DNA from: Nakazawaea peltata
Lineage: Eukaryota > Ascomycota > Pichiomycetes > Alaninales > Pachysolenaceae
Direction: 5' to 3'
Length of the DNA: 64,000 bases
Assembly (NCBI GenBank): GCA_001599355.1
Contig: BCGQ01000001.1
Coordinates: forward strand, 1,305,135 to 1,369,134
Shown here piece by piece: positions 1-64,000 of the stretch. The translations under genes and the position numbers were made by a program. Under the pieces are notes generated by a model. That model was not told where the DNA came from, ran no database searches, and saw nothing but the letters and a program-made list of their open reading frames with translations. Every line of letters begins with the position of its first letter. The stretch's first letter is position 1.

Positions 1-155
1 GGGAGGTTACTAAATTGGATAGTAATTTACAACGTTCCATAATTAGTATTAGATAGTAATAGATAGAGCTAGTTTGAAAATTTCGGTGTAATGATGTAGA
101 AGTGTGATGAGCTACAAGCTACTCATCCGGATGAGTGTCAAAGGGTCCGGCCGAA

Positions 156-914
156 ATGCGCATCGCAGGCGGAACTTCAAAGGGGGTTCCTGCTAGTGAA
201 AAAAAAAATTGGGCGGAGAAAATTTTTAATATAGTTGAAGATAACGACAAGATACACAAGATACCCCACAGCGATATGAGTGACGAAGATGATGATCATA
301 TGATGTCAGGACCAGTTATGGAGTTTGATTTCATCGAAGTTGAACCGGAAATTCCCCTGGAAGACCCAGTTAATGACGAACAAGAATATGAGTTCCCCTT
401 ATTTGGAGGAGGAATTAGTGTAGGAGATGATAATGAGGCAAATAATGATGAGAACCAACAGGAAGTGCGAAATGTGATCAAAGTTTCACTTAAAGAAGAT
501 GAAGAAGAGGAATATGTGCCGGCAACTCGCCCGGAAGACTACTATTTTTACCATTCTACCACCGAGATGAGACTGCAAATAGAAGCCAGTCTGATCTCCG
601 GAGAGATGGTGCTTAAACAGAGCAGAGAAAAAGATGCTGATGCGCATCCATGGAAAGTTACCCAATTAAGTGATAAGATCGCAGCATCTGCCGCTGAAGA
701 AGCGGCAATGGTGAAGAAACGTAAGCAAAGACCGGGAAAGAAGAAACGCCAACTGATAATCCTGTCTAGAGAACGCAAAGAAGAGCGGCTGAAGACCCAG
801 AAGAGATTGGAGAGGGCCCTGAAGAAGAAGTTGATGAAGAAATTGTACCATAAGAGAGGAGGGAAGAAGAATAAGAAGGGAGGAGCTGCCGTTCCAAAAT
901 TCTCTACAGAATAA
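156..914 (+). CDS. Fungal basic-tailed protein, DUF2011-like, probably nucleolar
   Basis: 252 aa from the first in-frame ATG at 156; the reading frame extends upstream only to a GTG at 135. The N-terminal half is acidic (runs of D and E, roughly residues 35-125). A conserved-looking core follows, with 'RPEDYYFYHS' then an HPWKV motif. The last 70 residues are very rich in K and R, the type of tail seen in nucleolar and ribosome-assembly proteins. I recall similar cores in the fungal family of unknown function DUF2011, but this is a memory match only. The tail suggests nuclear or nucleolar location by inference. An out-of-frame ATG at 131 opens a 21-codon upstream ORF that overlaps the start and could lower translation. 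The gene converges on COG5, with a gap of only 34 bp between stop codons. Confidence 0.5.
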   Translation: MRIAGGTSKGVPASEKKNWAEKIFNIVEDNDKIHKIPHSDMSDEDDDHMMSGPVMEFDFIEVEPEIPLEDPVNDEQEYEFPLFGGGISVGDDNEANNDENQQEVRNVIKVSLKEDEEEEYVPATRPEDYYFYHSTTEMRLQIEASLISGEMVLKQSREKDADAHPWKVTQLSDKIAASAAEEAAMVKKRKQRPGKKKRQLIILSRERKEERLKTQKRLERALKKKLMKKLYHKRGGKKNKKGGAAVPKFSTE

Positions 915-948
915 AGTCATTTACGTCAAATTTAAGCATAAAGTCAAT

Positions 949-2097
949 TCATTTAAGTATTCCGATACTATTTACCATCATTGTAATCTCTAAACCATCT
1001 TTCTTGATCATTCCTTGGTAATTATTATTGAGGAGTTCGGTAATAATGGAGTTATTCATCTCCGAGTAATGCAGTTTCAAGTTCTTCGACACAGGTCCAC
1101 CTTTCGTATAGATTTTTTTCAAGTTTGCCTCGAAGAATTTCAGTAAATCACGGTAAAATATGGAGATGAGATTATTTGAGTTGGGGAAAACGATCTCATT
1201 CTTGATTAACAGGTACTGGATGATCAAGATCAATTTCTGGTACTGTTGCAGCACTTGCAGCATCAGTTGAGAGAAAGTCCTTGGGTTAGTCAACGTCTTT
1301 GTAAGGGTATTGGTGGAGATTGAGATGTTGGAATTGACCAAATCAACAACCTTCTTGGATAATAATTGCACATCATAATGACTGTACAGGACCACCAAAT
1401 GATGGACCAGAACATCTGATGAAGTCGACCCACTCAATTTACGGAAAGCTTCGTTCAATAAATCCTGGGTTTTGAACTCTTTTGTTTGAATTATCGTATC
1501 ATATTCTTTAATTAATTTCAAACTTTTCAAGAAAATGGAATTGGTCTCTTTATAACTCTTCAATGATTGTAAATTCTTAGTCAATTTGGTCAAATGTTTG
1601 GTCGAACTATCCTCTAGACAAGTGGATAAAGACTCTTCTAAATTTTGTACCAAGTATAAAAAGAATTGAATACTTCTTAATAAGATGGATGTAGTGTAGA
1701 TTTTTTTGAGCAGACCATGTAATTCAAGTGATTCATTGTATGGTTTTAGTATATCCTCGTCCAATTTGTCGAATGATTGGTTCAAATCATTCAAAGATGG
1801 TTGTAAAACACCGATCAGATCTTGGATTTTATCCACTTTAGTTACCTCATTCAACAAGATCTCATAGTTATTACCCACCAACTTGCTAAGACGCTTATCG
1901 ATCTCCACCAAATCGAAACCCAATCTTTTGGAAGGCGTTGTTAAATCCAAATCGTTATTTGAAGCTGAGGAATTGGTCAGTAAAAGTAAGGTGTTGGCGA
2001 ATTCGATAGCTGAGAAGTCATCAGCCACGAACAGATCAAAATCTTCGAGGTCGGCATCGACCTTTGTGGGGGTAGCGCTGGTGTCAGGAGAAGGCAT
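949..2097 (-). CDS. COG5: Conserved oligomeric Golgi complex subunit 5
   Basis: 382 aa. The start is the ATG at 2097, giving MPSPDTSATPTK; the frame reaches a TTG three codons further upstream. The segment 'FVADDFSAIEFANTLL' near residue 25 and the following helical stretch with 'IDKRLSKLV' fit the N-terminal region of COG5, one of the eight COG tethering subunits needed for retrograde vesicle traffic within the Golgi. The rest is predicted helical, as expected for a CATCHR-type tether. The length resembles the short yeast Cog5 rather than the longer animal protein. It is convergent with the upstream basic protein and shares orientation with the PEX30-family gene, about 270 bp away. Identification rests on pattern recall, so confidence is good but not absolute. 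Confidence 0.75.
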   Translation of the reverse strand: MPSPDTSATPTKVDADLEDFDLFVADDFSAIEFANTLLLLTNSSASNNDLDLTTPSKRLGFDLVEIDKRLSKLVGNNYEILLNEVTKVDKIQDLIGVLQPSLNDLNQSFDKLDEDILKPYNESLELHGLLKKIYTTSILLRSIQFFLYLVQNLEESLSTCLEDSSTKHLTKLTKNLQSLKSYKETNSIFLKSLKLIKEYDTIIQTKEFKTQDLLNEAFRKLSGSTSSDVLVHHLVVLYSHYDVQLLSKKVVDLVNSNISISTNTLTKTLTNPRTFSQLMLQVLQQYQKLILIIQYLLIKNEIVFPNSNNLISIFYRDLLKFFEANLKKIYTKGGPVSKNLKLHYSEMNNSIITELLNNNYQGMIKKDGLEITMMVNSIGILK

Positions 2098-2109
2098 CAC
2101 TGGCAATGA

Positions 2110-2367
2110 CTATAGTATGGCTTGGAGATGGTGTCTTGTCAACTGATCAACTTCAGGCCAACTGTAGAAGCCACGCATTAGGGGAGGGTAAAGTGATAAA
2201 ATGCTGAAGAGCAGAATCTGTAAATTGCTAAGAAAGTAGACACAAAAGTAAGGTGAGCAATATACGAAAATAAGTATAGGGGTGATGATACGAGGGGGGT
2301 GATGGGATATGGGATATGGGGATGGGATATGGGGATACATGTCTACAGTAAATAAGTACTATCATAT
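2110..2367. other. Short intergenic region with GGGATAT repeats
   Basis: The gap between COG5 and the PEX30-family gene carries G-rich near-repeats of GGGATAT and GGGGAT between about 2287 and 2338. No gene is seen. Confidence 0.5.
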
Positions 2368-3537
2368 TCATTCCTGATCATCAACTATAAGAAGTGCCTT
2401 CCTTCTCCATTTCCGGCAACGAGTATATTTAGAAAGAGAATCTTCATACGAAGGTTCAGACCATGTATTGTCATAGTAAATCCATCCCTCTGGATCTTTA
2501 TTCTTATTATATTCATGATCGATATTCCAAGAATTTTCAAGCCATCTCCATTGATGATTTCTAATTTGTGGAGGAGCAAAGGAGGTGGCTAAATCGAATT
2601 TGAACTCGGTTGGTGGTTGACATTCCAATAATTCCGTCGTGGTGAAACTACTACGTTCATAAGGTAAGAGATGCTCGGTCCAACCCAACAGTAGCCATCT
2701 TCTTTGATTTTCCAATACTTCAAATTCGATAATTTTACCCTTTTTTGTTTCTGAGATGGATTCTTGTTTGAGTATTTTGAATGGATAAAGAGATTTAGGG
2801 GTCGAATCCGAGACTTTTGAATGAACTGCCAATTTATATTGACCCCCAATTAAAATTGTAACCAATCTCCTAACATAAATACTACGCCATAGTAACCTTC
2901 TAGTCAGAATAAACCATGGTGAATAAAAACAAAATGCCAATATGAGTAATATGACCCCCAGATCTTGTATGGATATCACATATTTGAATAATAAAATCTG
3001 GACAGGGGCTATCCAGATTGAACATAAGGCAAGTCGCACCGTACTGAGTCTTTTAAGATTTTGGAATGGCTCACAAAGAATCTCAAAACGAGTCAGGATA
3101 TTTTCTAAAGTATCAATGATCTCATGCATAGTAGGAGTGACGTAATTGTCTTCAGATCCAGGAAGACGATTGGAACTTTCTCTCATCACCGATTGTACCG
3201 GCCAAGCAAAGCATGAGAAACTTAGCGCCATCATCATTGGGAATAGCCCATATTTAACAATAGTATTCCCACATTTGACTATAAGTATCACACAGCTGCA
3301 ACATATTAAGAAATTGTAGTAAGGATCGTCATTTGTCCACGTGATGAAAGAGAGCAAATTGTCTATCAAGATCAATATGGGGAAACCTTGGCTCAATGCT
3401 GATGTGATGATGGGGGACAAGTTCAGAAGGTCATCCTTCATAGTATGAGAGGGTGTTTTATCAGATGAAACAAAAGCTGCATATACTCTTGAATCATCAT
3501 CTGCGGATGATTTATTGCGATCGTCACGGGAGCCCAT
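2368..3537 (-). CDS. PEX30/31/32-family peroxisomal or ER membrane protein with dysferlin (DysF) domain
   Basis: 389 aa, ATG at 3537. Hydrophobic segments lie at roughly residues 35-65, 78-112 and 170-210, a reticulon-like membrane region. The C-terminal third reads as a DysF domain: the GWTEHLLPYERSSF segment, then W-rich pairs (WRWLENSWNID, GWIYYDNTW), then 'RCRKWRRKALL', the typical R/K-W-R/K closing motif. In S. cerevisiae, Pex30, Pex31 and Pex32 share this layout and act at ER-peroxisome contact sites, controlling peroxisome size and number. The length is closest to Pex32, but the paralogue cannot be decided here. The gene is divergent from SEM1, with about 235 bp between start codons. 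Confidence 0.8.
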   Translation of the reverse strand: MGSRDDRNKSSADDDSRVYAAFVSSDKTPSHTMKDDLLNLSPIITSALSQGFPILILIDNLLSFITWTNDDPYYNFLICCSCVILIVKCGNTIVKYGLFPMMMALSFSCFAWPVQSVMRESSNRLPGSEDNYVTPTMHEIIDTLENILTRFEILCEPFQNLKRLSTVRLALCSIWIAPVQILLFKYVISIQDLGVILLILAFCFYSPWFILTRRLLWRSIYVRRLVTILIGGQYKLAVHSKVSDSTPKSLYPFKILKQESISETKKGKIIEFEVLENQRRWLLLGWTEHLLPYERSSFTTTELLECQPPTEFKFDLATSFAPPQIRNHQWRWLENSWNIDHEYNKNKDPEGWIYYDNTWSEPSYEDSLSKYTRCRKWRRKALLIVDDQE

Positions 3538-3772
3538 CTATGAGTATGGCGATGCTATGGGAATGCGATGACAAGGCTGTGAGCGTCACTTTAAGAGAGC
3601 AATGGCGTTTCTGAGGGGATAAGGTAGTGTATGAAATACCAAATGTGGGATAGTTCGAAATCCACGAAAAAGTAGTGCAAAAAAGTCCAATTTAAGATTT
3701 AAGGGCAAAATGAAAGAAAAGGAGGCAAAAGGAGTCGATAGTAGTTAGGTAAAGGATACAACAAGGGTCATC

Positions 3773-4180
3773 ATGTCAAGTAACGGACAAAACGGAGTTG
3801 CCGGCGAGAGTACCAGTAAGGCTGTTCCAGAACAGAAAACTCAAATGAAATCTTTGGAAGAAGATGATGAATTTGAAGATTTCCAACAAGAAGGTGAGTG
3901 AAGGTTTAAGGAGGATATAAGGAGGGTGTAATGAGGAGGGATATTGAGAGGTTGATCTAGTTCAATTGCATAATAATACTAACTAAAATAGATTGGAACG
4001 AAAAAGATACGATTGGAGCGGAAAAACAAGACCATTTTTGGGAAGAAACATGGGATGATGATGATAATGAGGATGATTTCGTAGCTAGATTGAAGTGAGT
4101 ATAGGAGATGATTAGGATAATGAGGAATTACTAACATGAATAGATCTGAATTGAAGAGTCATGAGAAGGTTGCTAATTAG
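3773..4180 (+). CDS. SEM1: 26S proteasome lid subunit Sem1/DSS1 (three exons)
   Basis: Exons 3773-3893, 3992-4094 and 4144-4180 encode 86 aa. Intron 1 (98 nt) has donor GTGAGT at 3894, branch point TACTAAC at 3977-3983 and acceptor AG at 3990-3991. Intron 2 is only 49 nt, with GTGAGT at 4095, TACTAAC at 4129-4135 and AG at 4142-4143. The joined protein carries the two acidic-aromatic blocks of the DSS1 family: 'EEDDEFEDFQQEDW' and 'HFWEETWDDDDNEDDFV', followed by a short helix 'RLKSELKSH'. Sem1 is an intrinsically disordered subunit of the proteasome lid and also of the TREX-2 mRNA export complex. Family length is about 70-90 aa, so this is complete. No exon is long enough to be found as a conventional ORF. 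Confidence 0.93.
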
Positions 4181-4345
4181 ATGAGTGGGCTGAAATGCTA
4201 TAGTGGTGCTATAGTAGAGCTATAGCGATGCTAATAAAGCGATGTGTATAATGAATAATCAAGATTATTATAAGGATAATGTAGAGATATTTAACACAAT
4301 AAATGGAAACAGCATGCCCACTATATAGCCCTAAGAGTACCTCCG

Positions 4346-4420
4346 GAGTATTCTATGACAATGCTATGAGTATTCTATGACAATACTATGAGTATTCAAT
4401 GAGTATTCTATGACTGTATT
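4346..4420. repeat. 22-bp degenerate tandem repeat
   Basis: Two near-identical 22-bp units (4346-4367 and 4368-4389, core GAGTATTCTATGACAATRCT) are followed by a half unit at 4390-4400 and a diverged unit from 4401. Confidence 0.75.
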
Positions 4421-4517
4421 GTAGTGTACTATATACTGTATTCTACCATACTATGAGTTTTCCATAGTGTTCTTAACTATGGGTATACTATAGTGTAAAC
4501 TTTAAGTATAATCTATG

Positions 4518-4593
4518 CTTTACCGGGCACAAGCTTTACCGGGCACAAACTTTACCGGGCACAAATCTTAACGCACAAACCTTAAGGGCACAA
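4518..4593. repeat. 16-bp tandem repeat CTTTACCGGGCACAAR
   Basis: Three clear units lie at 4518-4533, 4534-4549 and 4550-4565. Two decaying copies follow that keep the CACAA end. A related 'CCGGGCA/CCTGGCA' repeat lies downstream of SWE1 near 7480-7530. Confidence 0.8.
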
Positions 4594-4784
4594 TCTTTAG
4601 TCGTGTACCGCCCCTGACACGACGCCCTGAGACACACCAAAAAAGTAAACAAAACGAAAAAAAAAAACACCTTAAGCAAAAATCAATAGACAAAAAACAA
4701 ACAACAAGACGGCAAGTGCTCGTTTAAACGGTAGGACAGTGTATATTAGAGGAGATTGTATATTAGAACGCTGACTCCGTGACT

Positions 4785-7379
4785 ATGAGTGATCAGAGGA
4801 ACGAGAAAAAGCGGGTCTTACAGTCACCAGGGTCCTTCAGACCCTCTTCTTTTAACGTGTTTAGTACGCCAAATAAGGGCGGTAAAAAACAAAAAGAAGT
4901 AGCTACATCACCATGGAGTGTACCAAAGGAAGAAAACGTGAGTCCAAGCACTAAAGTATTGACCAAGAAGGCCGCCTTGAAGAGAAGTGTGGGACTTTTG
5001 AACTTATCCATAGGTAAAGGCAAAGAAGATCTCGAGACAGACGTTGCTCAAGGAGTGACAAAGTCATTTAATGATTTGAATTTCGAGAATGATGAAGAAA
5101 ATAACGACGAACCAAAGAAATTCACTTCTCCCTATATCAATAGACTCAAAAGACCATTGACAAACTCCAATTCATCTACACCAATCTCTGAATCTCCATT
5201 TGTGATACCAAAGAAGGTTGAAACAACGACTGGAATCGTTGAATCAAATAAAGAGAACATATTTGTGGCTCCTACAACTAAGAGAAGTTCGAATGATGGG
5301 TCTAATTCACCAAATGATTCACCTTCTAAACCTCTTCGGCAGAAACCAAGATATAATTCAGCCTCTTCACAGATATTTAAGACATCCAGACTCACCAGTA
5401 GTACTCCTATTGATTCAGAGAAGACATTATTCATAACTCCATCGTCATTTAAATCGGTTAAACCATTACAGACACTGTTTGTTTCAGCAGGTTTACTTAG
5501 TAAGAAAACAGCTAAGGTCAATGCCGTTAAACAGATGCCAGAGACTCCTTATAAACGTCCTTCGATGCATTTATATGCGGACACATCATCGACAAGTTCA
5601 AGCCTTGCAAATTCGGTCATCTCTGCCACCGATTGTCATACAAGTACTATCCGTAAAAGCTCAAGAGGGAATGGAGAACAATTACAACATAGTCTTCTTC
5701 GAGCAACTACTAGCATTGGAGATCTTGATGATCTTTACGTTCAACATTCATTAAGCTCATCTGGGAGTCGTAATTCATTGAATCTTTTCTCCAAAAGTGA
5801 CCCTCCAGATGGTATGGATCTTGATAATTTCCATGCTAATAATGATGATAATGACTATAATGACAATGAATTTGACTATTTGGACGATGAATATCCCGCA
5901 ACACCTACAAAATTCGGTAATATCTCACTTGGAGATGTCGAAGAGACTCCTTCAAGAAGGTTGAAAAACTCCAAGAAGAATTTCATGAACTCGTTACTTG
6001 GGACAGATGGACCAAGACAACCAAATCTGATTAATATCGATACTTCAATGACACCGTCAGCTGGTGCAAAGGCTCAATTGACTCCTAAGACTCCTATAGA
6101 TCCAATCTTTGCCAATTGTACAACGTCACTGGATTCTTATAATAATTCGATGATTAGTATGAACAATTCCACGGCAGCAACAGATGTTTCATTCCAATTC
6201 TTCCCTCCAGCACGTAATCCAACTCTTGATGATGAACATTTAGTATCAAAATTCAAGAATGTACAACTCATTGGTACTGGAGAATTTTCACTTGTATTTG
6301 CAATGGAGTTCGAAAATGTAAAGTATCTGGTCAAGCGTACTAAGCATCCATTAACAGGACCAAAAACTCGATCTCGTAAATTAGAAGAAGTTGAGATCTT
6401 GAAGAAATTACAAAAAAATGAGATTGGCGATTTCGAAGGTCATGAATATGTTCTCCATTTCATCGATAGTTGGGAATTCCAAAGTAACTTGTACATTATG
6501 ACCGAGTATTGTGAGAATGGTTCATTGGATAAATTTTTGATCGAGAATGGTAAAATTAGTAAATTAGATGAGTGGAGAGTATGGAAAATCTTGATCGAAG
6601 TATTAATTGGGTTACGGTTCTTACACAATAATGATATTTTACATTTGGATTTGAAACCTGCTAACATTTTTATCACGTTTGAAGGATCATTAAAGATTGG
6701 AGATTTCGGATTACTGACAACATTACCAATTCCGCTGTATTTTGAAAGAGAAGGAGATCGTGAATACATTGCCCCGGAGGTAATTTCACATCAACAATAT
6801 GATAAACCTGCCGATATATTCAGTGTTGGGTTAATTATGGTTGAAATCGCAGCCAATATAATCTTACCTGATAATGGAGCATCATGGCAGAAATTAAGAT
6901 CAGGCGATTTAACAGACGCTGGTAAATTAAGTTCTACAGATTTATCGAGTTATTGTAACCCTCTTCAAAATATTGGTCGTGGTGTCGGTAGTATTAGCAG
7001 TGCAGGAAGTGATGGTACTGGATATTCTTCACATCCAGGAAGTAGTAGTACCAGTGCTTTAGAGGCGATCAAAGAACTTCCGAATTGGGCACCATCTTTC
7101 TTAGTAGATGGTAAAGGTACTTTAGATAGTCTTGTCCATTGGATGATTAATCCGAATCCTTCGTTAAGACCTTCTGCTGAGACGGTGTTGAATACAATCG
7201 AATGTCAAATAATTGAGACTCGTCGTAAATGTGGTTCTGTTATTTATGAAGGAGATTTTGGGCCACTGCCCGAAGGGAATGATTTACTGGATGAATTGAA
7301 ACTTAAAAATGAATATCCACTGATATTAGATGTTTGTCTGTCTAGGAGTTCTGTTAGTAATTCGATTATTCGTGGGTGA
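4785..7379 (+). CDS. SWE1: Wee1-type mitotic inhibitor kinase
   Basis: 864 aa from ATG 4785; the frame extends two codons upstream to a GTG. A long S/T/P-rich N-terminal region (to about residue 480) contains many S/T-P sites. The kinase domain then starts with 'VQLIGTGEFSLVF', has catalytic 'HLDLKPANI' near residue 619, 'DFG' near 640, and the Wee1-typical 'EGDREYIAPE' near 658. Swe1 phosphorylates the inhibitory tyrosine of Cdk1 and delays mitosis in the morphogenesis checkpoint. A kinase-domain insert rich in G and S (about residues 710-765) lies before the last helices. The CTG at 6714-6716, just after DFGL, corresponds to Ala in S. cerevisiae Swe1, supporting CUG-Ala decoding. S/T-P richness suggests regulation by CDK and Polo kinases, by inference. 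Confidence 0.95.
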   Translation: MSDQRNEKKRVLQSPGSFRPSSFNVFSTPNKGGKKQKEVATSPWSVPKEENVSPSTKVLTKKAALKRSVGLLNLSIGKGKEDLETDVAQGVTKSFNDLNFENDEENNDEPKKFTSPYINRLKRPLTNSNSSTPISESPFVIPKKVETTTGIVESNKENIFVAPTTKRSSNDGSNSPNDSPSKPLRQKPRYNSASSQIFKTSRLTSSTPIDSEKTLFITPSSFKSVKPLQTLFVSAGLLSKKTAKVNAVKQMPETPYKRPSMHLYADTSSTSSSLANSVISATDCHTSTIRKSSRGNGEQLQHSLLRATTSIGDLDDLYVQHSLSSSGSRNSLNLFSKSDPPDGMDLDNFHANNDDNDYNDNEFDYLDDEYPATPTKFGNISLGDVEETPSRRLKNSKKNFMNSLLGTDGPRQPNLINIDTSMTPSAGAKAQLTPKTPIDPIFANCTTSLDSYNNSMISMNNSTAATDVSFQFFPPARNPTLDDEHLVSKFKNVQLIGTGEFSLVFAMEFENVKYLVKRTKHPLTGPKTRSRKLEEVEILKKLQKNEIGDFEGHEYVLHFIDSWEFQSNLYIMTEYCENGSLDKFLIENGKISKLDEWRVWKILIEVLIGLRFLHNNDILHLDLKPANIFITFEGSLKIGDFGLLTTLPIPLYFEREGDREYIAPEVISHQQYDKPADIFSVGLIMVEIAANIILPDNGASWQKLRSGDLTDAGKLSSTDLSSYCNPLQNIGRGVGSISSAGSDGTGYSSHPGSSSTSALEAIKELPNWAPSFLVDGKGTLDSLVHWMINPNPSLRPSAETVLNTIECQIIETRRKCGSVIYEGDFGPLPEGNDLLDELKLKNEYPLILDVCLSRSSVSNSIIRG

Positions 7380-7445
7380 ATGGTTAGAGACGATAGACAG
7401 TATGTGTAATGTAATATTATGACAATGAATGAAGAGTTGTAGAGG

Positions 7446-7540
7446 GTAGGTGCCCGGCACTGACTAAGTACTATGCTGAGTACTATACCGGGCAGTATAC
7501 CTGGCAGTATACCTGGCACTATGCCTGACACCAACCGACT
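7446..7540. repeat. CCGGGCA / CCTGGCA short repeats after SWE1
   Basis: Short units of the form 'AGTATACCTGGC' recur between about 7480 and 7525. They echo the ACCGGGCAC repeat upstream of SWE1. Confidence 0.55.
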
Positions 7541-7957
7541 CGGCACTCTGTTGCCGATTCAAGCGAGATCGCTCTGCTCCGCTCGCTCGCTCGCTTGATT
7601 TCCTTCGTTTTAGGCTCCATTCGTTGGTTTTTTCAAGTAAAAGTAAAAGTTATTTAAATTGGTCGAGAAAATACTCTCATTCACCTCGCAATAGTCTCAA
7701 TATGAAGAATCATCCATTTCTACACCCATCCACCCTCTAATTCCTTCAATTACTCCTCCCATTTCCCTCAAATCACCTCCCACCACCCCAAAAGACGTGC
7801 ACAATTTACCAATTTTCTCCCCCGCACAAAAAAAACCCCATAAAAAAACCCACACCAAAAGGAAGAGATAAATAAAGAAGGAGAAGGAAGTAAAGAATTA
7901 ACTGATCAACATCAGATCAATCCATCTAATTTTGGTAGTTTTTCATCAGTGGATACG
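7541..7957. other. SWE1-NUIM intergenic region
   Basis: No gene seen. It contains C-rich and A-rich promoter-like tracts and the motif variant GACGTGCAC at 7794-7802, about 155 bp before the NUIM start. Confidence 0.5.
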
Positions 7958-8644
7958 ATGATCCGTGGGTTAAATGCACAAAGAGGAATTCTTGGGGTTC
8001 GTATGTTCAGTGGAGGTAGAGTTGTTGGTGTGTTACAACCTACCAAAACCGTGGCTGCCGCCTCCGCTACAAGTATGATGACGGCGGGTAGCAATGCGAC
8101 TCACTGGCCACAGGATTTCAGATTGCCTAGACCAAAGACATGGGAAGAGTCCAATGAGAGTGCATTATCGAAGCTGACTAAGTGGTATTTACTCAGTGAA
8201 ATGTTCCGTGGTATGTGGGTTGTGTTGGAAATGTATTTCAGACTGCCATATACGATTTATTATCCGTTTGAAAAGGGTCCAATTTCCCCACGTTTCAGAG
8301 GAGAACATGCTTTGAGAAGATATCCAAGTGGTGAAGAAAGATGTATTGCTTGTAAATTGTGTGAGCTGATCTGTCCACTGCAACTGATTACTATTGAACT
8401 GGAAGAAAGAGCCGATGGATCACGTAGAACTTATAAGTATGATATCGATATGACCAAATGTATTTATTGTGGTTATTGTCAAGAAAGTTGTCCAGTTGAT
8501 GCTATTGTTGAGAGTCCTAATACTGAATATCTGACGGAGACCAGAGAGGAACTTTTATACAATAAGGAAAAGTTATTGGACAATGGAGATAAATGGGAGC
8601 AAGAGTTACAATATCTGATTGATGCGGATGCTCCATTTAGATGA
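7958..8644 (+). CDS. Complex I 23-kDa (TYKY/NDUFS8) iron-sulfur subunit
   Basis: 228 aa from ATG 7958; a GTG lies three codons upstream. An Ala/Arg-rich mitochondrial presequence precedes the highly conserved segment '[20 protein letters not shown]'. Two 4Fe-4S motifs follow: [10 protein letters not shown] from about residue 129 and [12 protein letters not shown] from about residue 168. These carry clusters N6a and N6b of mitochondrial NADH:ubiquinone oxidoreductase. Six CTG codons fall at positions that are Ala in fungal homologues, including four close together at 8366, 8378, 8384 and 8399 (consensus CEAICPAQAITIEAEER). Leu or Ser would be abnormal there, so CTG almost surely reads Ala. Presence of this gene shows that the organism keeps complex I. 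Confidence 0.96.
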
Positions 8645-9593
8645 TTGGATAATATTAATCTAGGGTATTGGTGTTATGATGTTGATTATTCAGATTCATG
8701 ACCTCCACTGTTCCCATTCATTAATCTCGACTATTAGTCAGTCACCTTATTTATTTATTTATATTTATTTATTTATTTATTATTTATTATATTGAATTAG
8801 ATGTAGATGAAAGTAGAGAGTAGCTAATGGCTGGTTAGTGGTGGCCAGTGGTAGTGGTAGCCAGCGGCAGCAAATAGCAGCCCATGACGAACCATACCCC
8901 TACATTCTATAGACAAAACTCACACTACAACTCTACTTACAAAATACATATACAGATACAATGTAGAATACATTGTCTCATCTTACCTTATCAAACATCA
9001 TAACACCAATTCATCCGGAAATGTTAACCGCTCACACCATTTAATAAGCACCGGTAATTCTTGCCCTTTGTATTGTTAACCCCCTTTAAAGTTTGTCAGT
9101 GCGCTACTAAGTTTAGCGAGATTTGAGACAGAGAGAATTTGATTGCGAGTGTTAGTAGAATTTCGCATAAGTTCAGGTACAGAATATTATATATATGGCC
9201 TATAGTCAGCCCATAGTCAGCCGATGTCAAATCACCTCCATTCATGCCTATCCGCCCAAACCCTCACTATCCCTGCCATGCCCTCCGTCCTAAATATAGA
9301 AAAAAATACTAACCTTCTCCCCTTCCTCCACGCGCATCCCCCTACATTCTCCTGCCCATCCTGCGCATCCTCCTAATTCTGGGCCTGGCACTGAGACGGT
9401 CAAAAATTTTCCCTCCTTTCGTCAAGAAAATAGTGAGGGCAAGGGGAGATTTGATTTAAGAGCGAGTCAGGTAGTTGGAAGAAAGGATAGAAAGTGGCGA
9501 CTCTGTGGAAAATAGCGTCTGTTAAGTCGATTAATATCACTACTGGATCATAAAATTACACCTTTCATTGTCATTTCAACTCCATACCCAAAA
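8645..9593. other. Long intergenic region before the MSG5-like gene
   Basis: About 950 bp with no recognisable gene. It includes a TTTA microsatellite (about 8746-8790), TG/AG-rich sequence (8820-8880), a TACTAAC at 9307-9313 without a nearby acceptor, and a CAAAAATTTTCCC element at 9401-9413, about 190 bp before the next start. A long regulatory region or 5' leader is likely. Confidence 0.5.
8746..8790. repeat. (TTTA)n microsatellite
   Basis: Runs of TTTA with a few slips lie just downstream of NUIM. Confidence 0.85.
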
Positions 9594-10715
9594 ATGTCGA
9601 TCAAGGACAACCCGGACTTGACGGCGACTTCAAATGGTATCTTATACAATACTCAACAGGGGGAAAAAGCGAGTCTATTGAGGCTCTCACCAAGGAAGCC
9701 GCGAAATATGAAGAATTTGTCTCTTGATTTAGGAGAAGAAGCTCAAAAGGATAAATTTCAAACCCCCACCACCGACGACTCCCGTCAAAGATCTGTCACT
9801 ATCTCTCATATTGAATCGTCTCCAAATGCTCAGCGGCTGGCACCAAAGCTCACGACGCCTCCCACTTTGTTCAGATCACGTACTGGATCATCGTCACTGC
9901 CTTTCAGACACCCATCTTTATCTATTCATCGTCCTTCAGCAGGTTCTTCGGAGGCGTCTCTGCCAGATATGGCTGATGGTACAAGACCGGGACTTCAAAG
10001 AAGAAGAACAACTTTGCTGTTAACGATCCCAAAATCAAAGGACTCTAGCATATCTACAAAGCGTGGTAACAATAGCCCCACGACACTGATCACACCAAGT
10101 CTCGCACCACATGATTTCCCTCCTGTAATGGATCAAATGACACTGTCGATCCTGAATATGAATATTAATATGTTGAATATCGATTTGAGTGGTTCATCGT
10201 ACCGTCCAGGTGCTTATCCAGATGGACCTGCTTGCATTATTGAGCCAAATTTACTTTACCTTTACTCCGAGCCCACGTTGGATCAAATATCGAAGTTTGA
10301 TTTGGTCATCAATTGTGCCAAAGAACTTAAAGACTACACTTCACAAGTACTGGAACTCCCCACACCGAACAATACTGAATATGTATTCATTCCTTGGACT
10401 CATACTTCACACCTAGTGCAGGATTTACCCGGCTTGATGTCGAAAATCGAGAAGCACTTCAATCAAAATCATCGTATTTTGATCCATTGTCAATGTGGAG
10501 TCTCCAGATCACTGTCGTTGGTGGTACTGTTCATAATGAAGTTGAAAAATTTGAATCTTAACGACCTGTATAACGAGGTTAAGTTAAAGCTGCCTCTTAT
10601 CTCTCCAAATATGACGTTGATATTTCAACTTATGGAATGGAATAATATTTTGCAGGGCAATAATTCCAATCTGACTTCTCCAATTGTGGAGAAAAGTTTG
10701 AATAATGATAAATAG
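9594..10715 (+). CDS. Dual-specificity MAP kinase phosphatase, MSG5/CPP1 type
   Basis: 373 aa, ATG 9594. The first 200 residues are S/T/P-rich, with several basic patches that could act as MAPK docking sites. The phosphatase domain begins near 'GPACIIEPNLLYLYSEPT' and contains the signature 'HCQCGVSRS' with catalytic Cys299 and Arg305, plus the general-acid loop upstream. S. cerevisiae Msg5 and C. albicans Cpp1 have this arrangement and dephosphorylate the pheromone and cell-wall MAP kinases. RHO1 and GPA1 in the same window act upstream of those pathways. The CTG codons at 10512 and 10527 follow the signature (RSASLVVAFIMK when read as Ala), matching the usual Ala there. Confidence 0.85.
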   Translation: MSIKDNPDLTATSNGILYNTQQGEKASLLRLSPRKPRNMKNLSLDLGEEAQKDKFQTPTTDDSRQRSVTISHIESSPNAQRLAPKLTTPPTLFRSRTGSSSLPFRHPSLSIHRPSAGSSEASLPDMADGTRPGLQRRRTTLLLTIPKSKDSSISTKRGNNSPTTLITPSLAPHDFPPVMDQMTLSILNMNINMLNIDLSGSSYRPGAYPDGPACIIEPNLLYLYSEPTLDQISKFDLVINCAKELKDYTSQVLELPTPNNTEYVFIPWTHTSHLVQDLPGLMSKIEKHFNQNHRILIHCQCGVSRSLSLVVLFIMKLKNLNLNDLYNEVKLKLPLISPNMTLIFQLMEWNNILQGNNSNLTSPIVEKSLNNDK

Positions 10716-11209
10716 GAGACAATGTATGTATAAAGAGAAATGTAGAGATGATGAGAGAAATTTAGAGGTAGTGTAGAGAGGTGGGGTTTCGACCTACTGC
10801 CATTCAGGTTTTGCTTTTACCTTCCTGCCCATCCTCTACTAAAGCCTTACCCCATCTTCACCTGCCCTCTTCACCCTCATTAAGTCGTGCACATAATACT
10901 AATTATTGAGATCATTTAGGTAGTGCACAAAATTCCAATCTCTTGGTCGTGCACAATTCCCAATTTAGGTTAGCACTTTACGAACAAAATGTTTATAAAA
11001 AATTTATTAAGCGGCGGTTAATCACTTTGAAAGGACCAGTTTAGACCAAACAGACTCGTTCAAGAGGCCCAAGATCAAGCTATAATTGCAAATTTCGAAT
11101 CATTATCGCTCTAGAATCGGATTAAACCTTGTTGGAGCGTTGAATTAGACGTGTTTTTCAACAGCGCTTATCCTTTGTAGAGTTACTTATAGCAGAGGCC
11201 AGACGAAGG
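10716..11209. other. HOS4 upstream intergenic region with repeated GTCGTGCAC
   Basis: No gene seen. The motif GTCGTGCAC occurs at 10884-10892 and 10946-10954, with a close relative (GGTAGTGCAC) at 10919-10928. These lie 255-330 bp before the HOS4 start. Confidence 0.6.
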
Positions 11210-14023
11210 ATGAAGAAGTCGACTATTTTTGGGTCCCTGACCGGTTTAGGAGCTCATAACAATCAAAATAGTGGTGATGGGGATGATCACAGCTCTCGAA
11301 AGCTGTCGGTAGCCGAAGAGCTGGGATCCAATACGAAACGATCATCTCCTGGGCCCACTTTGAAGCTGACAAGTTCGTCATCTATTTTTATTCATAATCC
11401 TAATAAGGAGAAGATCAAGCAGAGGTCGAGCATTCCTATTTATGGAAGCAATGGGAAGGTGATAAATGCAGTGAAGAGGGAGGAGAATCAGACAGCGAGC
11501 TCAGAGAGTCAGAAGGAGAAGGTGAAGGAGAATGAGAAAGCTAGCGAGAAAGAGGTGTCCGCCAAGAAAGATAGTCAGAAAGATAGTCAGCAAGAGAAGT
11601 CGACAGAGAAGGAGAGCCCCAAAGAGAGCCCCAAAGAAACTCCTACCATAAAGAAAGAACCAACTAAAGTCAAACTGGAACCAATAGAAGACCAAGATAC
11701 CGACTCAGAAGATGATCCTCCCGTACTTTCTCACAAAGGAAGAAGATTAATACGGAAGATGGAATATGATGAAGAAAGACGGGCCAAAACAGAGTCTGTG
11801 ACCCCTCAACCTGATCTGAATGATACTGGAGATGAGGGTGATAAGATTGTAGTGAAGAAACAACGTGTTCAGAACCAAAGCCGACCTTCAAGATCTGTTT
11901 CTCCTAATAGAAAAACGTCCCGTAATTTCAGTGCTAAAGATGCTCTTGGCCGTACCAAGTTACAGAAATGCTGTATTCGTGGCAATTATGAGATGGCTAA
12001 GGAGTTGATAGAGCAAGGAGCCAATGTTAACCAGCCAGATCATGCTGGAAATACTCCATTACATGAGCTGGCATTGAATGGTCACCTTGAAATCGCTAGA
12101 TTATTACTCGAGAATGGCGCTCATGTCAACGTTCAGTCCGGTGTAGACGATTTGGACACACCTTTGATCGATGCTTGTGCTTATAATCATATAGAAATCA
12201 TCAAATTGTTATTGGAACATGGCGCTGACCCTACATTGAAGAACCTGTCGGGCCAAAATGCTATGGATTCTATTGATCCTGATGAGGAAGGAGCAGCTGA
12301 GCTGCTGAAATTATTGAAACCTCTGTTGGAGAAATTTGGATTCACTGGGGCAGCCACCCCTGGCCTGGGTTCTCCATCTCCGGCTCCAGTTCAACAAGAA
12401 GAACACCATTATGAACCGTGGATTGATTTGACCTCGAAAGAGGGCAGAGAAGAGATTTATACTCGAGCTCTGGAAGGAGATGAGCTGTTTGTGGGTAATT
12501 ATCTTGCAAATGGAGGTCGTCCTCACCCTAAACTGTTGATTATTGCAGCTAGACATGGCCATACTAATGTGGTGAGTTTGTTATTACTGTTTGGAGCCAA
12601 AATTGAGAAGTCTGTCGATGGTGAGACAGCATTGATGCAAGCTGTCGGTAGAGGCCATTACGAAACTGTAGAAATGTTATTGACCAATGGTGCTAATCCA
12701 GTAAGGGTCGACAACAAAGGCGTTGGTGTATTGGAGAAAGCACAGGATCTGAGTCTGATTGTTGATGAACGTGAAATTGAGTTATTGACTAATGCTATTA
12801 ATAAGGCTAAAGCTCTGAAACAAGCTTCTCTGCCTAAGAAGAGATCTGCTGAAGAGGAGCGTAGTGTCAAGAAGGAAGATGATCTGGAACGTTTGCAAAA
12901 GAAACGTAAGAAGTTGGCTAAGATGAGTAATTTGGGGTCTGTATCTCCTCGTACAGAAGTAGTTGCTATTGAGTCGAGTAGAGAGGGCACTCCTGGTCCA
13001 TCTTCTTTGGGTAATGTCACAGCTTCTGCAGCTCCTGAGAAGGAGAAAACTCCTGAACCAACTGTAGAAAAAGTGGCACAAGAAAAAGTGGTGCTGCCAG
13101 CTCCGCCTCCTGAACCTGTCCCACAATTAACTCCAGAAGAAGAAGAAGCCAAACGTCAAAGAGAAGCAGAATTACAGAAACAAAGGGAGCAGTGGGAGCA
13201 ACACAAGAAACTGCAGAGAGAACTGAAGGCTGCAGATATCATGAGAAGCATCGAAGAAAACAAAAAGCGTCGTGAAGAAGAAGAGAGACGCCTTCAAAAG
13301 CAGAAAGAAGAAGAGTTGAGACTTCAGAAAGAAAAAGAACAACAACTGAAATTGGATTTGGAGAGACAACTGCAGAAAAGCTTGATCGTTGAAGAAATCG
13401 AGAGACGTAAACTGGTTAGAAATTTCTATGTTCCAGGATTAAAAGCTCTGCAGTTCAACTGCAAGAGATCAGTCGAAGATCTGTTGAATTATTTGCCTCT
13501 TTGTTGCGTCACCATCAATGACATCGATTATGTCACAGATTTACAAGTGATGTTATTGTTGGGTGTTGACAATTTGTACCTGCGGTTCTCTAATCTCTAT
13601 AAAGTTCTGTTGAGTGATGAAGAGAAACTGAAAATGTGGCGGTTCTTCTTCCCAATCATTGGCTATGATAGGTCGAGATTCTCTTCTTTATCCACCGAAG
13701 AGCTTGAGTCTTTGCGCGTCGATGGCCTGTCCAAGTTCCAATTGTACCAATTACATTGGATCCAATTGAGTGATGTCTCCAAAATAATCAATGAAGATAA
13801 AGATTTCCAGCATTTGAAAGAGGCTACTCTGATCCGTTGGATCACCAGAGTTGAGCTTTCCAAGGGGTCTAATACTCCAGTTACCGCTCCCTCTGCATCC
13901 TCGTCTTCAACTCCTCAAATTTCCAACTCCTCATCAGTTGCCTCTTCTTTGATTCCCCATAGATTCAGAGGTAATAAGAGGTTCCAAGACCTTCTTGAGC
14001 TGAGAAAGAAAGTCTTTTTCTAA
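11210..14023 (+). CDS. HOS4: Ankyrin-repeat subunit of the Set3 histone deacetylase complex
   Basis: 937 aa, ATG 11210. A charged, K/E-rich N-terminal region precedes ankyrin repeats at about residues 243-355 (GRTKLQKC, NTPLHE.A.NGH, DTPLIDACAYNH) and a second ankyrin block at about 410-520. A long E/K/Q-rich coiled coil follows (about 640-760), then a conserved C-terminal region ending in 'RFQDLLELRKKVFF'. This layout fits Hos4, a subunit of Set3C (Set3, Snt1, Hos2, Hst1, Sif2, Cpr1, Hos4). The CTG at 12068 sits in the ankyrin consensus TPLHEAALNGH, at the first Ala of the pair. CTG is common throughout this gene, so standard-code translation misreads many residues. Confidence 0.85.
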   Translation: MKKSTIFGSLTGLGAHNNQNSGDGDDHSSRKLSVAEELGSNTKRSSPGPTLKLTSSSSIFIHNPNKEKIKQRSSIPIYGSNGKVINAVKREENQTASSESQKEKVKENEKASEKEVSAKKDSQKDSQQEKSTEKESPKESPKETPTIKKEPTKVKLEPIEDQDTDSEDDPPVLSHKGRRLIRKMEYDEERRAKTESVTPQPDLNDTGDEGDKIVVKKQRVQNQSRPSRSVSPNRKTSRNFSAKDALGRTKLQKCCIRGNYEMAKELIEQGANVNQPDHAGNTPLHELALNGHLEIARLLLENGAHVNVQSGVDDLDTPLIDACAYNHIEIIKLLLEHGADPTLKNLSGQNAMDSIDPDEEGAAELLKLLKPLLEKFGFTGAATPGLGSPSPAPVQQEEHHYEPWIDLTSKEGREEIYTRALEGDELFVGNYLANGGRPHPKLLIIAARHGHTNVVSLLLLFGAKIEKSVDGETALMQAVGRGHYETVEMLLTNGANPVRVDNKGVGVLEKAQDLSLIVDEREIELLTNAINKAKALKQASLPKKRSAEEERSVKKEDDLERLQKKRKKLAKMSNLGSVSPRTEVVAIESSREGTPGPSSLGNVTASAAPEKEKTPEPTVEKVAQEKVVLPAPPPEPVPQLTPEEEEAKRQREAELQKQREQWEQHKKLQRELKAADIMRSIEENKKRREEEERRLQKQKEEELRLQKEKEQQLKLDLERQLQKSLIVEEIERRKLVRNFYVPGLKALQFNCKRSVEDLLNYLPLCCVTINDIDYVTDLQVMLLLGVDNLYLRFSNLYKVLLSDEEKLKMWRFFFPIIGYDRSRFSSLSTEELESLRVDGLSKFQLYQLHWIQLSDVSKIINEDKDFQHLKEATLIRWITRVELSKGSNTPVTAPSASSSSTPQISNSSSVASSLIPHRFRGNKRFQDLLELRKKVFF

Positions 14024-14173
14024 CGCATGTATATGAAACCTGTATTATATAGAACCAAATGTATTTTTAGTGATCCTATTCTTAGTGATCCTATTCTTAG
14101 TGTAGGTGGTTATTTGGATACTTATTAGCATATTACGAATATTGGCAAAATGACATTTAAAAAAAAAGAGGAA

Positions 14174-14244
14174 GCTCGCACTCAGGATTGAACTAAGGAC
14201 CAACAGATTTGCAATCTGCTGCGCTACCACTGCGCCATACGAGC
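14174..14244 (-). tRNA. tRNA-Cys (GCA)
   Basis: 71-nt cloverleaf on the minus strand. The 7-bp acceptor stem pairs GCTCGTA with TGCGAGC (one G-T pair), the D-arm holds 'AGTGGTAGCGCA', and the anticodon arm is GCAGA-TTGCAAA-TCTGT with anticodon GCA. The T-arm contains TTCAATC. No intron is present. It is nearly identical to the yeast tRNA-Cys sequence I remember. It lies about 150 bp after HOS4 and marks the edge of a 3.6-kb gene-poor stretch. Confidence 0.95.
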
Positions 14245-17200
14245 AACAATCTCGGAAGTTCCATGATTTTTATGAACTATATGTTGCCTGGTGAATAAGG
14301 CGGAAAAGTTCTGTCTGATATGTTTACTTGAGATATGGAATTGGTGAAGATTTGCCACAAGCATATGGAATGAGAAGATCCATATAGAGACTGGGACTAA
14401 AAGATTGGTTCGATAAGATTGTAAACAAATAACTTCCACGGTAATGGTAAATCGTGAAACTCGGGTATCTCATTAGACCTCCCTTATCCGGAATTTTCTT
14501 TAAAACCGAAAAAAGTGCTAGTCAAAAAAAGCGTAGGAAAAACGCAAGTAGGGAAAGACGACAAACAACAGGAGATTTTCTGCGTTCTCTGATCGCTTGG
14601 CATATTTTAGCTGTTGACCCTGAACAACAACAACAGCCCTTATTATAGGGCTGGGCTATTTTGCCCTACTTTTTATTGTGGGTGTCGGAAGTATCCCTAA
14701 TGTTAATACAGATACGCGACTACACTATTTTAATTTTATTACCTTGATTCTATGTCAACCTTCCTTAAGTTCTTGCAGATTATCATTTACCAGAATGGCT
14801 TACCTATTAACCATGTAGATACACTAGACAAGGTGAAACTGGAGCAGCCAAAAAATGGGCCCGTAACTTTGAATCGGTGCAAATCACTCAAGTTTCTTTT
14901 TTAATCTTTGGGAGTCTGTTTCAACGTGCTCAAGATATCATTTCCGCGAGTACAAAGAACAATCGTCGCCAGTGGTACTCATTTTCCGCTTAATATGAAA
15001 CACGCACTGCTTCCAAGCAAGAATTATCTACAGTCGGAAAAGCTGATGCATTTCCTTCTGGCCATAGCGTTTTATTCAGGGAAATGTACAGTTTTTTGCA
15101 ATCGGGAAAGAATCCCTTGGTGCAGCCTCCACAAAATTTAGTCGAGTTTTGAGCAACCCGGTCTAAATCAGCTCCATGTTGCAGGAACTCAAAAACCTTA
15201 AAGTTTATTAGAAGGGGCAAACTTGCTCAAACTATGCCTCAAAGGGTTGTGCCCTTTTGCTTTATACTCGAAAAATAAATACTTGCATGAATATATGCAT
15301 GCATCAAAAAAGAGACGGAAACAGAAACCCCTGTTGCTTCGGAAAAGTCAGGAGAACTCCATTTTAAAAGCGCATGATGGAGGATCATTGCCCAATAAAG
15401 GGCAAATTTAAAAAATGTGAAGGGGGAGCGCACAAGGAAGATAACAAATGTTACTTAAAAGATGATAAAAAGAAACTTTAAACACCACACGCTGGGCACA
15501 CGTCTATCTTCAAGAAGCAAATGGAACAGCTGTCCAATGGACTAATAGCTTACCGTAGTTAGAGTCGGAATCTACTCTCTGATTTCTAAGCTAAAAAATA
15601 AAAAACATGAGGTACAAAATTACCCACCAAAGGTGTCCCGCATACATGAAATACAAGAGGCCACTGTAATATCAGGGAATAAGAGCTTAGGTTCCGCTGC
15701 AATGTAGACCGGTGGGCGAAGAACGAGGCTGTGATGGTCGGGGAACCCCGATTTACTCCAAGATCTCCTTGCTGGGGTCCAAGTTAGTACTACACCCTTC
15801 CGAAAATATTTTTTAGCGTTGGTCCGACTCACGCAAACACAATATCAGACACAAAAGCCGGGCCAGAAAACCTAAAACTTAAGAGCCTGCCTTAGAGCTT
15901 ATTTTTAAAAGCGAAGTGCAGAAGGGCAAACAGTTGCAGCTTTCTTTTTCACTAAAACGAAATCTTAAAGCCGCAGGAAAGAGTAAGCCGAGGAAATGTT
16001 TTCGGGCCTCACGACCTTATTCTCAGTAGAGCATATCACCCACCTGGTGCATGCAGGTATTGAGTATTGTCATAAGATGTAAAGGAACTAGTTGCCCAAA
16101 CAGGATTAGTACAGTATGTAGGGATCTAATTACATTGGTTAGGTGTTTTAGTCCGGTGGTTTGTATACACCGCAAAAGTCGATGGTTCATCGTAACGTTT
16201 GTGGCTCGTTTATTCTTGCGCCTGAGGCGACTAAAAACAACGTTATTAGATTCTATGCTCGGTGAGCTAAAGCTTAAATAACATTTAATTCTCCACGTAA
16301 TCATGTCACCGTTCTTCTTGCGCATCGAAGATGCACTGTTGCTTAACGGATTGCGGGTATTGGCTTCAAGAAAAGAAACGATCATCATAGGCAACGATTA
16401 TCATCTATCGATGATGTTTGATGATCAGTAAGGGTTTTCTGGCAGTTTGAAGGACAACGTTTGCGCCCTGCTAGTAGAACTGAGTGCCGGAAATTATCTG
16501 CCCTTCTGGAAACTCAAAGCCTAAGGTGAGGATGTTACATGCTCACAAGCCTAAAATAAAATGCAAGACGCTGGACCCGGCGGATACAATTGCACTGAAT
16601 ACGATCGTTGCTAAACTACAAGGCTAATCATAATAGAACGGAGAGCATTCACTACAGAGTGTGAATAGGATGCCCAGACTTTTGGGACAAGCCAACAGCG
16701 TGCTAATTCCAACAAGATGTGTTGCTGTACAATAATCTGCCTATTGAAATAAATCTTAAAGTTGACTATAAATCTGATAGCTCTTAGATTTGCTTTAGTT
16801 TTCTCTCGTTTCTTTTTCCATGATCCCTCGCTCAAATGCAGACTTGACTGTATTCAGGTTGACTTATTTGAACATCTATATTGAGCTGCGAGTTTATGTC
16901 CTATTTGAGTTCTTATATTGCCCAGCTAATCATCTAGATTCCTACACATTTCTTTTCTTTTTTTCGGTTATAAGATTACATCACAAAGCAAAATATCACG
17001 AGTATAGTCATGTCGGTAATATATCGTTCCGCTCGACGTTTGTCTTTGCATGTTCATTCGCAAGTTCCGGACGGCAAACAGAGGAGCTTCCAACCTTCCG
17101 AACGCCGCGACCTTGGTCGTAACCATTACGAAATTCCTGATATTTCAAGAAAAGGGTTCTATCTTTAAGCAACTAGGCGAGTGACGGAAGCGAGGATCCG

Positions 17201-17837
17201 AATTTCCCACGCAACTCAAAAATTCTCCTTTTTGGCTCAAGATTTTGTGTTCACTTGGGGAGTGAGAGTGCACAGGAGAAGTAGAGGGGGGACGGGGAAG
17301 AATTCAAGTTTCCAGATAATTTTGTAACGCAACCTACGTCTACGTAATTATAGAGGCGGCATCTTATGGAATCCTGGCCTAAGCTTCACAGCCGGCACCA
17401 TCATCTACGAACAAATTATTAGATGGAAGACCTGGCTACAAAGATAATAACACATTTTATGGGAATAACGAAATCTGAGACATAGAAACCTTGTTTTCAG
17501 CCGAACAAACGGAGATATTTATGCCCCTGGTCCCACCTAAAATTTGAGTATAAGACGAAACTTATTTGCCCCTCAGCTGCAAAAGATGCATATTTAAGCT
17601 GCAGGTATTGCATATTGTTGTGTTTCTTTTGCGTACAGAAAAAATCACAAACCTAATCAAGGTTGTTTGAGCTCTCACGCATGCACTTAGGGTAGTAGTA
17701 TCGACCAAATGGAAGCTCTAGGTTTGTTTCTTTTTTAATTTAGAACTGTAATCTATATAAATCATTACCAAAATCCGAACTTTGTAGTTTTGTTTCCGAT
17801 ACTATAGCTTTGACTAAATCAATTATATATTTTTAAC
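14245..17837. other. 3.6-kb gene-poor region between tRNA-Cys and the NRG1-type gene
   Basis: This is the longest stretch without a recognisable gene. All six frames are broken into short ORFs with no family resemblance. Base composition is mixed rather than strongly AT-rich and differs from the poly-A/T-rich and pyrimidine-rich promoters elsewhere. Small inverted repeats are visible: AGCCCT-TATTAT-AGGGCT at 14635-14652, GGGC/GCCC at 14653-14666, and nested arms GATCATCA/TGATGATC at 16380-16426. Possible roles are a long regulatory region for the downstream repressor gene, a centromere, or a decayed insertion next to the tRNA gene. I saw no LTR, transposase or reverse-transcriptase motif. Confidence 0.6.
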
Positions 17838-18785
17838 ATGGCCACTGAGGTATCTTCTTATCTGATACCGCCAACTATGCAAACAACAGAACCCCGCCAA
17901 ATGATGGGAAAGAGCGATTTGATGCAATATCAACACCAATACCATCTGCCACCTGTCCAGCAGCCCCTTTCAGCGGTTCTGCCTCCAACAGGCTACTATT
18001 ACTACCAGGGTCTGCCACCATCACAGTTAGCTGCCAGTCAGCCACTGCCTCAATACTATGCTGGGCACCAATCAGGACCAGAGCGTGTTCATGCTCCGTC
18101 CTCAGCTCCAGGAACTTTACCATCTCTGCATCAACATCTTGCCTATTATCCTTCCCAACAGATGCCGATCAAGAAAGATGAGGAAAACAGACAGAAGTTA
18201 CCTTCCATTAAATCCTTATTGCAAGACTTACCGGCAATAAATGCCATTCCACCTCAACTGCATTATACCAGCACCGTCAGCGGCTCTGTTGGTTCCACCA
18301 CATTCACTGCATCGATTTCCTCTGTATCGTCATCATCATCTGCCACTTCTGTGAAGTTGCCAACTATGATCCCATCACTCACTATTCCTCTGGTTGATGG
18401 CTCGGTACTAAATGCTCAGAGTCAACCTATGGTTAGCCATTACCAATCCCCAATTTCTCCTTTAGGCAGAGATTCGATGACAGGCGCATCTTCCTCCTCT
18501 GTTTCTACCGCTTCATTGGCATCCAGTTCTCCAGGTGCTGTGCCTCTGAAACCGCTGAAGAAACACGAGTGTTCGGTTTGCCTTAAAACTTTCACTACTT
18601 CTGGTCATTTACTGCGTCATACAAGAATTCATACCGGTGAAAGACATCATGTATGTCCTTACGACGGTTGTGGTGCTAGATTTTCCAGACAGGATAACTG
18701 CATGCAACATTACAGGACACATTTGAATAAGAATAGCAGACGGAGAAATAATCTGGCCAAGACAAATGGCAAGAAAGTTTTATAG
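17838..18785 (+). CDS. NRG1-type C2H2 zinc-finger transcription factor
   Basis: 315 aa, ATG 17838. The N-terminal 230 residues are low complexity, rich in Q, P, S and Y. Two C2H2 fingers follow, from about residue 244 (CSVC...HLARHTRIH when CTG is read as Ala) and about residue 272 (CPYDGCGARFSRQDNCMQHYRTH). This pair, with TGERHHVCPYDGC between the fingers and 'FSRxDNCxQHYRTH', is characteristic of Nrg1/Nrg2, glucose and filamentation repressors that recruit Tup1-Ssn6. A short basic tail ends the protein. The CTG at 18612 is at the Ala of GHLARH. The large upstream gap is typical of heavily regulated transcription-factor genes. Confidence 0.82.
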   Translation: MATEVSSYLIPPTMQTTEPRQMMGKSDLMQYQHQYHLPPVQQPLSAVLPPTGYYYYQGLPPSQLAASQPLPQYYAGHQSGPERVHAPSSAPGTLPSLHQHLAYYPSQQMPIKKDEENRQKLPSIKSLLQDLPAINAIPPQLHYTSTVSGSVGSTTFTASISSVSSSSSATSVKLPTMIPSLTIPLVDGSVLNAQSQPMVSHYQSPISPLGRDSMTGASSSSVSTASLASSSPGAVPLKPLKKHECSVCLKTFTTSGHLLRHTRIHTGERHHVCPYDGCGARFSRQDNCMQHYRTHLNKNSRRRNNLAKTNGKKVL

Positions 18786-19572
18786 TTGGTCATCCCTATT
18801 GATAGTCATTTAACTCTACAATTATGCTTTTCTTTACACTATAGCTTTTTTTTATCTTCCCATATACAGTTTTAACTCTGATAACCTTTCGCTTAGATAG
18901 CATTTATTATTTACCTCAATGTAGAAATCGACACGCCCCTCTTTTGAGAAAGTAGGGTTCAATTAAGACTGTGCGGCTCTGCAACCGGGTAACACCTCTC
19001 TTATCGGGATCTTTTTCGAACCCCTTTGCAAAAGGTCGTGTACAAATCCGAAAACTATATAAAGGGCAGAAGCTGCTGTTTTTCTCAACTGTTCCGAGGT
19101 TACTCAAATTGATCTGTTTAAATGGTAAGTTATGGTATCAACAATGGCGTTTGCGACAATTGATGATGATTAAATAACAACTATTGAATTTCTTCGACTG
19201 AACTTCCATGTAGAGAAAACATATTTACAGAGCTTTTTAACCCTGATAATTGTCGCTCAAGTCATCATATTGATGAGAAATATACTAACTGATATTTGTA
19301 TGTATAGTCATTTTAATAGATAAATTAGAGACGAAATATTGTAAGATTGTAGGTATTTTAGTGAGTTGTGGATTGGAGGAACTGCCAGACTTCAAGGCCA
19401 TGATCTCTAGATCCTAACCCCCATTGCTCACCTTCCCCCCTTCCTCCTCCCTCCCTTCCCCCTTCTCATCTGGAAAATTTTTCTTTACAAAAAAATCAAA
19501 AAAAAATTCAGCTGAGCTTAAAACAAGTTTAGTAAGCGCCAATAGAACTCGATAGTAGATAACATAACTGAG
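18786..19572. other. Intergenic region with isolated splice signals
   Basis: No coding gene found. GTCGTGTAC occurs at 19035-19043. An ATG at 19122 is followed directly by GTAAGT (19125-19130), and TACTAAC lies at 19283-19289 with AG at 19306-19307, resembling a complete intron. Joining to the nearest acceptor gives a stop after two codons. A GGAAAATTTTTC element at 19472 lies about 100 bp before ECM2. Confidence 0.5.
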
Positions 19573-20511
19573 ATGGATCAAGAGATTCCGGCTGTATGTG
19601 ACAGCTGTTTAGGACCTAGCCCATATGTGGAAATGGTGCGAGAACGTTTGGGAGACGAATGTAAACTTTGCACAAGACCATACACCACTTTTGAATGGCG
19701 TTCATCGCTAAGAGATAAGAGGCGGAAGAAGACCATTATATGCTTGACATGTGCAAGATCGAAGAATTGTTGTCAAGTTTGTATGTTAGATCTTACATAT
19801 GGGTTAGATTTGTCATTGAGAGATTCTATATTGAAGATGGCTGGTGAAAAAGACCCTGAAGAAGGAGAAGTAGAAGGAGATGGTCCAGGGGCAAATAGGA
19901 TCTCCAAAACATATAAAGCAGACCAATTAGACTATCAGTATCAAAATAAGCTTATCAAACAGGATGGAGAGTTAGATGACCCAGTCAAACTGACAGATAT
20001 CTTGAGAAAAGTTGCCCTAGCATCAAATCCACAAACTGCAAATGAAACTTCCAAGAAACACAGACCAGCTAAAGAGATAACTAAACAAGATTTACAGAAA
20101 ATAATCTCGAAACTTCCATTGAATGGAAGTCTCAAATCGGACCAAGAACTTAGTTCAATGTTCATATTTGGATTTGACGAAGACTTACCTGTCTATGTGG
20201 TGCAATCATATTTCCTCAAAAACTTCAATGTAACATTACAAAATTTATCACTTATTCATAAGCTGCGCTGTGGGTATGTGATGTTTCAAAATTCCAAACA
20301 AGCGCAAGAAGTACTGAAGAAAATTTTAAAGGGATCGGGGAAATCTGAAGACTACACACGTCCGGTATTGGTGTTGATGGAATCGACTCCCGTACGTATT
20401 TGTTTTGGTAAGGCTCGTAATATTGGAGGGACTAATGAAGAATTCTACAAAATAGCATCGGTGGTTCGTAAACAGATGAAACATCTTGCAGACAAAGATG
20501 CAACGTCATGA
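19573..20511 (+). CDS. ECM2: Pre-mRNA splicing factor Ecm2/Slt11 (Cwf5/RBM22 family)
   Basis: 312 aa, ATG 19573. The N-terminus carries the paired Cys zinc-binding region of the family: CDSC near residue 9, then 'GDECKLCTRPYTTFEW', then CLTCARSKNCCQVC, which together hold several structural zincs. The C-terminal 100 residues form an RRM-like fold (MFIFGFDEDLPVYVVQSYF... RCGYVMFQN). Ecm2 belongs to the NineTeen-related complex and stabilises U2/U6 helix II in the activated spliceosome. A middle segment is charged and probably flexible. Length is near that of S. cerevisiae Ecm2 (364 aa). A CTG in the 'HKxRCGYV' segment reads Ala under the proposed code. Nine introns seen in this window show that splicing is in active use. 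Confidence 0.88.
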   Translation: MDQEIPAVCDSCLGPSPYVEMVRERLGDECKLCTRPYTTFEWRSSLRDKRRKKTIICLTCARSKNCCQVCMLDLTYGLDLSLRDSILKMAGEKDPEEGEVEGDGPGANRISKTYKADQLDYQYQNKLIKQDGELDDPVKLTDILRKVALASNPQTANETSKKHRPAKEITKQDLQKIISKLPLNGSLKSDQELSSMFIFGFDEDLPVYVVQSYFLKNFNVTLQNLSLIHKLRCGYVMFQNSKQAQEVLKKILKGSGKSEDYTRPVLVLMESTPVRICFGKARNIGGTNEEFYKIASVVRKQMKHLADKDATS

Positions 20512-21606
20512 CGAGTCATCTATTAAAATTTAGTATAATAGTATAATTTTTTGTGTATAGAATGTACATTTCTATAATGATTCACTTGTAATAGCGTTTC
20601 GATTCGGCCCCTGTCTCAGAATGCACCCCAAATTATGTAAGCGATGGGGTCGTGTACGAACCAACTCATCTCTTTTATTCTCCCCGTTTCCAAATCGGGG
20701 AAAAGGTAAACACAGAAAGGGATGCAATTTGCATAACCATAACGACGGGAAAGGGGAGGGAGTAAATAAGGAAAAATGAGAAATTGGGATGGGGGGATCA
20801 GGGGATGAGCGAGTCGGATCGGCCAATGGGATGGGCACAAGGGGTGGGCAGGATGAGGTAGATGAGGCGGGGAACCTCAAATGAATGATTTACATTGTAG
20901 ATCAGTAGACAACACCAATCATGCAATTCAATACTGCGCGATTGACTGGTGTATCTCCCCTATCTCTTCACTATCGTAGTGGTATCCAAGCCGTCTAAAT
21001 TCCATACAACCTTAAATTTCTGCACCGAATATCAAACATCCACGTCAAATAGAGGTGGTGGTCCTTTAGTATTTTATTCAAGTGATAAAGATCTACTTAA
21101 GGACTCATCTCAGAGGGAAATATAAGTTGTCAGTTATGAGTATCCTTCGACTACTCTCCCACATCCTCCTCACCTTACCCCTAAACTCTCTTCGCTTAAA
21201 CTCTCTCTCCTTAACTCTCTCCCCTACAACTCTCTCCCCTACTCAAATCTCTCCCCCTTTCATTCCCCCTCATCCTGAAATTTCTCCCACGCCCTCCCTT
21301 TGTTTTGATTTTTCTACTTTTTGCTCCTTTTTCCCTTTTGTTTGTTTTCATTTCGTTTTGATTTTGTTTGTGTTTTTTTTCCGCCAGTTCAATTCACTTC
21401 AATTCGATTCATCCTCTGTACCATTAAGACGGTAGACAACCCCAACAACCGACTCGCTTAATCATTTGATTCACCCGACTCACTTGATTTATAAGGACCA
21501 CTCCATACCCCCGCCAAATTAATCTCCATCCCATTCTTTGTGGAGTTTTTTTTCGCCCCTTTTCCTTAACGCGGTCACATTATTTCATTTGCATTCAACA
21601 TTCACC
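20512..21606. other. 1.1-kb KIN4 upstream region
   Basis: No gene supported. It contains GTCGTGTAC at 20649-20657, G-rich then C/T-rich low-complexity tracts (20680-20880 and 21150-21300), and a T-rich block before the kinase start. Open frames here start at non-ATG codons or are biased low-complexity sequence. Confidence 0.55.
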
Positions 21607-24414
21607 ATGTCTACCATGGAACTGACGCCTTCGTCGACACCATCCCGTCGTAGTTCAATGGCTGGCTCCAAATCATCCTCCAAAAGATCTCATCGTGAAG
21701 TCCGTTTCGGTTCTTATGTATTGGGATCGACTTTAGGTGAGGGAGAATTCGGTAAAGTCAAATTAGGTTGGCGTAAAGATGGCAAAGCACCTTCTCAACT
21801 GCTGATCAAGTTGATTAGACGTGAATCGATCCCAAGAGGCTCGGAACGCGAAAGCAAAATCCATAGAGAGATCAACTCCTTGAAGAGATTGGCCCATCCA
21901 AACATCGTAAGATTAGAAGAAGTATTACAAAATGATAAATATATCGGAATCGTATTAGAATACGCTTCTGGTGGTGAATTATTCGACTATATCTTGGAAC
22001 ATAGATACTTAAAGGACTCATTACTGTGTAAATTATTTGCTCAATTACTCAGCGGTGTCGATTATATGCATTCTAAAGGTATTGTTCATAGAGACTTGAA
22101 ATTAGAGAATTTGTTATTGGATAAACATAAAAATATCATCATAAGTGATTTCGGGTTCGTTAATAGTTTCAGAGAAGGCAATGAGTTGATGAAGACAAGC
22201 TGTGGTTCTCCTTGTTATCTGGCTCCGGAATTGGTCGTTAGTAGTGAACCTTACGAACTGAGGAAAGTCGATGTTTGGTCTTGTGGTATCATCTTATATC
22301 TGATGCTTGCCGGATATTTACCATTTGACGATGATCCACAGAACCCTGATGGCGATAATATAGCAAGATTGTATCACTATATCACTCATACTCCATTGAC
22401 TTTCCCTGAATATGTTCAACCAATGCCTAGAGATTTGTTGAGAAAATTGATCGTCAGTAATCCAAAGAAAAGAATAACTTTGAAGGAAGCAAGATCTCAT
22501 TCATGGTTGGCTCCACATGCTCCATTCTTAAGTGTTACTCCACAAGAATGGGATAGAAGCTACAGAAATGCTAGATCAAGAATGCATTCCAATATTGATC
22601 CAAATGTCGCTGCTAATAGAAGACTTTCTCTCATGGAAGGAAGGTATTCTAACAATTCTGGAATTGGATCTGCTTCTTCTGGTTCCTCTCCTTTCTTTTT
22701 ATCCACTTCTGGATCTGGTATCCCTGGACAATCCCATCACAAGCGTTCATACAGTACTCAAAATGTACCTCTGCTGCTTTATTCCCATCCACTGGCACCT
22801 CAAACATCATCTTCACATCTGTTAGCTATTCATTTGGGAGAAACCGATTCGATTGCAGGTCCATCTTCACCTCTTTCATCAACTTCGTCTATTGATCTAC
22901 TCAATAAGAATACTCATGGACCGGTATCTGTTTCTTCGAATCCTGGATATGCCTCTGCTTCTGCATCATCTTCTTCAACACGCCCTAGAACTCAATCTGT
23001 TTCAAGTGCTTCTATTCTGTTACAAGCGGTTGTTCAAGCAGATGTTGTGGAACGTTCTCATCGTGCCGCTGCCGCAGCAGCAGCCGTCTTAGCAACTAAT
23101 TCCGCAGCCGCAAATGCAGCTGCCAACGCTCAAACAACAGCTGAATTAGATGCTCTGATGACTTCCACTGCTTTAGAAGCTCTGAATAGCACAAAAAGAA
23201 AAATGTTACCACCTTCAGCTCCTAAATCTGGAGGAAGTGTTCTGAGTGGAACGTCAATGAGATTGCCTGGTCCTCATAACAAACCAAGACCAACTTCATA
23301 CCATCCAGGATTATTCTCAGGAACCACAAGTAACTCCACAGAATCTTATTCATTGTTACCATTCCATTTAGGTACTTCTGCTGCATCATCTTCATCTTCA
23401 GTAACTCCTATTAAAGAGGAAGAGCCACCATCAAATACTTCACTTATATCTTTATCTCTGCTGTCATCTGTTATTCATGAGGGTAGTAGTCCTTCCCGTG
23501 ATAAGAGACATTCTTGGTCAAAGATTAGTGAACCTCTTGTTGATATGAGCAGTGCTAGTGGAATGTTGAGTTCAAGTGATAGCAAATCTGAGAAGAGGAA
23601 ATCGGTTGCATTAGATTCATTGTCTAGTGCAATTGAGACCTTCAAAGAGAATGTGGAGAAGAAAGAGGGACTGGAGGCCTCAAGTCAAGTATTGGAGGTT
23701 ACGGCTGGAGAAGAGAAATCTACGGATGAATCTCAAGTCGCAGCCGCCGAGGCCTCTACCGAAGTTCCTGAAGAAGTTCCTGAAGAAGCTACTGAGAAGA
23801 CTTCAGAGAAGACTCTTGAGAAGGCTACTGAAGATAAAACCAGACCTGCCGAACTCTCGACTACAGTTGATCTGGATCTCACCAAAGAACCTAAATCTAC
23901 GACCGTTGAGGCTGCTATCCAAACAATTGAAGTCAAACCTAATACACCTGTCACAAAAGTACAATCTTCCGATTCTACTCAATCCAAAAAAGAAGCATCT
24001 CATCATGATAAAGAGAACAAACCAGCACCTGTGCAACCTCGTAACAAAAGATTCTCTTTCTTCTACTTGGCATCTTCTTATTCCAATTCATCTCCATCTC
24101 CTTCTACTTCTCAACAACAGGTGAGATCTTCAACTAACTCGTCTGTATCTTCTTCTGGAAGAAAGATCTTGGAACCAAGTAACGATCTGAACATTATCAG
24201 AAAACCAGATGATCAACATCAATCGACACGGAAACTGCATAGAATATCGATGATTGCAAGTGCTGCTCCATCGTCCTCATCTCCATTGACGTCGACACAT
24301 GGCACAGTTCCACCTGCACCATCTTCTGGCTCACTGCAATTGAATAAAAATAAAGAATCTAGTGCCGCAAAGAAAGTTGTGGACTTCTTCAAGAGAAGAA
24401 GTATGAGAGTTTAA
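21607..24414 (+). CDS. KIN4: Ser/Thr kinase of the Kin4/Frk1 family
   Basis: 935 aa from ATG 21607; the open frame runs on to a TTG at 21538. The kinase domain occupies about residues 35-300: glycine loop 'LGEGEFGKVKLG' near 40, VAIK-type lysine near 67, HRDLKLEN near 161, DFG near 182, and 'CGSPCYAAPE' when CTG is read as Ala. The sequence MHSKGIVHRDLKLENLLLDK and the 'PFDDDPQNPDGDNIARLY' insert match Kin4, the spindle-position-checkpoint kinase that keeps Bfa1-Bub2 active at the spindle pole. A long S/T/A/E-rich C-terminal region ends in 'VDFFKRRSMRV', a possible basic localisation motif. CTG codons at 22219, 22258 and 22300 lie at conserved Ala positions (CYAAPE, YEARK, LYAMLAG). Confidence 0.92.
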   Translation: MSTMELTPSSTPSRRSSMAGSKSSSKRSHREVRFGSYVLGSTLGEGEFGKVKLGWRKDGKAPSQLLIKLIRRESIPRGSERESKIHREINSLKRLAHPNIVRLEEVLQNDKYIGIVLEYASGGELFDYILEHRYLKDSLLCKLFAQLLSGVDYMHSKGIVHRDLKLENLLLDKHKNIIISDFGFVNSFREGNELMKTSCGSPCYLAPELVVSSEPYELRKVDVWSCGIILYLMLAGYLPFDDDPQNPDGDNIARLYHYITHTPLTFPEYVQPMPRDLLRKLIVSNPKKRITLKEARSHSWLAPHAPFLSVTPQEWDRSYRNARSRMHSNIDPNVAANRRLSLMEGRYSNNSGIGSASSGSSPFFLSTSGSGIPGQSHHKRSYSTQNVPLLLYSHPLAPQTSSSHLLAIHLGETDSIAGPSSPLSSTSSIDLLNKNTHGPVSVSSNPGYASASASSSSTRPRTQSVSSASILLQAVVQADVVERSHRAAAAAAAVLATNSAAANAAANAQTTAELDALMTSTALEALNSTKRKMLPPSAPKSGGSVLSGTSMRLPGPHNKPRPTSYHPGLFSGTTSNSTESYSLLPFHLGTSAASSSSSVTPIKEEEPPSNTSLISLSLLSSVIHEGSSPSRDKRHSWSKISEPLVDMSSASGMLSSSDSKSEKRKSVALDSLSSAIETFKENVEKKEGLEASSQVLEVTAGEEKSTDESQVAAAEASTEVPEEVPEEATEKTSEKTLEKATEDKTRPAELSTTVDLDLTKEPKSTTVEAAIQTIEVKPNTPVTKVQSSDSTQSKKEASHHDKENKPAPVQPRNKRFSFFYLASSYSNSSPSPSTSQQQVRSSTNSSVSSSGRKILEPSNDLNIIRKPDDQHQSTRKLHRISMIASAAPSSSSPLTSTHGTVPPAPSSGSLQLNKNKESSAAKKVVDFFKRRSMRV

Positions 24415-24646
24415 TATATAAGAGATTAAGAGCATCGAGAGCATTAATATATGGTTAGAAATAGTGAGAATGTAGCTTCTACGGATTGTAAAGAGTAATA
24501 AATATAATAAATAGGATTAGATCCAGATAAATAAATAATAATAAATATAATAAATAGTGAGATGAGTGGGAGGTGTCTCAAGACTTGTAACCTGAGTCTA
24601 CCAATATTATTGTACCCCTGCAGTTATCAGTGTGCCGATAGTGCTA

Positions 24647-25087
24647 TCACATACCCCTGATATAGCTCTCCTTCAACTCCTGGTACTGTTGATCAGTAGT
24701 TGGATTATACTTCAGCATCATTTTCAGAGGTGTATTCTTCATGATCAAATGCTTACGTAAAACCCATGGCTTCCAAGTATTGGAATATGGCTGGAAAGAA
24801 TTGGTCTTGAACAGCTCTTGCAGAACAGCGTCATCACATTGACCTCTAAATGAACCAGTCAATCTTAAATCACGTACAGCAAAATACTTGTCCCATTGAT
24901 CAATATCATATCTGTTTCTGATATAATGATGGATCTGCTTTTCCTCCTCGGTCTCATCCTTGGAATAAAATTGAGATTTATCACGGCTAGAGATCTCACC
25001 TGTAATTCCCGCATTCATAACCATACCGCCTAACCCGAAACAGGCAAACATGATTGTGTAGGGGATCAACCCTTCAAATGGGATCAT
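24647..25087 (-). CDS. Complex I NDUFA1/MWFE-like (NIMM) accessory subunit
   Basis: 146 aa from the ATG at 25087; the frame continues to a TTG at 25162, and the ATG gives the expected N-terminus 'MIPFEGLIPYTIMFACFGLG'. This is a short matrix tail plus a single membrane helix. After it come 'DQWDKYFAVRDLRLTGSFRGQ', close to the fungal family motif 'WDRQMMERDRRLTGSLRGQ'. The protein should be an inner-membrane accessory subunit of complex I. It is about 60 residues longer at the C-terminus than filamentous-fungal versions, an extension I cannot assign. Together with NUIM it shows that complex I is retained. It converges on KIN4. Confidence 0.78.
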   Translation of the reverse strand: MIPFEGLIPYTIMFACFGLGGMVMNAGITGEISSRDKSQFYSKDETEEEKQIHHYIRNRYDIDQWDKYFAVRDLRLTGSFRGQCDDAVLQELFKTNSFQPYSNTWKPWVLRKHLIMKNTPLKMMLKYNPTTDQQYQELKESYIRGM

Positions 25088-25474
25088 TTTCAACAGCAAT
25101 AGAAATCGATTGGTTAGCTGGTTTGTATCAACTATCTGGATGGGGTGCTTGTTAATAAACAAAATTACCCCATTTTTTAGCTTCTCCTCACAGAGGGTTA
25201 GAAAGAGGGGTAGACTACTTTTTTTGGTAATGCTGTTTTAGGAAATTTCAAATCGAAAGATTGTGCCTTTCTGCACTACCTTTGTTGAAGATTGTTCACC
25301 CAAGAGTCAAGTCATAGAGTTCATACCAGATAGCAGACCTCAGAATTGGATACATTTTACACTCTACGCCTTCTACCATCCACTTACATGTCATTCAGTC
25401 AAACAGATTGATTATTTTTATATTAAAAATATATATGAGGTTGTTTTTGTTTCTTTGGTGTCGTGAAGAGTTGT

Positions 25475-26114
25475 TTAGATGTTGGATGGATATAACATGA
25501 TTCTAACACTAGCACCGAAAGTCTTAGCTGGCAAGTTAGACTTGAAGTTAGCTCTAACCAAACCGTTGTTACCGTGGGTTCTTGTGACCTTACCCCAGAT
25601 AACTCTGATCTTCTTACCAGTGGAAGCTCTGTAAACGTAAGCAATTCTCTTACCCAAGTAGAACTTGGCATCAACTGGGGAACCAACGTTCTCGATCTTG
25701 ATCAAAGAAACATTTGGGTTGTTGACGTTCTTGGAACGTTGGTAGGACAAGTGCTTAGCCTTAACGTATACTATAAAAACAATTAGTTAGTATCAAAGTT
25801 TCTTCTTAAATTTTATCAATAGATGGATATTAGTGGGACAAGACTAGATATTCAAATATAACTCTGTATCATTCTTCGGTCATGACAATATTCTATCTGC
25901 TCCCAAATGAATCCCGAATTCAATAACTGTCTCCATTCATAATAAATATTAACATTTATATCCCATTCTTGATAAATTTTCATCGTCAAAAAAATTCAAC
26001 TAATGGTTCTACTTGAACTCTTCAGGGTCATTTCTTCGTATCATGTCTTCTCTCCATTCATATCCATCTTCTGATTCTTTCGTGATAGTACATACATCTA
26101 TGAGATTCAGCCAT
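25475..26114 (-). CDS. RPL33: 60S ribosomal protein eL33 (L35A), two exons
   Basis: Exon 1 is 26114-26096 (MAESHR plus one base); exon 2 is 25770-25475; the total is 104 aa. The 325-nt intron has donor GTATGT at 26095, branch point TACTAAC at 25792-25786 and acceptor AG at 25772-25771. The joined start [20 protein letters not shown] is almost the same as S. cerevisiae Rpl33. The rest ([52 protein letters not shown]) is the full eL33 family sequence. Intron placement after the sixth codon is typical of ribosomal protein genes. Codons are strongly biased (TTG, AGA, GTT), as expected for a highly expressed gene. GGAAAAAATTTTCC at 26231 and TCACGTGA at 26443 lie in the promoter. Confidence 0.97.
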
Positions 26115-27076
26115 TGTATCTATTAAACTTGATTGTTGTATGATCAATTAATATATAAAGATATACTAATATAAAAATTGATGAAATATTTTTTCTAAAG
26201 AGAAAGAAAGGAAGAAAAAAAAGTTCGTGAGGAAAAAATTTTCCCACTCATTTTGCCAGTCTCTTTTCTCTTGCCTAAGTAAATTCTAGGGTTAATGTTT
26301 TTTTCTCTGCAGGATCTGAGTAGTTGTCGTGTATTTTGTACTGAAGATTGTATTTTTTTGCTGAGAGAGGGGGTAGGAAAAAGATGGGATGTGACTGTTT
26401 GTGCGCGGTGATAAACAAATAAGATAGTAGCCCTGTGCACAGTCACGTGAGATTGGTTACATCATTACACCATCTAGACATTTGAGTTTGACAACTTTTG
26501 TAAGATTATTTTGTATTCAAAATGGAAATTTGTATAATGCCCTCAGAGGGGGTGATGTCAATACAATAATAGATGGCAATGACGACATTGACTTGAAAAG
26601 CAAGTAGGAAAAGGTTGTCTGACATCTTTAACAACTTCAGCAACATTAGGTAATCCATTATAATGTTTACAACTCCGCATAATCCAATCATACTCACAAC
26701 TACACCATTCAACTACCCCTTAACTACTACAGCGCTTCACAATCCAAATTGATATCAATCCATTTCAAATTCTTTGAGCTACATTCTCTTCAACTGACTC
26801 ATATCCACTACAGTTGACCTGATAGTGTCTCCAGAGAAGTATCCAACCATCTTTCAATCCCCTCCAAGATCACCCCTAGGAGTCACCCCTCACGTCCACG
26901 CCCTCTCGGTACCCCCTTTCCACTCGCTCCCTCCCCCATCTTATCGCCTTCGAGCCCCCGATGAGCCTGGAAGGAAAAAAGAAAAAAATAAAAAAATTTT
27001 AAGATTGAAAAATTTTAGAGCCTCAGTACACTAAGGAGCAGCATTAGTAGACTAAGGAACTGTTAATACCTTTAAA
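26115..27076. promoter_or_regulatory. Shared divergent promoter region of RPL33 and RSA4
   Basis: About 960 bp between divergent starts with no supported gene. Elements seen are GGAAAAAATTTTCC (26231-26244), TCACGTGA (26443-26450, Cbf1-type E-box) and the exact RRPE string TGAAAAATTTT (27006-27016), 61 bp before RSA4. Both genes serve the ribosome, so RRPE-type control is plausible. Confidence 0.6.
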
Positions 27077-28624
27077 ATGGCTACTATTATCCCTCCACCA
27101 TCAAAGAAACAGAAGAGAGAGCAACAGAAGCTGAAAGAGGTGGATCTTATCCCTGACGATGTCCCAAATGTGTTGATCAAATTCCAAGCATCTGATACAG
27201 GAGAATCTGTAGGGGGTTCCATCAGGGTCCCAGGATCTATTACCGAACGTCAATTGGAGGAATTATTGAACAATTTACTCAAGTCATCTGGTAAAGGTGA
27301 TGATGATCCAGAAGATGTCCCATATTCCTTCTCTCTTTTGGGTGACAATGATGACAAAACGACCACTGTTGATATCCGTGATAACTTATACACTTCTGTA
27401 TTGAAGCCTGGGATCAAGACAACAGAAGATTTCATGACATTGGTATATACCCCAAGAGCTGTATTCAAAGTAAAACCGGTTACGAGATCCTCAGCTACTA
27501 TTTCTGGTCATGGAGCCACCATTTTACTGCTGCAATTTGCTCCTAATACTTCCGCAAAAATGTGCACCGGAGCTGGTGATTCCACTCTGCGTATCTGGGA
27601 TTGTAATACCCAGACAATTCAACATACACTTACTGGTCATTCCAATTGGGTCTTATGTATTGCTTGGTCTCCGGAAGGAGATGACGTGGTGGCTACAGGA
27701 AGTATGGATAACACTGTCAGATTATGGAACCTGAAGACTGGAAAACCTATTGGAGATCTGTTGAGAGGACATACTAAATGGATTTCTTCTTTGGCTTGGG
27801 AGCCAATGCACTTAGTTAAACCAGGAGACAAGCCAAGATTGTGTTCTGCATCTAAGGATGGTACTGTAAGAATTTGGGATACTCTGCGTCTTGCAAGTGT
27901 TACTATTATGTCTGGACATGCATCACTGGTATCATGTGTTAAATGGGGAGGAACTGGAGTCATCTACTCTGGTTCTCATGATAAGACAATCAAGATGTGG
28001 GACTCAAATAGCGGTAGATGTATCCAAACGTTGAAGAGTCATGCTCATTGGGTTAATCATTTGTCACTTTCGACCGATTTCCTGCTTAGAATGGGAGCTC
28101 ATGATCATACCGGAAAGAAACCTACTGATCAACAAGCTCAACTGAAAAAGAACTACGAAAAGATTGCTAAACAACAAGGCTCCATCGTTGAGAGAATGGT
28201 GACTCTGTCCGATGATTTTACTATGTATTTATGGGAACCAGAAAAGTCATCAAAACCTATTTGCAGAATGACCGGACATCAAAAATTGGTTAATCATGTT
28301 TCCTTCAGTCCTGATGGAAGATATATTGTTTCTCTGTCTTTCGATAACTCAATCAAGTTATGGGATGGAAGAGATGGTAAATTCATAGCCACTTTCAGAG
28401 GTCACGTAGCTCCTGTCTACCAAGTACTGTGGTCATCTGACTGTAGAATGCTTGTCAGTTGTTCCAAGGATACCACATTGAAGGTTTGGGATGTCAGAAC
28501 CAAGAAGCTCAGTGTAGACTTACCAGGCCATGCAGATGAAGTATATGCTGTTGACTGGAGTTTGGACGGTTCCAAAGTTGCAAGTGCCGGTAAAGACAAG
28601 AAGGTTAGACTCTGGTCTCATTAG
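27077..28624 (+). CDS. RSA4: 60S ribosome assembly WD-repeat protein Rsa4 (NLE family)
   Basis: 515 aa, ATG 27077, the same length as S. cerevisiae Rsa4. The N-terminal ubiquitin-like NLE domain (about residues 30-115, ending in LVYTPRAVFKVKPVTRSS) is the part pulled by the AAA+ ATPase Rea1 to release assembly factors from pre-60S particles. It is followed by eight WD repeats (HSNWVLCIAWSPEG, GHTKWISSLAWEP, SKDGTVRIWD, SHAHWVNHLSLS and so on). CTG codons at 27587, 27758, 28082, 28205, 28334 and 28427 each fall on an Ala of the yeast protein (TARIWD, GDALRGH, YALRIGA, VTASDD, VSASFDN, YQVAWSSD), among the best evidence for CUG-Ala. Confidence 0.97.
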   Translation: MATIIPPPSKKQKREQQKLKEVDLIPDDVPNVLIKFQASDTGESVGGSIRVPGSITERQLEELLNNLLKSSGKGDDDPEDVPYSFSLLGDNDDKTTTVDIRDNLYTSVLKPGIKTTEDFMTLVYTPRAVFKVKPVTRSSATISGHGATILLLQFAPNTSAKMCTGAGDSTLRIWDCNTQTIQHTLTGHSNWVLCIAWSPEGDDVVATGSMDNTVRLWNLKTGKPIGDLLRGHTKWISSLAWEPMHLVKPGDKPRLCSASKDGTVRIWDTLRLASVTIMSGHASLVSCVKWGGTGVIYSGSHDKTIKMWDSNSGRCIQTLKSHAHWVNHLSLSTDFLLRMGAHDHTGKKPTDQQAQLKKNYEKIAKQQGSIVERMVTLSDDFTMYLWEPEKSSKPICRMTGHQKLVNHVSFSPDGRYIVSLSFDNSIKLWDGRDGKFIATFRGHVAPVYQVLWSSDCRMLVSCSKDTTLKVWDVRTKKLSVDLPGHADEVYAVDWSLDGSKVASAGKDKKVRLWSH

Positions 28625-28762
28625 ATCATCTTGAGCAAATTACAAATTTATCGCATCCCCCATATCCAAACGCGTCTCTATAGAAAAATTATAGTGTGGA
28701 AAATTTATATAGGCATTTCATAGGTTAATTAAGTCATCTCTGTACATTATAAGAATAAAAGT

Positions 28763-29380
28763 ATGACACGTCCACCAATCTCACTCATAGTACTGCTGTT
28801 AGTTCCAAAATTGGGAATTGGATACAAGGGAAGTCTTCCTTGGAGACTTAAAACTGAGATGAAATATTTCCGTGAGGTGACCACAAAGACTATGAATCCA
28901 GATAAGAAAAATGTGGTTATTATGGGTCGTAAGACATGGGAAAGTATTCCTCCAAAGTTCCGTCCATTACCTGGACGTATCAATGTTGTGCTTAGCAGAA
29001 CTAAGAATGACCTTGGAGATGAGTCAGATGTTCTCTTGTCTCATTCTGTCGAGGACTCGATCTCCCAAGTCTTGCTGAAATATGGTGTAGATTCGATCGA
29101 GTCTGTTTATATTATTGGAGGAGCTCAAATTTACAATTATTGTGTACGTCATGGATTATGTGATAATATTTTGCTTACCGAAGTCCAACCTGAGTCAGAA
29201 TCTACTACTGTCAACCTCGATACTTTCTTGGATATCCCCATCTATGATCAAAAGCAATGGCTGGAGTCAGATTTACTGAGCTATTTACAAGAAAGAAACA
29301 CTAGTGATTTCCAATTGGTGAATAATATCGAATCTGGCTTCAAATACTCATTTAAACTCTTCACCAAAGTTGACTCCTAA
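28763..29380 (+). CDS. DFR1: Dihydrofolate reductase
   Basis: 205 aa, ATG 28763, the usual fungal length. Conserved blocks: the first strand, then 'LGIGYKGSLPWRLKTEMKYF', 'VVIMGRKTWESIPPKFRPLPGR' and 'VYIIGGAQIYN', which carry the folate and NADPH sites; the Glu of EMKYF is the active-site acid. The enzyme makes tetrahydrofolate for thymidylate and purine synthesis. The two adjacent CTG codons at 28793-28798 read IVAALVP as Ala, matching the IVAAL of C. albicans DHFR; Ser-Ser would break the buried strand. Only about 140 bp separates it from the RSA4 stop, so its promoter is short. Confidence 0.96.
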   Translation: MTRPPISLIVLLLVPKLGIGYKGSLPWRLKTEMKYFREVTTKTMNPDKKNVVIMGRKTWESIPPKFRPLPGRINVVLSRTKNDLGDESDVLLSHSVEDSISQVLLKYGVDSIESVYIIGGAQIYNYCVRHGLCDNILLTEVQPESESTTVNLDTFLDIPIYDQKQWLESDLLSYLQERNTSDFQLVNNIESGFKYSFKLFTKVDS

Positions 29381-29394
29381 TAAATATTCTAGAT

Positions 29395-29449
29395 CTTCCC
29401 AATTATTCATGTACTTCCAATCATTCATCTGCTTCCAATTATTCATCTG
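29395..29449. repeat. 18-bp tandem repeat downstream of DFR1
   Basis: Three units of about 18 bp (core CTTCCAATTATTCATCTG) at 29395-29413, 29414-29431 and 29432-29449, with a decayed fourth. Confidence 0.8.
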
Positions 29450-29642
29450 CTTCCCATCCTTGCTCTGGTCTTCTCTCCCTTTGTAATCCCGAGATCGCTT
29501 CTTTTCACTTTTCTTTTTTTCCCTACTGATTATTAACACACAGATGATCTAGATTGTAGTAGGGGAAAAGATATATAAGGAGGAGAGGATACTTGACAGG
29601 AGATACGGTTGTATAAGCCAAGTAACGATAAATCACTTAAAT

Positions 29643-30047
29643 ATGTCAATTCAATCAGGAAATATCGGGAAAATCTCATTTTTACCATTAGACCAAATCA
29701 AAAGACCAATTCCCCCAGTTTTGGATTATGCCAAAATCGATGCGATGGCTCTGACTTTGAATGGTATCCCAACACCATCAGCCACTTGTCCAAATGTTAG
29801 TGATATCACATCGGGAGAATTGCCCCCAATCGATGTTATGCATGTGAGAGATCAGGGCAAAAGTTATTATTTTGCCTTTGGTGGTTGCCATAGATTCCAG
29901 CTGTACGAGAAAATAGGAGCCTCCAGCTCGGAGCCTCCTCAGGTCAAGTGTAAAATTTTGCCCCTGACTAAAAAGCAATTAAAATTATATTTAGGTAGTT
30001 CTGTGGACAGCTACTTCCAACCTCTGCAGACCGAGGATTCTGCTTGA
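29643..30047 (+). CDS. SRX1: Sulfiredoxin
   Basis: 134 aa, ATG 29643. The signature 'FGGCHRF' near residue 80 contains the catalytic Cys that reduces over-oxidised (sulfinic) peroxiredoxin using ATP. Upstream, 'PLDQIKRPIPPVLDYAKID' and 'LPPIDVMHVRD' form the ParB-like fold typical of the family. The CTG at 29901, two codons after FGGCHRF, reads Ala (FQAYEK), as in the S. cerevisiae sequence HRLKAYDK. The length is close to S. cerevisiae Srx1 (127 aa), so the gene is complete. Expression under peroxide stress would be expected from the family; no clear Yap1 site was identified. Confidence 0.94.
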   Translation: MSIQSGNIGKISFLPLDQIKRPIPPVLDYAKIDAMALTLNGIPTPSATCPNVSDITSGELPPIDVMHVRDQGKSYYFAFGGCHRFQLYEKIGASSSEPPQVKCKILPLTKKQLKLYLGSSVDSYFQPLQTEDSA

Positions 30048-30188
30048 TTAATTCTCCTCCATGATAATGACCCAATAGACTAATCTATATAGAATTTAAG
30101 AAATGACGTTCATCTTTAGCTGATTATTAAAGAAAATATATATAGTAGATAATCTAAACATTATAGTAACTGATCAAAGAACAGTAAG

Positions 30189-30755
30189 ATGTCGGATACA
30201 ATCTGCTTTGTGTCGTTAATTTCCAAACAAGTAAGTTAACTAGTTCTTCTCATGATGTTTACTTGGGTGTGTTGGTGTCACGATGTTTACTAACATAGAT
30301 AGAACAATCCTTTATATATTCATCAAGTCACGGATGATGTGCTAGGCGACAGCAGCAACAGCTCGCTGGAACTGAACAAATTCCTCAAATATAACTTCTT
30401 GAGTCACATGTCATTGGATATATTCGAATCTCCATTCGCTTCTATGTTACTGCAACAACTGCAAAATACCAATACTGCTAATAACTCATTGTTATTCATC
30501 CAAGATGGTGTCGGGGTCTATGGATACGAAGCTAATACCGGATTGAAAATAGTCATTGGATCGGAAACAAAAGAGAACATCAGTGAGCAATTGTATGATG
30601 TTTTTCGTAGCATTCACAAATTATACTTGAAGATTGTGTGCAATCCATTCAATGTTGTTAACAGAGACGTAAATGATCCGATCGAGAATGAAGATTTCGA
30701 TAACAAGTTAAAGGATATTGTTAATTCTTACAATGAAAAGGTAAGGGCAAATTAG
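30189..30755 (+). CDS. TCA17: TRAPP-associated protein Tca17/TRAPPC2L (two exons)
   Basis: Exon 1 is 30189-30230 and exon 2 is 30303-30755, together 164 aa. The 72-nt intron has donor GTAAGT at 30231, TACTAAC at 30288-30294 and AG at 30301-30302; the earlier AG at 30297-30298 would shift the frame into a stop. The product begins MSDTICFVSLISKQNNPLYI and continues with a longin/sedlin-type sequence: 'HMSLDIFES', 'VYGYEANTGLKIVI' and 'LYLKIVCNPFNVVNRDV'. Human TRAPPC2L shows the same pattern (NYPLYI, YGY.TN, MCNPF). Tca17 helps assemble the TRAPPII complex for Golgi traffic, a theme shared with COG5 at the window's start. Confidence 0.9.
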
Positions 30756-30775
30756 AGATTATTCTTATATATAAA

Positions 30776-31165
30776 TCATTTCAATACGACATTAGCACCA
30801 CGTAATTCCAAGTATTGTTGGTCGACTCCCTGTCCCAAACTCTTCACTATTCCATAAACTTCCAAGTTATAGAAATAAAGTCTATTAGATGGAGACTTGT
30901 AGGTGGTCGGTAATCCTGTGATATCACAGTATCTTTTCTGTGGTTTCAAAGATGGATGATTTGCCAACGAAAAGTAATTCACCTGCTTATCCATTGGGAT
31001 CTGGCGCTCTTGTTGCAATTGATTAAGGCGCTTCTGCTCATCCGAAAGCAAATTCTTAGCTGGTTTATGACGCCTTGTTGGAGATTTCCAATTAGGACTT
31101 TTAAACACCTGTGGTGACGTGGTGAGATCCGATATCTCGACAAGTTCCTCCACGGACGTACTCAT
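30776..31165 (-). CDS. IES6: INO80 chromatin-remodelling complex subunit Ies6
   Basis: 129 aa from ATG 31165; the frame extends seven codons to a GTG. The C-terminal half is a YL1-C domain: 'RYCDITGLPTTYKSPSNRL.FYNLEVY' and 'GVDQQYLELRGAN'. Ies6 pairs with Arp5 as the module that couples INO80 ATPase activity to nucleosome sliding. The N-terminal segment is S/P/K-rich and short. The protein is somewhat shorter than S. cerevisiae Ies6 (166 aa), mainly at the N-terminus. It is convergent with TCA17, with only 20 bp between stop codons, so the two 3' ends must overlap. Confidence 0.93.
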   Translation of the reverse strand: MSTSVEELVEISDLTTSPQVFKSPNWKSPTRRHKPAKNLLSDEQKRLNQLQQERQIPMDKQVNYFSLANHPSLKPQKRYCDITGLPTTYKSPSNRLYFYNLEVYGIVKSLGQGVDQQYLELRGANVVLK

Positions 31166-31806
31166 TGCTGACTTGTATACACCCACGCTGACCTGTATGA
31201 CCCTCCACGTCTTGCAATAAGATTGTTTTTTCTAATAAAGTGAGAGGTCGTGTTTAAAATACCGAATCGCGAGACAGTCAAGCTGACACAAGAGGAGGAG
31301 ACAAAAAAGATAGGCGCAGGAGAGGGCGCGCGCGACACAAGGGAAGGGACCGAGCAAGCGAGGGGAGGAAGGCAGGGCGAGGCGCGGGTAAGATTGAGAG
31401 ACAAGGATTATGGAAGTGATGATGAGGAAGAGGGAAGTGGAAGAAAAGATAAAATTGAAGAAGATTCGGATTGACAATCTCAACAGCAAGGTCTCCCTAC
31501 ACTTAACTTGAGCACTCGCCCAGACTAGTGAAATGCTCTCTAAAATTAAAGTCGTTGATCTAGAATATGCAAGAAAGTGCCTTTTTTTCGTCTGGTAAAT
31601 TCTTAACTATGGCACTAGATCTGAAGGAAGGTTCTACAAACAGAGTTATTATGAATATACGTAAGTCACATATACCGTTGATTTAATTCATATGTAAAAG
31701 ACAACAAAAAGAACACAAAAGAAAAATAATAGAAGTAGTAGCTAGATAGCCCTGATGAAATGGATAAAACTGCTGCTTTAATGATAGTGAATTAGGTTTC
31801 CAATGC
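31166..31806. other. IES6-RHO1 intergenic region with GA-rich block
   Basis: About 640 bp upstream of IES6 and downstream of RHO1. A purine-rich block (about 31280-31480) includes GCGCGCGC and reads open without an ATG start. A small ATG ORF at 31610 runs into a GTAAGT with no branch point after it. No gene can be supported. Confidence 0.45.
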
Positions 31807-32406
31807 TTACAAGACAACACACTTCTTCTTCTTCTTTTCCTTCTTCTCCTTGGCCATTAAACTGGCTCTTGTAGCATTTTCAAAGACCTCTCTAACACCT
31901 TGACCAGTCTTGGCAGAACATTCCAAATATTTCAAAGCACCAATCTTGTCAGCAACAACTTGACCCTCGGCACTCGATACCGGTTGTTGAGAAATAGCTC
32001 TTAACTCTTCGATTGTTTGTGGATCATTTCTTAAATCGACTTTACAACCGACAAGAATGATAGGAACACCTTGACAGAAGTGGAAGACTTCACTGATCCA
32101 CTTCTCTTGAACGTTATCTAAGGAATCTGGTAAATCGATCGAGAAACAGATCAAAATAACATTGGAATCTGGGTATGACAAAGGTCTTAATCTATCGTAA
32201 TCTTCTTGACCAGCAGTATCCCATAAGGCCAACTCAACTCTTCTACCATCGACCTCAACATCGGCAACGTAGTTCTCGAAAACAGTTGGCACGTAAACTT
32301 CCGGGAAGGTACCTTTACTGAACACAATCAATAAACAAGTTTTACCACAAGCACCATCACCAACAATGACCAACTTTCTTCTAATATCAGCAGGAGGAGG
32401 AGCCAT
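31807..32406 (-). CDS. RHO1: Rho-family GTPase Rho1
   Basis: 199 aa, ATG 32406. All GTPase motifs are intact: P-loop GDGACGKT, switch I with '[12 protein letters not shown]', [16 protein letters not shown], NKxD-equivalent CKVDL and 'ECSAKTG'. A lysine-rich tail precedes the CAAX box CVVL, which predicts geranylgeranylation. The sequence is much closer to Rho1/RhoA than to Cdc42 or Rac. Rho1 activates beta-1,3-glucan synthase and Pkc1 in cell-wall signalling. High codon bias and almost no CTG are consistent with strong expression. GPA1 and an MSG5-type phosphatase in the window belong to connected MAP-kinase pathways. Confidence 0.96.
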
Positions 32407-33176
32407 CTTCTTTAATGTATTATCGATTAATATCTATTGATCCGCCAGATATATTCCGTTAAATATTTATAAATGAAATAAATAAACAAAAACACCTTTT
32501 CCTTTTTCCTTCAAGATTCCACACACACAAGGGCAAAACATGCTAAAAATATTTTTTTTGACCGTTTGGGTTTTGTGGATCAGGCTTTCGTTTAGGGAAA
32601 GGCGGGAACGGAACGGGAGTTGAGGGGTGATATTGGTGGGGGTGTTAGATGAGGTGGTTTGACGTGATTAGGGGAGATTTGGGATTGTTTGACATGTTTC
32701 TCGTCCTATGTATTCCCGACTAAGATTATTTCCACCCTTGTTGCTTCTTTACCTTGACAACCCCCCTTGCTAACCCACTCTTGAAATTCCCATACAAAAA
32801 AATTTTCCCTCCGGTGAAATTACCTGCCTTACATGCACACGCACTACAATTTTGTCTGGACAGGAACCGATTCTGTAGGAACGATAATGATCCAGGAGCA
32901 TTTGGGGGTTATCGAGGGAATATCGTGATGGTGTTTAAGAATTGTTTATGAATCGTGGGGATACTTTGGATAATAAATTCTGAAAGTGATATCATATCGA
33001 CAATTACTCCTTCACTTTCTGATTCGGCCGAGTAATTCCATGGCTCATCGCTGTCTCCCTTTTCTGTGTCTTTTCGGTGTCTTTTCCATACCTTTTCCAT
33101 ACCTTTTCCATACCATTCTACTAGCATTAAAATCAAATCGTCTATTCGTGATCCACTACATTAAATAAATAATTAA
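32407..33176. other. RHO1 upstream region
   Basis: About 770 bp between the RHO1 start and the MET16 stop. It includes AAAAAAATTTTCCC near 32798 and an 11-bp tandem repeat at 33081-33112. No gene seen. Confidence 0.5.
33081..33112. repeat. 11-bp tandem repeat CCTTTTCCATA
   Basis: Three consecutive units lie in the gap between RHO1 and MET16. Confidence 0.85.
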
Positions 33177-33920
33177 CTATACAGAGATATCCTTGAATCT
33201 CTCAGTTTGATGAATACCACACTCGGTCTTCAGCTTTCCCTTCCAACGACCACTTCTCTCGTCATCTCCTTCCAGAATTGGAACTGTACTGTGATAGTCT
33301 CCAACACTCTTGTAACCCAAATCTAACAATTCATTGTAAGGCACCTCGTTAGCGGTGATGTACTCATGAACCAGCTTGAAATCCCAAGACAGTAATGGGT
33401 TGATCTTCAAGATACCAGTCGATGCCTCCAATTCGATAATTGGCAACGAATTTCTGGCTCCTCCTTGAGATCTACGTCTACCGGTGAACACCAGTCCAAC
33501 CGACAATTCTTTATACAGTCTTTGCAGAGGTTCTACCTTGACTAAGTAATCATATTTGTCCTCATCCTTCTCCCACAAGAAATCTCCATACTTGGCCAGG
33601 AATTCCTCTTCGGAAGAGCATCCATTAGGCTGGTATACATGTACTTGCAAGCCGTACTTTTCTTTCACCTTATCAACAAGAGACAAAGTTTGTGGGAAAT
33701 GATGCAAAGTATCGATGAAAATCAAGTCTACGCCACCACCAATCTTGTTGACCATATCACTTATCAGCAATCCAGTCAAACCAAACAGGGTGGTTTGGTA
33801 CAAGTTAGGGATAGTCAAAATAGACCATCTAATGATCTCTTGTGGAGTCAAGTCAGCCAATGTTTTGTTCCAAAAAGCAATTAACTCTGGAGAAATTTGA
33901 ACAGAAGAATCTTGGGTCAT
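33177..33920 (-). CDS. MET16: 3'-phosphoadenylylsulfate (PAPS) reductase
   Basis: 247 aa, ATG 33920. PAPS reductase features: a GLTGLLISDM segment, 'DTLHHFPQTL', 'VFTGRRRSQGGAR' and the C-terminal 'KTECGIH' with the catalytic Cys of the ECGIH motif. The enzyme reduces PAPS to sulfite with thioredoxin in sulfate assimilation. CTG codons at 33516 and 33525 read VEPAQRAYKEL, that at 33492 reads VGAVFTG and that at 33231 reads GKAKTECG, all as in other Met16 proteins if CTG is Ala. A TCACGTGA Cbf1-type site lies 143 bp upstream, the classical control element of sulfur genes. Confidence 0.96.
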   Translation of the reverse strand: MTQDSSVQISPELIAFWNKTLADLTPQEIIRWSILTIPNLYQTTLFGLTGLLISDMVNKIGGGVDLIFIDTLHHFPQTLSLVDKVKEKYGLQVHVYQPNGCSSEEEFLAKYGDFLWEKDEDKYDYLVKVEPLQRLYKELSVGLVFTGRRRSQGGARNSLPIIELEASTGILKINPLLSWDFKLVHEYITANEVPYNELLDLGYKSVGDYHSTVPILEGDDERSGRWKGKLKTECGIHQTERFKDISV

Positions 33921-34062
33921 CGTGCAAATGAAATCTGTGAGTTCTATAGTCCTTTTGTTATCGATATCGAACTAAGCCAGTCTCTTCAACTATATTTATA
34001 CCATATTAAAAAATTTTCCATTATTAATATTAATCTGTGGTACCAGATGTGATGAGATAATG

Positions 34063-34070
34063 TCACGTGA
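34063..34070. promoter_or_regulatory. Cbf1-type E-box TCACGTGA in the MET16 promoter
   Basis: Perfect palindromic TCACGTGA between divergent MET16 (start 33920) and MED10 (start 34216). Cbf1-Met4-Met28 bind TCACGTG upstream of S. cerevisiae MET16, so conserved sulfur regulation is likely. Confidence 0.75.
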
Positions 34071-34215
34071 TCTGGAGGTATCCGCGCGCCCCCAATATAC
34101 TTGATTAGGAATATGTGGATTGGTAAGCAGAAAAGAAAAGAAGCGTGAGCCAAGTGAGATTTAACGCTGTAGACCAACGAGAGGGTGATAGAGGTGATTA
34201 GTAATCTTGAGAAGG

Positions 34216-34705
34216 ATGACATCGAATATTGAATTGGATCCATCTGATCCACTTTATAGAACTCAAGAAAGTTTAGGACTCATTGTTGGAACATTGTTAC
34301 ATTTGGGTATCATAGTCCATGACTTCCAAGGCACAGAAGACGCCAAAGTAGGATTGACCAGTTTGACGTAAGTGATTGTATGACTTATAAGTATGTCATC
34401 GTTTAAATACTAACATTTATACTAGTAATCAACTTATATCTCAATTGAGAGATTTAAATCAAGTGGCAGATGGTGTTAATAATATCCCCATTCCATTAGA
34501 TGTATTGCAGTATATTGAAGACGGTAGAAACCCTGACGTTTATACAAGAGAATTTGTTGAGAGTGTGAGGAAATCCAATCAATATTTGAAAGGAAAGTCT
34601 ATGCTGTTTGAGAAACTCAAATCCAGTTTAAGTGAACAGATATTGAAAGAATTCCCGGATTTACAGGATGACGTGAATGGGATCATTGAAAGAACGTCTA
34701 TATAA
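34216..34705 (+). CDS. MED10: Mediator subunit Med10/Nut2 (two exons)
   Basis: Exon 1 is 34216-34367, exon 2 is 34426-34705, 143 aa. The 58-nt intron has GTAAGT at 34368, TACTAAC at 34408-34414 and AG at 34424-34425. The protein contains the Med10 pattern: 'LIVGTLLHLGIIVHDFQG', 'LNQVADGVNNIPIPLDVLQYIEDGRNPDVYTREFVE' and a C-terminal helical tail. Med10 is an essential subunit of the Mediator middle module linking regulators to RNA polymerase II. Family length (S. cerevisiae Nut2, 157 aa) agrees. The start at 34216 is the first ATG that opens the exon 1 frame. Confidence 0.93.
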
Positions 34706-35007
34706 AATGAATGAATAATGAACAAATGACTAAAAGTGAATTAAAAAGTGAATATATTTATGTAGTTTCTATGTGGTTTATAGACCGTTAATAGACCTTC
34801 TGATCCTGCTCTGAATCTCTTCCAAACCTTCTCTGCGCATCCTTTTACTTTTTCCCTTCAATTCCTCGACCCCCCTCCATTCCTCCACTCCTCTCCTCTC
34901 CTCCATTTCTTCCCTCCACTCCTCCTCATCCCTCCATCTCCTCGCCTTATCAGCCGCATCTCATCTGAAAAAAAAAATTTTCAAACGGTTTTGACTTTGA
35001 CTTTGGG
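34706..35007. promoter_or_regulatory. JIP5 promoter with RRPE-like element
   Basis: A pyrimidine-rich tract (about 34850-34950) is followed by TGAAAAAAAAAATTTTCA at 34966-34983, 25 bp before the JIP5 ATG. The AAAATTTT core resembles the rRNA-processing element of ribosome-biogenesis genes. Confidence 0.6.
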
Positions 35008-36357
35008 ATGGGATCAGTGACCAGAAGAAGAAGCAATATGGCCAAGAAAACTAAGAAGATTCAGAAGAAGGAGGAAGAGAAGCCTACAATGGCTCCATTG
35101 GTGGAGTTTCAATACGAAAATCCGATATTTGCCCTGGCATGTCACCCAAGTAAGAATTTGCTTGCAACTGGTCTTGCCTCAGGACATTTAATAGTTCACC
35201 AATATGACCATGAACAGTTGGAAAGTTCGAAGAATAAGATTAAAATAAGAGATTTTGATGAAGATGATGCCGGATATGTGAAAATCGCTTGGAAAACCAA
35301 ACGTCATAAGGGAAGTTGTAGATCTATTCTGTTTGATAAAGATGGAGAGAACATCTACAGTTGTGGTACCGACAAAATCATCAAAAAACTGTCACTGGAA
35401 ACTGGTAAAGTTGTTGCTAAATCCTCTGAGACTGATCAATTGAAGTCAAACTTTACCAAGCTTTTAAAAGCTCCTAATAAGCCTGTTGTTCTCGTGGGAA
35501 CTGAAGGGGGTAACATCCATGTATTCGACGATAGAACTATGCTGAAACAATCACAGCTGATCTTGAATTGTCATGATGATTCCGTGCTGGATATCTGTAA
35601 TATGACCCCTACTAGTGACTATCAGTATATTTCTGTAGGAAGTACCACTTTAACCCATTTCGATATTCGTAAAGGTATAATTCAACAGAGTGAGAACCAA
35701 GAAGATGAGTTGATGTCATGTCTGTACTTAGACCACAAGACACTGGTAGCAGGTATGGGTGAAGGTGTTGTTACTGTATGGCGTCAAGATAAAAATGCAT
35801 TTGTAGATCAGATCTCAAGAGTCCGTGTAGGAAGAGACTCTGTTGACCTGGTAATTCCAGCGTTAGATCAGGACGGAGTATATGTTTGGAGTGGATCTGC
35901 CGATGGTATTTTGAGTAAAATCGATACAAAGAAGGGTAAAGTTATAGAGAGAAGAACACATCATAAGGAAGATGAAGTCATCGGGTTGGATTTAGATTTC
36001 GATTATAGATTGGTTAGTTTCGGTATGGATAAATTGAAATTATGGTCCAATAAGGATGTTGATGAAGATGAAGAGGATACCGAGGAATCTGATTTCTCTG
36101 ACTCTGAACTTGGATCTGACTCCGAATTAGACTCAGACTCTGAATCTGACCTGGAATCTGACCTGGGATCTGAACATGAGTCTGGATCAAATACAGGATC
36201 TGACTCGGAACCAGAACCAGAACCTCAACCAGAACCTCAACCAGAACCTCAACCAGAACCTCCCAAGAAGAAACAGAAGAAGCAATTGACCGCCAAAGAG
36301 ATCAAGCAACTCACCAAGCACGAACAGGGTATCCGTAAGTTCGACGGTCTCGACTAA
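35008..36357 (+). CDS. JIP5: WD-repeat ribosome-biogenesis protein Jip5 (WDR55 family)
   Basis: 449 aa, ATG 35008; a second in-frame ATG at 35038 (MAKKTKK) is a possible alternative. WD-like repeats cover about residues 35-350 (FALACHPSKNLLATGLASG, GSCRSILFDKDGENIYSCGTD, VYVWSGSADGILSKID, LVSFGMDKLKLW). The C-terminal 95 residues are acidic S/D/E repeats, then a (QPEP)n run, then a K-rich end. Jip5/WDR55 acts in 60S and rRNA maturation in the nucleolus. Several CTG codons sit in the acidic repeat and would read Ala (SDAESDAGSE). The RRPE-like element just upstream fits a ribosome-biogenesis role. Confidence 0.88.
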   Translation: MGSVTRRRSNMAKKTKKIQKKEEEKPTMAPLVEFQYENPIFALACHPSKNLLATGLASGHLIVHQYDHEQLESSKNKIKIRDFDEDDAGYVKIAWKTKRHKGSCRSILFDKDGENIYSCGTDKIIKKLSLETGKVVAKSSETDQLKSNFTKLLKAPNKPVVLVGTEGGNIHVFDDRTMLKQSQLILNCHDDSVLDICNMTPTSDYQYISVGSTTLTHFDIRKGIIQQSENQEDELMSCLYLDHKTLVAGMGEGVVTVWRQDKNAFVDQISRVRVGRDSVDLVIPALDQDGVYVWSGSADGILSKIDTKKGKVIERRTHHKEDEVIGLDLDFDYRLVSFGMDKLKLWSNKDVDEDEEDTEESDFSDSELGSDSELDSDSESDLESDLGSEHESGSNTGSDSEPEPEPQPEPQPEPQPEPPKKKQKKQLTAKEIKQLTKHEQGIRKFDGLD

Positions 36358-36542
36358 ATAGCTATAATAAAGTAGTGCATAAAACTCCAAATACCCCAAT
36401 TAGGCCACGCAGCACAACCCGTAGAAAATGAAGGGAAAAAGACGAAATTTTGTTCAAATTGAGAGAACCAAAAGGAGGTCAGGAAGTAAAGGAGGTAGTG
36501 ATATCCCGGAATCTTGTTGGAGAGTGTATTTATTTATTAGCA

Positions 36543-36956
36543 ATGCCTATGAAAATACCAGTTGTGACTACGGTAGGTGTGATTTTGGTTCGATAAGACC
36601 CGATTCAGTCGGGTTTTTCCTAGTATGTGTACTCGATACTAACTGAGGTGTTTTGTAATAGCCAGCTAAGGCGTACTTCTGTACGATTATTTCCGCTTTT
36701 GGTATTGTTATTTTGTCAGTATTGGCTCATTTGTTCTCAATTGGCCATGAATCTATGGTTGGATCCATTAATGACCCAGAAGATGGTAAAGCGTAAGTAT
36801 TTTATATGGGTATTATCATATTAAGAGTGGTTTTTTTACTAACATTTCAGTGCCGCCAAAACTATATGGCAAGCAGTATTGGTATATATCTTTTTCTTTT
36901 TATTCTGTGGATGTCAAATATTGTCGATCAACAGAAACTCGAGAATCCAATTATAA
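36543..36956 (+). CDS. V-ATPase Vo subunit f (YPR170W-B / RNaseK family), three exons
   Basis: Exons 36543-36572, 36662-36792 and 36851-36956 encode 88 aa. Intron 1 (89 nt): donor GTAGGT at 36573, TACTAAC at 36637-36643, AG at 36660-36661. Intron 2 (58 nt): GTAAGT at 36793, TACTAAC at 36837-36843, AG at 36849-36850. The product has two membrane helices around a conserved loop: 'ISAFGIVILSVLAHLF', 'GHESMVGSINDPEDG', then 'VLVYIFFFLFCGCQI'. This matches my memory of S. cerevisiae YPR170W-B (AHLF..NHES.VGSINDPEDG), identified structurally as subunit f of the V-ATPase proton ring and related to animal RNaseK. The gene is easily missed because no single exon is a long ORF. Confidence 0.92.
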
Positions 36957-37487
36957 TACCGCTGCATTGTTAGATCATATATACAAAACGATGAATAGAA
37001 GCTAGTCTTTGATTTGTGTAGGAGTAGTGGTAGGAGTGATCGTATAGAATGGGAGATGTTACGAACGGCATGTCTTTCGTAGACATATGAACTCGACTTT
37101 CGAGGTCTCCCTCTGACACATCTCTCTAATTAATGTCTCTAATCCATCTCTTGAACCCATCTCTCTAACCCATCTCTCTAACCCATCTCTCTAACCCATC
37201 TCTCTAACCCATCCCTCCAATCCATCTCTCTAACCCATCCCTCCAATCCATCTCTGCTGCCCTACCCACTCCTAACTGCTTCTCCCTACCTCAATAGTCG
37301 TGCACGTTCACCTAATATTCATATTTTGCTCCCAACACGCTCTTAAAAACCGATATCACACACCTAAAAAGAAAAGAAAACTAAATAATCAATTTGATCA
37401 AAAAAAATTACCTGCATGAGCTCATTGACGGGTATATAAGGAAGACGTGTCGCTTTGGGCGCTAGAGATCTAAAAGGGCGGTTGAGT
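36957..37487. promoter_or_regulatory. AFG1 upstream region: 13-bp repeats, GTCGTGCAC and TATA box
   Basis: No gene seen. It holds a 13-bp minisatellite (37144-37260), GTCGTGCAC at 37297-37305, and a TATATAAG box near 37433-37440, about 48 bp before the AFG1 ATG. Confidence 0.6.
37144..37260. repeat. 13-bp minisatellite CCATCTCTCTAAC
   Basis: Nine head-to-tail 13-bp units. The core unit CCATCTCTCTAAC alternates late in the array with the variant CCATCCCTCCAAT (37209 and 37235). Spacing is exact. Confidence 0.92.
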
Positions 37488-39380
37488 ATGTTATATGGAA
37501 ATCTGGTCCGTAAGGGCCCTTGGAAAATGCTGACAACTATTCAAGTCAGACTATTTGCCGATGTGGTCGGTAGTGGTCCAAAGGGTTGTGACAACAGGTT
37601 CCCAGTGCCTAGTAGATTTGATCATGACATATCGAATTCACTCACAGTGACAGATCCCTTGATCATATATAAGAATTATGTTGCCAGTGGGGTATTGAAA
37701 CCCGACATGCAGCAGTTGAGAACAGCCATAGAGTTCCAGAAATTGTATTTGAGAGTTCGTGATTACCAGGCTCCAGAGCTGTTAGCTATCAGGATCAAGA
37801 CGTTGATCCGTAAAATCGAACAGAAGCATGAATCTTCCTCTTTTATTGTTAAGAAATTTGGGAAATACAAACCTCGATGGTTTGATCAAAGTAGTGCAAA
37901 AAGAACAGATCTTATCAAAGTGTTGACTGATGAGGAAGAATTATTGAACTATCCTTCACCACAAGGTTTATTAATTAATGGACCAGTTGGATCAGGTAAA
38001 TCATTATTGATGGATATTTTTGCTTCTTCTTTACCACATGACTCGAAATGTAGATGGCATTACAATAATTTCATGTTATGGGTATACAATGAAATTCATA
38101 CTATATATAAACGTAGGTTAGTGTCCAATCAAGAGAACCATAGTTACTTATCGTTAGAGAACGAGTTAATTTTGTTTGAGATTGCTCAGAATATGATCTC
38201 TAAGAACACTGTTTTGATGTTGGATGAGTTCATGTTACCTGATATTGCTGCTCTGAAAGTTATCAAAATTTTATTCACCTATTTCTTCAAGTTGGGGGGT
38301 GTTCTTGTAGCGACTTCAAATAGATTACCAGAAGAGTTATATTCCACAGACTTCAACAGAACGCAATTCGAAGGTTTCTTGGGCATTCTTAAGATCAGAT
38401 GTCAGTCATATGATATGGCTCCAGATAGTGCTGATTACAGACAAATTTTGAGTGAAGAAGCCAAGGGTGAGATCAAATCTTTCTCTGTCGTCAAAAATAA
38501 AAATCCTATCCATGAATCTGAATGGTTGACCTTGATTCAAGATCATATGAATCTTGAACTGGCTAGACCGGATAAGTTAATTGTATATGGACGGACTATT
38601 GAGGTGCCTCATCACCATGAAGGGGTTGTAAAGTACGATTTCCAGGATATTTGTCTGGGTTTATATGGTCCTGGTGACTATATTTCAATCGCCTCCACTT
38701 ACCATACGGTAATCTTGGATAATGTACCTATTATGACTTTGAAAATGAGAAATGAGGCCAGAAGATTCATCACTTTACTCGATGCTTTGTATGAATCCAA
38801 ATGTAAATTGATAATGAGATCTGAACTGGATTTAGATCAATTATTCTTCCCAGAAGTGAAGGGAACTTCTATCAGTGACGATAACATGTTCCAGTCGAAC
38901 AGTGAAGACGTTCAAACTGAAGAAATGTTTTCCAAGACTGAAATGGCCTTGTTAAATCCTTATAGACCTAATGTCTCCTCATATGATGAAGGTGATAATG
39001 ACTACAAGACAATTCTGCCTGAGAATTTTAGTACCAATTTTAGAAGTATCAAGAAATTCACCGGAGAAGATGAAATGTTCGCATACAAGAGAGCAGTAAG
39101 TAGAATGAAAGAGATGACAGGTTCTCCAAGTTGGAGAGAGCCAGGTAAATGGACTCCTATTGACAGATCGATGAGACCTTGGGAGAGTAATAACTCAGTC
39201 TCTAAGGAATCTAAATATGTTCCTGAATATATGTTGGGGAATCAAATGGACTCCAAACTGTCTTCCCAATTCAAAGGTGCACCATCGTTTAAGAATGTGC
39301 ATATTTGGGCCTTGGGATTATGGAATCATTCCGCCAGAGTTAAAGACGATATAACCAGGAGATGGATAAAGGGTTATTGA
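37488..39380 (+). CDS. AFG1: Mitochondrial AAA-type ATPase Afg1 (LACE1 family)
   Basis: 630 aa from ATG 37488; the frame continues only to a TTG at 37455. An N-terminal basic segment fits a mitochondrial presequence. Walker A 'GPVGSGKSLLMD' lies near residue 165, Walker B 'VLMLDEF' near 242, and the family motifs 'GGVLVATSNRLPEELY' and 'FEGFLGILK' follow. Afg1 promotes turnover of misfolded or excess complex IV subunits in the inner membrane. It is longer than S. cerevisiae Afg1 (509 aa), with an extra C-terminal region of about 100 residues. A TATATAAG box lies about 48 bp upstream. Confidence 0.92.
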   Translation: MLYGNLVRKGPWKMLTTIQVRLFADVVGSGPKGCDNRFPVPSRFDHDISNSLTVTDPLIIYKNYVASGVLKPDMQQLRTAIEFQKLYLRVRDYQAPELLAIRIKTLIRKIEQKHESSSFIVKKFGKYKPRWFDQSSAKRTDLIKVLTDEEELLNYPSPQGLLINGPVGSGKSLLMDIFASSLPHDSKCRWHYNNFMLWVYNEIHTIYKRRLVSNQENHSYLSLENELILFEIAQNMISKNTVLMLDEFMLPDIAALKVIKILFTYFFKLGGVLVATSNRLPEELYSTDFNRTQFEGFLGILKIRCQSYDMAPDSADYRQILSEEAKGEIKSFSVVKNKNPIHESEWLTLIQDHMNLELARPDKLIVYGRTIEVPHHHEGVVKYDFQDICLGLYGPGDYISIASTYHTVILDNVPIMTLKMRNEARRFITLLDALYESKCKLIMRSELDLDQLFFPEVKGTSISDDNMFQSNSEDVQTEEMFSKTEMALLNPYRPNVSSYDEGDNDYKTILPENFSTNFRSIKKFTGEDEMFAYKRAVSRMKEMTGSPSWREPGKWTPIDRSMRPWESNNSVSKESKYVPEYMLGNQMDSKLSSQFKGAPSFKNVHIWALGLWNHSARVKDDITRRWIKGY

Positions 39381-39879
39381 GTAGATATTGATCAATAAAT
39401 TTATAGAGTTTTAAATTTTTTGTAGAGCAAAAAGTGTTCTGGATGATATCTAAGTGTTTTGAGAGAAAGAAAATTCAGCTGCAGAATCTTCTTCAATCCA
39501 TTTGAAGGCGATGAACCCCCTGAAAATTCCCCACTAATCTCGCCATGAACCCCTTTTTGAGGAAATTTGGAAAAAATCAAAATATGCGCAGAAAATCAAT
39601 TCGCCTTGAGAGTGTCAAGAGCAATTTACAATAATTGGATAGAGATGGAGACTTGTAGATCAAGGCAGTGGTGGAGGGTTTGAGGAAGGGATTTGATATT
39701 GATGAAATGAGAATGTGAGAATAGAAGAGTAAATCAGGAAGAATTGTGAGATTCCTAGTATTTTTCTCCGAATAGCAATCCCCTCATATTACTACTTCAT
39801 ACTTTTTATCTATCTCTTACAGTGTATCCCCTTTCAGAATTACAATATATCATATATATTCACAATTTTATTCCAATTA
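39381..39879. other. AFG1 and ANL-like gene 3' intergenic region
   Basis: About 500 bp between two convergent stop codons. It is unusually long for a convergent pair in this window; no gene or RNA was recognised in it. Confidence 0.45.
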
Positions 39880-41466
39880 TTAACAATACTCATAAAAACA
39901 ACCATCAACACCAAACTTACCATAAATCCCTAAAGGCATCCATCCTTCTTGATCCAGATGTAAATTTCCCAAGGTGTCCATGGATACTTGGCCCAACTGT
40001 TTACCTATATTAAAACCCCTACCCATCAATTCACCTTCATTATTTTCAGCCTTCCAATCGTTGTGGTCACGGACTTTCAACTCCAAACAGTTTGCTGCGA
40101 CACCTAATTTTCTGACACGAACAGCTCCATTCGGTTTGGTATCGTTTTGTAAAATACGATAATCATAGAAATTCGTTTTAAGAACTGGTCCTAATAAATG
40201 AAGTTTCAATTTCTCATTTACAATTCTAGTTCCCAACAATGCTTGAATGAAGTTCAATTGAGACGATGACAAATTCAGGTCACTTATCAACTCCGAATAC
40301 AATATTCTGAGCTTTGGAATTTGTTTATGGAAGAATAATTCGTTATGAATTCCTCTGGCAAACCAATTACTAGAAATATTTAGTTTAAGAGACTGAATCG
40401 GGTTTAATGAGTTAACTTGGCGACTTAATTGAGGAACCAAATTGGAAGAAAGGCATTGTTCCGAGACACTGAGAATAGTTGGTTCTAACAGCCTTATAAC
40501 AGACAAATTAAGATTATCAACAGGAATAAGAATTATCTCACTAACTCCAGCTACAAAAGCACTCAAGATTTTTACTAACATATTTTGGTTCATGAGTGTG
40601 ACGTTGGAAGAAGACACAATTGAGTTCAGATTGGAAACCTGGATCATAATTCTGTCTTCAGAAGTCCACATGTGATCCATAGGCAAAGATCTCAATTGAG
40701 ACAGAATCGAAGAAACAAAATTTACCAGAGAGTACTCTGTTTCTTTGAAATTGAGAGTATCGACCATCACCTTTTGTAAGTCTTCGTCTTTCGACTGGTA
40801 ATTATATTCATATGAGGGTTCTCCATTGCCAGGAGAGTGCAAAGACAACTCCTTGTCCAAGATCAAGAACTTGGAATAGCCCAATTTCTGGAATTGAGAG
40901 ACATATTTGGAATCACAACAGATCAACCCAACAGTTGAATTCGACTCTAAAGGCATCTTGGTATAATTATACACGACCTTTTTCGTATAGAAGAATGAAG
41001 ATAAAGTGACGAACAACAGCAGGGCAGAACTGAGAGGCAGATAAAGACCAATATTCCCATCTTGCAGTTCCAAATTCTCGGCAATTCCCTTGAAAATCAG
41101 ATTCAATTCATAATAATCGTACACATCATGAGTATTCGATCCTCCAACAATAGTTAACTTAGACTTCCCACTCTTCAGATGATGTGACATAGCCAATTTC
41201 CAGACATCTTTCAAATTACCATTTCTGATTTTGTAAACATCATACCTAACCTGTAAACCAGCAGTTAAAGGAAGACCATGCATCACATCTATTGATCTAT
41301 AAATAGCACTCTCTCCAGCCTTTCTAGTGGTCGACACCGATGCCTGTTCCTTCAAGGACACTTCATGTACATCTTTCTTCCCTTCCAAGTAAATTTTGTC
41401 ATAAACAAGGCATAGTCCAATGATCACACCGAGAACGACTATGAAAACACTCGTATCTAGTTCCAT
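39880..41466 (-). CDS. Membrane-anchored degenerate acyl-CoA-synthetase-like (ANL) protein
   Basis: 528 aa, ATG 41466. A single hydrophobic N-terminal anchor (about residues 6-23) precedes a region resembling the ANL (AMP-binding) fold: 'NIGLYLPLSSALLLFV' near residue 138 corresponds to the early 'VGILLPNSPEF' segment. The C-terminus 'DQEGWMPLGIYGKFGVDG' resembles the 'DGWFRTGDIG.FDEDGY' hinge. The ATP-binding P-loop (SSGTTG-like) is not visible, the hinge Asp is replaced, and the protein stops where the mobile C-terminal domain should begin. It is therefore probably not a working synthetase. I know no close named homologue; location in ER or lipid droplet is inference from the anchor. Confidence 0.6.
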   Translation of the reverse strand: MELDTSVFIVVLGVIIGLCLVYDKIYLEGKKDVHEVSLKEQASVSTTRKAGESAIYRSIDVMHGLPLTAGLQVRYDVYKIRNGNLKDVWKLAMSHHLKSGKSKLTIVGGSNTHDVYDYYELNLIFKGIAENLELQDGNIGLYLPLSSALLLFVTLSSFFYTKKVVYNYTKMPLESNSTVGLICCDSKYVSQFQKLGYSKFLILDKELSLHSPGNGEPSYEYNYQSKDEDLQKVMVDTLNFKETEYSLVNFVSSILSQLRSLPMDHMWTSEDRIMIQVSNLNSIVSSSNVTLMNQNMLVKILSAFVAGVSEIILIPVDNLNLSVIRLLEPTILSVSEQCLSSNLVPQLSRQVNSLNPIQSLKLNISSNWFARGIHNELFFHKQIPKLRILYSELISDLNLSSSQLNFIQALLGTRIVNEKLKLHLLGPVLKTNFYDYRILQNDTKPNGAVRVRKLGVAANCLELKVRDHNDWKAENNEGELMGRGFNIGKQLGQVSMDTLGNLHLDQEGWMPLGIYGKFGVDGCFYEYC

Positions 41467-41518
41467 TATTCGTTTCCCTCCTTCTCCTCTATCTCGTCAG
41501 TTCTTCCTCTCCCTCTTC

Positions 41519-41546
41519 TGATCTCGATCTCGATCTCGATCGAGAC
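41519..41546. repeat. (GATCTC)n short repeat
   Basis: Four or so GATCTC/GATCGA hexamers lie in the divergent promoter between the ANL-like gene and the CDC1/TED1 gene. Confidence 0.75.
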
Positions 41547-41690
41547 CCCTTCCAAATTTAGTCAAGCGCTAAGAAAAAAACTTTATCCTGCTGGGAATCT
41601 CAGGCACCAACGGGGATTGTTTAGGTTAAGTACCAGGGGTATAAGACGACGGAGAAGAGAACAGACAGCGGAGAAGAAGGGTTGCCTAGT

Positions 41691-43145
41691 ATGAAGTTGT
41701 CGATATACAATTTCCGGAACGCCCATATGATGGTGTTATTTCTGGCATGGGTCGTTGTTATCTTTTATAATGAGCGACTTGTCCCTTGGAGGCTGAGCCA
41801 GGAATGTAGTTGGCCTCAAGGAGAGGGAGACCCAGGTGGGAAAGGTGATTCGTATAATATTTTGGTGGTGACAGACCCTCAGTTGATCGACTATCATACT
41901 TATCCTGGCAGAAATGGATTTTTACTCAAGATTTCACAGCATGTTACCAATAACTATTTATACAAGAATTATAAGAGTTTGGTAGGGACATTGAGACCCC
42001 AGCTGGTGGTGTTTGTGGGTGACTACTTAGATAATGGGCGTCTTGATTTCGAAGGAGAGGCAAGGGGAAGTACTTTGGAGAATTATTACCGAGAATTAAC
42101 AAAATTCAATTTCATTTTCAACGAGACAACTGACCATACAATGGAGATCTTAACTAATGTACCTGGAAATCATGATGTGGGATGGTCTGATGGTGTCACC
42201 TGGGAACTGTTACAAAGATTTGAGACAAATTTCGGAAAAACAAACATCGTAAAGCATTTGGGCGGTCATGATCTTATCATGTTGGATAGTCTTTCATTCA
42301 GTAATACTGTTAATGAATCTATATATGGCCCTCCAAGGAAGATGGTGGACTCGATAAGTGAGGAAAAGAAAGTTCGTCCTAGAATTCTTTTCACTCATGT
42401 ACCTTTATGGAAAGATGATCCTACAAAATGTGGTCCATTAAGAGAGTCAGAGAAGTTTCCAATCACAAAGGGTTTCCAATACCAAACCGTACTTTCAAAG
42501 GAACATTCTATTGAATTGATCGAGAAATTGAAACCAGACCTTATTATCACTGGGGATGATCATGATTATTGTGATTATAAGCATACGTCCAGTAGTGGAG
42601 AAACTATTACCGAGATAACTGTAAAGTCGATCTCCATGGCTATGGGAATATATAGACCTGCAGTACAATTATTAACATTATACAATCAGACATCGACTGG
42701 ATTTTCGAATCAAGCCGTTTATGATACACAAATTTGTTACTTACCCAAACCATATGATGAGGTGACAATATACTGTGCCCTGCTGTTTGCGACAGCTGTA
42801 ATTTTGTGCATCGTAGTAGCAATGAGGACTAGTTCGATGTCGATGATCATGAGAAAGCATAATTTATACTACAAATCATCGCAGTTCAAAGAAAAAGAGC
42901 CGGTCTCTTATCAACGTCTTTCTTCATACCTTCAAAACACCGAGCAAGAAGAGATAAATTTGAGTTACGGATCAGGAATTAGGGGCAGTTACACTTACCA
43001 TACTTCCAACTTTACCGAGAGTATGTCTCGGAAGAGAAATTATCGTAGATTTAATTATCTTTTATTTTTGAAATATTCGGTCTCTTTATTTGCGATGGTG
43101 TTTACTATATATTGGATTTTTGTTAAGGATATTCTGCTAGCATAA
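41691..43145 (+). CDS. ER metallophosphoesterase of the Cdc1/Ted1 (PGAP5) family
   Basis: 484 aa from ATG 41691; a TTG lies three codons upstream. It has an N-terminal signal anchor (about residues 10-30), calcineurin-like phosphoesterase motifs 'VVTDPQLID', 'FVGDYLDNG', 'VPGNHDVGW', 'THVPLWKDD' and 'ITGDDHDYCDY', then two C-terminal membrane segments (about 365-385 and 460-480). Members remodel ethanolamine-phosphate on GPI anchors in the ER (Ted1 on mannose 2, Cdc1 on mannose 1) and use manganese. All metal-ligand motifs are present, so it should be active. I cannot tell Cdc1 from Ted1 orthology here. Confidence 0.88.
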   Translation: MKLSIYNFRNAHMMVLFLAWVVVIFYNERLVPWRLSQECSWPQGEGDPGGKGDSYNILVVTDPQLIDYHTYPGRNGFLLKISQHVTNNYLYKNYKSLVGTLRPQLVVFVGDYLDNGRLDFEGEARGSTLENYYRELTKFNFIFNETTDHTMEILTNVPGNHDVGWSDGVTWELLQRFETNFGKTNIVKHLGGHDLIMLDSLSFSNTVNESIYGPPRKMVDSISEEKKVRPRILFTHVPLWKDDPTKCGPLRESEKFPITKGFQYQTVLSKEHSIELIEKLKPDLIITGDDHDYCDYKHTSSSGETITEITVKSISMAMGIYRPAVQLLTLYNQTSTGFSNQAVYDTQICYLPKPYDEVTIYCALLFATAVILCIVVAMRTSSMSMIMRKHNLYYKSSQFKEKEPVSYQRLSSYLQNTEQEEINLSYGSGIRGSYTYHTSNFTESMSRKRNYRRFNYLLFLKYSVSLFAMVFTIYWIFVKDILLA

Positions 43146-43435
43146 TAGATATGAGTTTATAAGAAGTGTAGACGTTTAGATTGAGGGATCTGATCTATGG
43201 AACCCTATGGAGTACTCGCCATGAGCCCTCAGCATAAGCCTCACCATGATCTCATCTCCGGATCCTCCCCCTATCACCCCCCAAATTCCTTATCTGCTCT
43301 GCAAAAAAAAAGGGGTTATGCACTAATTAGGAAGTGAGATGAGGTAGGAAAATTTTTTACTAAGAAAATTTTTTTCCCTTTATATAGGGAGTAACTTTAT
43401 TTAAGTTGAGAAGTTGAGAAGAGTTAAATCACGAT
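43146..43435. promoter_or_regulatory. Promoter with two AAAATTTT elements
   Basis: GGAAAATTTTTT at 43348-43359 and AGAAAATTTTTTTCCC from 43363 lie 70-90 bp before the RRM-protein start. A TATATA follows near 43381. Confidence 0.6.
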
Positions 43436-44551
43436 ATGGAGACCGAAGAGGTGATTAAAACCAAGGAAAGTACTGTAGAAGTGGAATTAGACACACAGGC
43501 AAAGGAAGAAAATTCGGAGCCTGGCGTTTCCGCCTCTGGAAATAGTCAAACGGAAGGGCCTGTGACAGATGAAAAACTGCAGAAGGATGAGGATAAGAAT
43601 AAATTGGAGAAATATGATATCTTGGAGAAACCGAGATATTTAGCAACGAGAGCCATATTTATTGGCAATTTGATGCCCCAGTGTTTTGAGAACAAGCAGT
43701 TACAGGAATTGTTGGAGAAAAATGTAGAAGACAGTGGTGGGTTCATAGAAAGAGCTTGGTTAAATCAGAAAAGAACACATTCGATAGTGCTAGTTTCAGA
43801 TATCAATGGGGCTAAACATTTGCATGAAAAATTGAATGGAACTGAGTTTGCTCCTCAACTGAATGATAATGATACCAAAGACAAATTGTATATCGATTTT
43901 ATACCCGTCAAAGTTGTACAGACATGGATAGATCAAGAAGATAATGGGCCCCAAGATGCGATCTGGAGGGTCGAATACGAGCAGGTTCGTGATAAGACGA
44001 TTGCCATCCATAGGACGGTGAATTATTCTCGAATTGAGCATAAATCTAGTAATTTCTTGATCGACAAGAGTGGAAGAAACCCTAGTCTGCCCACATCTCA
44101 TCGATCTCATTACCCCCAATCGCATTATGGAAACAATTACCATAGAAATCATCCTTACAATGATAGAGACTACAACTATGGTAGAAGACCTCAACGGAAC
44201 CCTTATCCAAGGGACAGATATTCAGGATATCAAGCAGGACCAGACTATAGTAGAAGATCATACAGACCTAGGTATGAAGATCCTTACTATTCATCGAGAT
44301 ATTATGACTATGGATATAACAATTACAACAGAGGATACAGAGGAGATCCTCATAGACCTCGTTTGAAGTCTACACCAGCACCTGGAATGAGTTTACCCTC
44401 GAAAACTGGAACCTCATCATCAGCATCAACATCAGCATCATCGGAATCTTCCAAAAACACCAAGATCACCGAATCAGACGTACCACCAAAAGTAGCCAAA
44501 CCTACAAAGCCAAGTGATATGACTTGGGATTTAGGAGGGGATGAAAATTAG
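43436..44551 (+). CDS. RRM-domain protein with R/Y-rich tail, acinus-like
   Basis: 371 aa, ATG 43436. An acidic N-terminal region is followed by one RRM-like domain (about residues 70-170: 'RAIFIGNLMPQCFENKQLQELL', 'FIERAWLNQKRTHSIVLVSD', 'LYIDFIPVK'). The arrangement, with W in 'ERAWLNQKRTHSIV', recalls the acinus RRM ('EEAFWIDKIKSHCFV'). The C-terminal half is very rich in R, Y, G and N (about residues 215-310), typical of RNA-binding, condensate-forming tails, and ends in S-rich sequence. An mRNA-processing role is likely by inference. Acinus-type proteins are best known outside budding yeast; orthology is uncertain. Confidence 0.6.
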   Translation: METEEVIKTKESTVEVELDTQAKEENSEPGVSASGNSQTEGPVTDEKLQKDEDKNKLEKYDILEKPRYLATRAIFIGNLMPQCFENKQLQELLEKNVEDSGGFIERAWLNQKRTHSIVLVSDINGAKHLHEKLNGTEFAPQLNDNDTKDKLYIDFIPVKVVQTWIDQEDNGPQDAIWRVEYEQVRDKTIAIHRTVNYSRIEHKSSNFLIDKSGRNPSLPTSHRSHYPQSHYGNNYHRNHPYNDRDYNYGRRPQRNPYPRDRYSGYQAGPDYSRRSYRPRYEDPYYSSRYYDYGYNNYNRGYRGDPHRPRLKSTPAPGMSLPSKTGTSSSASTSASSESSKNTKITESDVPPKVAKPTKPSDMTWDLGGDEN

Positions 44552-44596
44552 ATTACAAGTGGGACTATAACGTATATACAAAAATAAATATATTAA

Positions 44597-45109
44597 TCAT
44601 GCATTCCAAAGCGACAATATAACATCGACTAAACCGTTACTACTGGTCTCCAAGACGTACAAACCGTACAAAGAGGCCCAAGTACCAACGTCAAGAAGAC
44701 GCATCAGAACCTTATGCCATATTCCGTATACTCTAAGTGGAATATAATCGATGATACAACTTTGGAAACCGGCTTTGGAGTGGACGATGAGTAAAGTTCC
44801 TAAGATGACATCCAATAATGGTGTGGTAGTAAGAGCTGTAGGGCTGACGAAGGGGGCAACAGTTAATGGGATCATCAGCAAAGTGGTCATTTTCTCAAAA
44901 GTCCAGTGGTAAGACCCATGTTCGTGGTCCAGGCTAGGTGGAACATAAGCATCGTTGACAGTTCCCACGATGTATCCTGGTGGTTGTTGCTTTAACTTGA
45001 ATTTGTCTAAGGAAAACGACACTTTTGGGATGAAAGATCTATTTCTGATCTGGTTTCTGAGCGCCATTTGTTTGAGCGCAGGGTGCGCGATCATCGAAGG
45101 TCTGAACAT
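44597..45109 (-). CDS. SDH4: Succinate dehydrogenase membrane anchor subunit
   Basis: 170 aa, ATG 45109. A mitochondrial presequence (about 30 residues, R and S rich) is followed by 'PPSLDHEHGSYHWTFEKM' and three membrane helices. The second contains 'HSKAGFQSCIIDYIPLR', the heme/ubiquinone-region motif of the CybS family. Sdh4 with Sdh3 anchors complex II in the inner membrane and binds ubiquinone. Length agrees with S. cerevisiae Sdh4 (181 aa). It converges on the RRM-protein gene, with 45 bp between stop codons. It adds a complex II gene to the complex I and III genes in this window. Confidence 0.93.
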   Translation of the reverse strand: MFRPSMIAHPALKQMALRNQIRNRSFIPKVSFSLDKFKLKQQPPGYIVGTVNDAYVPPSLDHEHGSYHWTFEKMTTLLMIPLTVAPFVSPTALTTTPLLDVILGTLLIVHSKAGFQSCIIDYIPLRVYGIWHKVLMRLLDVGTWASLYGLYVLETSSNGLVDVILSLWNA

Positions 45110-45194
45110 GGCTTTGTATGGGTGGTTAGTAGGAGGTGAAGAAGAGGTGAGATATTTGAGGGAGTAAAATTTTCATCTCTAGCGAAATACGAAG

Positions 45195-45290
45195 GAATGT
45201 GGAAGGGGGGAAATATAGGGGGGAAATATAGGGAAATCTAGGGGGGTGAGCAGATGGGGATTAGAGGGGGATTAGAGGGGGATTAGACGA
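45195..45290. repeat. G-rich short repeats (GGGGAAATATA and GGGGGATTAGA)
   Basis: Two or three GGGGAAATATA units (45205-45232) and three GGGGGATTAGA units (45255-45287) in the gap upstream of SDH4. Confidence 0.75.
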
Positions 45291-45392
45291 GAATATAGTG
45301 TGCTCAACAAGACCATACTATCCATACCTACACATCATACAAACATTAATTTTTTAAATATACAATGACTCAATATGACATATGTAGAGTAT

Positions 45393-48300
45393 CTAAGAAG
45401 ACGATCTAGACCCCTCAACTCGAGGAGTACTCAACATTTTAAAAGGTAAAGGCTCTTTACCAGGGAATTTCCCACCTTTAGAACTTTGTCTACTTGCAGC
45501 AGAAGAATAAACAGCAGCAGAGGCCATAGAAATAGACCGTTTCGATTCCAACATAGCACTAGTAGGAGAATTATTAACACTACCACTCACTGATGACAAG
45601 GCTGGAGAAATCATAGCATAAGAACCTCCAGATAATCCTGTTCCACCAACCGTAGAGTATATGTATGGTGAACCACCCGCAATTTGAGACGAGTATACTG
45701 GAACTGAAGAATATACTGGATAACCAACTACAGAAGAAGCCGAAGGAGCAGTAGTAGCAACGGCTGAGACGTACTGAGGCTGCTGGTAAGTTGTCGAATA
45801 GGGACGAGATTGTCCTTGAGGTGGAGGACCCGAATAAACGATTTGCAGTGTTACAGCATGAGACTGACCACCAGCCAGGTAAACTGGAGGAGGGTTCAGC
45901 AGATAAAACACACCTTGAGGAGATTGGTAATAAGGTTGAGACTGAGGAGAAGGAATGAACTGTGGCAGAGCAGACGGGCCTGTAGTTGGTCTTCCAGCAT
46001 ATAAATATGGACCAGGAGGTGGTGGTGGTGCCGGCTGTGGAGGAGCAATTTGTGCGTACTGAACAGGTGGAGCCGATCCAATATTTGGCCGGTGACGTTG
46101 TGCTGGTACAGGATGCAACTTTCTAATTGACTCAGTCTTTTTCAGGAACAGATATGAATCAGAATCACCATTTCTCAATTTGTGAAGTAAAGGTGTTGGT
46201 GCTCTATTCTCCAAAGGTGAATTATTTGAGATAGAACCATCACTGTTGGATCGTTTTTCTTTTTTCAGCTCTGCTGGGGGAATTGAATCTGAACTGCGAC
46301 GAGGAAGGATTACTTCGACTGGGATTGGGGTTTTGTGTTCTACTAGTGAATGAAGGATAGGTGGATTCACAGCATTATCGGAACCGAGTTTAGGTGTAGA
46401 GGCCTGTTTAGGAGAGGATTTTGCTGAAGATCTAGTGGAGGATCTAGTAATAGATCTCTGTCTAGATGTAGATCTAAGTTTAGGTGAAGAAATTTGTGCA
46501 GGAGAAGAGCTAAGTTTAGGTGAGGAGGTTTGCCTAGGTGACGACCCAAGTTTAGGTGTAGCAGATCTAGAAGATATAAACCTCCTCAATGAAGCAGGAA
46601 CATTAACCACCTTCTCTTCAACATGTCCATTCTCTTCATCACTAGAATCAATTATCCTCGGAACCCTTTGTTTTCTTGGACTTTCCCGTAACTCATGTTC
46701 TCCTTCCCAAGTGGGTGATGATAAGACAAGGATAGGTTCTTGTTTACTGGGAGATTTCTCTTCTGATTCACTCTCTCGAATTCTCTTCCTACCTTGCCGC
46801 GCCCGCTGCCTCAATGGTTGAGGCCTTACAGAACGCAATCTTGATTCTTTATCCAAAATGACCGGTAACTTATCATCGATCAGCAAGCTCTTCAACAGTC
46901 TCAACTGTTTAGGAATCAGCTCGACACCAGGACTAGACAGTTTCTTTGGTCTACCTGGGCCTCTTTTCTTTATAGTTTTCACGACATTCTTATGATTCAG
47001 TCTAATGTGATCACGACTACTAAGATCGGGAGACCTGTTATATGGAGAAGAAGCTAAAGATGAAGGAGCAGAAGTTTTCAAGTATTTCAATGGGATTCCT
47101 ACTTCCTTACCGACTTCAGTTTCGGCATATCTTGTACGTTTTCTGTCATTATGACCGGCAATTGCAGCACTTGCAGCCAACTGAACTAATTTGACAGACT
47201 CTTCATCCATTTGTCCAGGTGGAGCCATATTAATTGAGAGTTGTCTTTGAACATGCAGTGGTAAAGAGGTGAGATCAATTGGAGAATCTTCATCATCCGG
47301 GTGTCTTCTAGAATGACGACGAGATGATGAAGAAGAAATTGTCGAAGAAGCAGAGGAAGTAGACCAAGTCGATGAATGTTGAGATATTGGGGAAGAAGTT
47401 TTATCTGATCTGACAAGTTTTTCAGATCTCTTGACTAAAGCAAGAGATAAAGGTGAAGAAAGAGTGGCAGAATGAGAAGTAGAAGAAACACTCTGAGGAG
47501 AAGCAGATCTAGTATGTCCATTCAATGAGAAATTCTTCTTTCCAATATATCCAGTACATTTAGAAGTCCCACAATAACATGGTTGAGGTCTCAGATCTGG
47601 GAACCATTCAAAATTATAATGATAAGTGATCTCATCACCCGGTTGGATATCTTTAGAACCAGCAAAGAGTCCAACTCGAGGTTCTCCATTCACAGTCCAT
47701 TTTTGAATCACCAGGTTAGGTTCACATGAATGATTAGCAAATCTCAGTATAGAACCTTTAGTTGCACCATCGATACTCAAACCATTTCCAAGACTCAAGA
47801 AATAGAAATGATTATTCATTCCATCATAATCATGATTCAATCTTCTTTCTACTTCATCTTGGTCAATGATTTCTCCTGTATATTCGAGGATCAAAGTATG
47901 AGCTTTATAAGATCTGATGGCTCTTAAACCAAAACCTTTATCACCGGCTTGAACTACTTCCACTCCATTAGCATATTTATCATTCTGCAGTAATTTCCTC
48001 GATAAATTTGAAAAGTTTCTGTTCCCACAATCTTTACCGGCACCTACATTACAATTAGTGGAGTTACATTCCAATTGGAACATGCGATTGAAGCAGGAAT
48101 CACCACAAACACCACCTTGACAATCACAATGCTCTACTTCTTCGGCATTCCTCTTCCTTACAATCATTTTGGTCTTTTGCAGGTCTTTACATCTCCATAC
48201 ATTTTTCTTCAAAGATCTCCAGTGCAATATTTTACGTTCACCTCTAACAGTTGGACAGTAAATATTCCAAGGGATTTTGAAATCGGATGTCTCGTTCAAC

Positions 48301-49139
48301 TTGGTGAGGGTATCTCCAATTGGTAATGGGAACTTGAACTTTTTGTTGGAATATCTTTGCTTAGGCTTTGAATAAAGACCCGAAGATACGTATAATTTGA
48401 GTTGTTTAGGGAGGGAAGGAGAGAGGGAGTCAGAAACAGACAAGGATTCTGACAGGGATTCTGAAAGGGACTCTGACAGGGAGTCCGACAGAGACTCCGA
48501 GACAGATCTTGAAGAGTTGGCCGAATTTGACCCAGAACTTGTACTCTTCTTGGTATGTTTGGATTGTTTGGTGTTATGATGTTTCGGTTGGTTGGATTGT
48601 TGTTTGGTGTTATGATGTTTGACCAGCTTGGTACTAACAGGTTTAATACTAGTAGTAGTTGTCATTGAAGTAACGCTCCGTTTCTTATAAGCTCTTTTCT
48701 TTGTAGTTGGAAGAACGACATGATGAACGTCATCGTCATCTTCAAGATTCTCTTCCTCATTGTTCTCATCTGAGCTAATAGATATAACTGATCCCGGTCT
48801 TCCTGTGGTTAAAGGCATACTCAGGGATCTAGAATTCCATGTAGTTCTACGAGCACGTCTTCTAATGATCTTTCTCTCTGGTTCGACTTTTCTAGGGCGA
48901 CCCACTTTTCTTGAACCCTTAGCAGATGATGGGGATGCAATTGAATGAGATGAAGAAATTGGCGATTCAGAACCGCGTGCTTCCAGAGTACGACGTCTTG
49001 TGCTTCTTTGTCCATTACTCAATTGTTGAATTGCAGTCAAATCTTTGAGAAATTTCACCTCGGCAGGAGCCAAATCATCCATATCCTTGAGATCAAAACT
49101 ATTCAGTGGATCTAAAGTACGTACGCCTATGATTTCCAT
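45393..49139 (-). CDS. ASH1-type SET-domain histone methyltransferase with AT-hooks
   Basis: 1248 aa, ATG 49139. An AT-hook-like 'RKVGRPRK' lies near residue 80, a long S-rich (SES/SDS) stretch near 200-245, then AWS (CDCQGGVCGDSC, from about 338), SET (GFGLRAI to GDEITYHYNF, about 400-515, with catalytic 'FANHSCEPN') and post-SET (CYCGTSKCTGYIG, ends near 530). A second hook 'GPGRPKK' lies near 730, and the C-terminal 350 residues are P/Q/Y/S-rich and prion-like. AWS and SET wording ('ECNSTNCNVG', 'EYTGEII', 'IQKWTVNGEPRVGLFA') is closer to fungal ASH1 (H3K36) than to Set2; no WW or SRI domain is visible. Confidence 0.82.
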   Translation of the reverse strand: MEIIGVRTLDPLNSFDLKDMDDLAPAEVKFLKDLTAIQQLSNGQRSTRRRTLEARGSESPISSSHSIASPSSAKGSRKVGRPRKVEPERKIIRRRARRTTWNSRSLSMPLTTGRPGSVISISSDENNEEENLEDDDDVHHVVLPTTKKRAYKKRSVTSMTTTTSIKPVSTKLVKHHNTKQQSNQPKHHNTKQSKHTKKSTSSGSNSANSSRSVSESLSDSLSESLSESLSESLSVSDSLSPSLPKQLKLYVSSGLYSKPKQRYSNKKFKFPLPIGDTLTKLNETSDFKIPWNIYCPTVRGERKILHWRSLKKNVWRCKDLQKTKMIVRKRNAEEVEHCDCQGGVCGDSCFNRMFQLECNSTNCNVGAGKDCGNRNFSNLSRKLLQNDKYANGVEVVQAGDKGFGLRAIRSYKAHTLILEYTGEIIDQDEVERRLNHDYDGMNNHFYFLSLGNGLSIDGATKGSILRFANHSCEPNLVIQKWTVNGEPRVGLFAGSKDIQPGDEITYHYNFEWFPDLRPQPCYCGTSKCTGYIGKKNFSLNGHTRSASPQSVSSTSHSATLSSPLSLALVKRSEKLVRSDKTSSPISQHSSTWSTSSASSTISSSSSRRHSRRHPDDEDSPIDLTSLPLHVQRQLSINMAPPGQMDEESVKLVQLAASAAIAGHNDRKRTRYAETEVGKEVGIPLKYLKTSAPSSLASSPYNRSPDLSSRDHIRLNHKNVVKTIKKRGPGRPKKLSSPGVELIPKQLRLLKSLLIDDKLPVILDKESRLRSVRPQPLRQRARQGRKRIRESESEEKSPSKQEPILVLSSPTWEGEHELRESPRKQRVPRIIDSSDEENGHVEEKVVNVPASLRRFISSRSATPKLGSSPRQTSSPKLSSSPAQISSPKLRSTSRQRSITRSSTRSSAKSSPKQASTPKLGSDNAVNPPILHSLVEHKTPIPVEVILPRRSSDSIPPAELKKEKRSNSDGSISNNSPLENRAPTPLLHKLRNGDSDSYLFLKKTESIRKLHPVPAQRHRPNIGSAPPVQYAQIAPPQPAPPPPPGPYLYAGRPTTGPSALPQFIPSPQSQPYYQSPQGVFYLLNPPPVYLAGGQSHAVTLQIVYSGPPPQGQSRPYSTTYQQPQYVSAVATTAPSASSVVGYPVYSSVPVYSSQIAGGSPYIYSTVGGTGLSGGSYAMISPALSSVSGSVNNSPTSAMLESKRSISMASAAVYSSAASRQSSKGGKFPGKEPLPFKMLSTPRVEGSRSSS

Positions 49140-50660
49140 TATTATGAGCTTTGGATTTTAGTGGCTGGATGTGATAATTTGAGTCAGAGATTGGGGTTGA
49201 GAGTTCGGCAAGATATTCAATGGTGATCGAACCAATATGAATCTGGGATATTTTGTGCTCTGTTGGTAATACACGTACGGTGTTAATGAGGTTTAAGCCG
49301 ATGGAAAAACGCCTTTTTGGTAAAATGAGAAAATTTCGCTGTTTTGGGATATTTTTTGTTAAGGCGGGCGCACGATTGGGGGNGTTGGAATTGAGGGAAT
49401 TGAGTTGGGAATTCGATTGGAATTTAATTGAGATTTGATTGGAAATTCAATTGAAAATTCAGTTGGAATTCGTTGGGTGGTTCAATTGGGTTGTGGGTAG
49501 GGTTTCGGTGGGGTTTGCTTGGTGTGGTAGTGTAGGGTTGGAGGTATGGTACTAGGTATAGATTGCAGTGGGTAGCCTGTGTATGGATTGCAGTGGGTAA
49601 CCTGTGTATGGTTGGTGTGTATGGCTGGTGTGTGGTCGGTGTGGTGGCAGATGTAGTAAAGTGTAGTGAAGTGTAGTTAGGTCTAGTCAGTATTCAAATA
49701 TTCAACTGAATGTAATTCGCTAAATCTAACTAAAATAAACACCTTGTCCTAACTAGTCTGATATACCGATAATTATCTGTTTGTATATATCAACTAATAG
49801 AAGCAACCCTGGTAATATCACCTTAAACTTAGGGATAATGGAATGTGGATGATAAAATAAGTACGTGGAAGTGATAAGATTGTATATCTGTATAGTTCAA
49901 GGAACTGTTCAATTATATAATTCTCTAGAATTTACGTCAAAGCTATTTCGGAAATATCTTGTCACCCCCATGTAGTGTTTTTTGTTTTTTTACCTTATTG
50001 GGATAAGTAGGGAATCCTTGGAGATCCTTGGAGAAGGGAGAAAAGAAGGGAGAAAAGAAAGGGAGAGAAGAAGATAAGAAGCGAAGATGAGATCAGAGGA
50101 TGAGAACAGAAGATGAGAAGAGAAGAGAAGAGAGGAGGGAGAAGAGAGAAGAACTCACCACAACCAAAAATCACCACCACGACTTTCCATAAACACCCCT
50201 ACTTTTTGTGTCCCTACATTAAGCCTGATTTTCCCTACTTTTGTCTACTTTTTGCCTACATTTTTCCTTACCTTTTGCCTGCTTTTCCCTTCTTTTCTTA
50301 CTTTTCCCTCTCCTTCCCTCCCTACATCCTTACTATCTAGATCCCCAGCCACTATGTCTCAGACTTATTCCCGTTTCGTACAAAAATCAAAACAATACCA
50401 CTAAACATCTCACAACATAAAGTCCGCACCAATTGCGCTTCCCCCCCAATAAATCCAGCCACAACCGTTGTTCCATTTAATTCTAAGACATTAATCTATA
50501 CATAGAAATTTAATCCATACATACACATTTAGTCTATGTATCGTAACGTCTCTTTACGATAAACGACATCATCCATGTTACATTACAAAATTCAATACAA
50601 CGTATCATCATATTATCTATATACAGTTTTTCGTCAAAATTCATCATAAAATGAATGAAC
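49140..50660. other. 1.5-kb intergenic region with purine and pyrimidine tracts and TG-rich repeats
   Basis: No gene seen. From left to right: GAATT/CAATT-rich near-repeats (49385-49495), an unresolved base N at 49383, a 25-bp tandem duplication (49561-49610), TG-rich sequence to about 49680, a purine-rich tract (50010-50155) and a pyrimidine-rich tract (50190-50335). Long low-complexity asymmetric strands of this type could mark a replication origin or a boundary, but this is untested. Confidence 0.55.
49561..49610. repeat. 25-bp tandem duplication
   Basis: Two 25-bp copies starting GATTGCAGTGGGTA at 49561-49585 and 49586-49610 differ by one base. TG-rich sequence follows. Confidence 0.92.
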
Positions 50661-51005
50661 TTACCATACACCCTTCTTTACTCCTGGTAACATCCCTTCT
50701 AAAGCTTGCATTCTGAATTGGTATCTACAAAGTCTGAAATCTCTTAAAGTACCTTTACCTCTTCCCGAATCCACACATCTATTCTTAACTTGAGTCATTC
50801 TGGTGTAATGAGGCATATTTGTCAATTGCAATTGCAGTTCTAATCTCAGCTTTGGAGGAAGCGCCGTATTTCTGGCGATGAATTTTAAAGCTCTAGTTGT
50901 GATCTCATGTTCGGCAACTTGTTCTCTTTTGAAGTTGTCTCTAATGACACGAGTGTTGATATAAGAGGATGGTAACCTCGATACAAGACCTCCAAATCTT
51001 TTCAT
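50661..51005 (-). CDS. MRP2: Mitochondrial small-subunit ribosomal protein uS14m
   Basis: 114 aa, ATG 51005. The sequence follows Mrp2 along its length: '[13 protein letters not shown]', '[13 protein letters not shown]', '[19 protein letters not shown]' and the C-terminal '[26 protein letters not shown]'. The NRC.DSGR segment and FRLCRYQFR are the uS14 core. A CTG in 'LRLExQLQL' falls on an Ala of S. cerevisiae Mrp2. It is divergent from COR1, with about 600 bp between the starts, so two mitochondrial genes share one promoter region. Confidence 0.95.
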
Positions 51006-51600
51006 ATTAACTTTGGTTCACTTAAGTTGACTCCTTTAGTTCACTCAAGTTGACTCCTCACTCCTTGACTCCTTAACTTCATTCAATCAGTTCAACTTTT
51101 TCTTGAAAATTTTATTATTGACACGGATGGCAGAAATGCAAATCGACAAAAATCTAACTATCTTCCACAGCATTTTACTAAACGTTGTCCCTTCTTTTCA
51201 TCTACTCAAAGTCGTGTAAATACAATCTCATCAGCCAATGAGAATTGTCTTTTTTGAAATTACGTCTATTTTACAGATTTACCGCACTAAAGGGGTGTAA
51301 TTAAAAATGGGCAATCCGAACAATTCTCCCATATAATTAACACCATTACAATCGTAGAACCGACTACATCTCAAATATCTCCTCAATATCCACCCATCTC
51401 CTCTCCCCCTCCATTTACCCCCCATCTATCCCCTTCTCCCTCCCATTTCACTCCAATAAAAAACTGTTTTTTTCCCTCTTTAACTATGGAAAGCAGGAAA
51501 ATTTTTTAAAAAATTGGGTACTTTTTCAAGGAAAGCACAAATTTGTTTATTCATATTAAAAGTCCAAGTAATTTCTACTGAATTAACTAAAACAGATACA
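51006..51600. promoter_or_regulatory. MRP2-COR1 divergent promoter
   Basis: Contains GTCGTGTAA at 51211-51219 and GGAAAATTTTTTAAAAAATT near 51497-51516, about 85-105 bp before COR1. Both flanking genes encode mitochondrial proteins. No gene seen. Confidence 0.55.
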
Positions 51601-52929
51601 ATGTTGAGTCGTCGTTTGTTCTCCACCACCGCCAAGAAGCAAGCTGAATTCACCGTCTTGAAGAACGGATTGGTCGTTGCTACCGAGTCCAACCCAGTTT
51701 CCAAGACCTCTTCTGTAGGTGTCTACTTGCAAGCCGGTTCCAGATCCGAGAACCCATACAACTCTGGTGTCAGTTCTTTGGCCTCAAAAGTATTGATTCA
51801 AAATTCCAAGAAGACCGCCATTGAGAGTGGTATCAAATTGGCCACCACCAACCAAAGAGAAATCACCGGTTTCAACTCTACTTTCGCTTCTGGCGTTAAG
51901 GGTCAATCTCAAAAGGCTTTAGGGATTTTGGGCGCCGCTTTGAAGAACGCCGAACTGTCCTTCGGTGACGCTAAATTGGTTGCTGAGCAAACCAAGCTTG
52001 CCGGTGAATACGCCGACTACATCGAATCCGTCCCAGCTTTGACCGTTGACGAACATTTACATTCCACCGCTTTCCAAGGTACCCCATTGGCCTTGCCAAC
52101 CTTCGGTAAACCAGACACTGTCTCCACATTAGAGTCCATGGATTTGACCTCTTTCTTGGCCAAGAACTACGTTGCCTCTAACGTTGCCATCGTTGGTACT
52201 GGTGCCGACATTAAGCACGAAGAATTATGTGAATTAGCTTCCAAATTAGATATCCCAGCCGGTGTTAAGCCAGAAGTTCAACCATCTTCTTTCTTGGGTT
52301 CTGACGTTAGATTCAGAGATGACACTTTACCAAAACTGTACGTCTCCATTGCCGTTGAAGGTGAATCTTTGTCTTCTCCAAACTACTGGACCGCTCAGGT
52401 TGCCAGCCAAGTTTGTGGTGACTACAACTCCCACGGATTATTCTCTAAGTTCTTGGGCTCCAAGTTGAGTGCCATTGTCAACGAATTCCACTTGGCCAAC
52501 CAATATACTCACTTCTCCAAGTCTTACTCCGACTCTGGTTTGTGGGGTTTCTACATTGAGTCTGACAACATCATGAACTTTGATGATGCCATCCACTTCA
52601 CTTTGAAGGAATGGAACAGATTGTCCGTATCTGTCACCGAGACCGAAGTTGAGAGAGCTAAGGCCTCTTTGAAATTGAAGGTCTTGAGCGTATTGGAGAG
52701 CTCTGCTGCTCAACTGGATTCCTTAGCTAACGATGCTTTGTTATTAGGATTCAGAGCTTCCACCGAAGAGATCTTGAACAAGATCAACAAGATCACTACT
52801 AAAGAGGTCAACGCTTGGGCTCAAGCCACTTTGTACGACAAGGATATTGCCATTTCTGGTACTGGTCAAATCGAAGCTTTGTTCGATTACAACAGAGTTA
52901 GAAACGACATGTCTATGATGAGATGGTAA
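51601..52929 (+). CDS. COR1: Complex III core protein 1
   Basis: 442 aa from ATG 51601 (the open frame reaches back to 51514 without an earlier ATG). After a short presequence (MLSRRLFSTTAKK) come M16-peptidase-like halves: 'LKNGLVVATE', 'SSVGVYLQAGSRSENPYNSG', 'EHLHSTAFQGTPLALP', 'VRFRDDTLPK' and the ending 'GTGQIEALFDYNRVRNDMSMMRW', nearly identical to S. cerevisiae Cor1. The HxxEH zinc motif of active processing peptidase is absent, as expected for Cor1. It forms the matrix core of the bc1 complex. Codon bias is extreme (TTG, GGT, ACC). The CTG at 52336 reads LPKAYVS, Ala as in yeast. Confidence 0.97.
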   Translation: MLSRRLFSTTAKKQAEFTVLKNGLVVATESNPVSKTSSVGVYLQAGSRSENPYNSGVSSLASKVLIQNSKKTAIESGIKLATTNQREITGFNSTFASGVKGQSQKALGILGAALKNAELSFGDAKLVAEQTKLAGEYADYIESVPALTVDEHLHSTAFQGTPLALPTFGKPDTVSTLESMDLTSFLAKNYVASNVAIVGTGADIKHEELCELASKLDIPAGVKPEVQPSSFLGSDVRFRDDTLPKLYVSIAVEGESLSSPNYWTAQVASQVCGDYNSHGLFSKFLGSKLSAIVNEFHLANQYTHFSKSYSDSGLWGFYIESDNIMNFDDAIHFTLKEWNRLSVSVTETEVERAKASLKLKVLSVLESSAAQLDSLANDALLLGFRASTEEILNKINKITTKEVNAWAQATLYDKDIAISGTGQIEALFDYNRVRNDMSMMRW

Positions 52930-53097
52930 TCAACCAAATGTTGAGAACCAACCAGGAGCATCATCGCATAATAGAAAAAAAACGAAAACATCAAAAATCA
53001 GAATCAAAGTCACCGCTTGAATATAGATTGATGGTACTTTAAATTCACAAACTAAATAACAACTTTAACTTATTATTATATTATATTCTATCTTTAT

Positions 53098-54099
53098 TTA
53101 GTCGGTAAGTGTCATACTGATATCACCTTTGCTTTTATCATCTTCTTCGTCTGAGGATTTCATGGAGACATCTGGGTCTTGTGGTTCAGGTTGAGCTTCA
53201 GGTTCTGACTCAATTTCCGGAGCAGGTTCTGTTGTAGGTTCTTGAGCAGCCTCTGAAGCAGGTTCTAGCGCAGACTCTTCGTCTGTCTCTGCCACAGCCC
53301 CCGTTTTATCACCCAACCCAATCTCACTTTTTCGTCTCTTAATATTAGGAGAATCCAATTGCTGCTGTTTACGTCCAGTTGGAGAATCAACCATCTCTTG
53401 AATCACCCTCTCAATCCTAACATCTTTTTTAGGTGTCTTTTCCTCATCTTCTTGAGAACTTCCCACATTATCTTCATCATTATCGGTCACATCACTCTCA
53501 TCCTCTTCTTCTGGAGAATCTTCCTTATAATCCTCATCGTCCTCATCATCGTCGTCATCTTCATTCGAAACTCCATCAATATCATTTGCCCAACTAATAG
53601 GTGTCATAACCATACTATCTTTAGTCTGAACTTTATCTTTAGAAGACTCGGTATATTTTTTCAAGTTGAATTCATTTCTCAGCTCAAATTCCTCAATCCC
53701 TGTAACCACATTGAAAGTAAGCCATAACAGCCTTAAAAACTTGAACGGATCATTCCAATACTTCTTATCTTCAAATAGTAACAATTCAGATACTCGGACA
53801 ATGGTGAAGGGGGGTTGTAAGGGGAACTTGTTACGTATTAAGGATTCCAATTTGTTGATATTCTCGTCAATGCTCGTTTCTTCGGGCACTTTCTTATCTC
53901 CTGAATTCGTCGTTATATTGGCAATATGTTCTGTGCTTGTCTTCCTCTTACAATCTCCATAATGAACTTGTACGATCTGTCTAATTCGGTCGATCACTTT
54001 AGGTATTATTTCTGGCCAAATACCTTTAGGAATGGTTTTAGTATCCAAAACCTTTTGGAGAACCTTCTCCAATTCTCCATCAATATCTCCGATAGTCAT
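53098..54099 (-). CDS. PSY4: Protein phosphatase 4 regulatory subunit Psy4 (PP4R2 family)
   Basis: 333 aa from ATG 54099; the frame extends to a TTG seven codons upstream. The PP4R2 signature is seen at about residues 85-130: 'PPFTIVRVSELLLF' and 'YWNDPFKFLRLLWLTFNVV'. The second half is disordered: a D/E-rich run (about 180-225) and an E/P/A-rich tail with many charged repeats. With Pph3 and Psy2 it forms the PP4 complex that dephosphorylates gamma-H2A after DNA damage repair. The tail may bind histones or other basic partners, by inference. It converges on COR1. Confidence 0.88.
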   Translation of the reverse strand: MTIGDIDGELEKVLQKVLDTKTIPKGIWPEIIPKVIDRIRQIVQVHYGDCKRKTSTEHIANITTNSGDKKVPEETSIDENINKLESLIRNKFPLQPPFTIVRVSELLLFEDKKYWNDPFKFLRLLWLTFNVVTGIEEFELRNEFNLKKYTESSKDKVQTKDSMVMTPISWANDIDGVSNEDDDDDEDDEDYKEDSPEEEDESDVTDNDEDNVGSSQEDEEKTPKKDVRIERVIQEMVDSPTGRKQQQLDSPNIKRRKSEIGLGDKTGAVAETDEESALEPASEAAQEPTTEPAPEIESEPEAQPEPQDPDVSMKSSDEEDDKSKGDISMTLTD

Positions 54100-54323
54100 T
54101 TTGGCTGTCCACTGAATCAACTGGTTATCAAACGGTTCAAATCGACACGCTTTTGAGTTAAGAAAATGTGATTTCCAAATTAAGAAATTAACGTGTATTG
54201 CCTTATTAGGAATTCAAAAAGAGTGTCGATTTAAATGGTCGTGCATTCCCAAACTATTAAAAAATTTTCCTCATACAAAATCAACCGCCGATTCATCGAT
54301 CAAGGTAACTACACCAAGTGATC
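54100..54323. promoter_or_regulatory. PSY4-RSM7 divergent promoter
   Basis: GTCGTGCAT at 54238-54246 and AAAAAATTTTCC at 54259-54270 lie 55-85 bp before RSM7. Confidence 0.55.
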
Positions 54324-55073
54324 ATGTTGAAGTTTATGATACCTGTTAGAGCAGCCAGCTCCGGGATTACCAAGAGGTATTTGGGTCTGAGTGGGATTTT
54401 GACCCAAAGCGCCCGTTTCCAATCCACTGTTCAGTTCAACAATAATGACTTGAAGCACCAAAGCCTCTCAGTAGATGAAAGATTGGACAAATGGATCCTG
54501 CTGTTGAAAGAATACAAAGAGGAAGTAATTAACAACGAGGATCACCTGCGTGATCATGATTTGAATAAAAAGTTCAACGTCTTGGACTTTTATAAACCAT
54601 CCGAGCAACAATTACTGGAACATCAACTGTTGACTCTGAAACCTTTACCTAAATTAGTCGACCCAACCGTTGAGAGATTGACTAATATTGTGATGAAACA
54701 TGGTAAGAAATCGAAGCTGAGAAAAATCATTAGTGAACTGTTCCATTTGGTCTATTTACACACCAAGGAAAACCCGGTCAAAGTATTCAAAGATAGTGTC
54801 GAAAGATTGGCTCCGATCATGAAAACGGTGACAATCAAGACAGGCTTCCTGAAGAATATCACTTCTCCAGTTCCTTTGACAAGGAGACAACGTGAGAGAA
54901 TCGCTATCAAGTGGATTGTAGACGGTTGTGACCGTAGAGCTTCTAATGATTATCTGGTGAGGTTAGCTGAAGAGATTTTAAGTGCATACGAAGGTAAGAG
55001 TGCCGATTATGATAAGAGAAACAGTCTTCATAAGAGTTGTGTTGCTCATAGAGCTTTCCTTGTTCTTAAATAA
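54324..55073 (+). CDS. RSM7: Mitochondrial small-subunit ribosomal protein uS7m
   Basis: 249 aa from ATG 54324; a GTG lies two codons upstream. A presequence and a mitochondrial-specific N-terminal extension (to about 115) precede the uS7 core: 'VERLTNIVMKHGKKSK', 'KVFKDSVERLAPIMKTVTIKTG', 'PVPLTRRQRERIAIKWIVDGC', 'RLAEEILSAYEGKSADYDKRNSLHKSCVAHRAF'. uS7 nucleates assembly of the head of the small subunit. CTG codons at 54717 and 54738 read KSKARKIISEAF, matching the Ala residues of bacterial S7 (KSLAERIFYDAL). MRP2 nearby is another mitoribosomal gene, and both have an AAAATTTT element or relative upstream. Confidence 0.93.
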   Translation: MLKFMIPVRAASSGITKRYLGLSGILTQSARFQSTVQFNNNDLKHQSLSVDERLDKWILLLKEYKEEVINNEDHLRDHDLNKKFNVLDFYKPSEQQLLEHQLLTLKPLPKLVDPTVERLTNIVMKHGKKSKLRKIISELFHLVYLHTKENPVKVFKDSVERLAPIMKTVTIKTGFLKNITSPVPLTRRQRERIAIKWIVDGCDRRASNDYLVRLAEEILSAYEGKSADYDKRNSLHKSCVAHRAFLVLK

Positions 55074-55114
55074 ACTTGTAAATACATATATTATCGAAGA
55101 AATCGTAATTATTA

Positions 55115-55897
55115 TTATACAGTCCTAATACGGACAGATCTAATATCATCATCATCGGAATGAGCTCTCTTTCTAGAGTCATTAAGATCAGTAGCATTGA
55201 TCTCAGTTGAACAACTCACCAGGAATGAACGCGCCAATCCAGAGATATCTCTCATGGTAGTCGCAGTAACCAGTCCTGGATTATTCTTCAACATAAATGC
55301 AGACAGTAACAACATCTTACACCATTCGGTATAAACGTTAGTTTTAATCAGCAATTCAAACTCTAACAGCTTCAAAACTTGCCATTCAATCGATGTCAAT
55401 TCCTTCGATGGTAATCCACTAATTTTGGACCACAGTTTCATCGAATAATTCCTATCTTGTAAGAATTTTGACAGTAAAATCAAACAAACAAGGAAACATC
55501 TTTTTGGACATGATGGGATAACCACTTGGTCACCATTTTGAACTTTGTCTTGTAATTTATACATGTAATATAATGCCACTTGTAAAGTAGAATATGACGA
55601 TCTGGATCTACGTAAAGTCTCTCTCATGAAAGATTTCAGTTGATCCAGTTTTAAGCATGAATCCTTCCAAATCACCTGCGTCATCAAAACAGAAGACAGA
55701 GAAATGAGGGAATCGACAAACTCACTTTTATTCGGTTTTGGAGAATCAACGCTCTTGACCTCCATTGACTTCTCATGCTGAGATAAAGGAGGCGTAATCA
55801 TCATAGAAGAAGATTTAGACACCTCTCTAGCTTTCAAGCATTCTTCATCATCGTATCTCATTGGAGACACACTTGGTGAAGGACTGATATAACTCAT
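55115..55897 (-). CDS. PCL-type cyclin (Pho85 partner family)
   Basis: 260 aa, ATG 55897. A cyclin box of the Pho80/Pcl group covers about residues 75-215: 'ETLRRSRSSYSTLQVALYYMYKL', 'RCFLVCLILASKFLQDRNYSMKAWSKISGLPSKEL' (CTG at 55472 and 55433 read as Ala) and 'EWQVLKLLEFEL'. PCL cyclins activate the kinase Pho85 in polarity, phosphate and nutrient control. The short S/P-rich N-terminus has several S/T-P sites. The Ala readings 'LASKFLQDRNYSMKAWSKISGL' are the usual residues in other Pcl proteins, whereas Leu or Ser would not be. The specific PCL member cannot be assigned. Confidence 0.86.
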   Translation of the reverse strand: MSYISPSPSVSPMRYDDEECLKAREVSKSSSMMITPPLSQHEKSMEVKSVDSPKPNKSEFVDSLISLSSVLMTQVIWKDSCLKLDQLKSFMRETLRRSRSSYSTLQVALYYMYKLQDKVQNGDQVVIPSCPKRCFLVCLILLSKFLQDRNYSMKLWSKISGLPSKELTSIEWQVLKLLEFELLIKTNVYTEWCKMLLLSAFMLKNNPGLVTATTMRDISGLARSFLVSCSTEINATDLNDSRKRAHSDDDDIRSVRIRTV

Positions 55898-56631
55898 TAT
55901 TTCGTAACTAAAACATGCAACCGTGTAAACCTAATATAACAAACCCAAAAACACAAACAGAAGCAAATAAAATGACAATAAGCAGTATCAGAAGCAGATA
56001 GTTAGCAATCCTAATAGGATCTTTTTAGCCGGGAAAGCTAACACCTGTACTGTGCAAATCTATATTACTGTAGTTGTATCTATAAATAAATATAGTACAA
56101 TTACAAAGAGACCAAAAAAAGGACGAATTTGGATTGGGGACTTTTTCCCTTTTATAAAGCACCTTAAAATGACTGAGATTGAAACCGGCCCGTAACCAAC
56201 GTCCTGTATGCCTCTCCCGCTCTGAGTCACCGGCTTTTGTTCTCTTGTGACTAATTCGAAAAGGGGCAAAAAGAGAACAGCTCATCCGCGCGAGGGAAAA
56301 AGAAAAGAGAAGCGCGGGGGAGCGAAGAGACGAGATGAGTCAGAGGTAATTAGAGATATGTACACGACTAAGGGTAGAAGAATAGAGAAAATTAGAGATC
56401 TGTACACGACTAAATGGATAGAGGGATAGAAGGGAAGGAATAGACGGGGGGTTAGGTGAGTGAGTAGATCGAGTATCTAAGCGAGAAGCCAAGCAAGTAG
56501 CTAAGCGAATAGCCAATCGAGTAGCCAATCGAGTAGTCAAACGAATAGCTAGGGGAGCATCTCGGCAATATTTAACAATAGCTAACCAATACTGCTGCTC
56601 TAACATATATCTTAATTATATCATACATTAA
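55898..56631. other. PCL cyclin-GPA1 intergenic region
   Basis: About 730 bp with no supported gene. It holds two minus-strand GTCGTGTAC motifs (56360-56368 and 56402-56410) and a 12-bp minisatellite immediately downstream of GPA1. Confidence 0.55.
56469..56552. repeat. 12-bp minisatellite CGARTAGCYAAK
   Basis: Seven exact-length 12-bp units, each with 1-4 substitutions, end about 80 bp before the GPA1 stop. No frame gives a sensible peptide. Confidence 0.88.
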
Positions 56632-57972
56632 CTATATCATACCACTGCGCAGTAAATTCGTCTGAATTATCATATCTGTCACTGCTGAAAGTACAAACTT
56701 CATACTTTGAGTATCTGTGGCACATGTTCTATGAACATATATTTGCTTAGGAGTCCTATTCAACGAAAGAAAAGCTTCTTCGAAAAAACGGGTCAGTTCC
56801 TGAACATCTGTAGACCCACCTGTATATTGAGGAAAATATCTCTTAATAGGTGACCGGAGTAATTTTTGTTCAAATAAATCCGTCTTATTAATGAAAAGAA
56901 TAAAAGGTGTTTGATAGAACCATCTCGAATTACAAAGTTGTCTAAAAAGATGCATCAGTTCCAACATTCTATTCACAGATTCATCTTCGAAAAGACGCTG
57001 ATCATATTCAGATATCAGCATTACAAACAAAATCAGTGTGATTCCTTCAAAACAATGAATCCATTTAGATCTCTCACTCCGTTGACCCCCAGCATCAAAT
57101 ACTTTAAATTTAGTACCATTGACTAAAAATGTGGTCTCGCTAATTCCGGTAGTCTTTATACGACCTTTAAGAATATCTTCATCGCTACACAGATAATTCG
57201 GTTGAGCCAATTTCAAGATATTGTCAAAGTAATACAGTGCATTACTCTCCAATTGGAACTCATTCAGCCTCAAAAAGCAATTTTCGATCCCCTCATCTCT
57301 TGTCCACAATTCGTGAATGGCCCGGGCGGTTTCGATTTTTGTGTGCGTTTTGGGGCTCAGATTAAATGCGGCTGTATTTAAAGACGATTGGTGACTTGGA
57401 CCCTGTCCATATAATTGTGGGGAATTCACTTCCATAATTTCTTCTTCTTCTCCGAGTAAAGCAGTGTTCTCTTCCCAAGGTAGCGGAACAAATTTACCTG
57501 AACTGGTCTTTTGTCTACGTAATTTTGAAGTCTCGGAATATTTCACCACATAATCTTTCAAAAAATCAAACCCCCCAGCGACACCAGTATCAACATCGGC
57601 AAGGGCATCATATTCGAATATTATTCTACGGAATTGAGCCAAAGGTGAATCTGGTTTATCACAATCCAACTCAATTCCCATATTACGCAGCTGGATAATT
57701 AAGATTTTGATACTCTGGATCAGATCTGCCCAAATCACTTGCAGATATTGCATTCGTTCTTGAATTGTAAATCCATGTTGATGTAACAATCTCATTTGTT
57801 TAAGTACTGTCGATTTACCACTCTCTCCTGCCCCTAAAAGAAGAATTTTAACCTGATGTCTATTAGCATTCTGGGTCTTATTAAGGAGCTTCCCAATAGC
57901 CTCATTCTGCTTCTTCCCCACATAATATTCATCCTCCTCTTCTCCTATTTCTCTACTAACTCCACAACCCAT
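56632..57972 (-). CDS. GPA1: Heterotrimeric G-protein alpha subunit, pheromone-type
   Basis: 446 aa, ATG 57972. It has an N-myristoylation signal MGCGVS, P-loop GAGESGKS at 47-54, switch II DAGGQRSE at 293-300, 'NKTD' at 362-365 and 'TCATDT' at 416-421. An extra variable segment of about 50 residues (about 160-215) in the helical domain is shared in position with S. cerevisiae Gpa1, pointing to the mating pathway rather than Gpa2. CTG codons at 57742, 57721, 57688 and 57235 read QYAQVIWADA, IIQARN and NAAYYFDN, all Ala in S. cerevisiae Gpa1. Two more in 'GITAILFVMAISEYDQ' also match Ala. Confidence 0.95.
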   Translation of the reverse strand: MGCGVSREIGEEEDEYYVGKKQNEAIGKLLNKTQNANRHQVKILLLGAGESGKSTVLKQMRLLHQHGFTIQERMQYLQVIWADLIQSIKILIIQLRNMGIELDCDKPDSPLAQFRRIIFEYDALADVDTGVAGGFDFLKDYVVKYSETSKLRRQKTSSGKFVPLPWEENTALLGEEEEIMEVNSPQLYGQGPSHQSSLNTAAFNLSPKTHTKIETARAIHELWTRDEGIENCFLRLNEFQLESNALYYFDNILKLAQPNYLCSDEDILKGRIKTTGISETTFLVNGTKFKVFDAGGQRSERSKWIHCFEGITLILFVMLISEYDQRLFEDESVNRMLELMHLFRQLCNSRWFYQTPFILFINKTDLFEQKLLRSPIKRYFPQYTGGSTDVQELTRFFEEAFLSLNRTPKQIYVHRTCATDTQSMKFVLSAVTDMIIQTNLLRSGMI

Positions 57973-58121
57973 CTTAATTACCCTACAATTTCATCATTTA
58001 ATTCTCTAGCTTTCCAACTATATATATATACAAGCGAAAATAATCACCCCCAAATGAGGCTCAATCTGATACACCCTGCGCGGCCCTTTTTTTCTTCTCA
58101 AATTTGAGCCGCACAAACTGA

Positions 58122-59414
58122 TTATTTCCAGTTAATAAATCTCAAAACGGTCGAGTCGAAATCTGGCTGATTATCCAAGTATAAATGATGACCTGCATTT
58201 GAAAGAACTCTAAATTTGGCCAATTTCGTACCAGCTTGTTTGTTTATATCATCAACACATTCTTTACCGGCACTCTTAGACATCCAATCATGGTCTCCGT
58301 ATAACCAAAGTGAGGGAACCTTTATAGTTCCTGGTAATCTATCTAATAATGGTAATCTCAGAAGGGCTCCAGGCAGAAGGATTCTAGTCAATGCATATTC
58401 TCCAGATCCTTTCAGAGTAAAAGTATGGTAAGCATAGTCGTGAATTTTGAACAAATCATCGTAATCTTCCAAAGCGTCATGGAATCTACCGAAAGACCAA
58501 GCACTGATCATCTTCGGCAGTAATGGACCAATCAGACGGGCTATTGAGAATGGTGATACATGTCTCTCCCACAGTTTGACGACCCATCCTGGAAGTTGGG
58601 GCCGACGTCTATATTGACCCAAATCTGCTTCTACATCGGAGCTAGCAGTACTGGTTGTGGTAGTTGTAGGACGCAACTCATCTGTAACATCAGGTCCATT
58701 TACAGTCTTGACCTTCGATGCAGATGGATTATGCGTTTTATTGGTGGATTTTTCATCTAACAAAGAGTACTCACTTCTTTCAACACCAACTGGAGAGATA
58801 AGAACCAATTTTGATACACGCTCAGGATATTTCAAAGTATAACAACTTGATAAATAACCACCAAGCGAGTGTCCAATAAGTACAAAATCATCAACCTTTC
58901 TTTGTTTTCTCCATTCCTCGATGGAATCGATAAACCAATCTTCACTTTTATGAATTTCCTCCTCACTATCAACACCATAATGAGGGAACTTTGGTCTTGA
59001 AGATAACCCGAATCCCAAAAGATCTAAAGCATGGATCTCGACTCCCTTAATACTGGAAAGTTGATCATAATTCGAGAAAAAGAACCCTAAAGAAGCGCCG
59101 TAACCATGGACTAAAACAATGTGGCGTTTCTCTCCATCTGGCAGCTTTTCCAAGTTCTTAATCAGGAACTCATGAATCTTATTACCTTTCTTATCGACAG
59201 GAGTATCTAAAATACTAACCAGCCGTGTGGCATCACCGCCAGGATAGAACGGTATCAAACGGAGAACCTTGTCCTCGTAGTAACTCAATGGTTTCCTGTC
59301 TAACCATTGCTTGAAACTTTGTTTGTAAGTGAGAGTAGGTCTTTCAACCTCTTGTGCCGTCAGAGTAGCTGCTGTAGACATCTTTCTTATAATACTTCTT
59401 CTAACTATATTCAT
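58122..59414 (-). CDS. Alpha/beta hydrolase of the CLD1/ICT1 (ABHD4/5) family, probably mitochondrial
   Basis: 430 aa, ATG 59414. A basic N-terminus (MNIVRRSIIRKMSTAA) resembles a mitochondrial presequence. The hydrolase fold shows 'IVLVHGYGASLGFFF' (oxyanion), the nucleophile elbow 'GHSLGG', 'LYGDHDWM' (acid) and 'NAGHHLYLDN' (catalytic His plus the HxxxxD acyltransferase motif). S. cerevisiae Cld1, Ict1 and Ecm18 share this pattern; Cld1 deacylates cardiolipin for remodelling. The T/S-rich insert near residues 240-265 is probably a loop. A Cld1-like role is most likely given the presequence, but the paralogue is not certain. Confidence 0.82.
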   Translation of the reverse strand: MNIVRRSIIRKMSTAATLTAQEVERPTLTYKQSFKQWLDRKPLSYYEDKVLRLIPFYPGGDATRLVSILDTPVDKKGNKIHEFLIKNLEKLPDGEKRHIVLVHGYGASLGFFFSNYDQLSSIKGVEIHALDLLGFGLSSRPKFPHYGVDSEEEIHKSEDWFIDSIEEWRKQRKVDDFVLIGHSLGGYLSSCYTLKYPERVSKLVLISPVGVERSEYSLLDEKSTNKTHNPSASKVKTVNGPDVTDELRPTTTTTSTASSDVEADLGQYRRRPQLPGWVVKLWERHVSPFSIARLIGPLLPKMISAWSFGRFHDALEDYDDLFKIHDYAYHTFTLKGSGEYALTRILLPGALLRLPLLDRLPGTIKVPSLWLYGDHDWMSKSAGKECVDDINKQAGTKLAKFRVLSNAGHHLYLDNQPDFDSTVLRFINWK

Positions 59415-59586
59415 ATGCTTTCCGATCCATTCTCTCGAGTGGCAATAAACAGTCTTAAGTATGGAAGGTTCAGCGGCGCACTATGTGACTAGCCGTACTC
59501 GCATATGCGCGTTTAGCGGGAATTAGAGATGCCCTGAAACTGAAGTCAAATTTATTACTAAAATAGGAAATTCCATAAAAAGAAGT

Positions 59587-60440
59587 CTATTTAGAGAAGG
59601 GTTCCAATTGGGGGTCATTATAACGAAGATATGAACCATTCAAAGTAGATGGGATACCTTGGATCAGTAAGTTAGCATAGATGGTAGCAGGGACCTCTGG
59701 CAGTAATAACTCATTATTTTCTTTAAGATCAATAAATCTTTGCAAACCTTCTGCAGTCATTTTAGATCCAAAAGTTTCTCTGATATCTTGCTGCATTTGA
59801 GTATCGACGACACCTGGGGCAATGGCAATGGCAGAGACGTCTTTCTCTTCCAGGGCTAAAGAAAGACAGAAATGATTGACTGCCAGTTTGGAAGCACCAT
59901 ATGCAGCCCAACCGTAGTACAGTTTAGTGGAACTACCGGAAGACACCACAATAACAGAACCAGTAGATGATTTCTTCAAGTAGGGTAACAGTTTTTGGGT
60001 GATATCGACGATACTGAACACATTGATATCAAAGAGACGTTTCCATGCGGCTACATCGGCATTAGCAATGCTATCAACAGGGTCTAACACACCAGCATTA
60101 AGGATAATACTATCCAAGGCACCGAATTGGGAGATGGCCAATTCGACCAGAGATGAGCTGGTCTTTGAGTCGGAAATATCTCCACAAACATAAGCAAATC
60201 TCTCCAGGCCATAAATTTGCTTGAGATTACTCAATTCTTTTTCTGATCTAGCAATAGCCACAATTTTTGCGTCGGAAGATTTCTTCATAAGAATTTCAAC
60301 GATCGATTTACCGATTCCTAAAAATGTTAGTAAGAATATTATGGGATACCAATTGAATATGAAGATATATATGGTATATACGGTCGGATATAGAGTTAGA
60401 ACATACCTCTTGAGGCTCCAGTAACTAAGAAAACACCCAT
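59587..60440 (-). CDS. Short-chain dehydrogenase/reductase, IRC24/YIR035C type (two exons)
   Basis: Exon 1 is 60440-60407 (MGVFLVTGASR plus one base) and exon 2 is 60317-59587; 254 aa. The 89-nt intron has donor GTATGT at 60406, TACTAAC at 60332-60326 and AG at 60319-60318. It splits the second glycine of the NAD(P)-binding motif TGASRGIG, so exon 2 alone would look like a truncated enzyme. Other SDR parts are 'NAGVLDP', catalytic 'SSGSS' with YGASK (Tyr and Lys) and 'APGVVDTQM'. S. cerevisiae Irc24 and relatives are diketone or benzil reductases. The CTG at 59884 reads SKAAVNHF (Ala), as in yeast. Confidence 0.92.
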
Positions 60441-61086
60441 AATGACTTTTATTCTCTAACGATCAATTGTTTAATGAAGGGATCTATAATTGGTAGAATG
60501 AATAGGTTTGTGGTTTGACGATTAAGATTTGTAATACCTTCTTAGTTTGAGTATTTCCTAAGTATTTAATATTTTCTTAGTATTTTCTTAGTACTTTCTT
60601 GAATTTGATTTTCCTTTATCTTTTAACGTTCTTCCACATTTTCCTAACGTTCTTCCACTTTCATAATACTCTTAGTATTGCGCATTATCTCCTTACATTC
60701 TTTAATAAGCCTCTAACTATAGAGAGTATTTTATGAATATTCTGTACTATCCGATATCCGATACTTAGAGGTGGGAGTGAATCGGGAATTCTCAAATCTT
60801 CACACATCTCACTACTTTATTTACTCATTAGTTGGTTTTCGAGCCATTTGGGTCACCATCTTCCTACTTTCCTTAACTCCTTGTCTTCCTCCTTGTCTTC
60901 CTCTCCCTTTCCTTCTCCCTTTTCTTCCCCCCAACTCTCCCCCAATTCCCCCAACTCCCCCAAATTTCCTCTTAGCAAAATTCAAAATCGAACAAAAAAA
61001 TACCCAAAATCTAAACAAATACAAAACACCAACCAACTAATCACAGATATATCACCAGGGGCCCATTTGAAGAATCATCCATCAGA
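60441..61086. other. SDR-PAN3 divergent promoter
   Basis: About 650 bp with AT-rich repeats (TATTTTCTTAGTA near 60560-60600) and a pyrimidine-rich tract (about 60865-60970) before PAN3. No gene supported. Confidence 0.5.
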
Positions 61087-63100
61087 ATGAGCAATCAGGG
61101 AAGTAAGTACAATCTCCCCATCAACTTTCCCACCCCCCACCCTCCATACTAACTCCCAATCAGAGCCTGCTAACTTTGACTGGGCAAAAGATATACCCTG
61201 TAAGAATATCACCATCTACGGGTACTGTAAACACCAGGATAAGTGCGCATTCAAACATGAAACTCCGCTGGTAGCTAAAGAAAAGGATGGAGAATCCACT
61301 ACTCCGACTAATAATGTCAGTCCTATAGTTTCTAAAGTGGCGCTGCTGCCCATCTTCACACCATCGGCTGATCCTAAGAAGAAGTTCAGTTTCGATTCTC
61401 CTTCGTTCACTCCAACTTCGGGTTCGGTAGTTCCAGGATCAACTCCCGGTACTGCCACTCCAAATGGAACCCCATTACCACAATTGAGTCAATCTAGTGC
61501 CTTACCTTCGGCTCCTCCAGCTGTCGAATCCAAATTCTCTTCTCCAAGAGCAGCTAATGTTTCCACTTTTATTCCTGAATCATTACAATCGACACAACTG
61601 CTGTTACAGAAGTTCAATATTGACACACCACTGTTCTCACCAATACCTCTGAACAATGGAAGCTCAATGCATCATTCTAATAATACTCCACAAGGTGGTA
61701 ATGGACCTCCTGGACCTGATTTAATATATGCTCAAGGTGCTGGAAATGGTATACCTGGAGCTCCACCACCTGCAGCAGCAGCCAATCCAATGGGAGCTGC
61801 CGTGATTGCCGCAGCAGCTGCTAACCAGGCATATCCATTACAATACCATTTGTATTCTCAAATCCCTCCACCGCATTTCAAACTTCCTTTGCAACCTTAT
61901 GAACGTGATTTAAGCTCTTTATTCATCCCAAATAATGTTAGGGAAGCCTTACACAAACGTAATGAACTGTCAAACCAGATATTACCTCATTCAAATCTTC
62001 CCGATCACATCAATAGCACTTATCATTCTTTGGTACCCATCGATACTCAATTTGACTCTCCATCTGCACTGTTTATGGGATTAAGAACTTGCGTATTTAA
62101 ACTGCAGTCGGCAATTGATGGTAAATTGTACTGTTTGCGTAAGATTACAATCCCTCAAGACCTGTCTTTGGAGATTTCCGAGCAACTGATATCGTTGATC
62201 AATAAGAAATGGACTCTGTTCCAACATAGTAACATTGTCAAAGTTGTGGAACTGTTCACATCTTTGCTGTTTAATGACAATTCTTTAATTTTAGTTTATG
62301 ATTACCATCCATGTTCACAGACATTGATTGAGCTGCATTTTAGTGCTACACTGAACTCTAGTTCCAGTTTATTGACAGAGTCTTTACTTTGGAATTATTG
62401 TTTGCAGTTATTGAATGCTTTACAAGAGATTCATTCTCGTAATTTACTGGTAAGATGTTGGGATTTATCAAAAGTTATAATAACAGGTCCTAATACGAGT
62501 CGACTCAGATTATCAGGACTTGGTGTTCTTGATGCATTAAGTCCAGAAAATCCAACTGATTTACAAAGACAAGATATTAAATTATTCGGTGATTTAATGG
62601 CCAAATTAAGCTCTACTTTGAGAACCAGTAATGAACTTGATGGGTTTATACTGGCGTGTCATAATGAATCTGTCAGTTTGGATGATTTAATCAAATTGGC
62701 TCTGCCTCAATTGATCAAACAAGCCAATGGACTCCAAAATTCAGTAGACTATCATGAACTGTTATTGGCTACCGAGTTAGAAAATGGACGACTCTTCAGA
62801 CTTTTACTGAAATTGAACTTTATCTGTGAAAGACCAGAATTCATGAATGATCTGAGCTGGTCAGAAACCGGTGAAAGATACCCTATCAAATTATTCCGTG
62901 AATTTGTCTTCCACCAAAAGGACGAAATGGGAAAGGCATATTTGGATCTTCAGCATGTATTAACACACCTTAATAAGTTGGACTGTGGTAGTCCAGAAAG
63001 AATTTTACTTGTTTCTAACGATGAGAAATCATGTCTTATCATTAGTTACAAAGAATTGAAAGATTTAGTTGACTCTGGCTTCCGTGAATTACTCCTTTGA
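61087..63100 (+). CDS. PAN3: PAN2-PAN3 deadenylation complex subunit Pan3 (two exons)
   Basis: Exon 1 is 61087-61102 (only 16 nt, MSNQG plus one base) and exon 2 is 61164-63100; 650 aa. The 61-nt intron has GTAAGT at 61103, TACTAAC at 61147-61153 and AG at 61162-61163. Splicing joins MSNQGKPANFDWAKDIP to a CCCH zinc finger (C-x8-C-x5-C-x3-H, about residues 18-37) that binds poly(A). A disordered P/S/A/N-rich region follows, including a PAM2-like segment near 'STFIPESLQS'. Then comes a pseudokinase domain (about 250-510), and the C-terminal knob ends in 'SGFRELLL'. Pan3 recruits and activates the Pan2 nuclease. Without exon 1 the zinc finger would lose its natural start. Confidence 0.94.
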
Positions 63101-63343
63101 TCGGACCTTACATATGTAATAATGACATCATAGATTTAAGCGAGAAAAAGTAGTGTAAAGTAAATCAAATTTCTGCTGCGCGTACAGACGCGCAACAATG
63201 TGGAGAGCAACAAGAACTCGGGCAAGCTTCCTATTTAGGTAATATTTCCAGATTAGGCGTAAATTTGACCTGAAATTTACTCCTTCGGTAGATTTAATTG
63301 GAAAGGTATTGAGATCAGACGAACTGGTAAGAGAGTAACCAAT
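63101..63343. other. PAN3-AVO2 intergenic region
   Basis: About 240 bp; no gene or clear element. Confidence 0.4.
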
Positions 63344-64000
63344 ATGGAAACGGTGGTGAGGACTCCAGGGATGGATCCCGGAGTGAGGTTAAGGCGTCTG
63401 ATAATGGCGGATGATCTTGGAATCACAACTAGAATACTAAAGAGATACCCACAGTTATGTGAGAATATCGATAGTAGTAACGGGTGGGCTAATTTACATT
63501 ATCTGCTGGCCAAGGGGAGTTATTTGATTCTGCTGAATTTGATCAAGTTAGTCCAACTGTACCAGCTTGATGATGAGGAGATCAAGTTGACATTCAACAA
63601 AGAGTCATATTTACATTGTTGCTGTGGCCGTGAAGGTACCGGTAGCGAACAAACTTTGCATTTATTATTACAGAATTTCGGGAGTCGATTGAAAGATGTT
63701 CAAGATCGGCATGGGCGTAGTGCAGTTCATTTATGCTGCCAGCTTGACCGTCACTCTCAGTTACAATTACTTTGTCAATTCGGTGCTGATGTTAACTTAC
63801 AAGATGAGCTTGGAAATACAGCACTTCATTATCTGATGGAGATGGGTAATATCAAATGTGTCAAGATTTTATTACAACAAGAAAATATTCAACCGGACTT
63901 GGTAAATAACGCGGGATTCAAGATTACAGATGTGCTGGACTCATTTGATACGATCAAGATGTACGAATTCTGTAAAAGAAGGGAATCATCTGGAGCCACA
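63344..64000 (+). CDS. AVO2: TORC2 subunit Avo2 (ankyrin repeats), 5' part, cut by the window end
   Basis: 219 codons are open from ATG 63344 to the last base, with no stop, so the gene continues beyond the window. The N-terminus 'PGVRLRRLIMADDL' and 'NIDSSNGWANLHY' are close to the start of S. cerevisiae Avo2 ('NIDPSNGWSNLHYA'). The CTG codons after LHY read AAAKG as Ala. Ankyrin units follow: 'QTLHLLLQNFG', 'DRHGRSAVHLCCQL', 'GADVNLQDELGNTALHYLMEMGN'. Avo2 is a non-essential, plasma-membrane-side subunit of TOR complex 2. Length and C-terminal phosphorylation region cannot be judged. Confidence 0.88.
   Translation, partial: METVVRTPGMDPGVRLRRLIMADDLGITTRILKRYPQLCENIDSSNGWANLHYLLAKGSYLILLNLIKLVQLYQLDDEEIKLTFNKESYLHCCCGREGTGSEQTLHLLLQNFGSRLKDVQDRHGRSAVHLCCQLDRHSQLQLLCQFGADVNLQDELGNTALHYLMEMGNIKCVKILLQQENIQPDLVNNAGFKITDVLDSFDTIKMYEFCKRRESSGAT

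Follow-up and report, generated by a model that had tools for sequence, protein, structure and literature searches.

A nuclear code in which CUG specifies alanine was reportedly first described by Muhlhausen et al. and by Riley et al., both in 2016. It carries the number 26 among the NCBI tables and belongs to the Alaninales, the order of Pachysolen, Nakazawaea and Peterozyma (NCBI taxonomy). According to passages of two studies (PMC5951914; PMC11415595), CUG is read in this clade by a novel tRNA, a tRNA-Ala with a mutated anticodon; the same passages state that AlaRS and SerRS are alone in not depending on specific anticodon bases, and that the clades with a changed code have lost their tRNA-Leu(CAG). 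The same codon has been changed in other budding yeasts, the Serinales and Ascoideales, where a tRNA with a CAG anticodon is described in part of PMC5951914 as giving CUG the serine meaning of table 12. Likewise, Leu-family codons are read as alanine in the mitochondria of Ashbya, where an excerpt from PMC3874161 names CUU and CUA. As to usage, Krassowski et al. 2018 (PMC5951914) describe, in the passages concerned, CUG as relatively rare and mostly confined to poorly conserved sites in code-changing clades. LaBella et al. 2019 omitted the five CUG-Ala genomes from their study (PMC6701816, in part), and a 2024 survey covering 1,154 strains, Alaninales included, reports CTG avoidance in Serinales and Ascoideales, its passages on the subject giving no such figure for the Alaninales (PMC11540330).

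The window analysed here, by which we mean the whole 64-kb stretch of DNA, resembles the first of these systems. With a probability of about 0.95, we read it as nuclear DNA of a budding yeast that translates CTG (CUG) as alanine, following table 26, without sign of another changed codon. The CUG-Ala code in this window is of a kind already known, a rare change of one small yeast order, and because of its published distribution the organism would fall within the CUG-Ala clade. What the window shares with that clade is CTG as alanine in nuclear genes and a standard meaning for the other codons with enough data. In contrast to the table 12 yeasts, its CTG sites match alanine and not serine. The alanine reading, already put forward in a preliminary description of this DNA, is upheld by masked alignment in eight genes, a control over the whole codon table, bacterial columns in one gene and Pfam scores in 14 of 19 proteins.

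For the masked test, CTG was rendered as X, which scores zero against everything, in the translations of 34 ORFs (13541 codons in all). The set consists of ORFs reaching 120 aa or more, minus 16023-16388 and the nested 23651-24124, plus the shorter 30408-30755 and 50661-51005; it excludes the remaining short or overlapping frames, as well as the ORF truncated at the edge of the window. Eight of the proteins were searched against PDB sequences (with phmmer for complex I) and aligned to 14 target rows.

The best PDB relatives of the intact ORF that contains CEAICPAQAITIEAEER are complex I NUIM/TYKY subunits (Table 1). Its eight CTG codons lie at 8174, 8243, 8366, 8378, 8384, 8399, 8531 and 8615, and the four placed in CEAICPAQAITIEAEER by the preliminary description (8366, 8378, 8384 and 8399) were given exactly. 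In the masked alignment, alanine stands opposite all eight in 9iho and 6gcs and opposite six of them in 7zm7, where the other two face valine and proline. Beyond CEAICPAQAITIEAEER, where two more alanine sites had been claimed, four are found in those first two chains. Additionally, the masked protein was aligned to 80 bacterial loci from genome contigs, those ranking highest among at least 594 matches to a query with alanine at CTG; the bias from this is slight, and none of the six peptide patterns spans a CTG. Among these best 80 of at least 594, the columns of 8366, 8378 and 8384 hold alanine in 80 of 80 homologues, that of 8399 in 69 and that of 8531 in 64, and the invariant columns adjoin the cysteine motif of the subunit. 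The remaining three, 8174, 8243 and 8615, are not conserved alanines in bacteria: in the same best 80 of at least 594, alanine occurs in 20/72 (with leucine in 14/72), 4/80 and 2/80, respectively.

Table 1. Coordinates of the features discussed, with the residues that face CTG codons in solved structures.
Feature	Coordinates	Strand	CTG codons	Observation
Complex I 23-kDa (TYKY/NUIM) subunit gene	7958..8644	+	8	phmmer to PDB 9iho, E 2.4e-113
CEAICPAQAITIEAEER segment, code 26	8360..8410	+	4	bacterial Ala columns
tRNA-Cys	14173-14244			ARAGORN, Rfam
C/D-box snoRNA match	19159-19248			family snR47 (RF01203), 76.5 bits
Ala run, codons 487-493	in 21607-24414
RSA4	27077..28624	+	13	vs 3jct: 6/13 Ala, 2 Ser, 0 Leu
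Dihydrofolate reductase DFR1	28763..29380	+	5	codons 11, 12 face Ala-Ala in 1ai9 and 3cse
Sulfiredoxin SRX1	29643..30047	+	4	1/3 aligned CTG faces Ala in 7lj1
Rho-type GTPase	31807-32406		0	14 Ala codons
PAPS reductase MET16	33177..33920	-	10	Ala 7/10 in 7rge, 6/10 in 2oq2; Leu 0 in either
528-aa ORF	39880-41466		12	no Pfam match even at E 0.1
Cytochrome bc1 core protein 1 COR1	51601..52929	+	3	1/3 faces Ala in 7rja and 6giq
Mitochondrial ribosomal uS7m RSM7	54324..55073	+	11	vs 8d8k: 7/11 Ala, 1 Leu, 1 Ser
G-protein alpha subunit GPA1	56632..57972	-	12	vs 9sh6: 6/11 aligned Ala, 2 Ser, 0 Leu
PAN3	61667..63100	+	16	15 aligned sites per chain, 4cyi and 4xr7
Ala runs, codons 36-39 and 48-52	in 61667-63100

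Over all 14 rows, the 97 cells at CTG comprise 61 A, 7 S, 6 V, 4 P, 4 Q, 3 K, 3 D and 2 N, with one each of C, G, W, I, E, L and T. Scored by a BLOSUM62-derived likelihood, alanine reaches 101.2 bits, serine 22.3 and leucine -47.5. With one target chain per protein, and therefore no site counted twice, 63 of the 66 CTG sites in the eight genes are aligned. CTG here occupies conserved alanine positions: 38 of the 63 face alanine, as against 51/113 for GCN codons in the same alignments, and the 25 that do not face alanine are six S, three each of P, V and Q, two each of K and D, and one each of C, G, W, E, L and T. In these alignments other Leu codons face leucine at 127/194 sites, and Ser codons face serine at 98/189 and alanine at 19/189. 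The log-likelihood over the 63 sites is -115.6 for pure alanine, -169.6 for pure serine and -259.8 for pure leucine. Gene by gene, the structures (Table 1) bear out the six alanine sites claimed earlier for RSA4 and for GPA1, the adjacent pair in DFR1, the single sites in SRX1 and COR1 and the placement of CTG at alanines in RSM7. The alanine reading of MET16 also stands, but its count of four does not, being seven of ten in one chain. In DFR1 two of the four aligned CTG face alanine, those besides codons 11 and 12 facing other residues.

A standard code, with CTG as leucine and the alignments misleading, is barely tenable in view of these counts, which already refute it: a single site in 63 faces leucine, and the pure-leucine likelihood is the lowest. 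That lone cell, RSM7 codon 75, lies in a protein at 40% identity; it is joined on the side of leucine by complex I codon 73 (8174), with its bacterial leucines noted above, and by two Pfam models that score slightly higher with leucine, WDR55 and Metallophos. Hardly more can be said for CTG as serine (table 12), under which alanine columns would arise since serine and alanine interchange easily; we give it next to no credence. The six sites facing serine speak for it, as do PAN3 against 4xr7 (three Ser, no Ala and no Leu at 15 sites) and the Pfam matches of HOS4 Ank_2 and Pan3_PK, which are best under serine. Against it are the alanines faced by most of the 63 sites, the pure-serine likelihood, and the true Ser codons, which face serine far more often than alanine. 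The CTG sites of PAN3 are largely unconserved, five of the 15 facing alanine, and none serine or leucine, in 4cyi. Both the serine and the standard code are rejected as full alternatives on Pfam score and likelihood. The earlier statement that no CTG clearly falls at leucine or serine thus holds in that leucine is rare, and fails for the one leucine cell and the six serine sites of the one-target set; a leucine or serine majority at conserved CTG columns, named at the outset as contrary evidence, is not seen (1 Leu and 6 Ser against 38 Ala in 63).

Returning to alanine, the codon control covers 60 of the 61 sense codons, of which 55 give their standard residue. CTG alone departs strongly from its standard meaning, by about 149 bits. 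The other four misses amount to at most 3.3 bits: CGC (n=1) and CGG (n=3) prefer a similar residue, for CTC (n=16) Met outscores Leu by 1.3 bits, and for GTC (n=50) Ile is ahead of Val by 3.3. Besides CTG, 55 of 59 codons are therefore standard, and since CTG alone was masked, the alignments of the others lean slightly to the standard reading. CTA has zero aligned cells, so that the statement on all other codons rests on the 59 with data. In contrast to the change in Ashbya, which is mitochondrial and concerns other codons (excerpt from PMC3874161), CTT in the window behaves as leucine (28/39 cells), CTA being the codon without cells. CTA is also very rare in the 34 ORFs (22/13541), yet it reaches 16.0 per 1000 trinucleotides outside them; leucine is mostly TTG and TTA.

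A further 20 proteins besides the eight were scanned against Pfam with CTG as alanine (code 26), as serine (12) and as leucine (1), and 19 gave matches. The top family scores best under alanine in 14 of the 19, under serine in two and under leucine in two, with one tie, Ribosomal_S14 (MRP2), which scores equally under all three codes. Some alanine wins are narrow (MWFE and zf-H2C2_2 by 0.1 bit, Abhydrolase_1 by 0.2). The serine-best families are HOS4 Ank_2, by 22.4 bits over alanine, and Pan3_PK in PAN3, by 1.1; the leucine-best are WDR55 in the WDR55-like protein, by 0.5 bits, and Metallophos in the metallophosphatase, by 0.4. The best Ank_2 stretch of HOS4 moves from 242-309 under alanine to 252-345 under serine and leucine, and we therefore suspect a domain-splitting effect. 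Among lower-ranked families in HOS4, Ank, Ank_3, Ank_4 and Ank_5 favour alanine, Ank_KRIT1 serine, and ANK_LRRK2 leucine by 0.3; outside HOS4, Kinase-like and EXOC6_Sec15_N favour serine, and zf-C2H2_4 and several WD40-type models leucine. Alanine had been claimed earlier for KIN4, SWE1, the PCL cyclin, the SDR, the MSG5-type gene, the NRG1-type gene and HOS4; judged by Pfam score only, all of them favour it except HOS4, the margin for the NRG1-type gene being just 0.1 bit. The names KIN4, SWE1, HOS4, JIP5, NRG1-type and PCL cyclin are assumed, in part after the preliminary description, Pfam showing the domain alone.

A mixture fit to the 63 CTG sites assigns 98.7% to an alanine-like class, 1.3% to a leucine-like class and 0% to a serine-like class, with upper 95% values of 5% and 0% for the last two (300 bootstrap resamples); the fit describes site evolution, and rare ribosomal misreading lies outside its reach. 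In this context, it might be proposed that CTG is mostly alanine and decoded ambiguously, a few per cent of leucine or serine entering by mischarging or through a second tRNA. Low-level misreading of this sort would be invisible to site conservation, and 10% leucine was once reported for Pachysolen, a value that part of PMC8645108 calls mistaken, giving more than 99% alanine. Nevertheless, we regard ambiguous decoding as quite improbable, given a leucine-like share of at most about 5% of sites and CTG at alanine columns that, beside a cysteine motif, are invariant in the best 80 of at least 594 bacterial homologues.

As for the mechanism behind alanine, the published work on the clade suggests that CUG would be read by a tRNA-Ala whose anticodon turned to CAG. 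Such a tRNA would still be charged with alanine, because AlaRS needs no anticodon bases, and the ancestral tRNA-Leu(CAG) would have been lost. On this proposal decoding is most likely unambiguous. Within the 64-kb window, ARAGORN and Rfam at gathering thresholds detect no tRNA-Ala(CAG); the one tRNA gene they find is a tRNA-Cys. The transition itself looks old and complete, because no other single codon for alanine is as common here as CTG, which also sits at invariant alanine sites.

Alanine is in fact encoded 943 times in the 34 ORFs, by CTG 311 times, GCT 277, GCC 162, GCA 160 and GCG 33. CTG makes up 23 per 1000 codons in frame, against 10.0 per 1000 trinucleotides outside the ORFs (both strands, 22618 bases). 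A standard or CUG-Ser annotation would thus misspell about 2.3% of residues here (311/13541 codons), some at invariant positions, and table 26 therefore matters for any protein work on the organism. Ordinary annotation would in this way get most of the window's proteins wrong. The earlier warning that standard annotation misreads every CTG is correct as an average over sites, single unconserved sites being beyond this check.

Since alanine is faced at 38/63 CTG and 51/113 GCN sites, CTG is not confined to weak sites; the difference between the two (p 0.06) is one on which we make no claim. The window differs here from the published picture of code-changing clades, in which CUG is relatively rare (Krassowski et al. 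2018, passages as above), and in parts of the literature seen we found no statement of CTG as the commonest alanine codon of a species, which is weak evidence of absence. Heavy CTG use is a lead, because one 64-kb window is no genome. If heavy use at conserved alanines holds genome-wide, it would qualify the remark that reassigned CUGs favour poorly conserved sites.

To get from GCG to CTG or back, a codon must pass through Val (GTG) or Pro (CCG) or change two bases at once. We see an even chance that CTG is no leftover at harmless sites, and that as the commonest single alanine codon it has moved into invariant alanine positions, so that alanine, like serine, is served by two groups of codons, here GCN and CTG, separated by two or more base changes. 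If this is true, the clade would offer a second natural system in which to test switching between codon sets when selection is strong. Should the heavy use of CTG at conserved alanines hold genome-wide, a path from GCN to CTG via a non-alanine step could be tested by comparing species of the order.

Two genes nearly avoid CTG, the Rho-type GTPase (0/14 Ala codons) and COR1 (3/46), the rest being GCT or GCC. Together they have CTG at 3/60 Ala codons against 308/883 in the other 32 ORFs (Fisher p 1.2e-7), although both were picked after seeing the counts and their high expression is an assumption. For the 28 genes among the remaining 32 that have eight or more Ala codons, a codon-adaptation-like index gives no negative trend that would indicate selection against CTG in well-expressed genes (Spearman 0.30, p 0.12). 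Runs of at least four alanines occur three times in the 34 ORFs (Table 1), and all 16 of their codons are GCN, none CTG, with a chance of about 0.002 if codons are independent. Among the other features of the window are the 528-aa ORF and the match to the snR47 snoRNA family (Table 1), the latter on the upstream side of an ORF whose product has an STL11_N domain.
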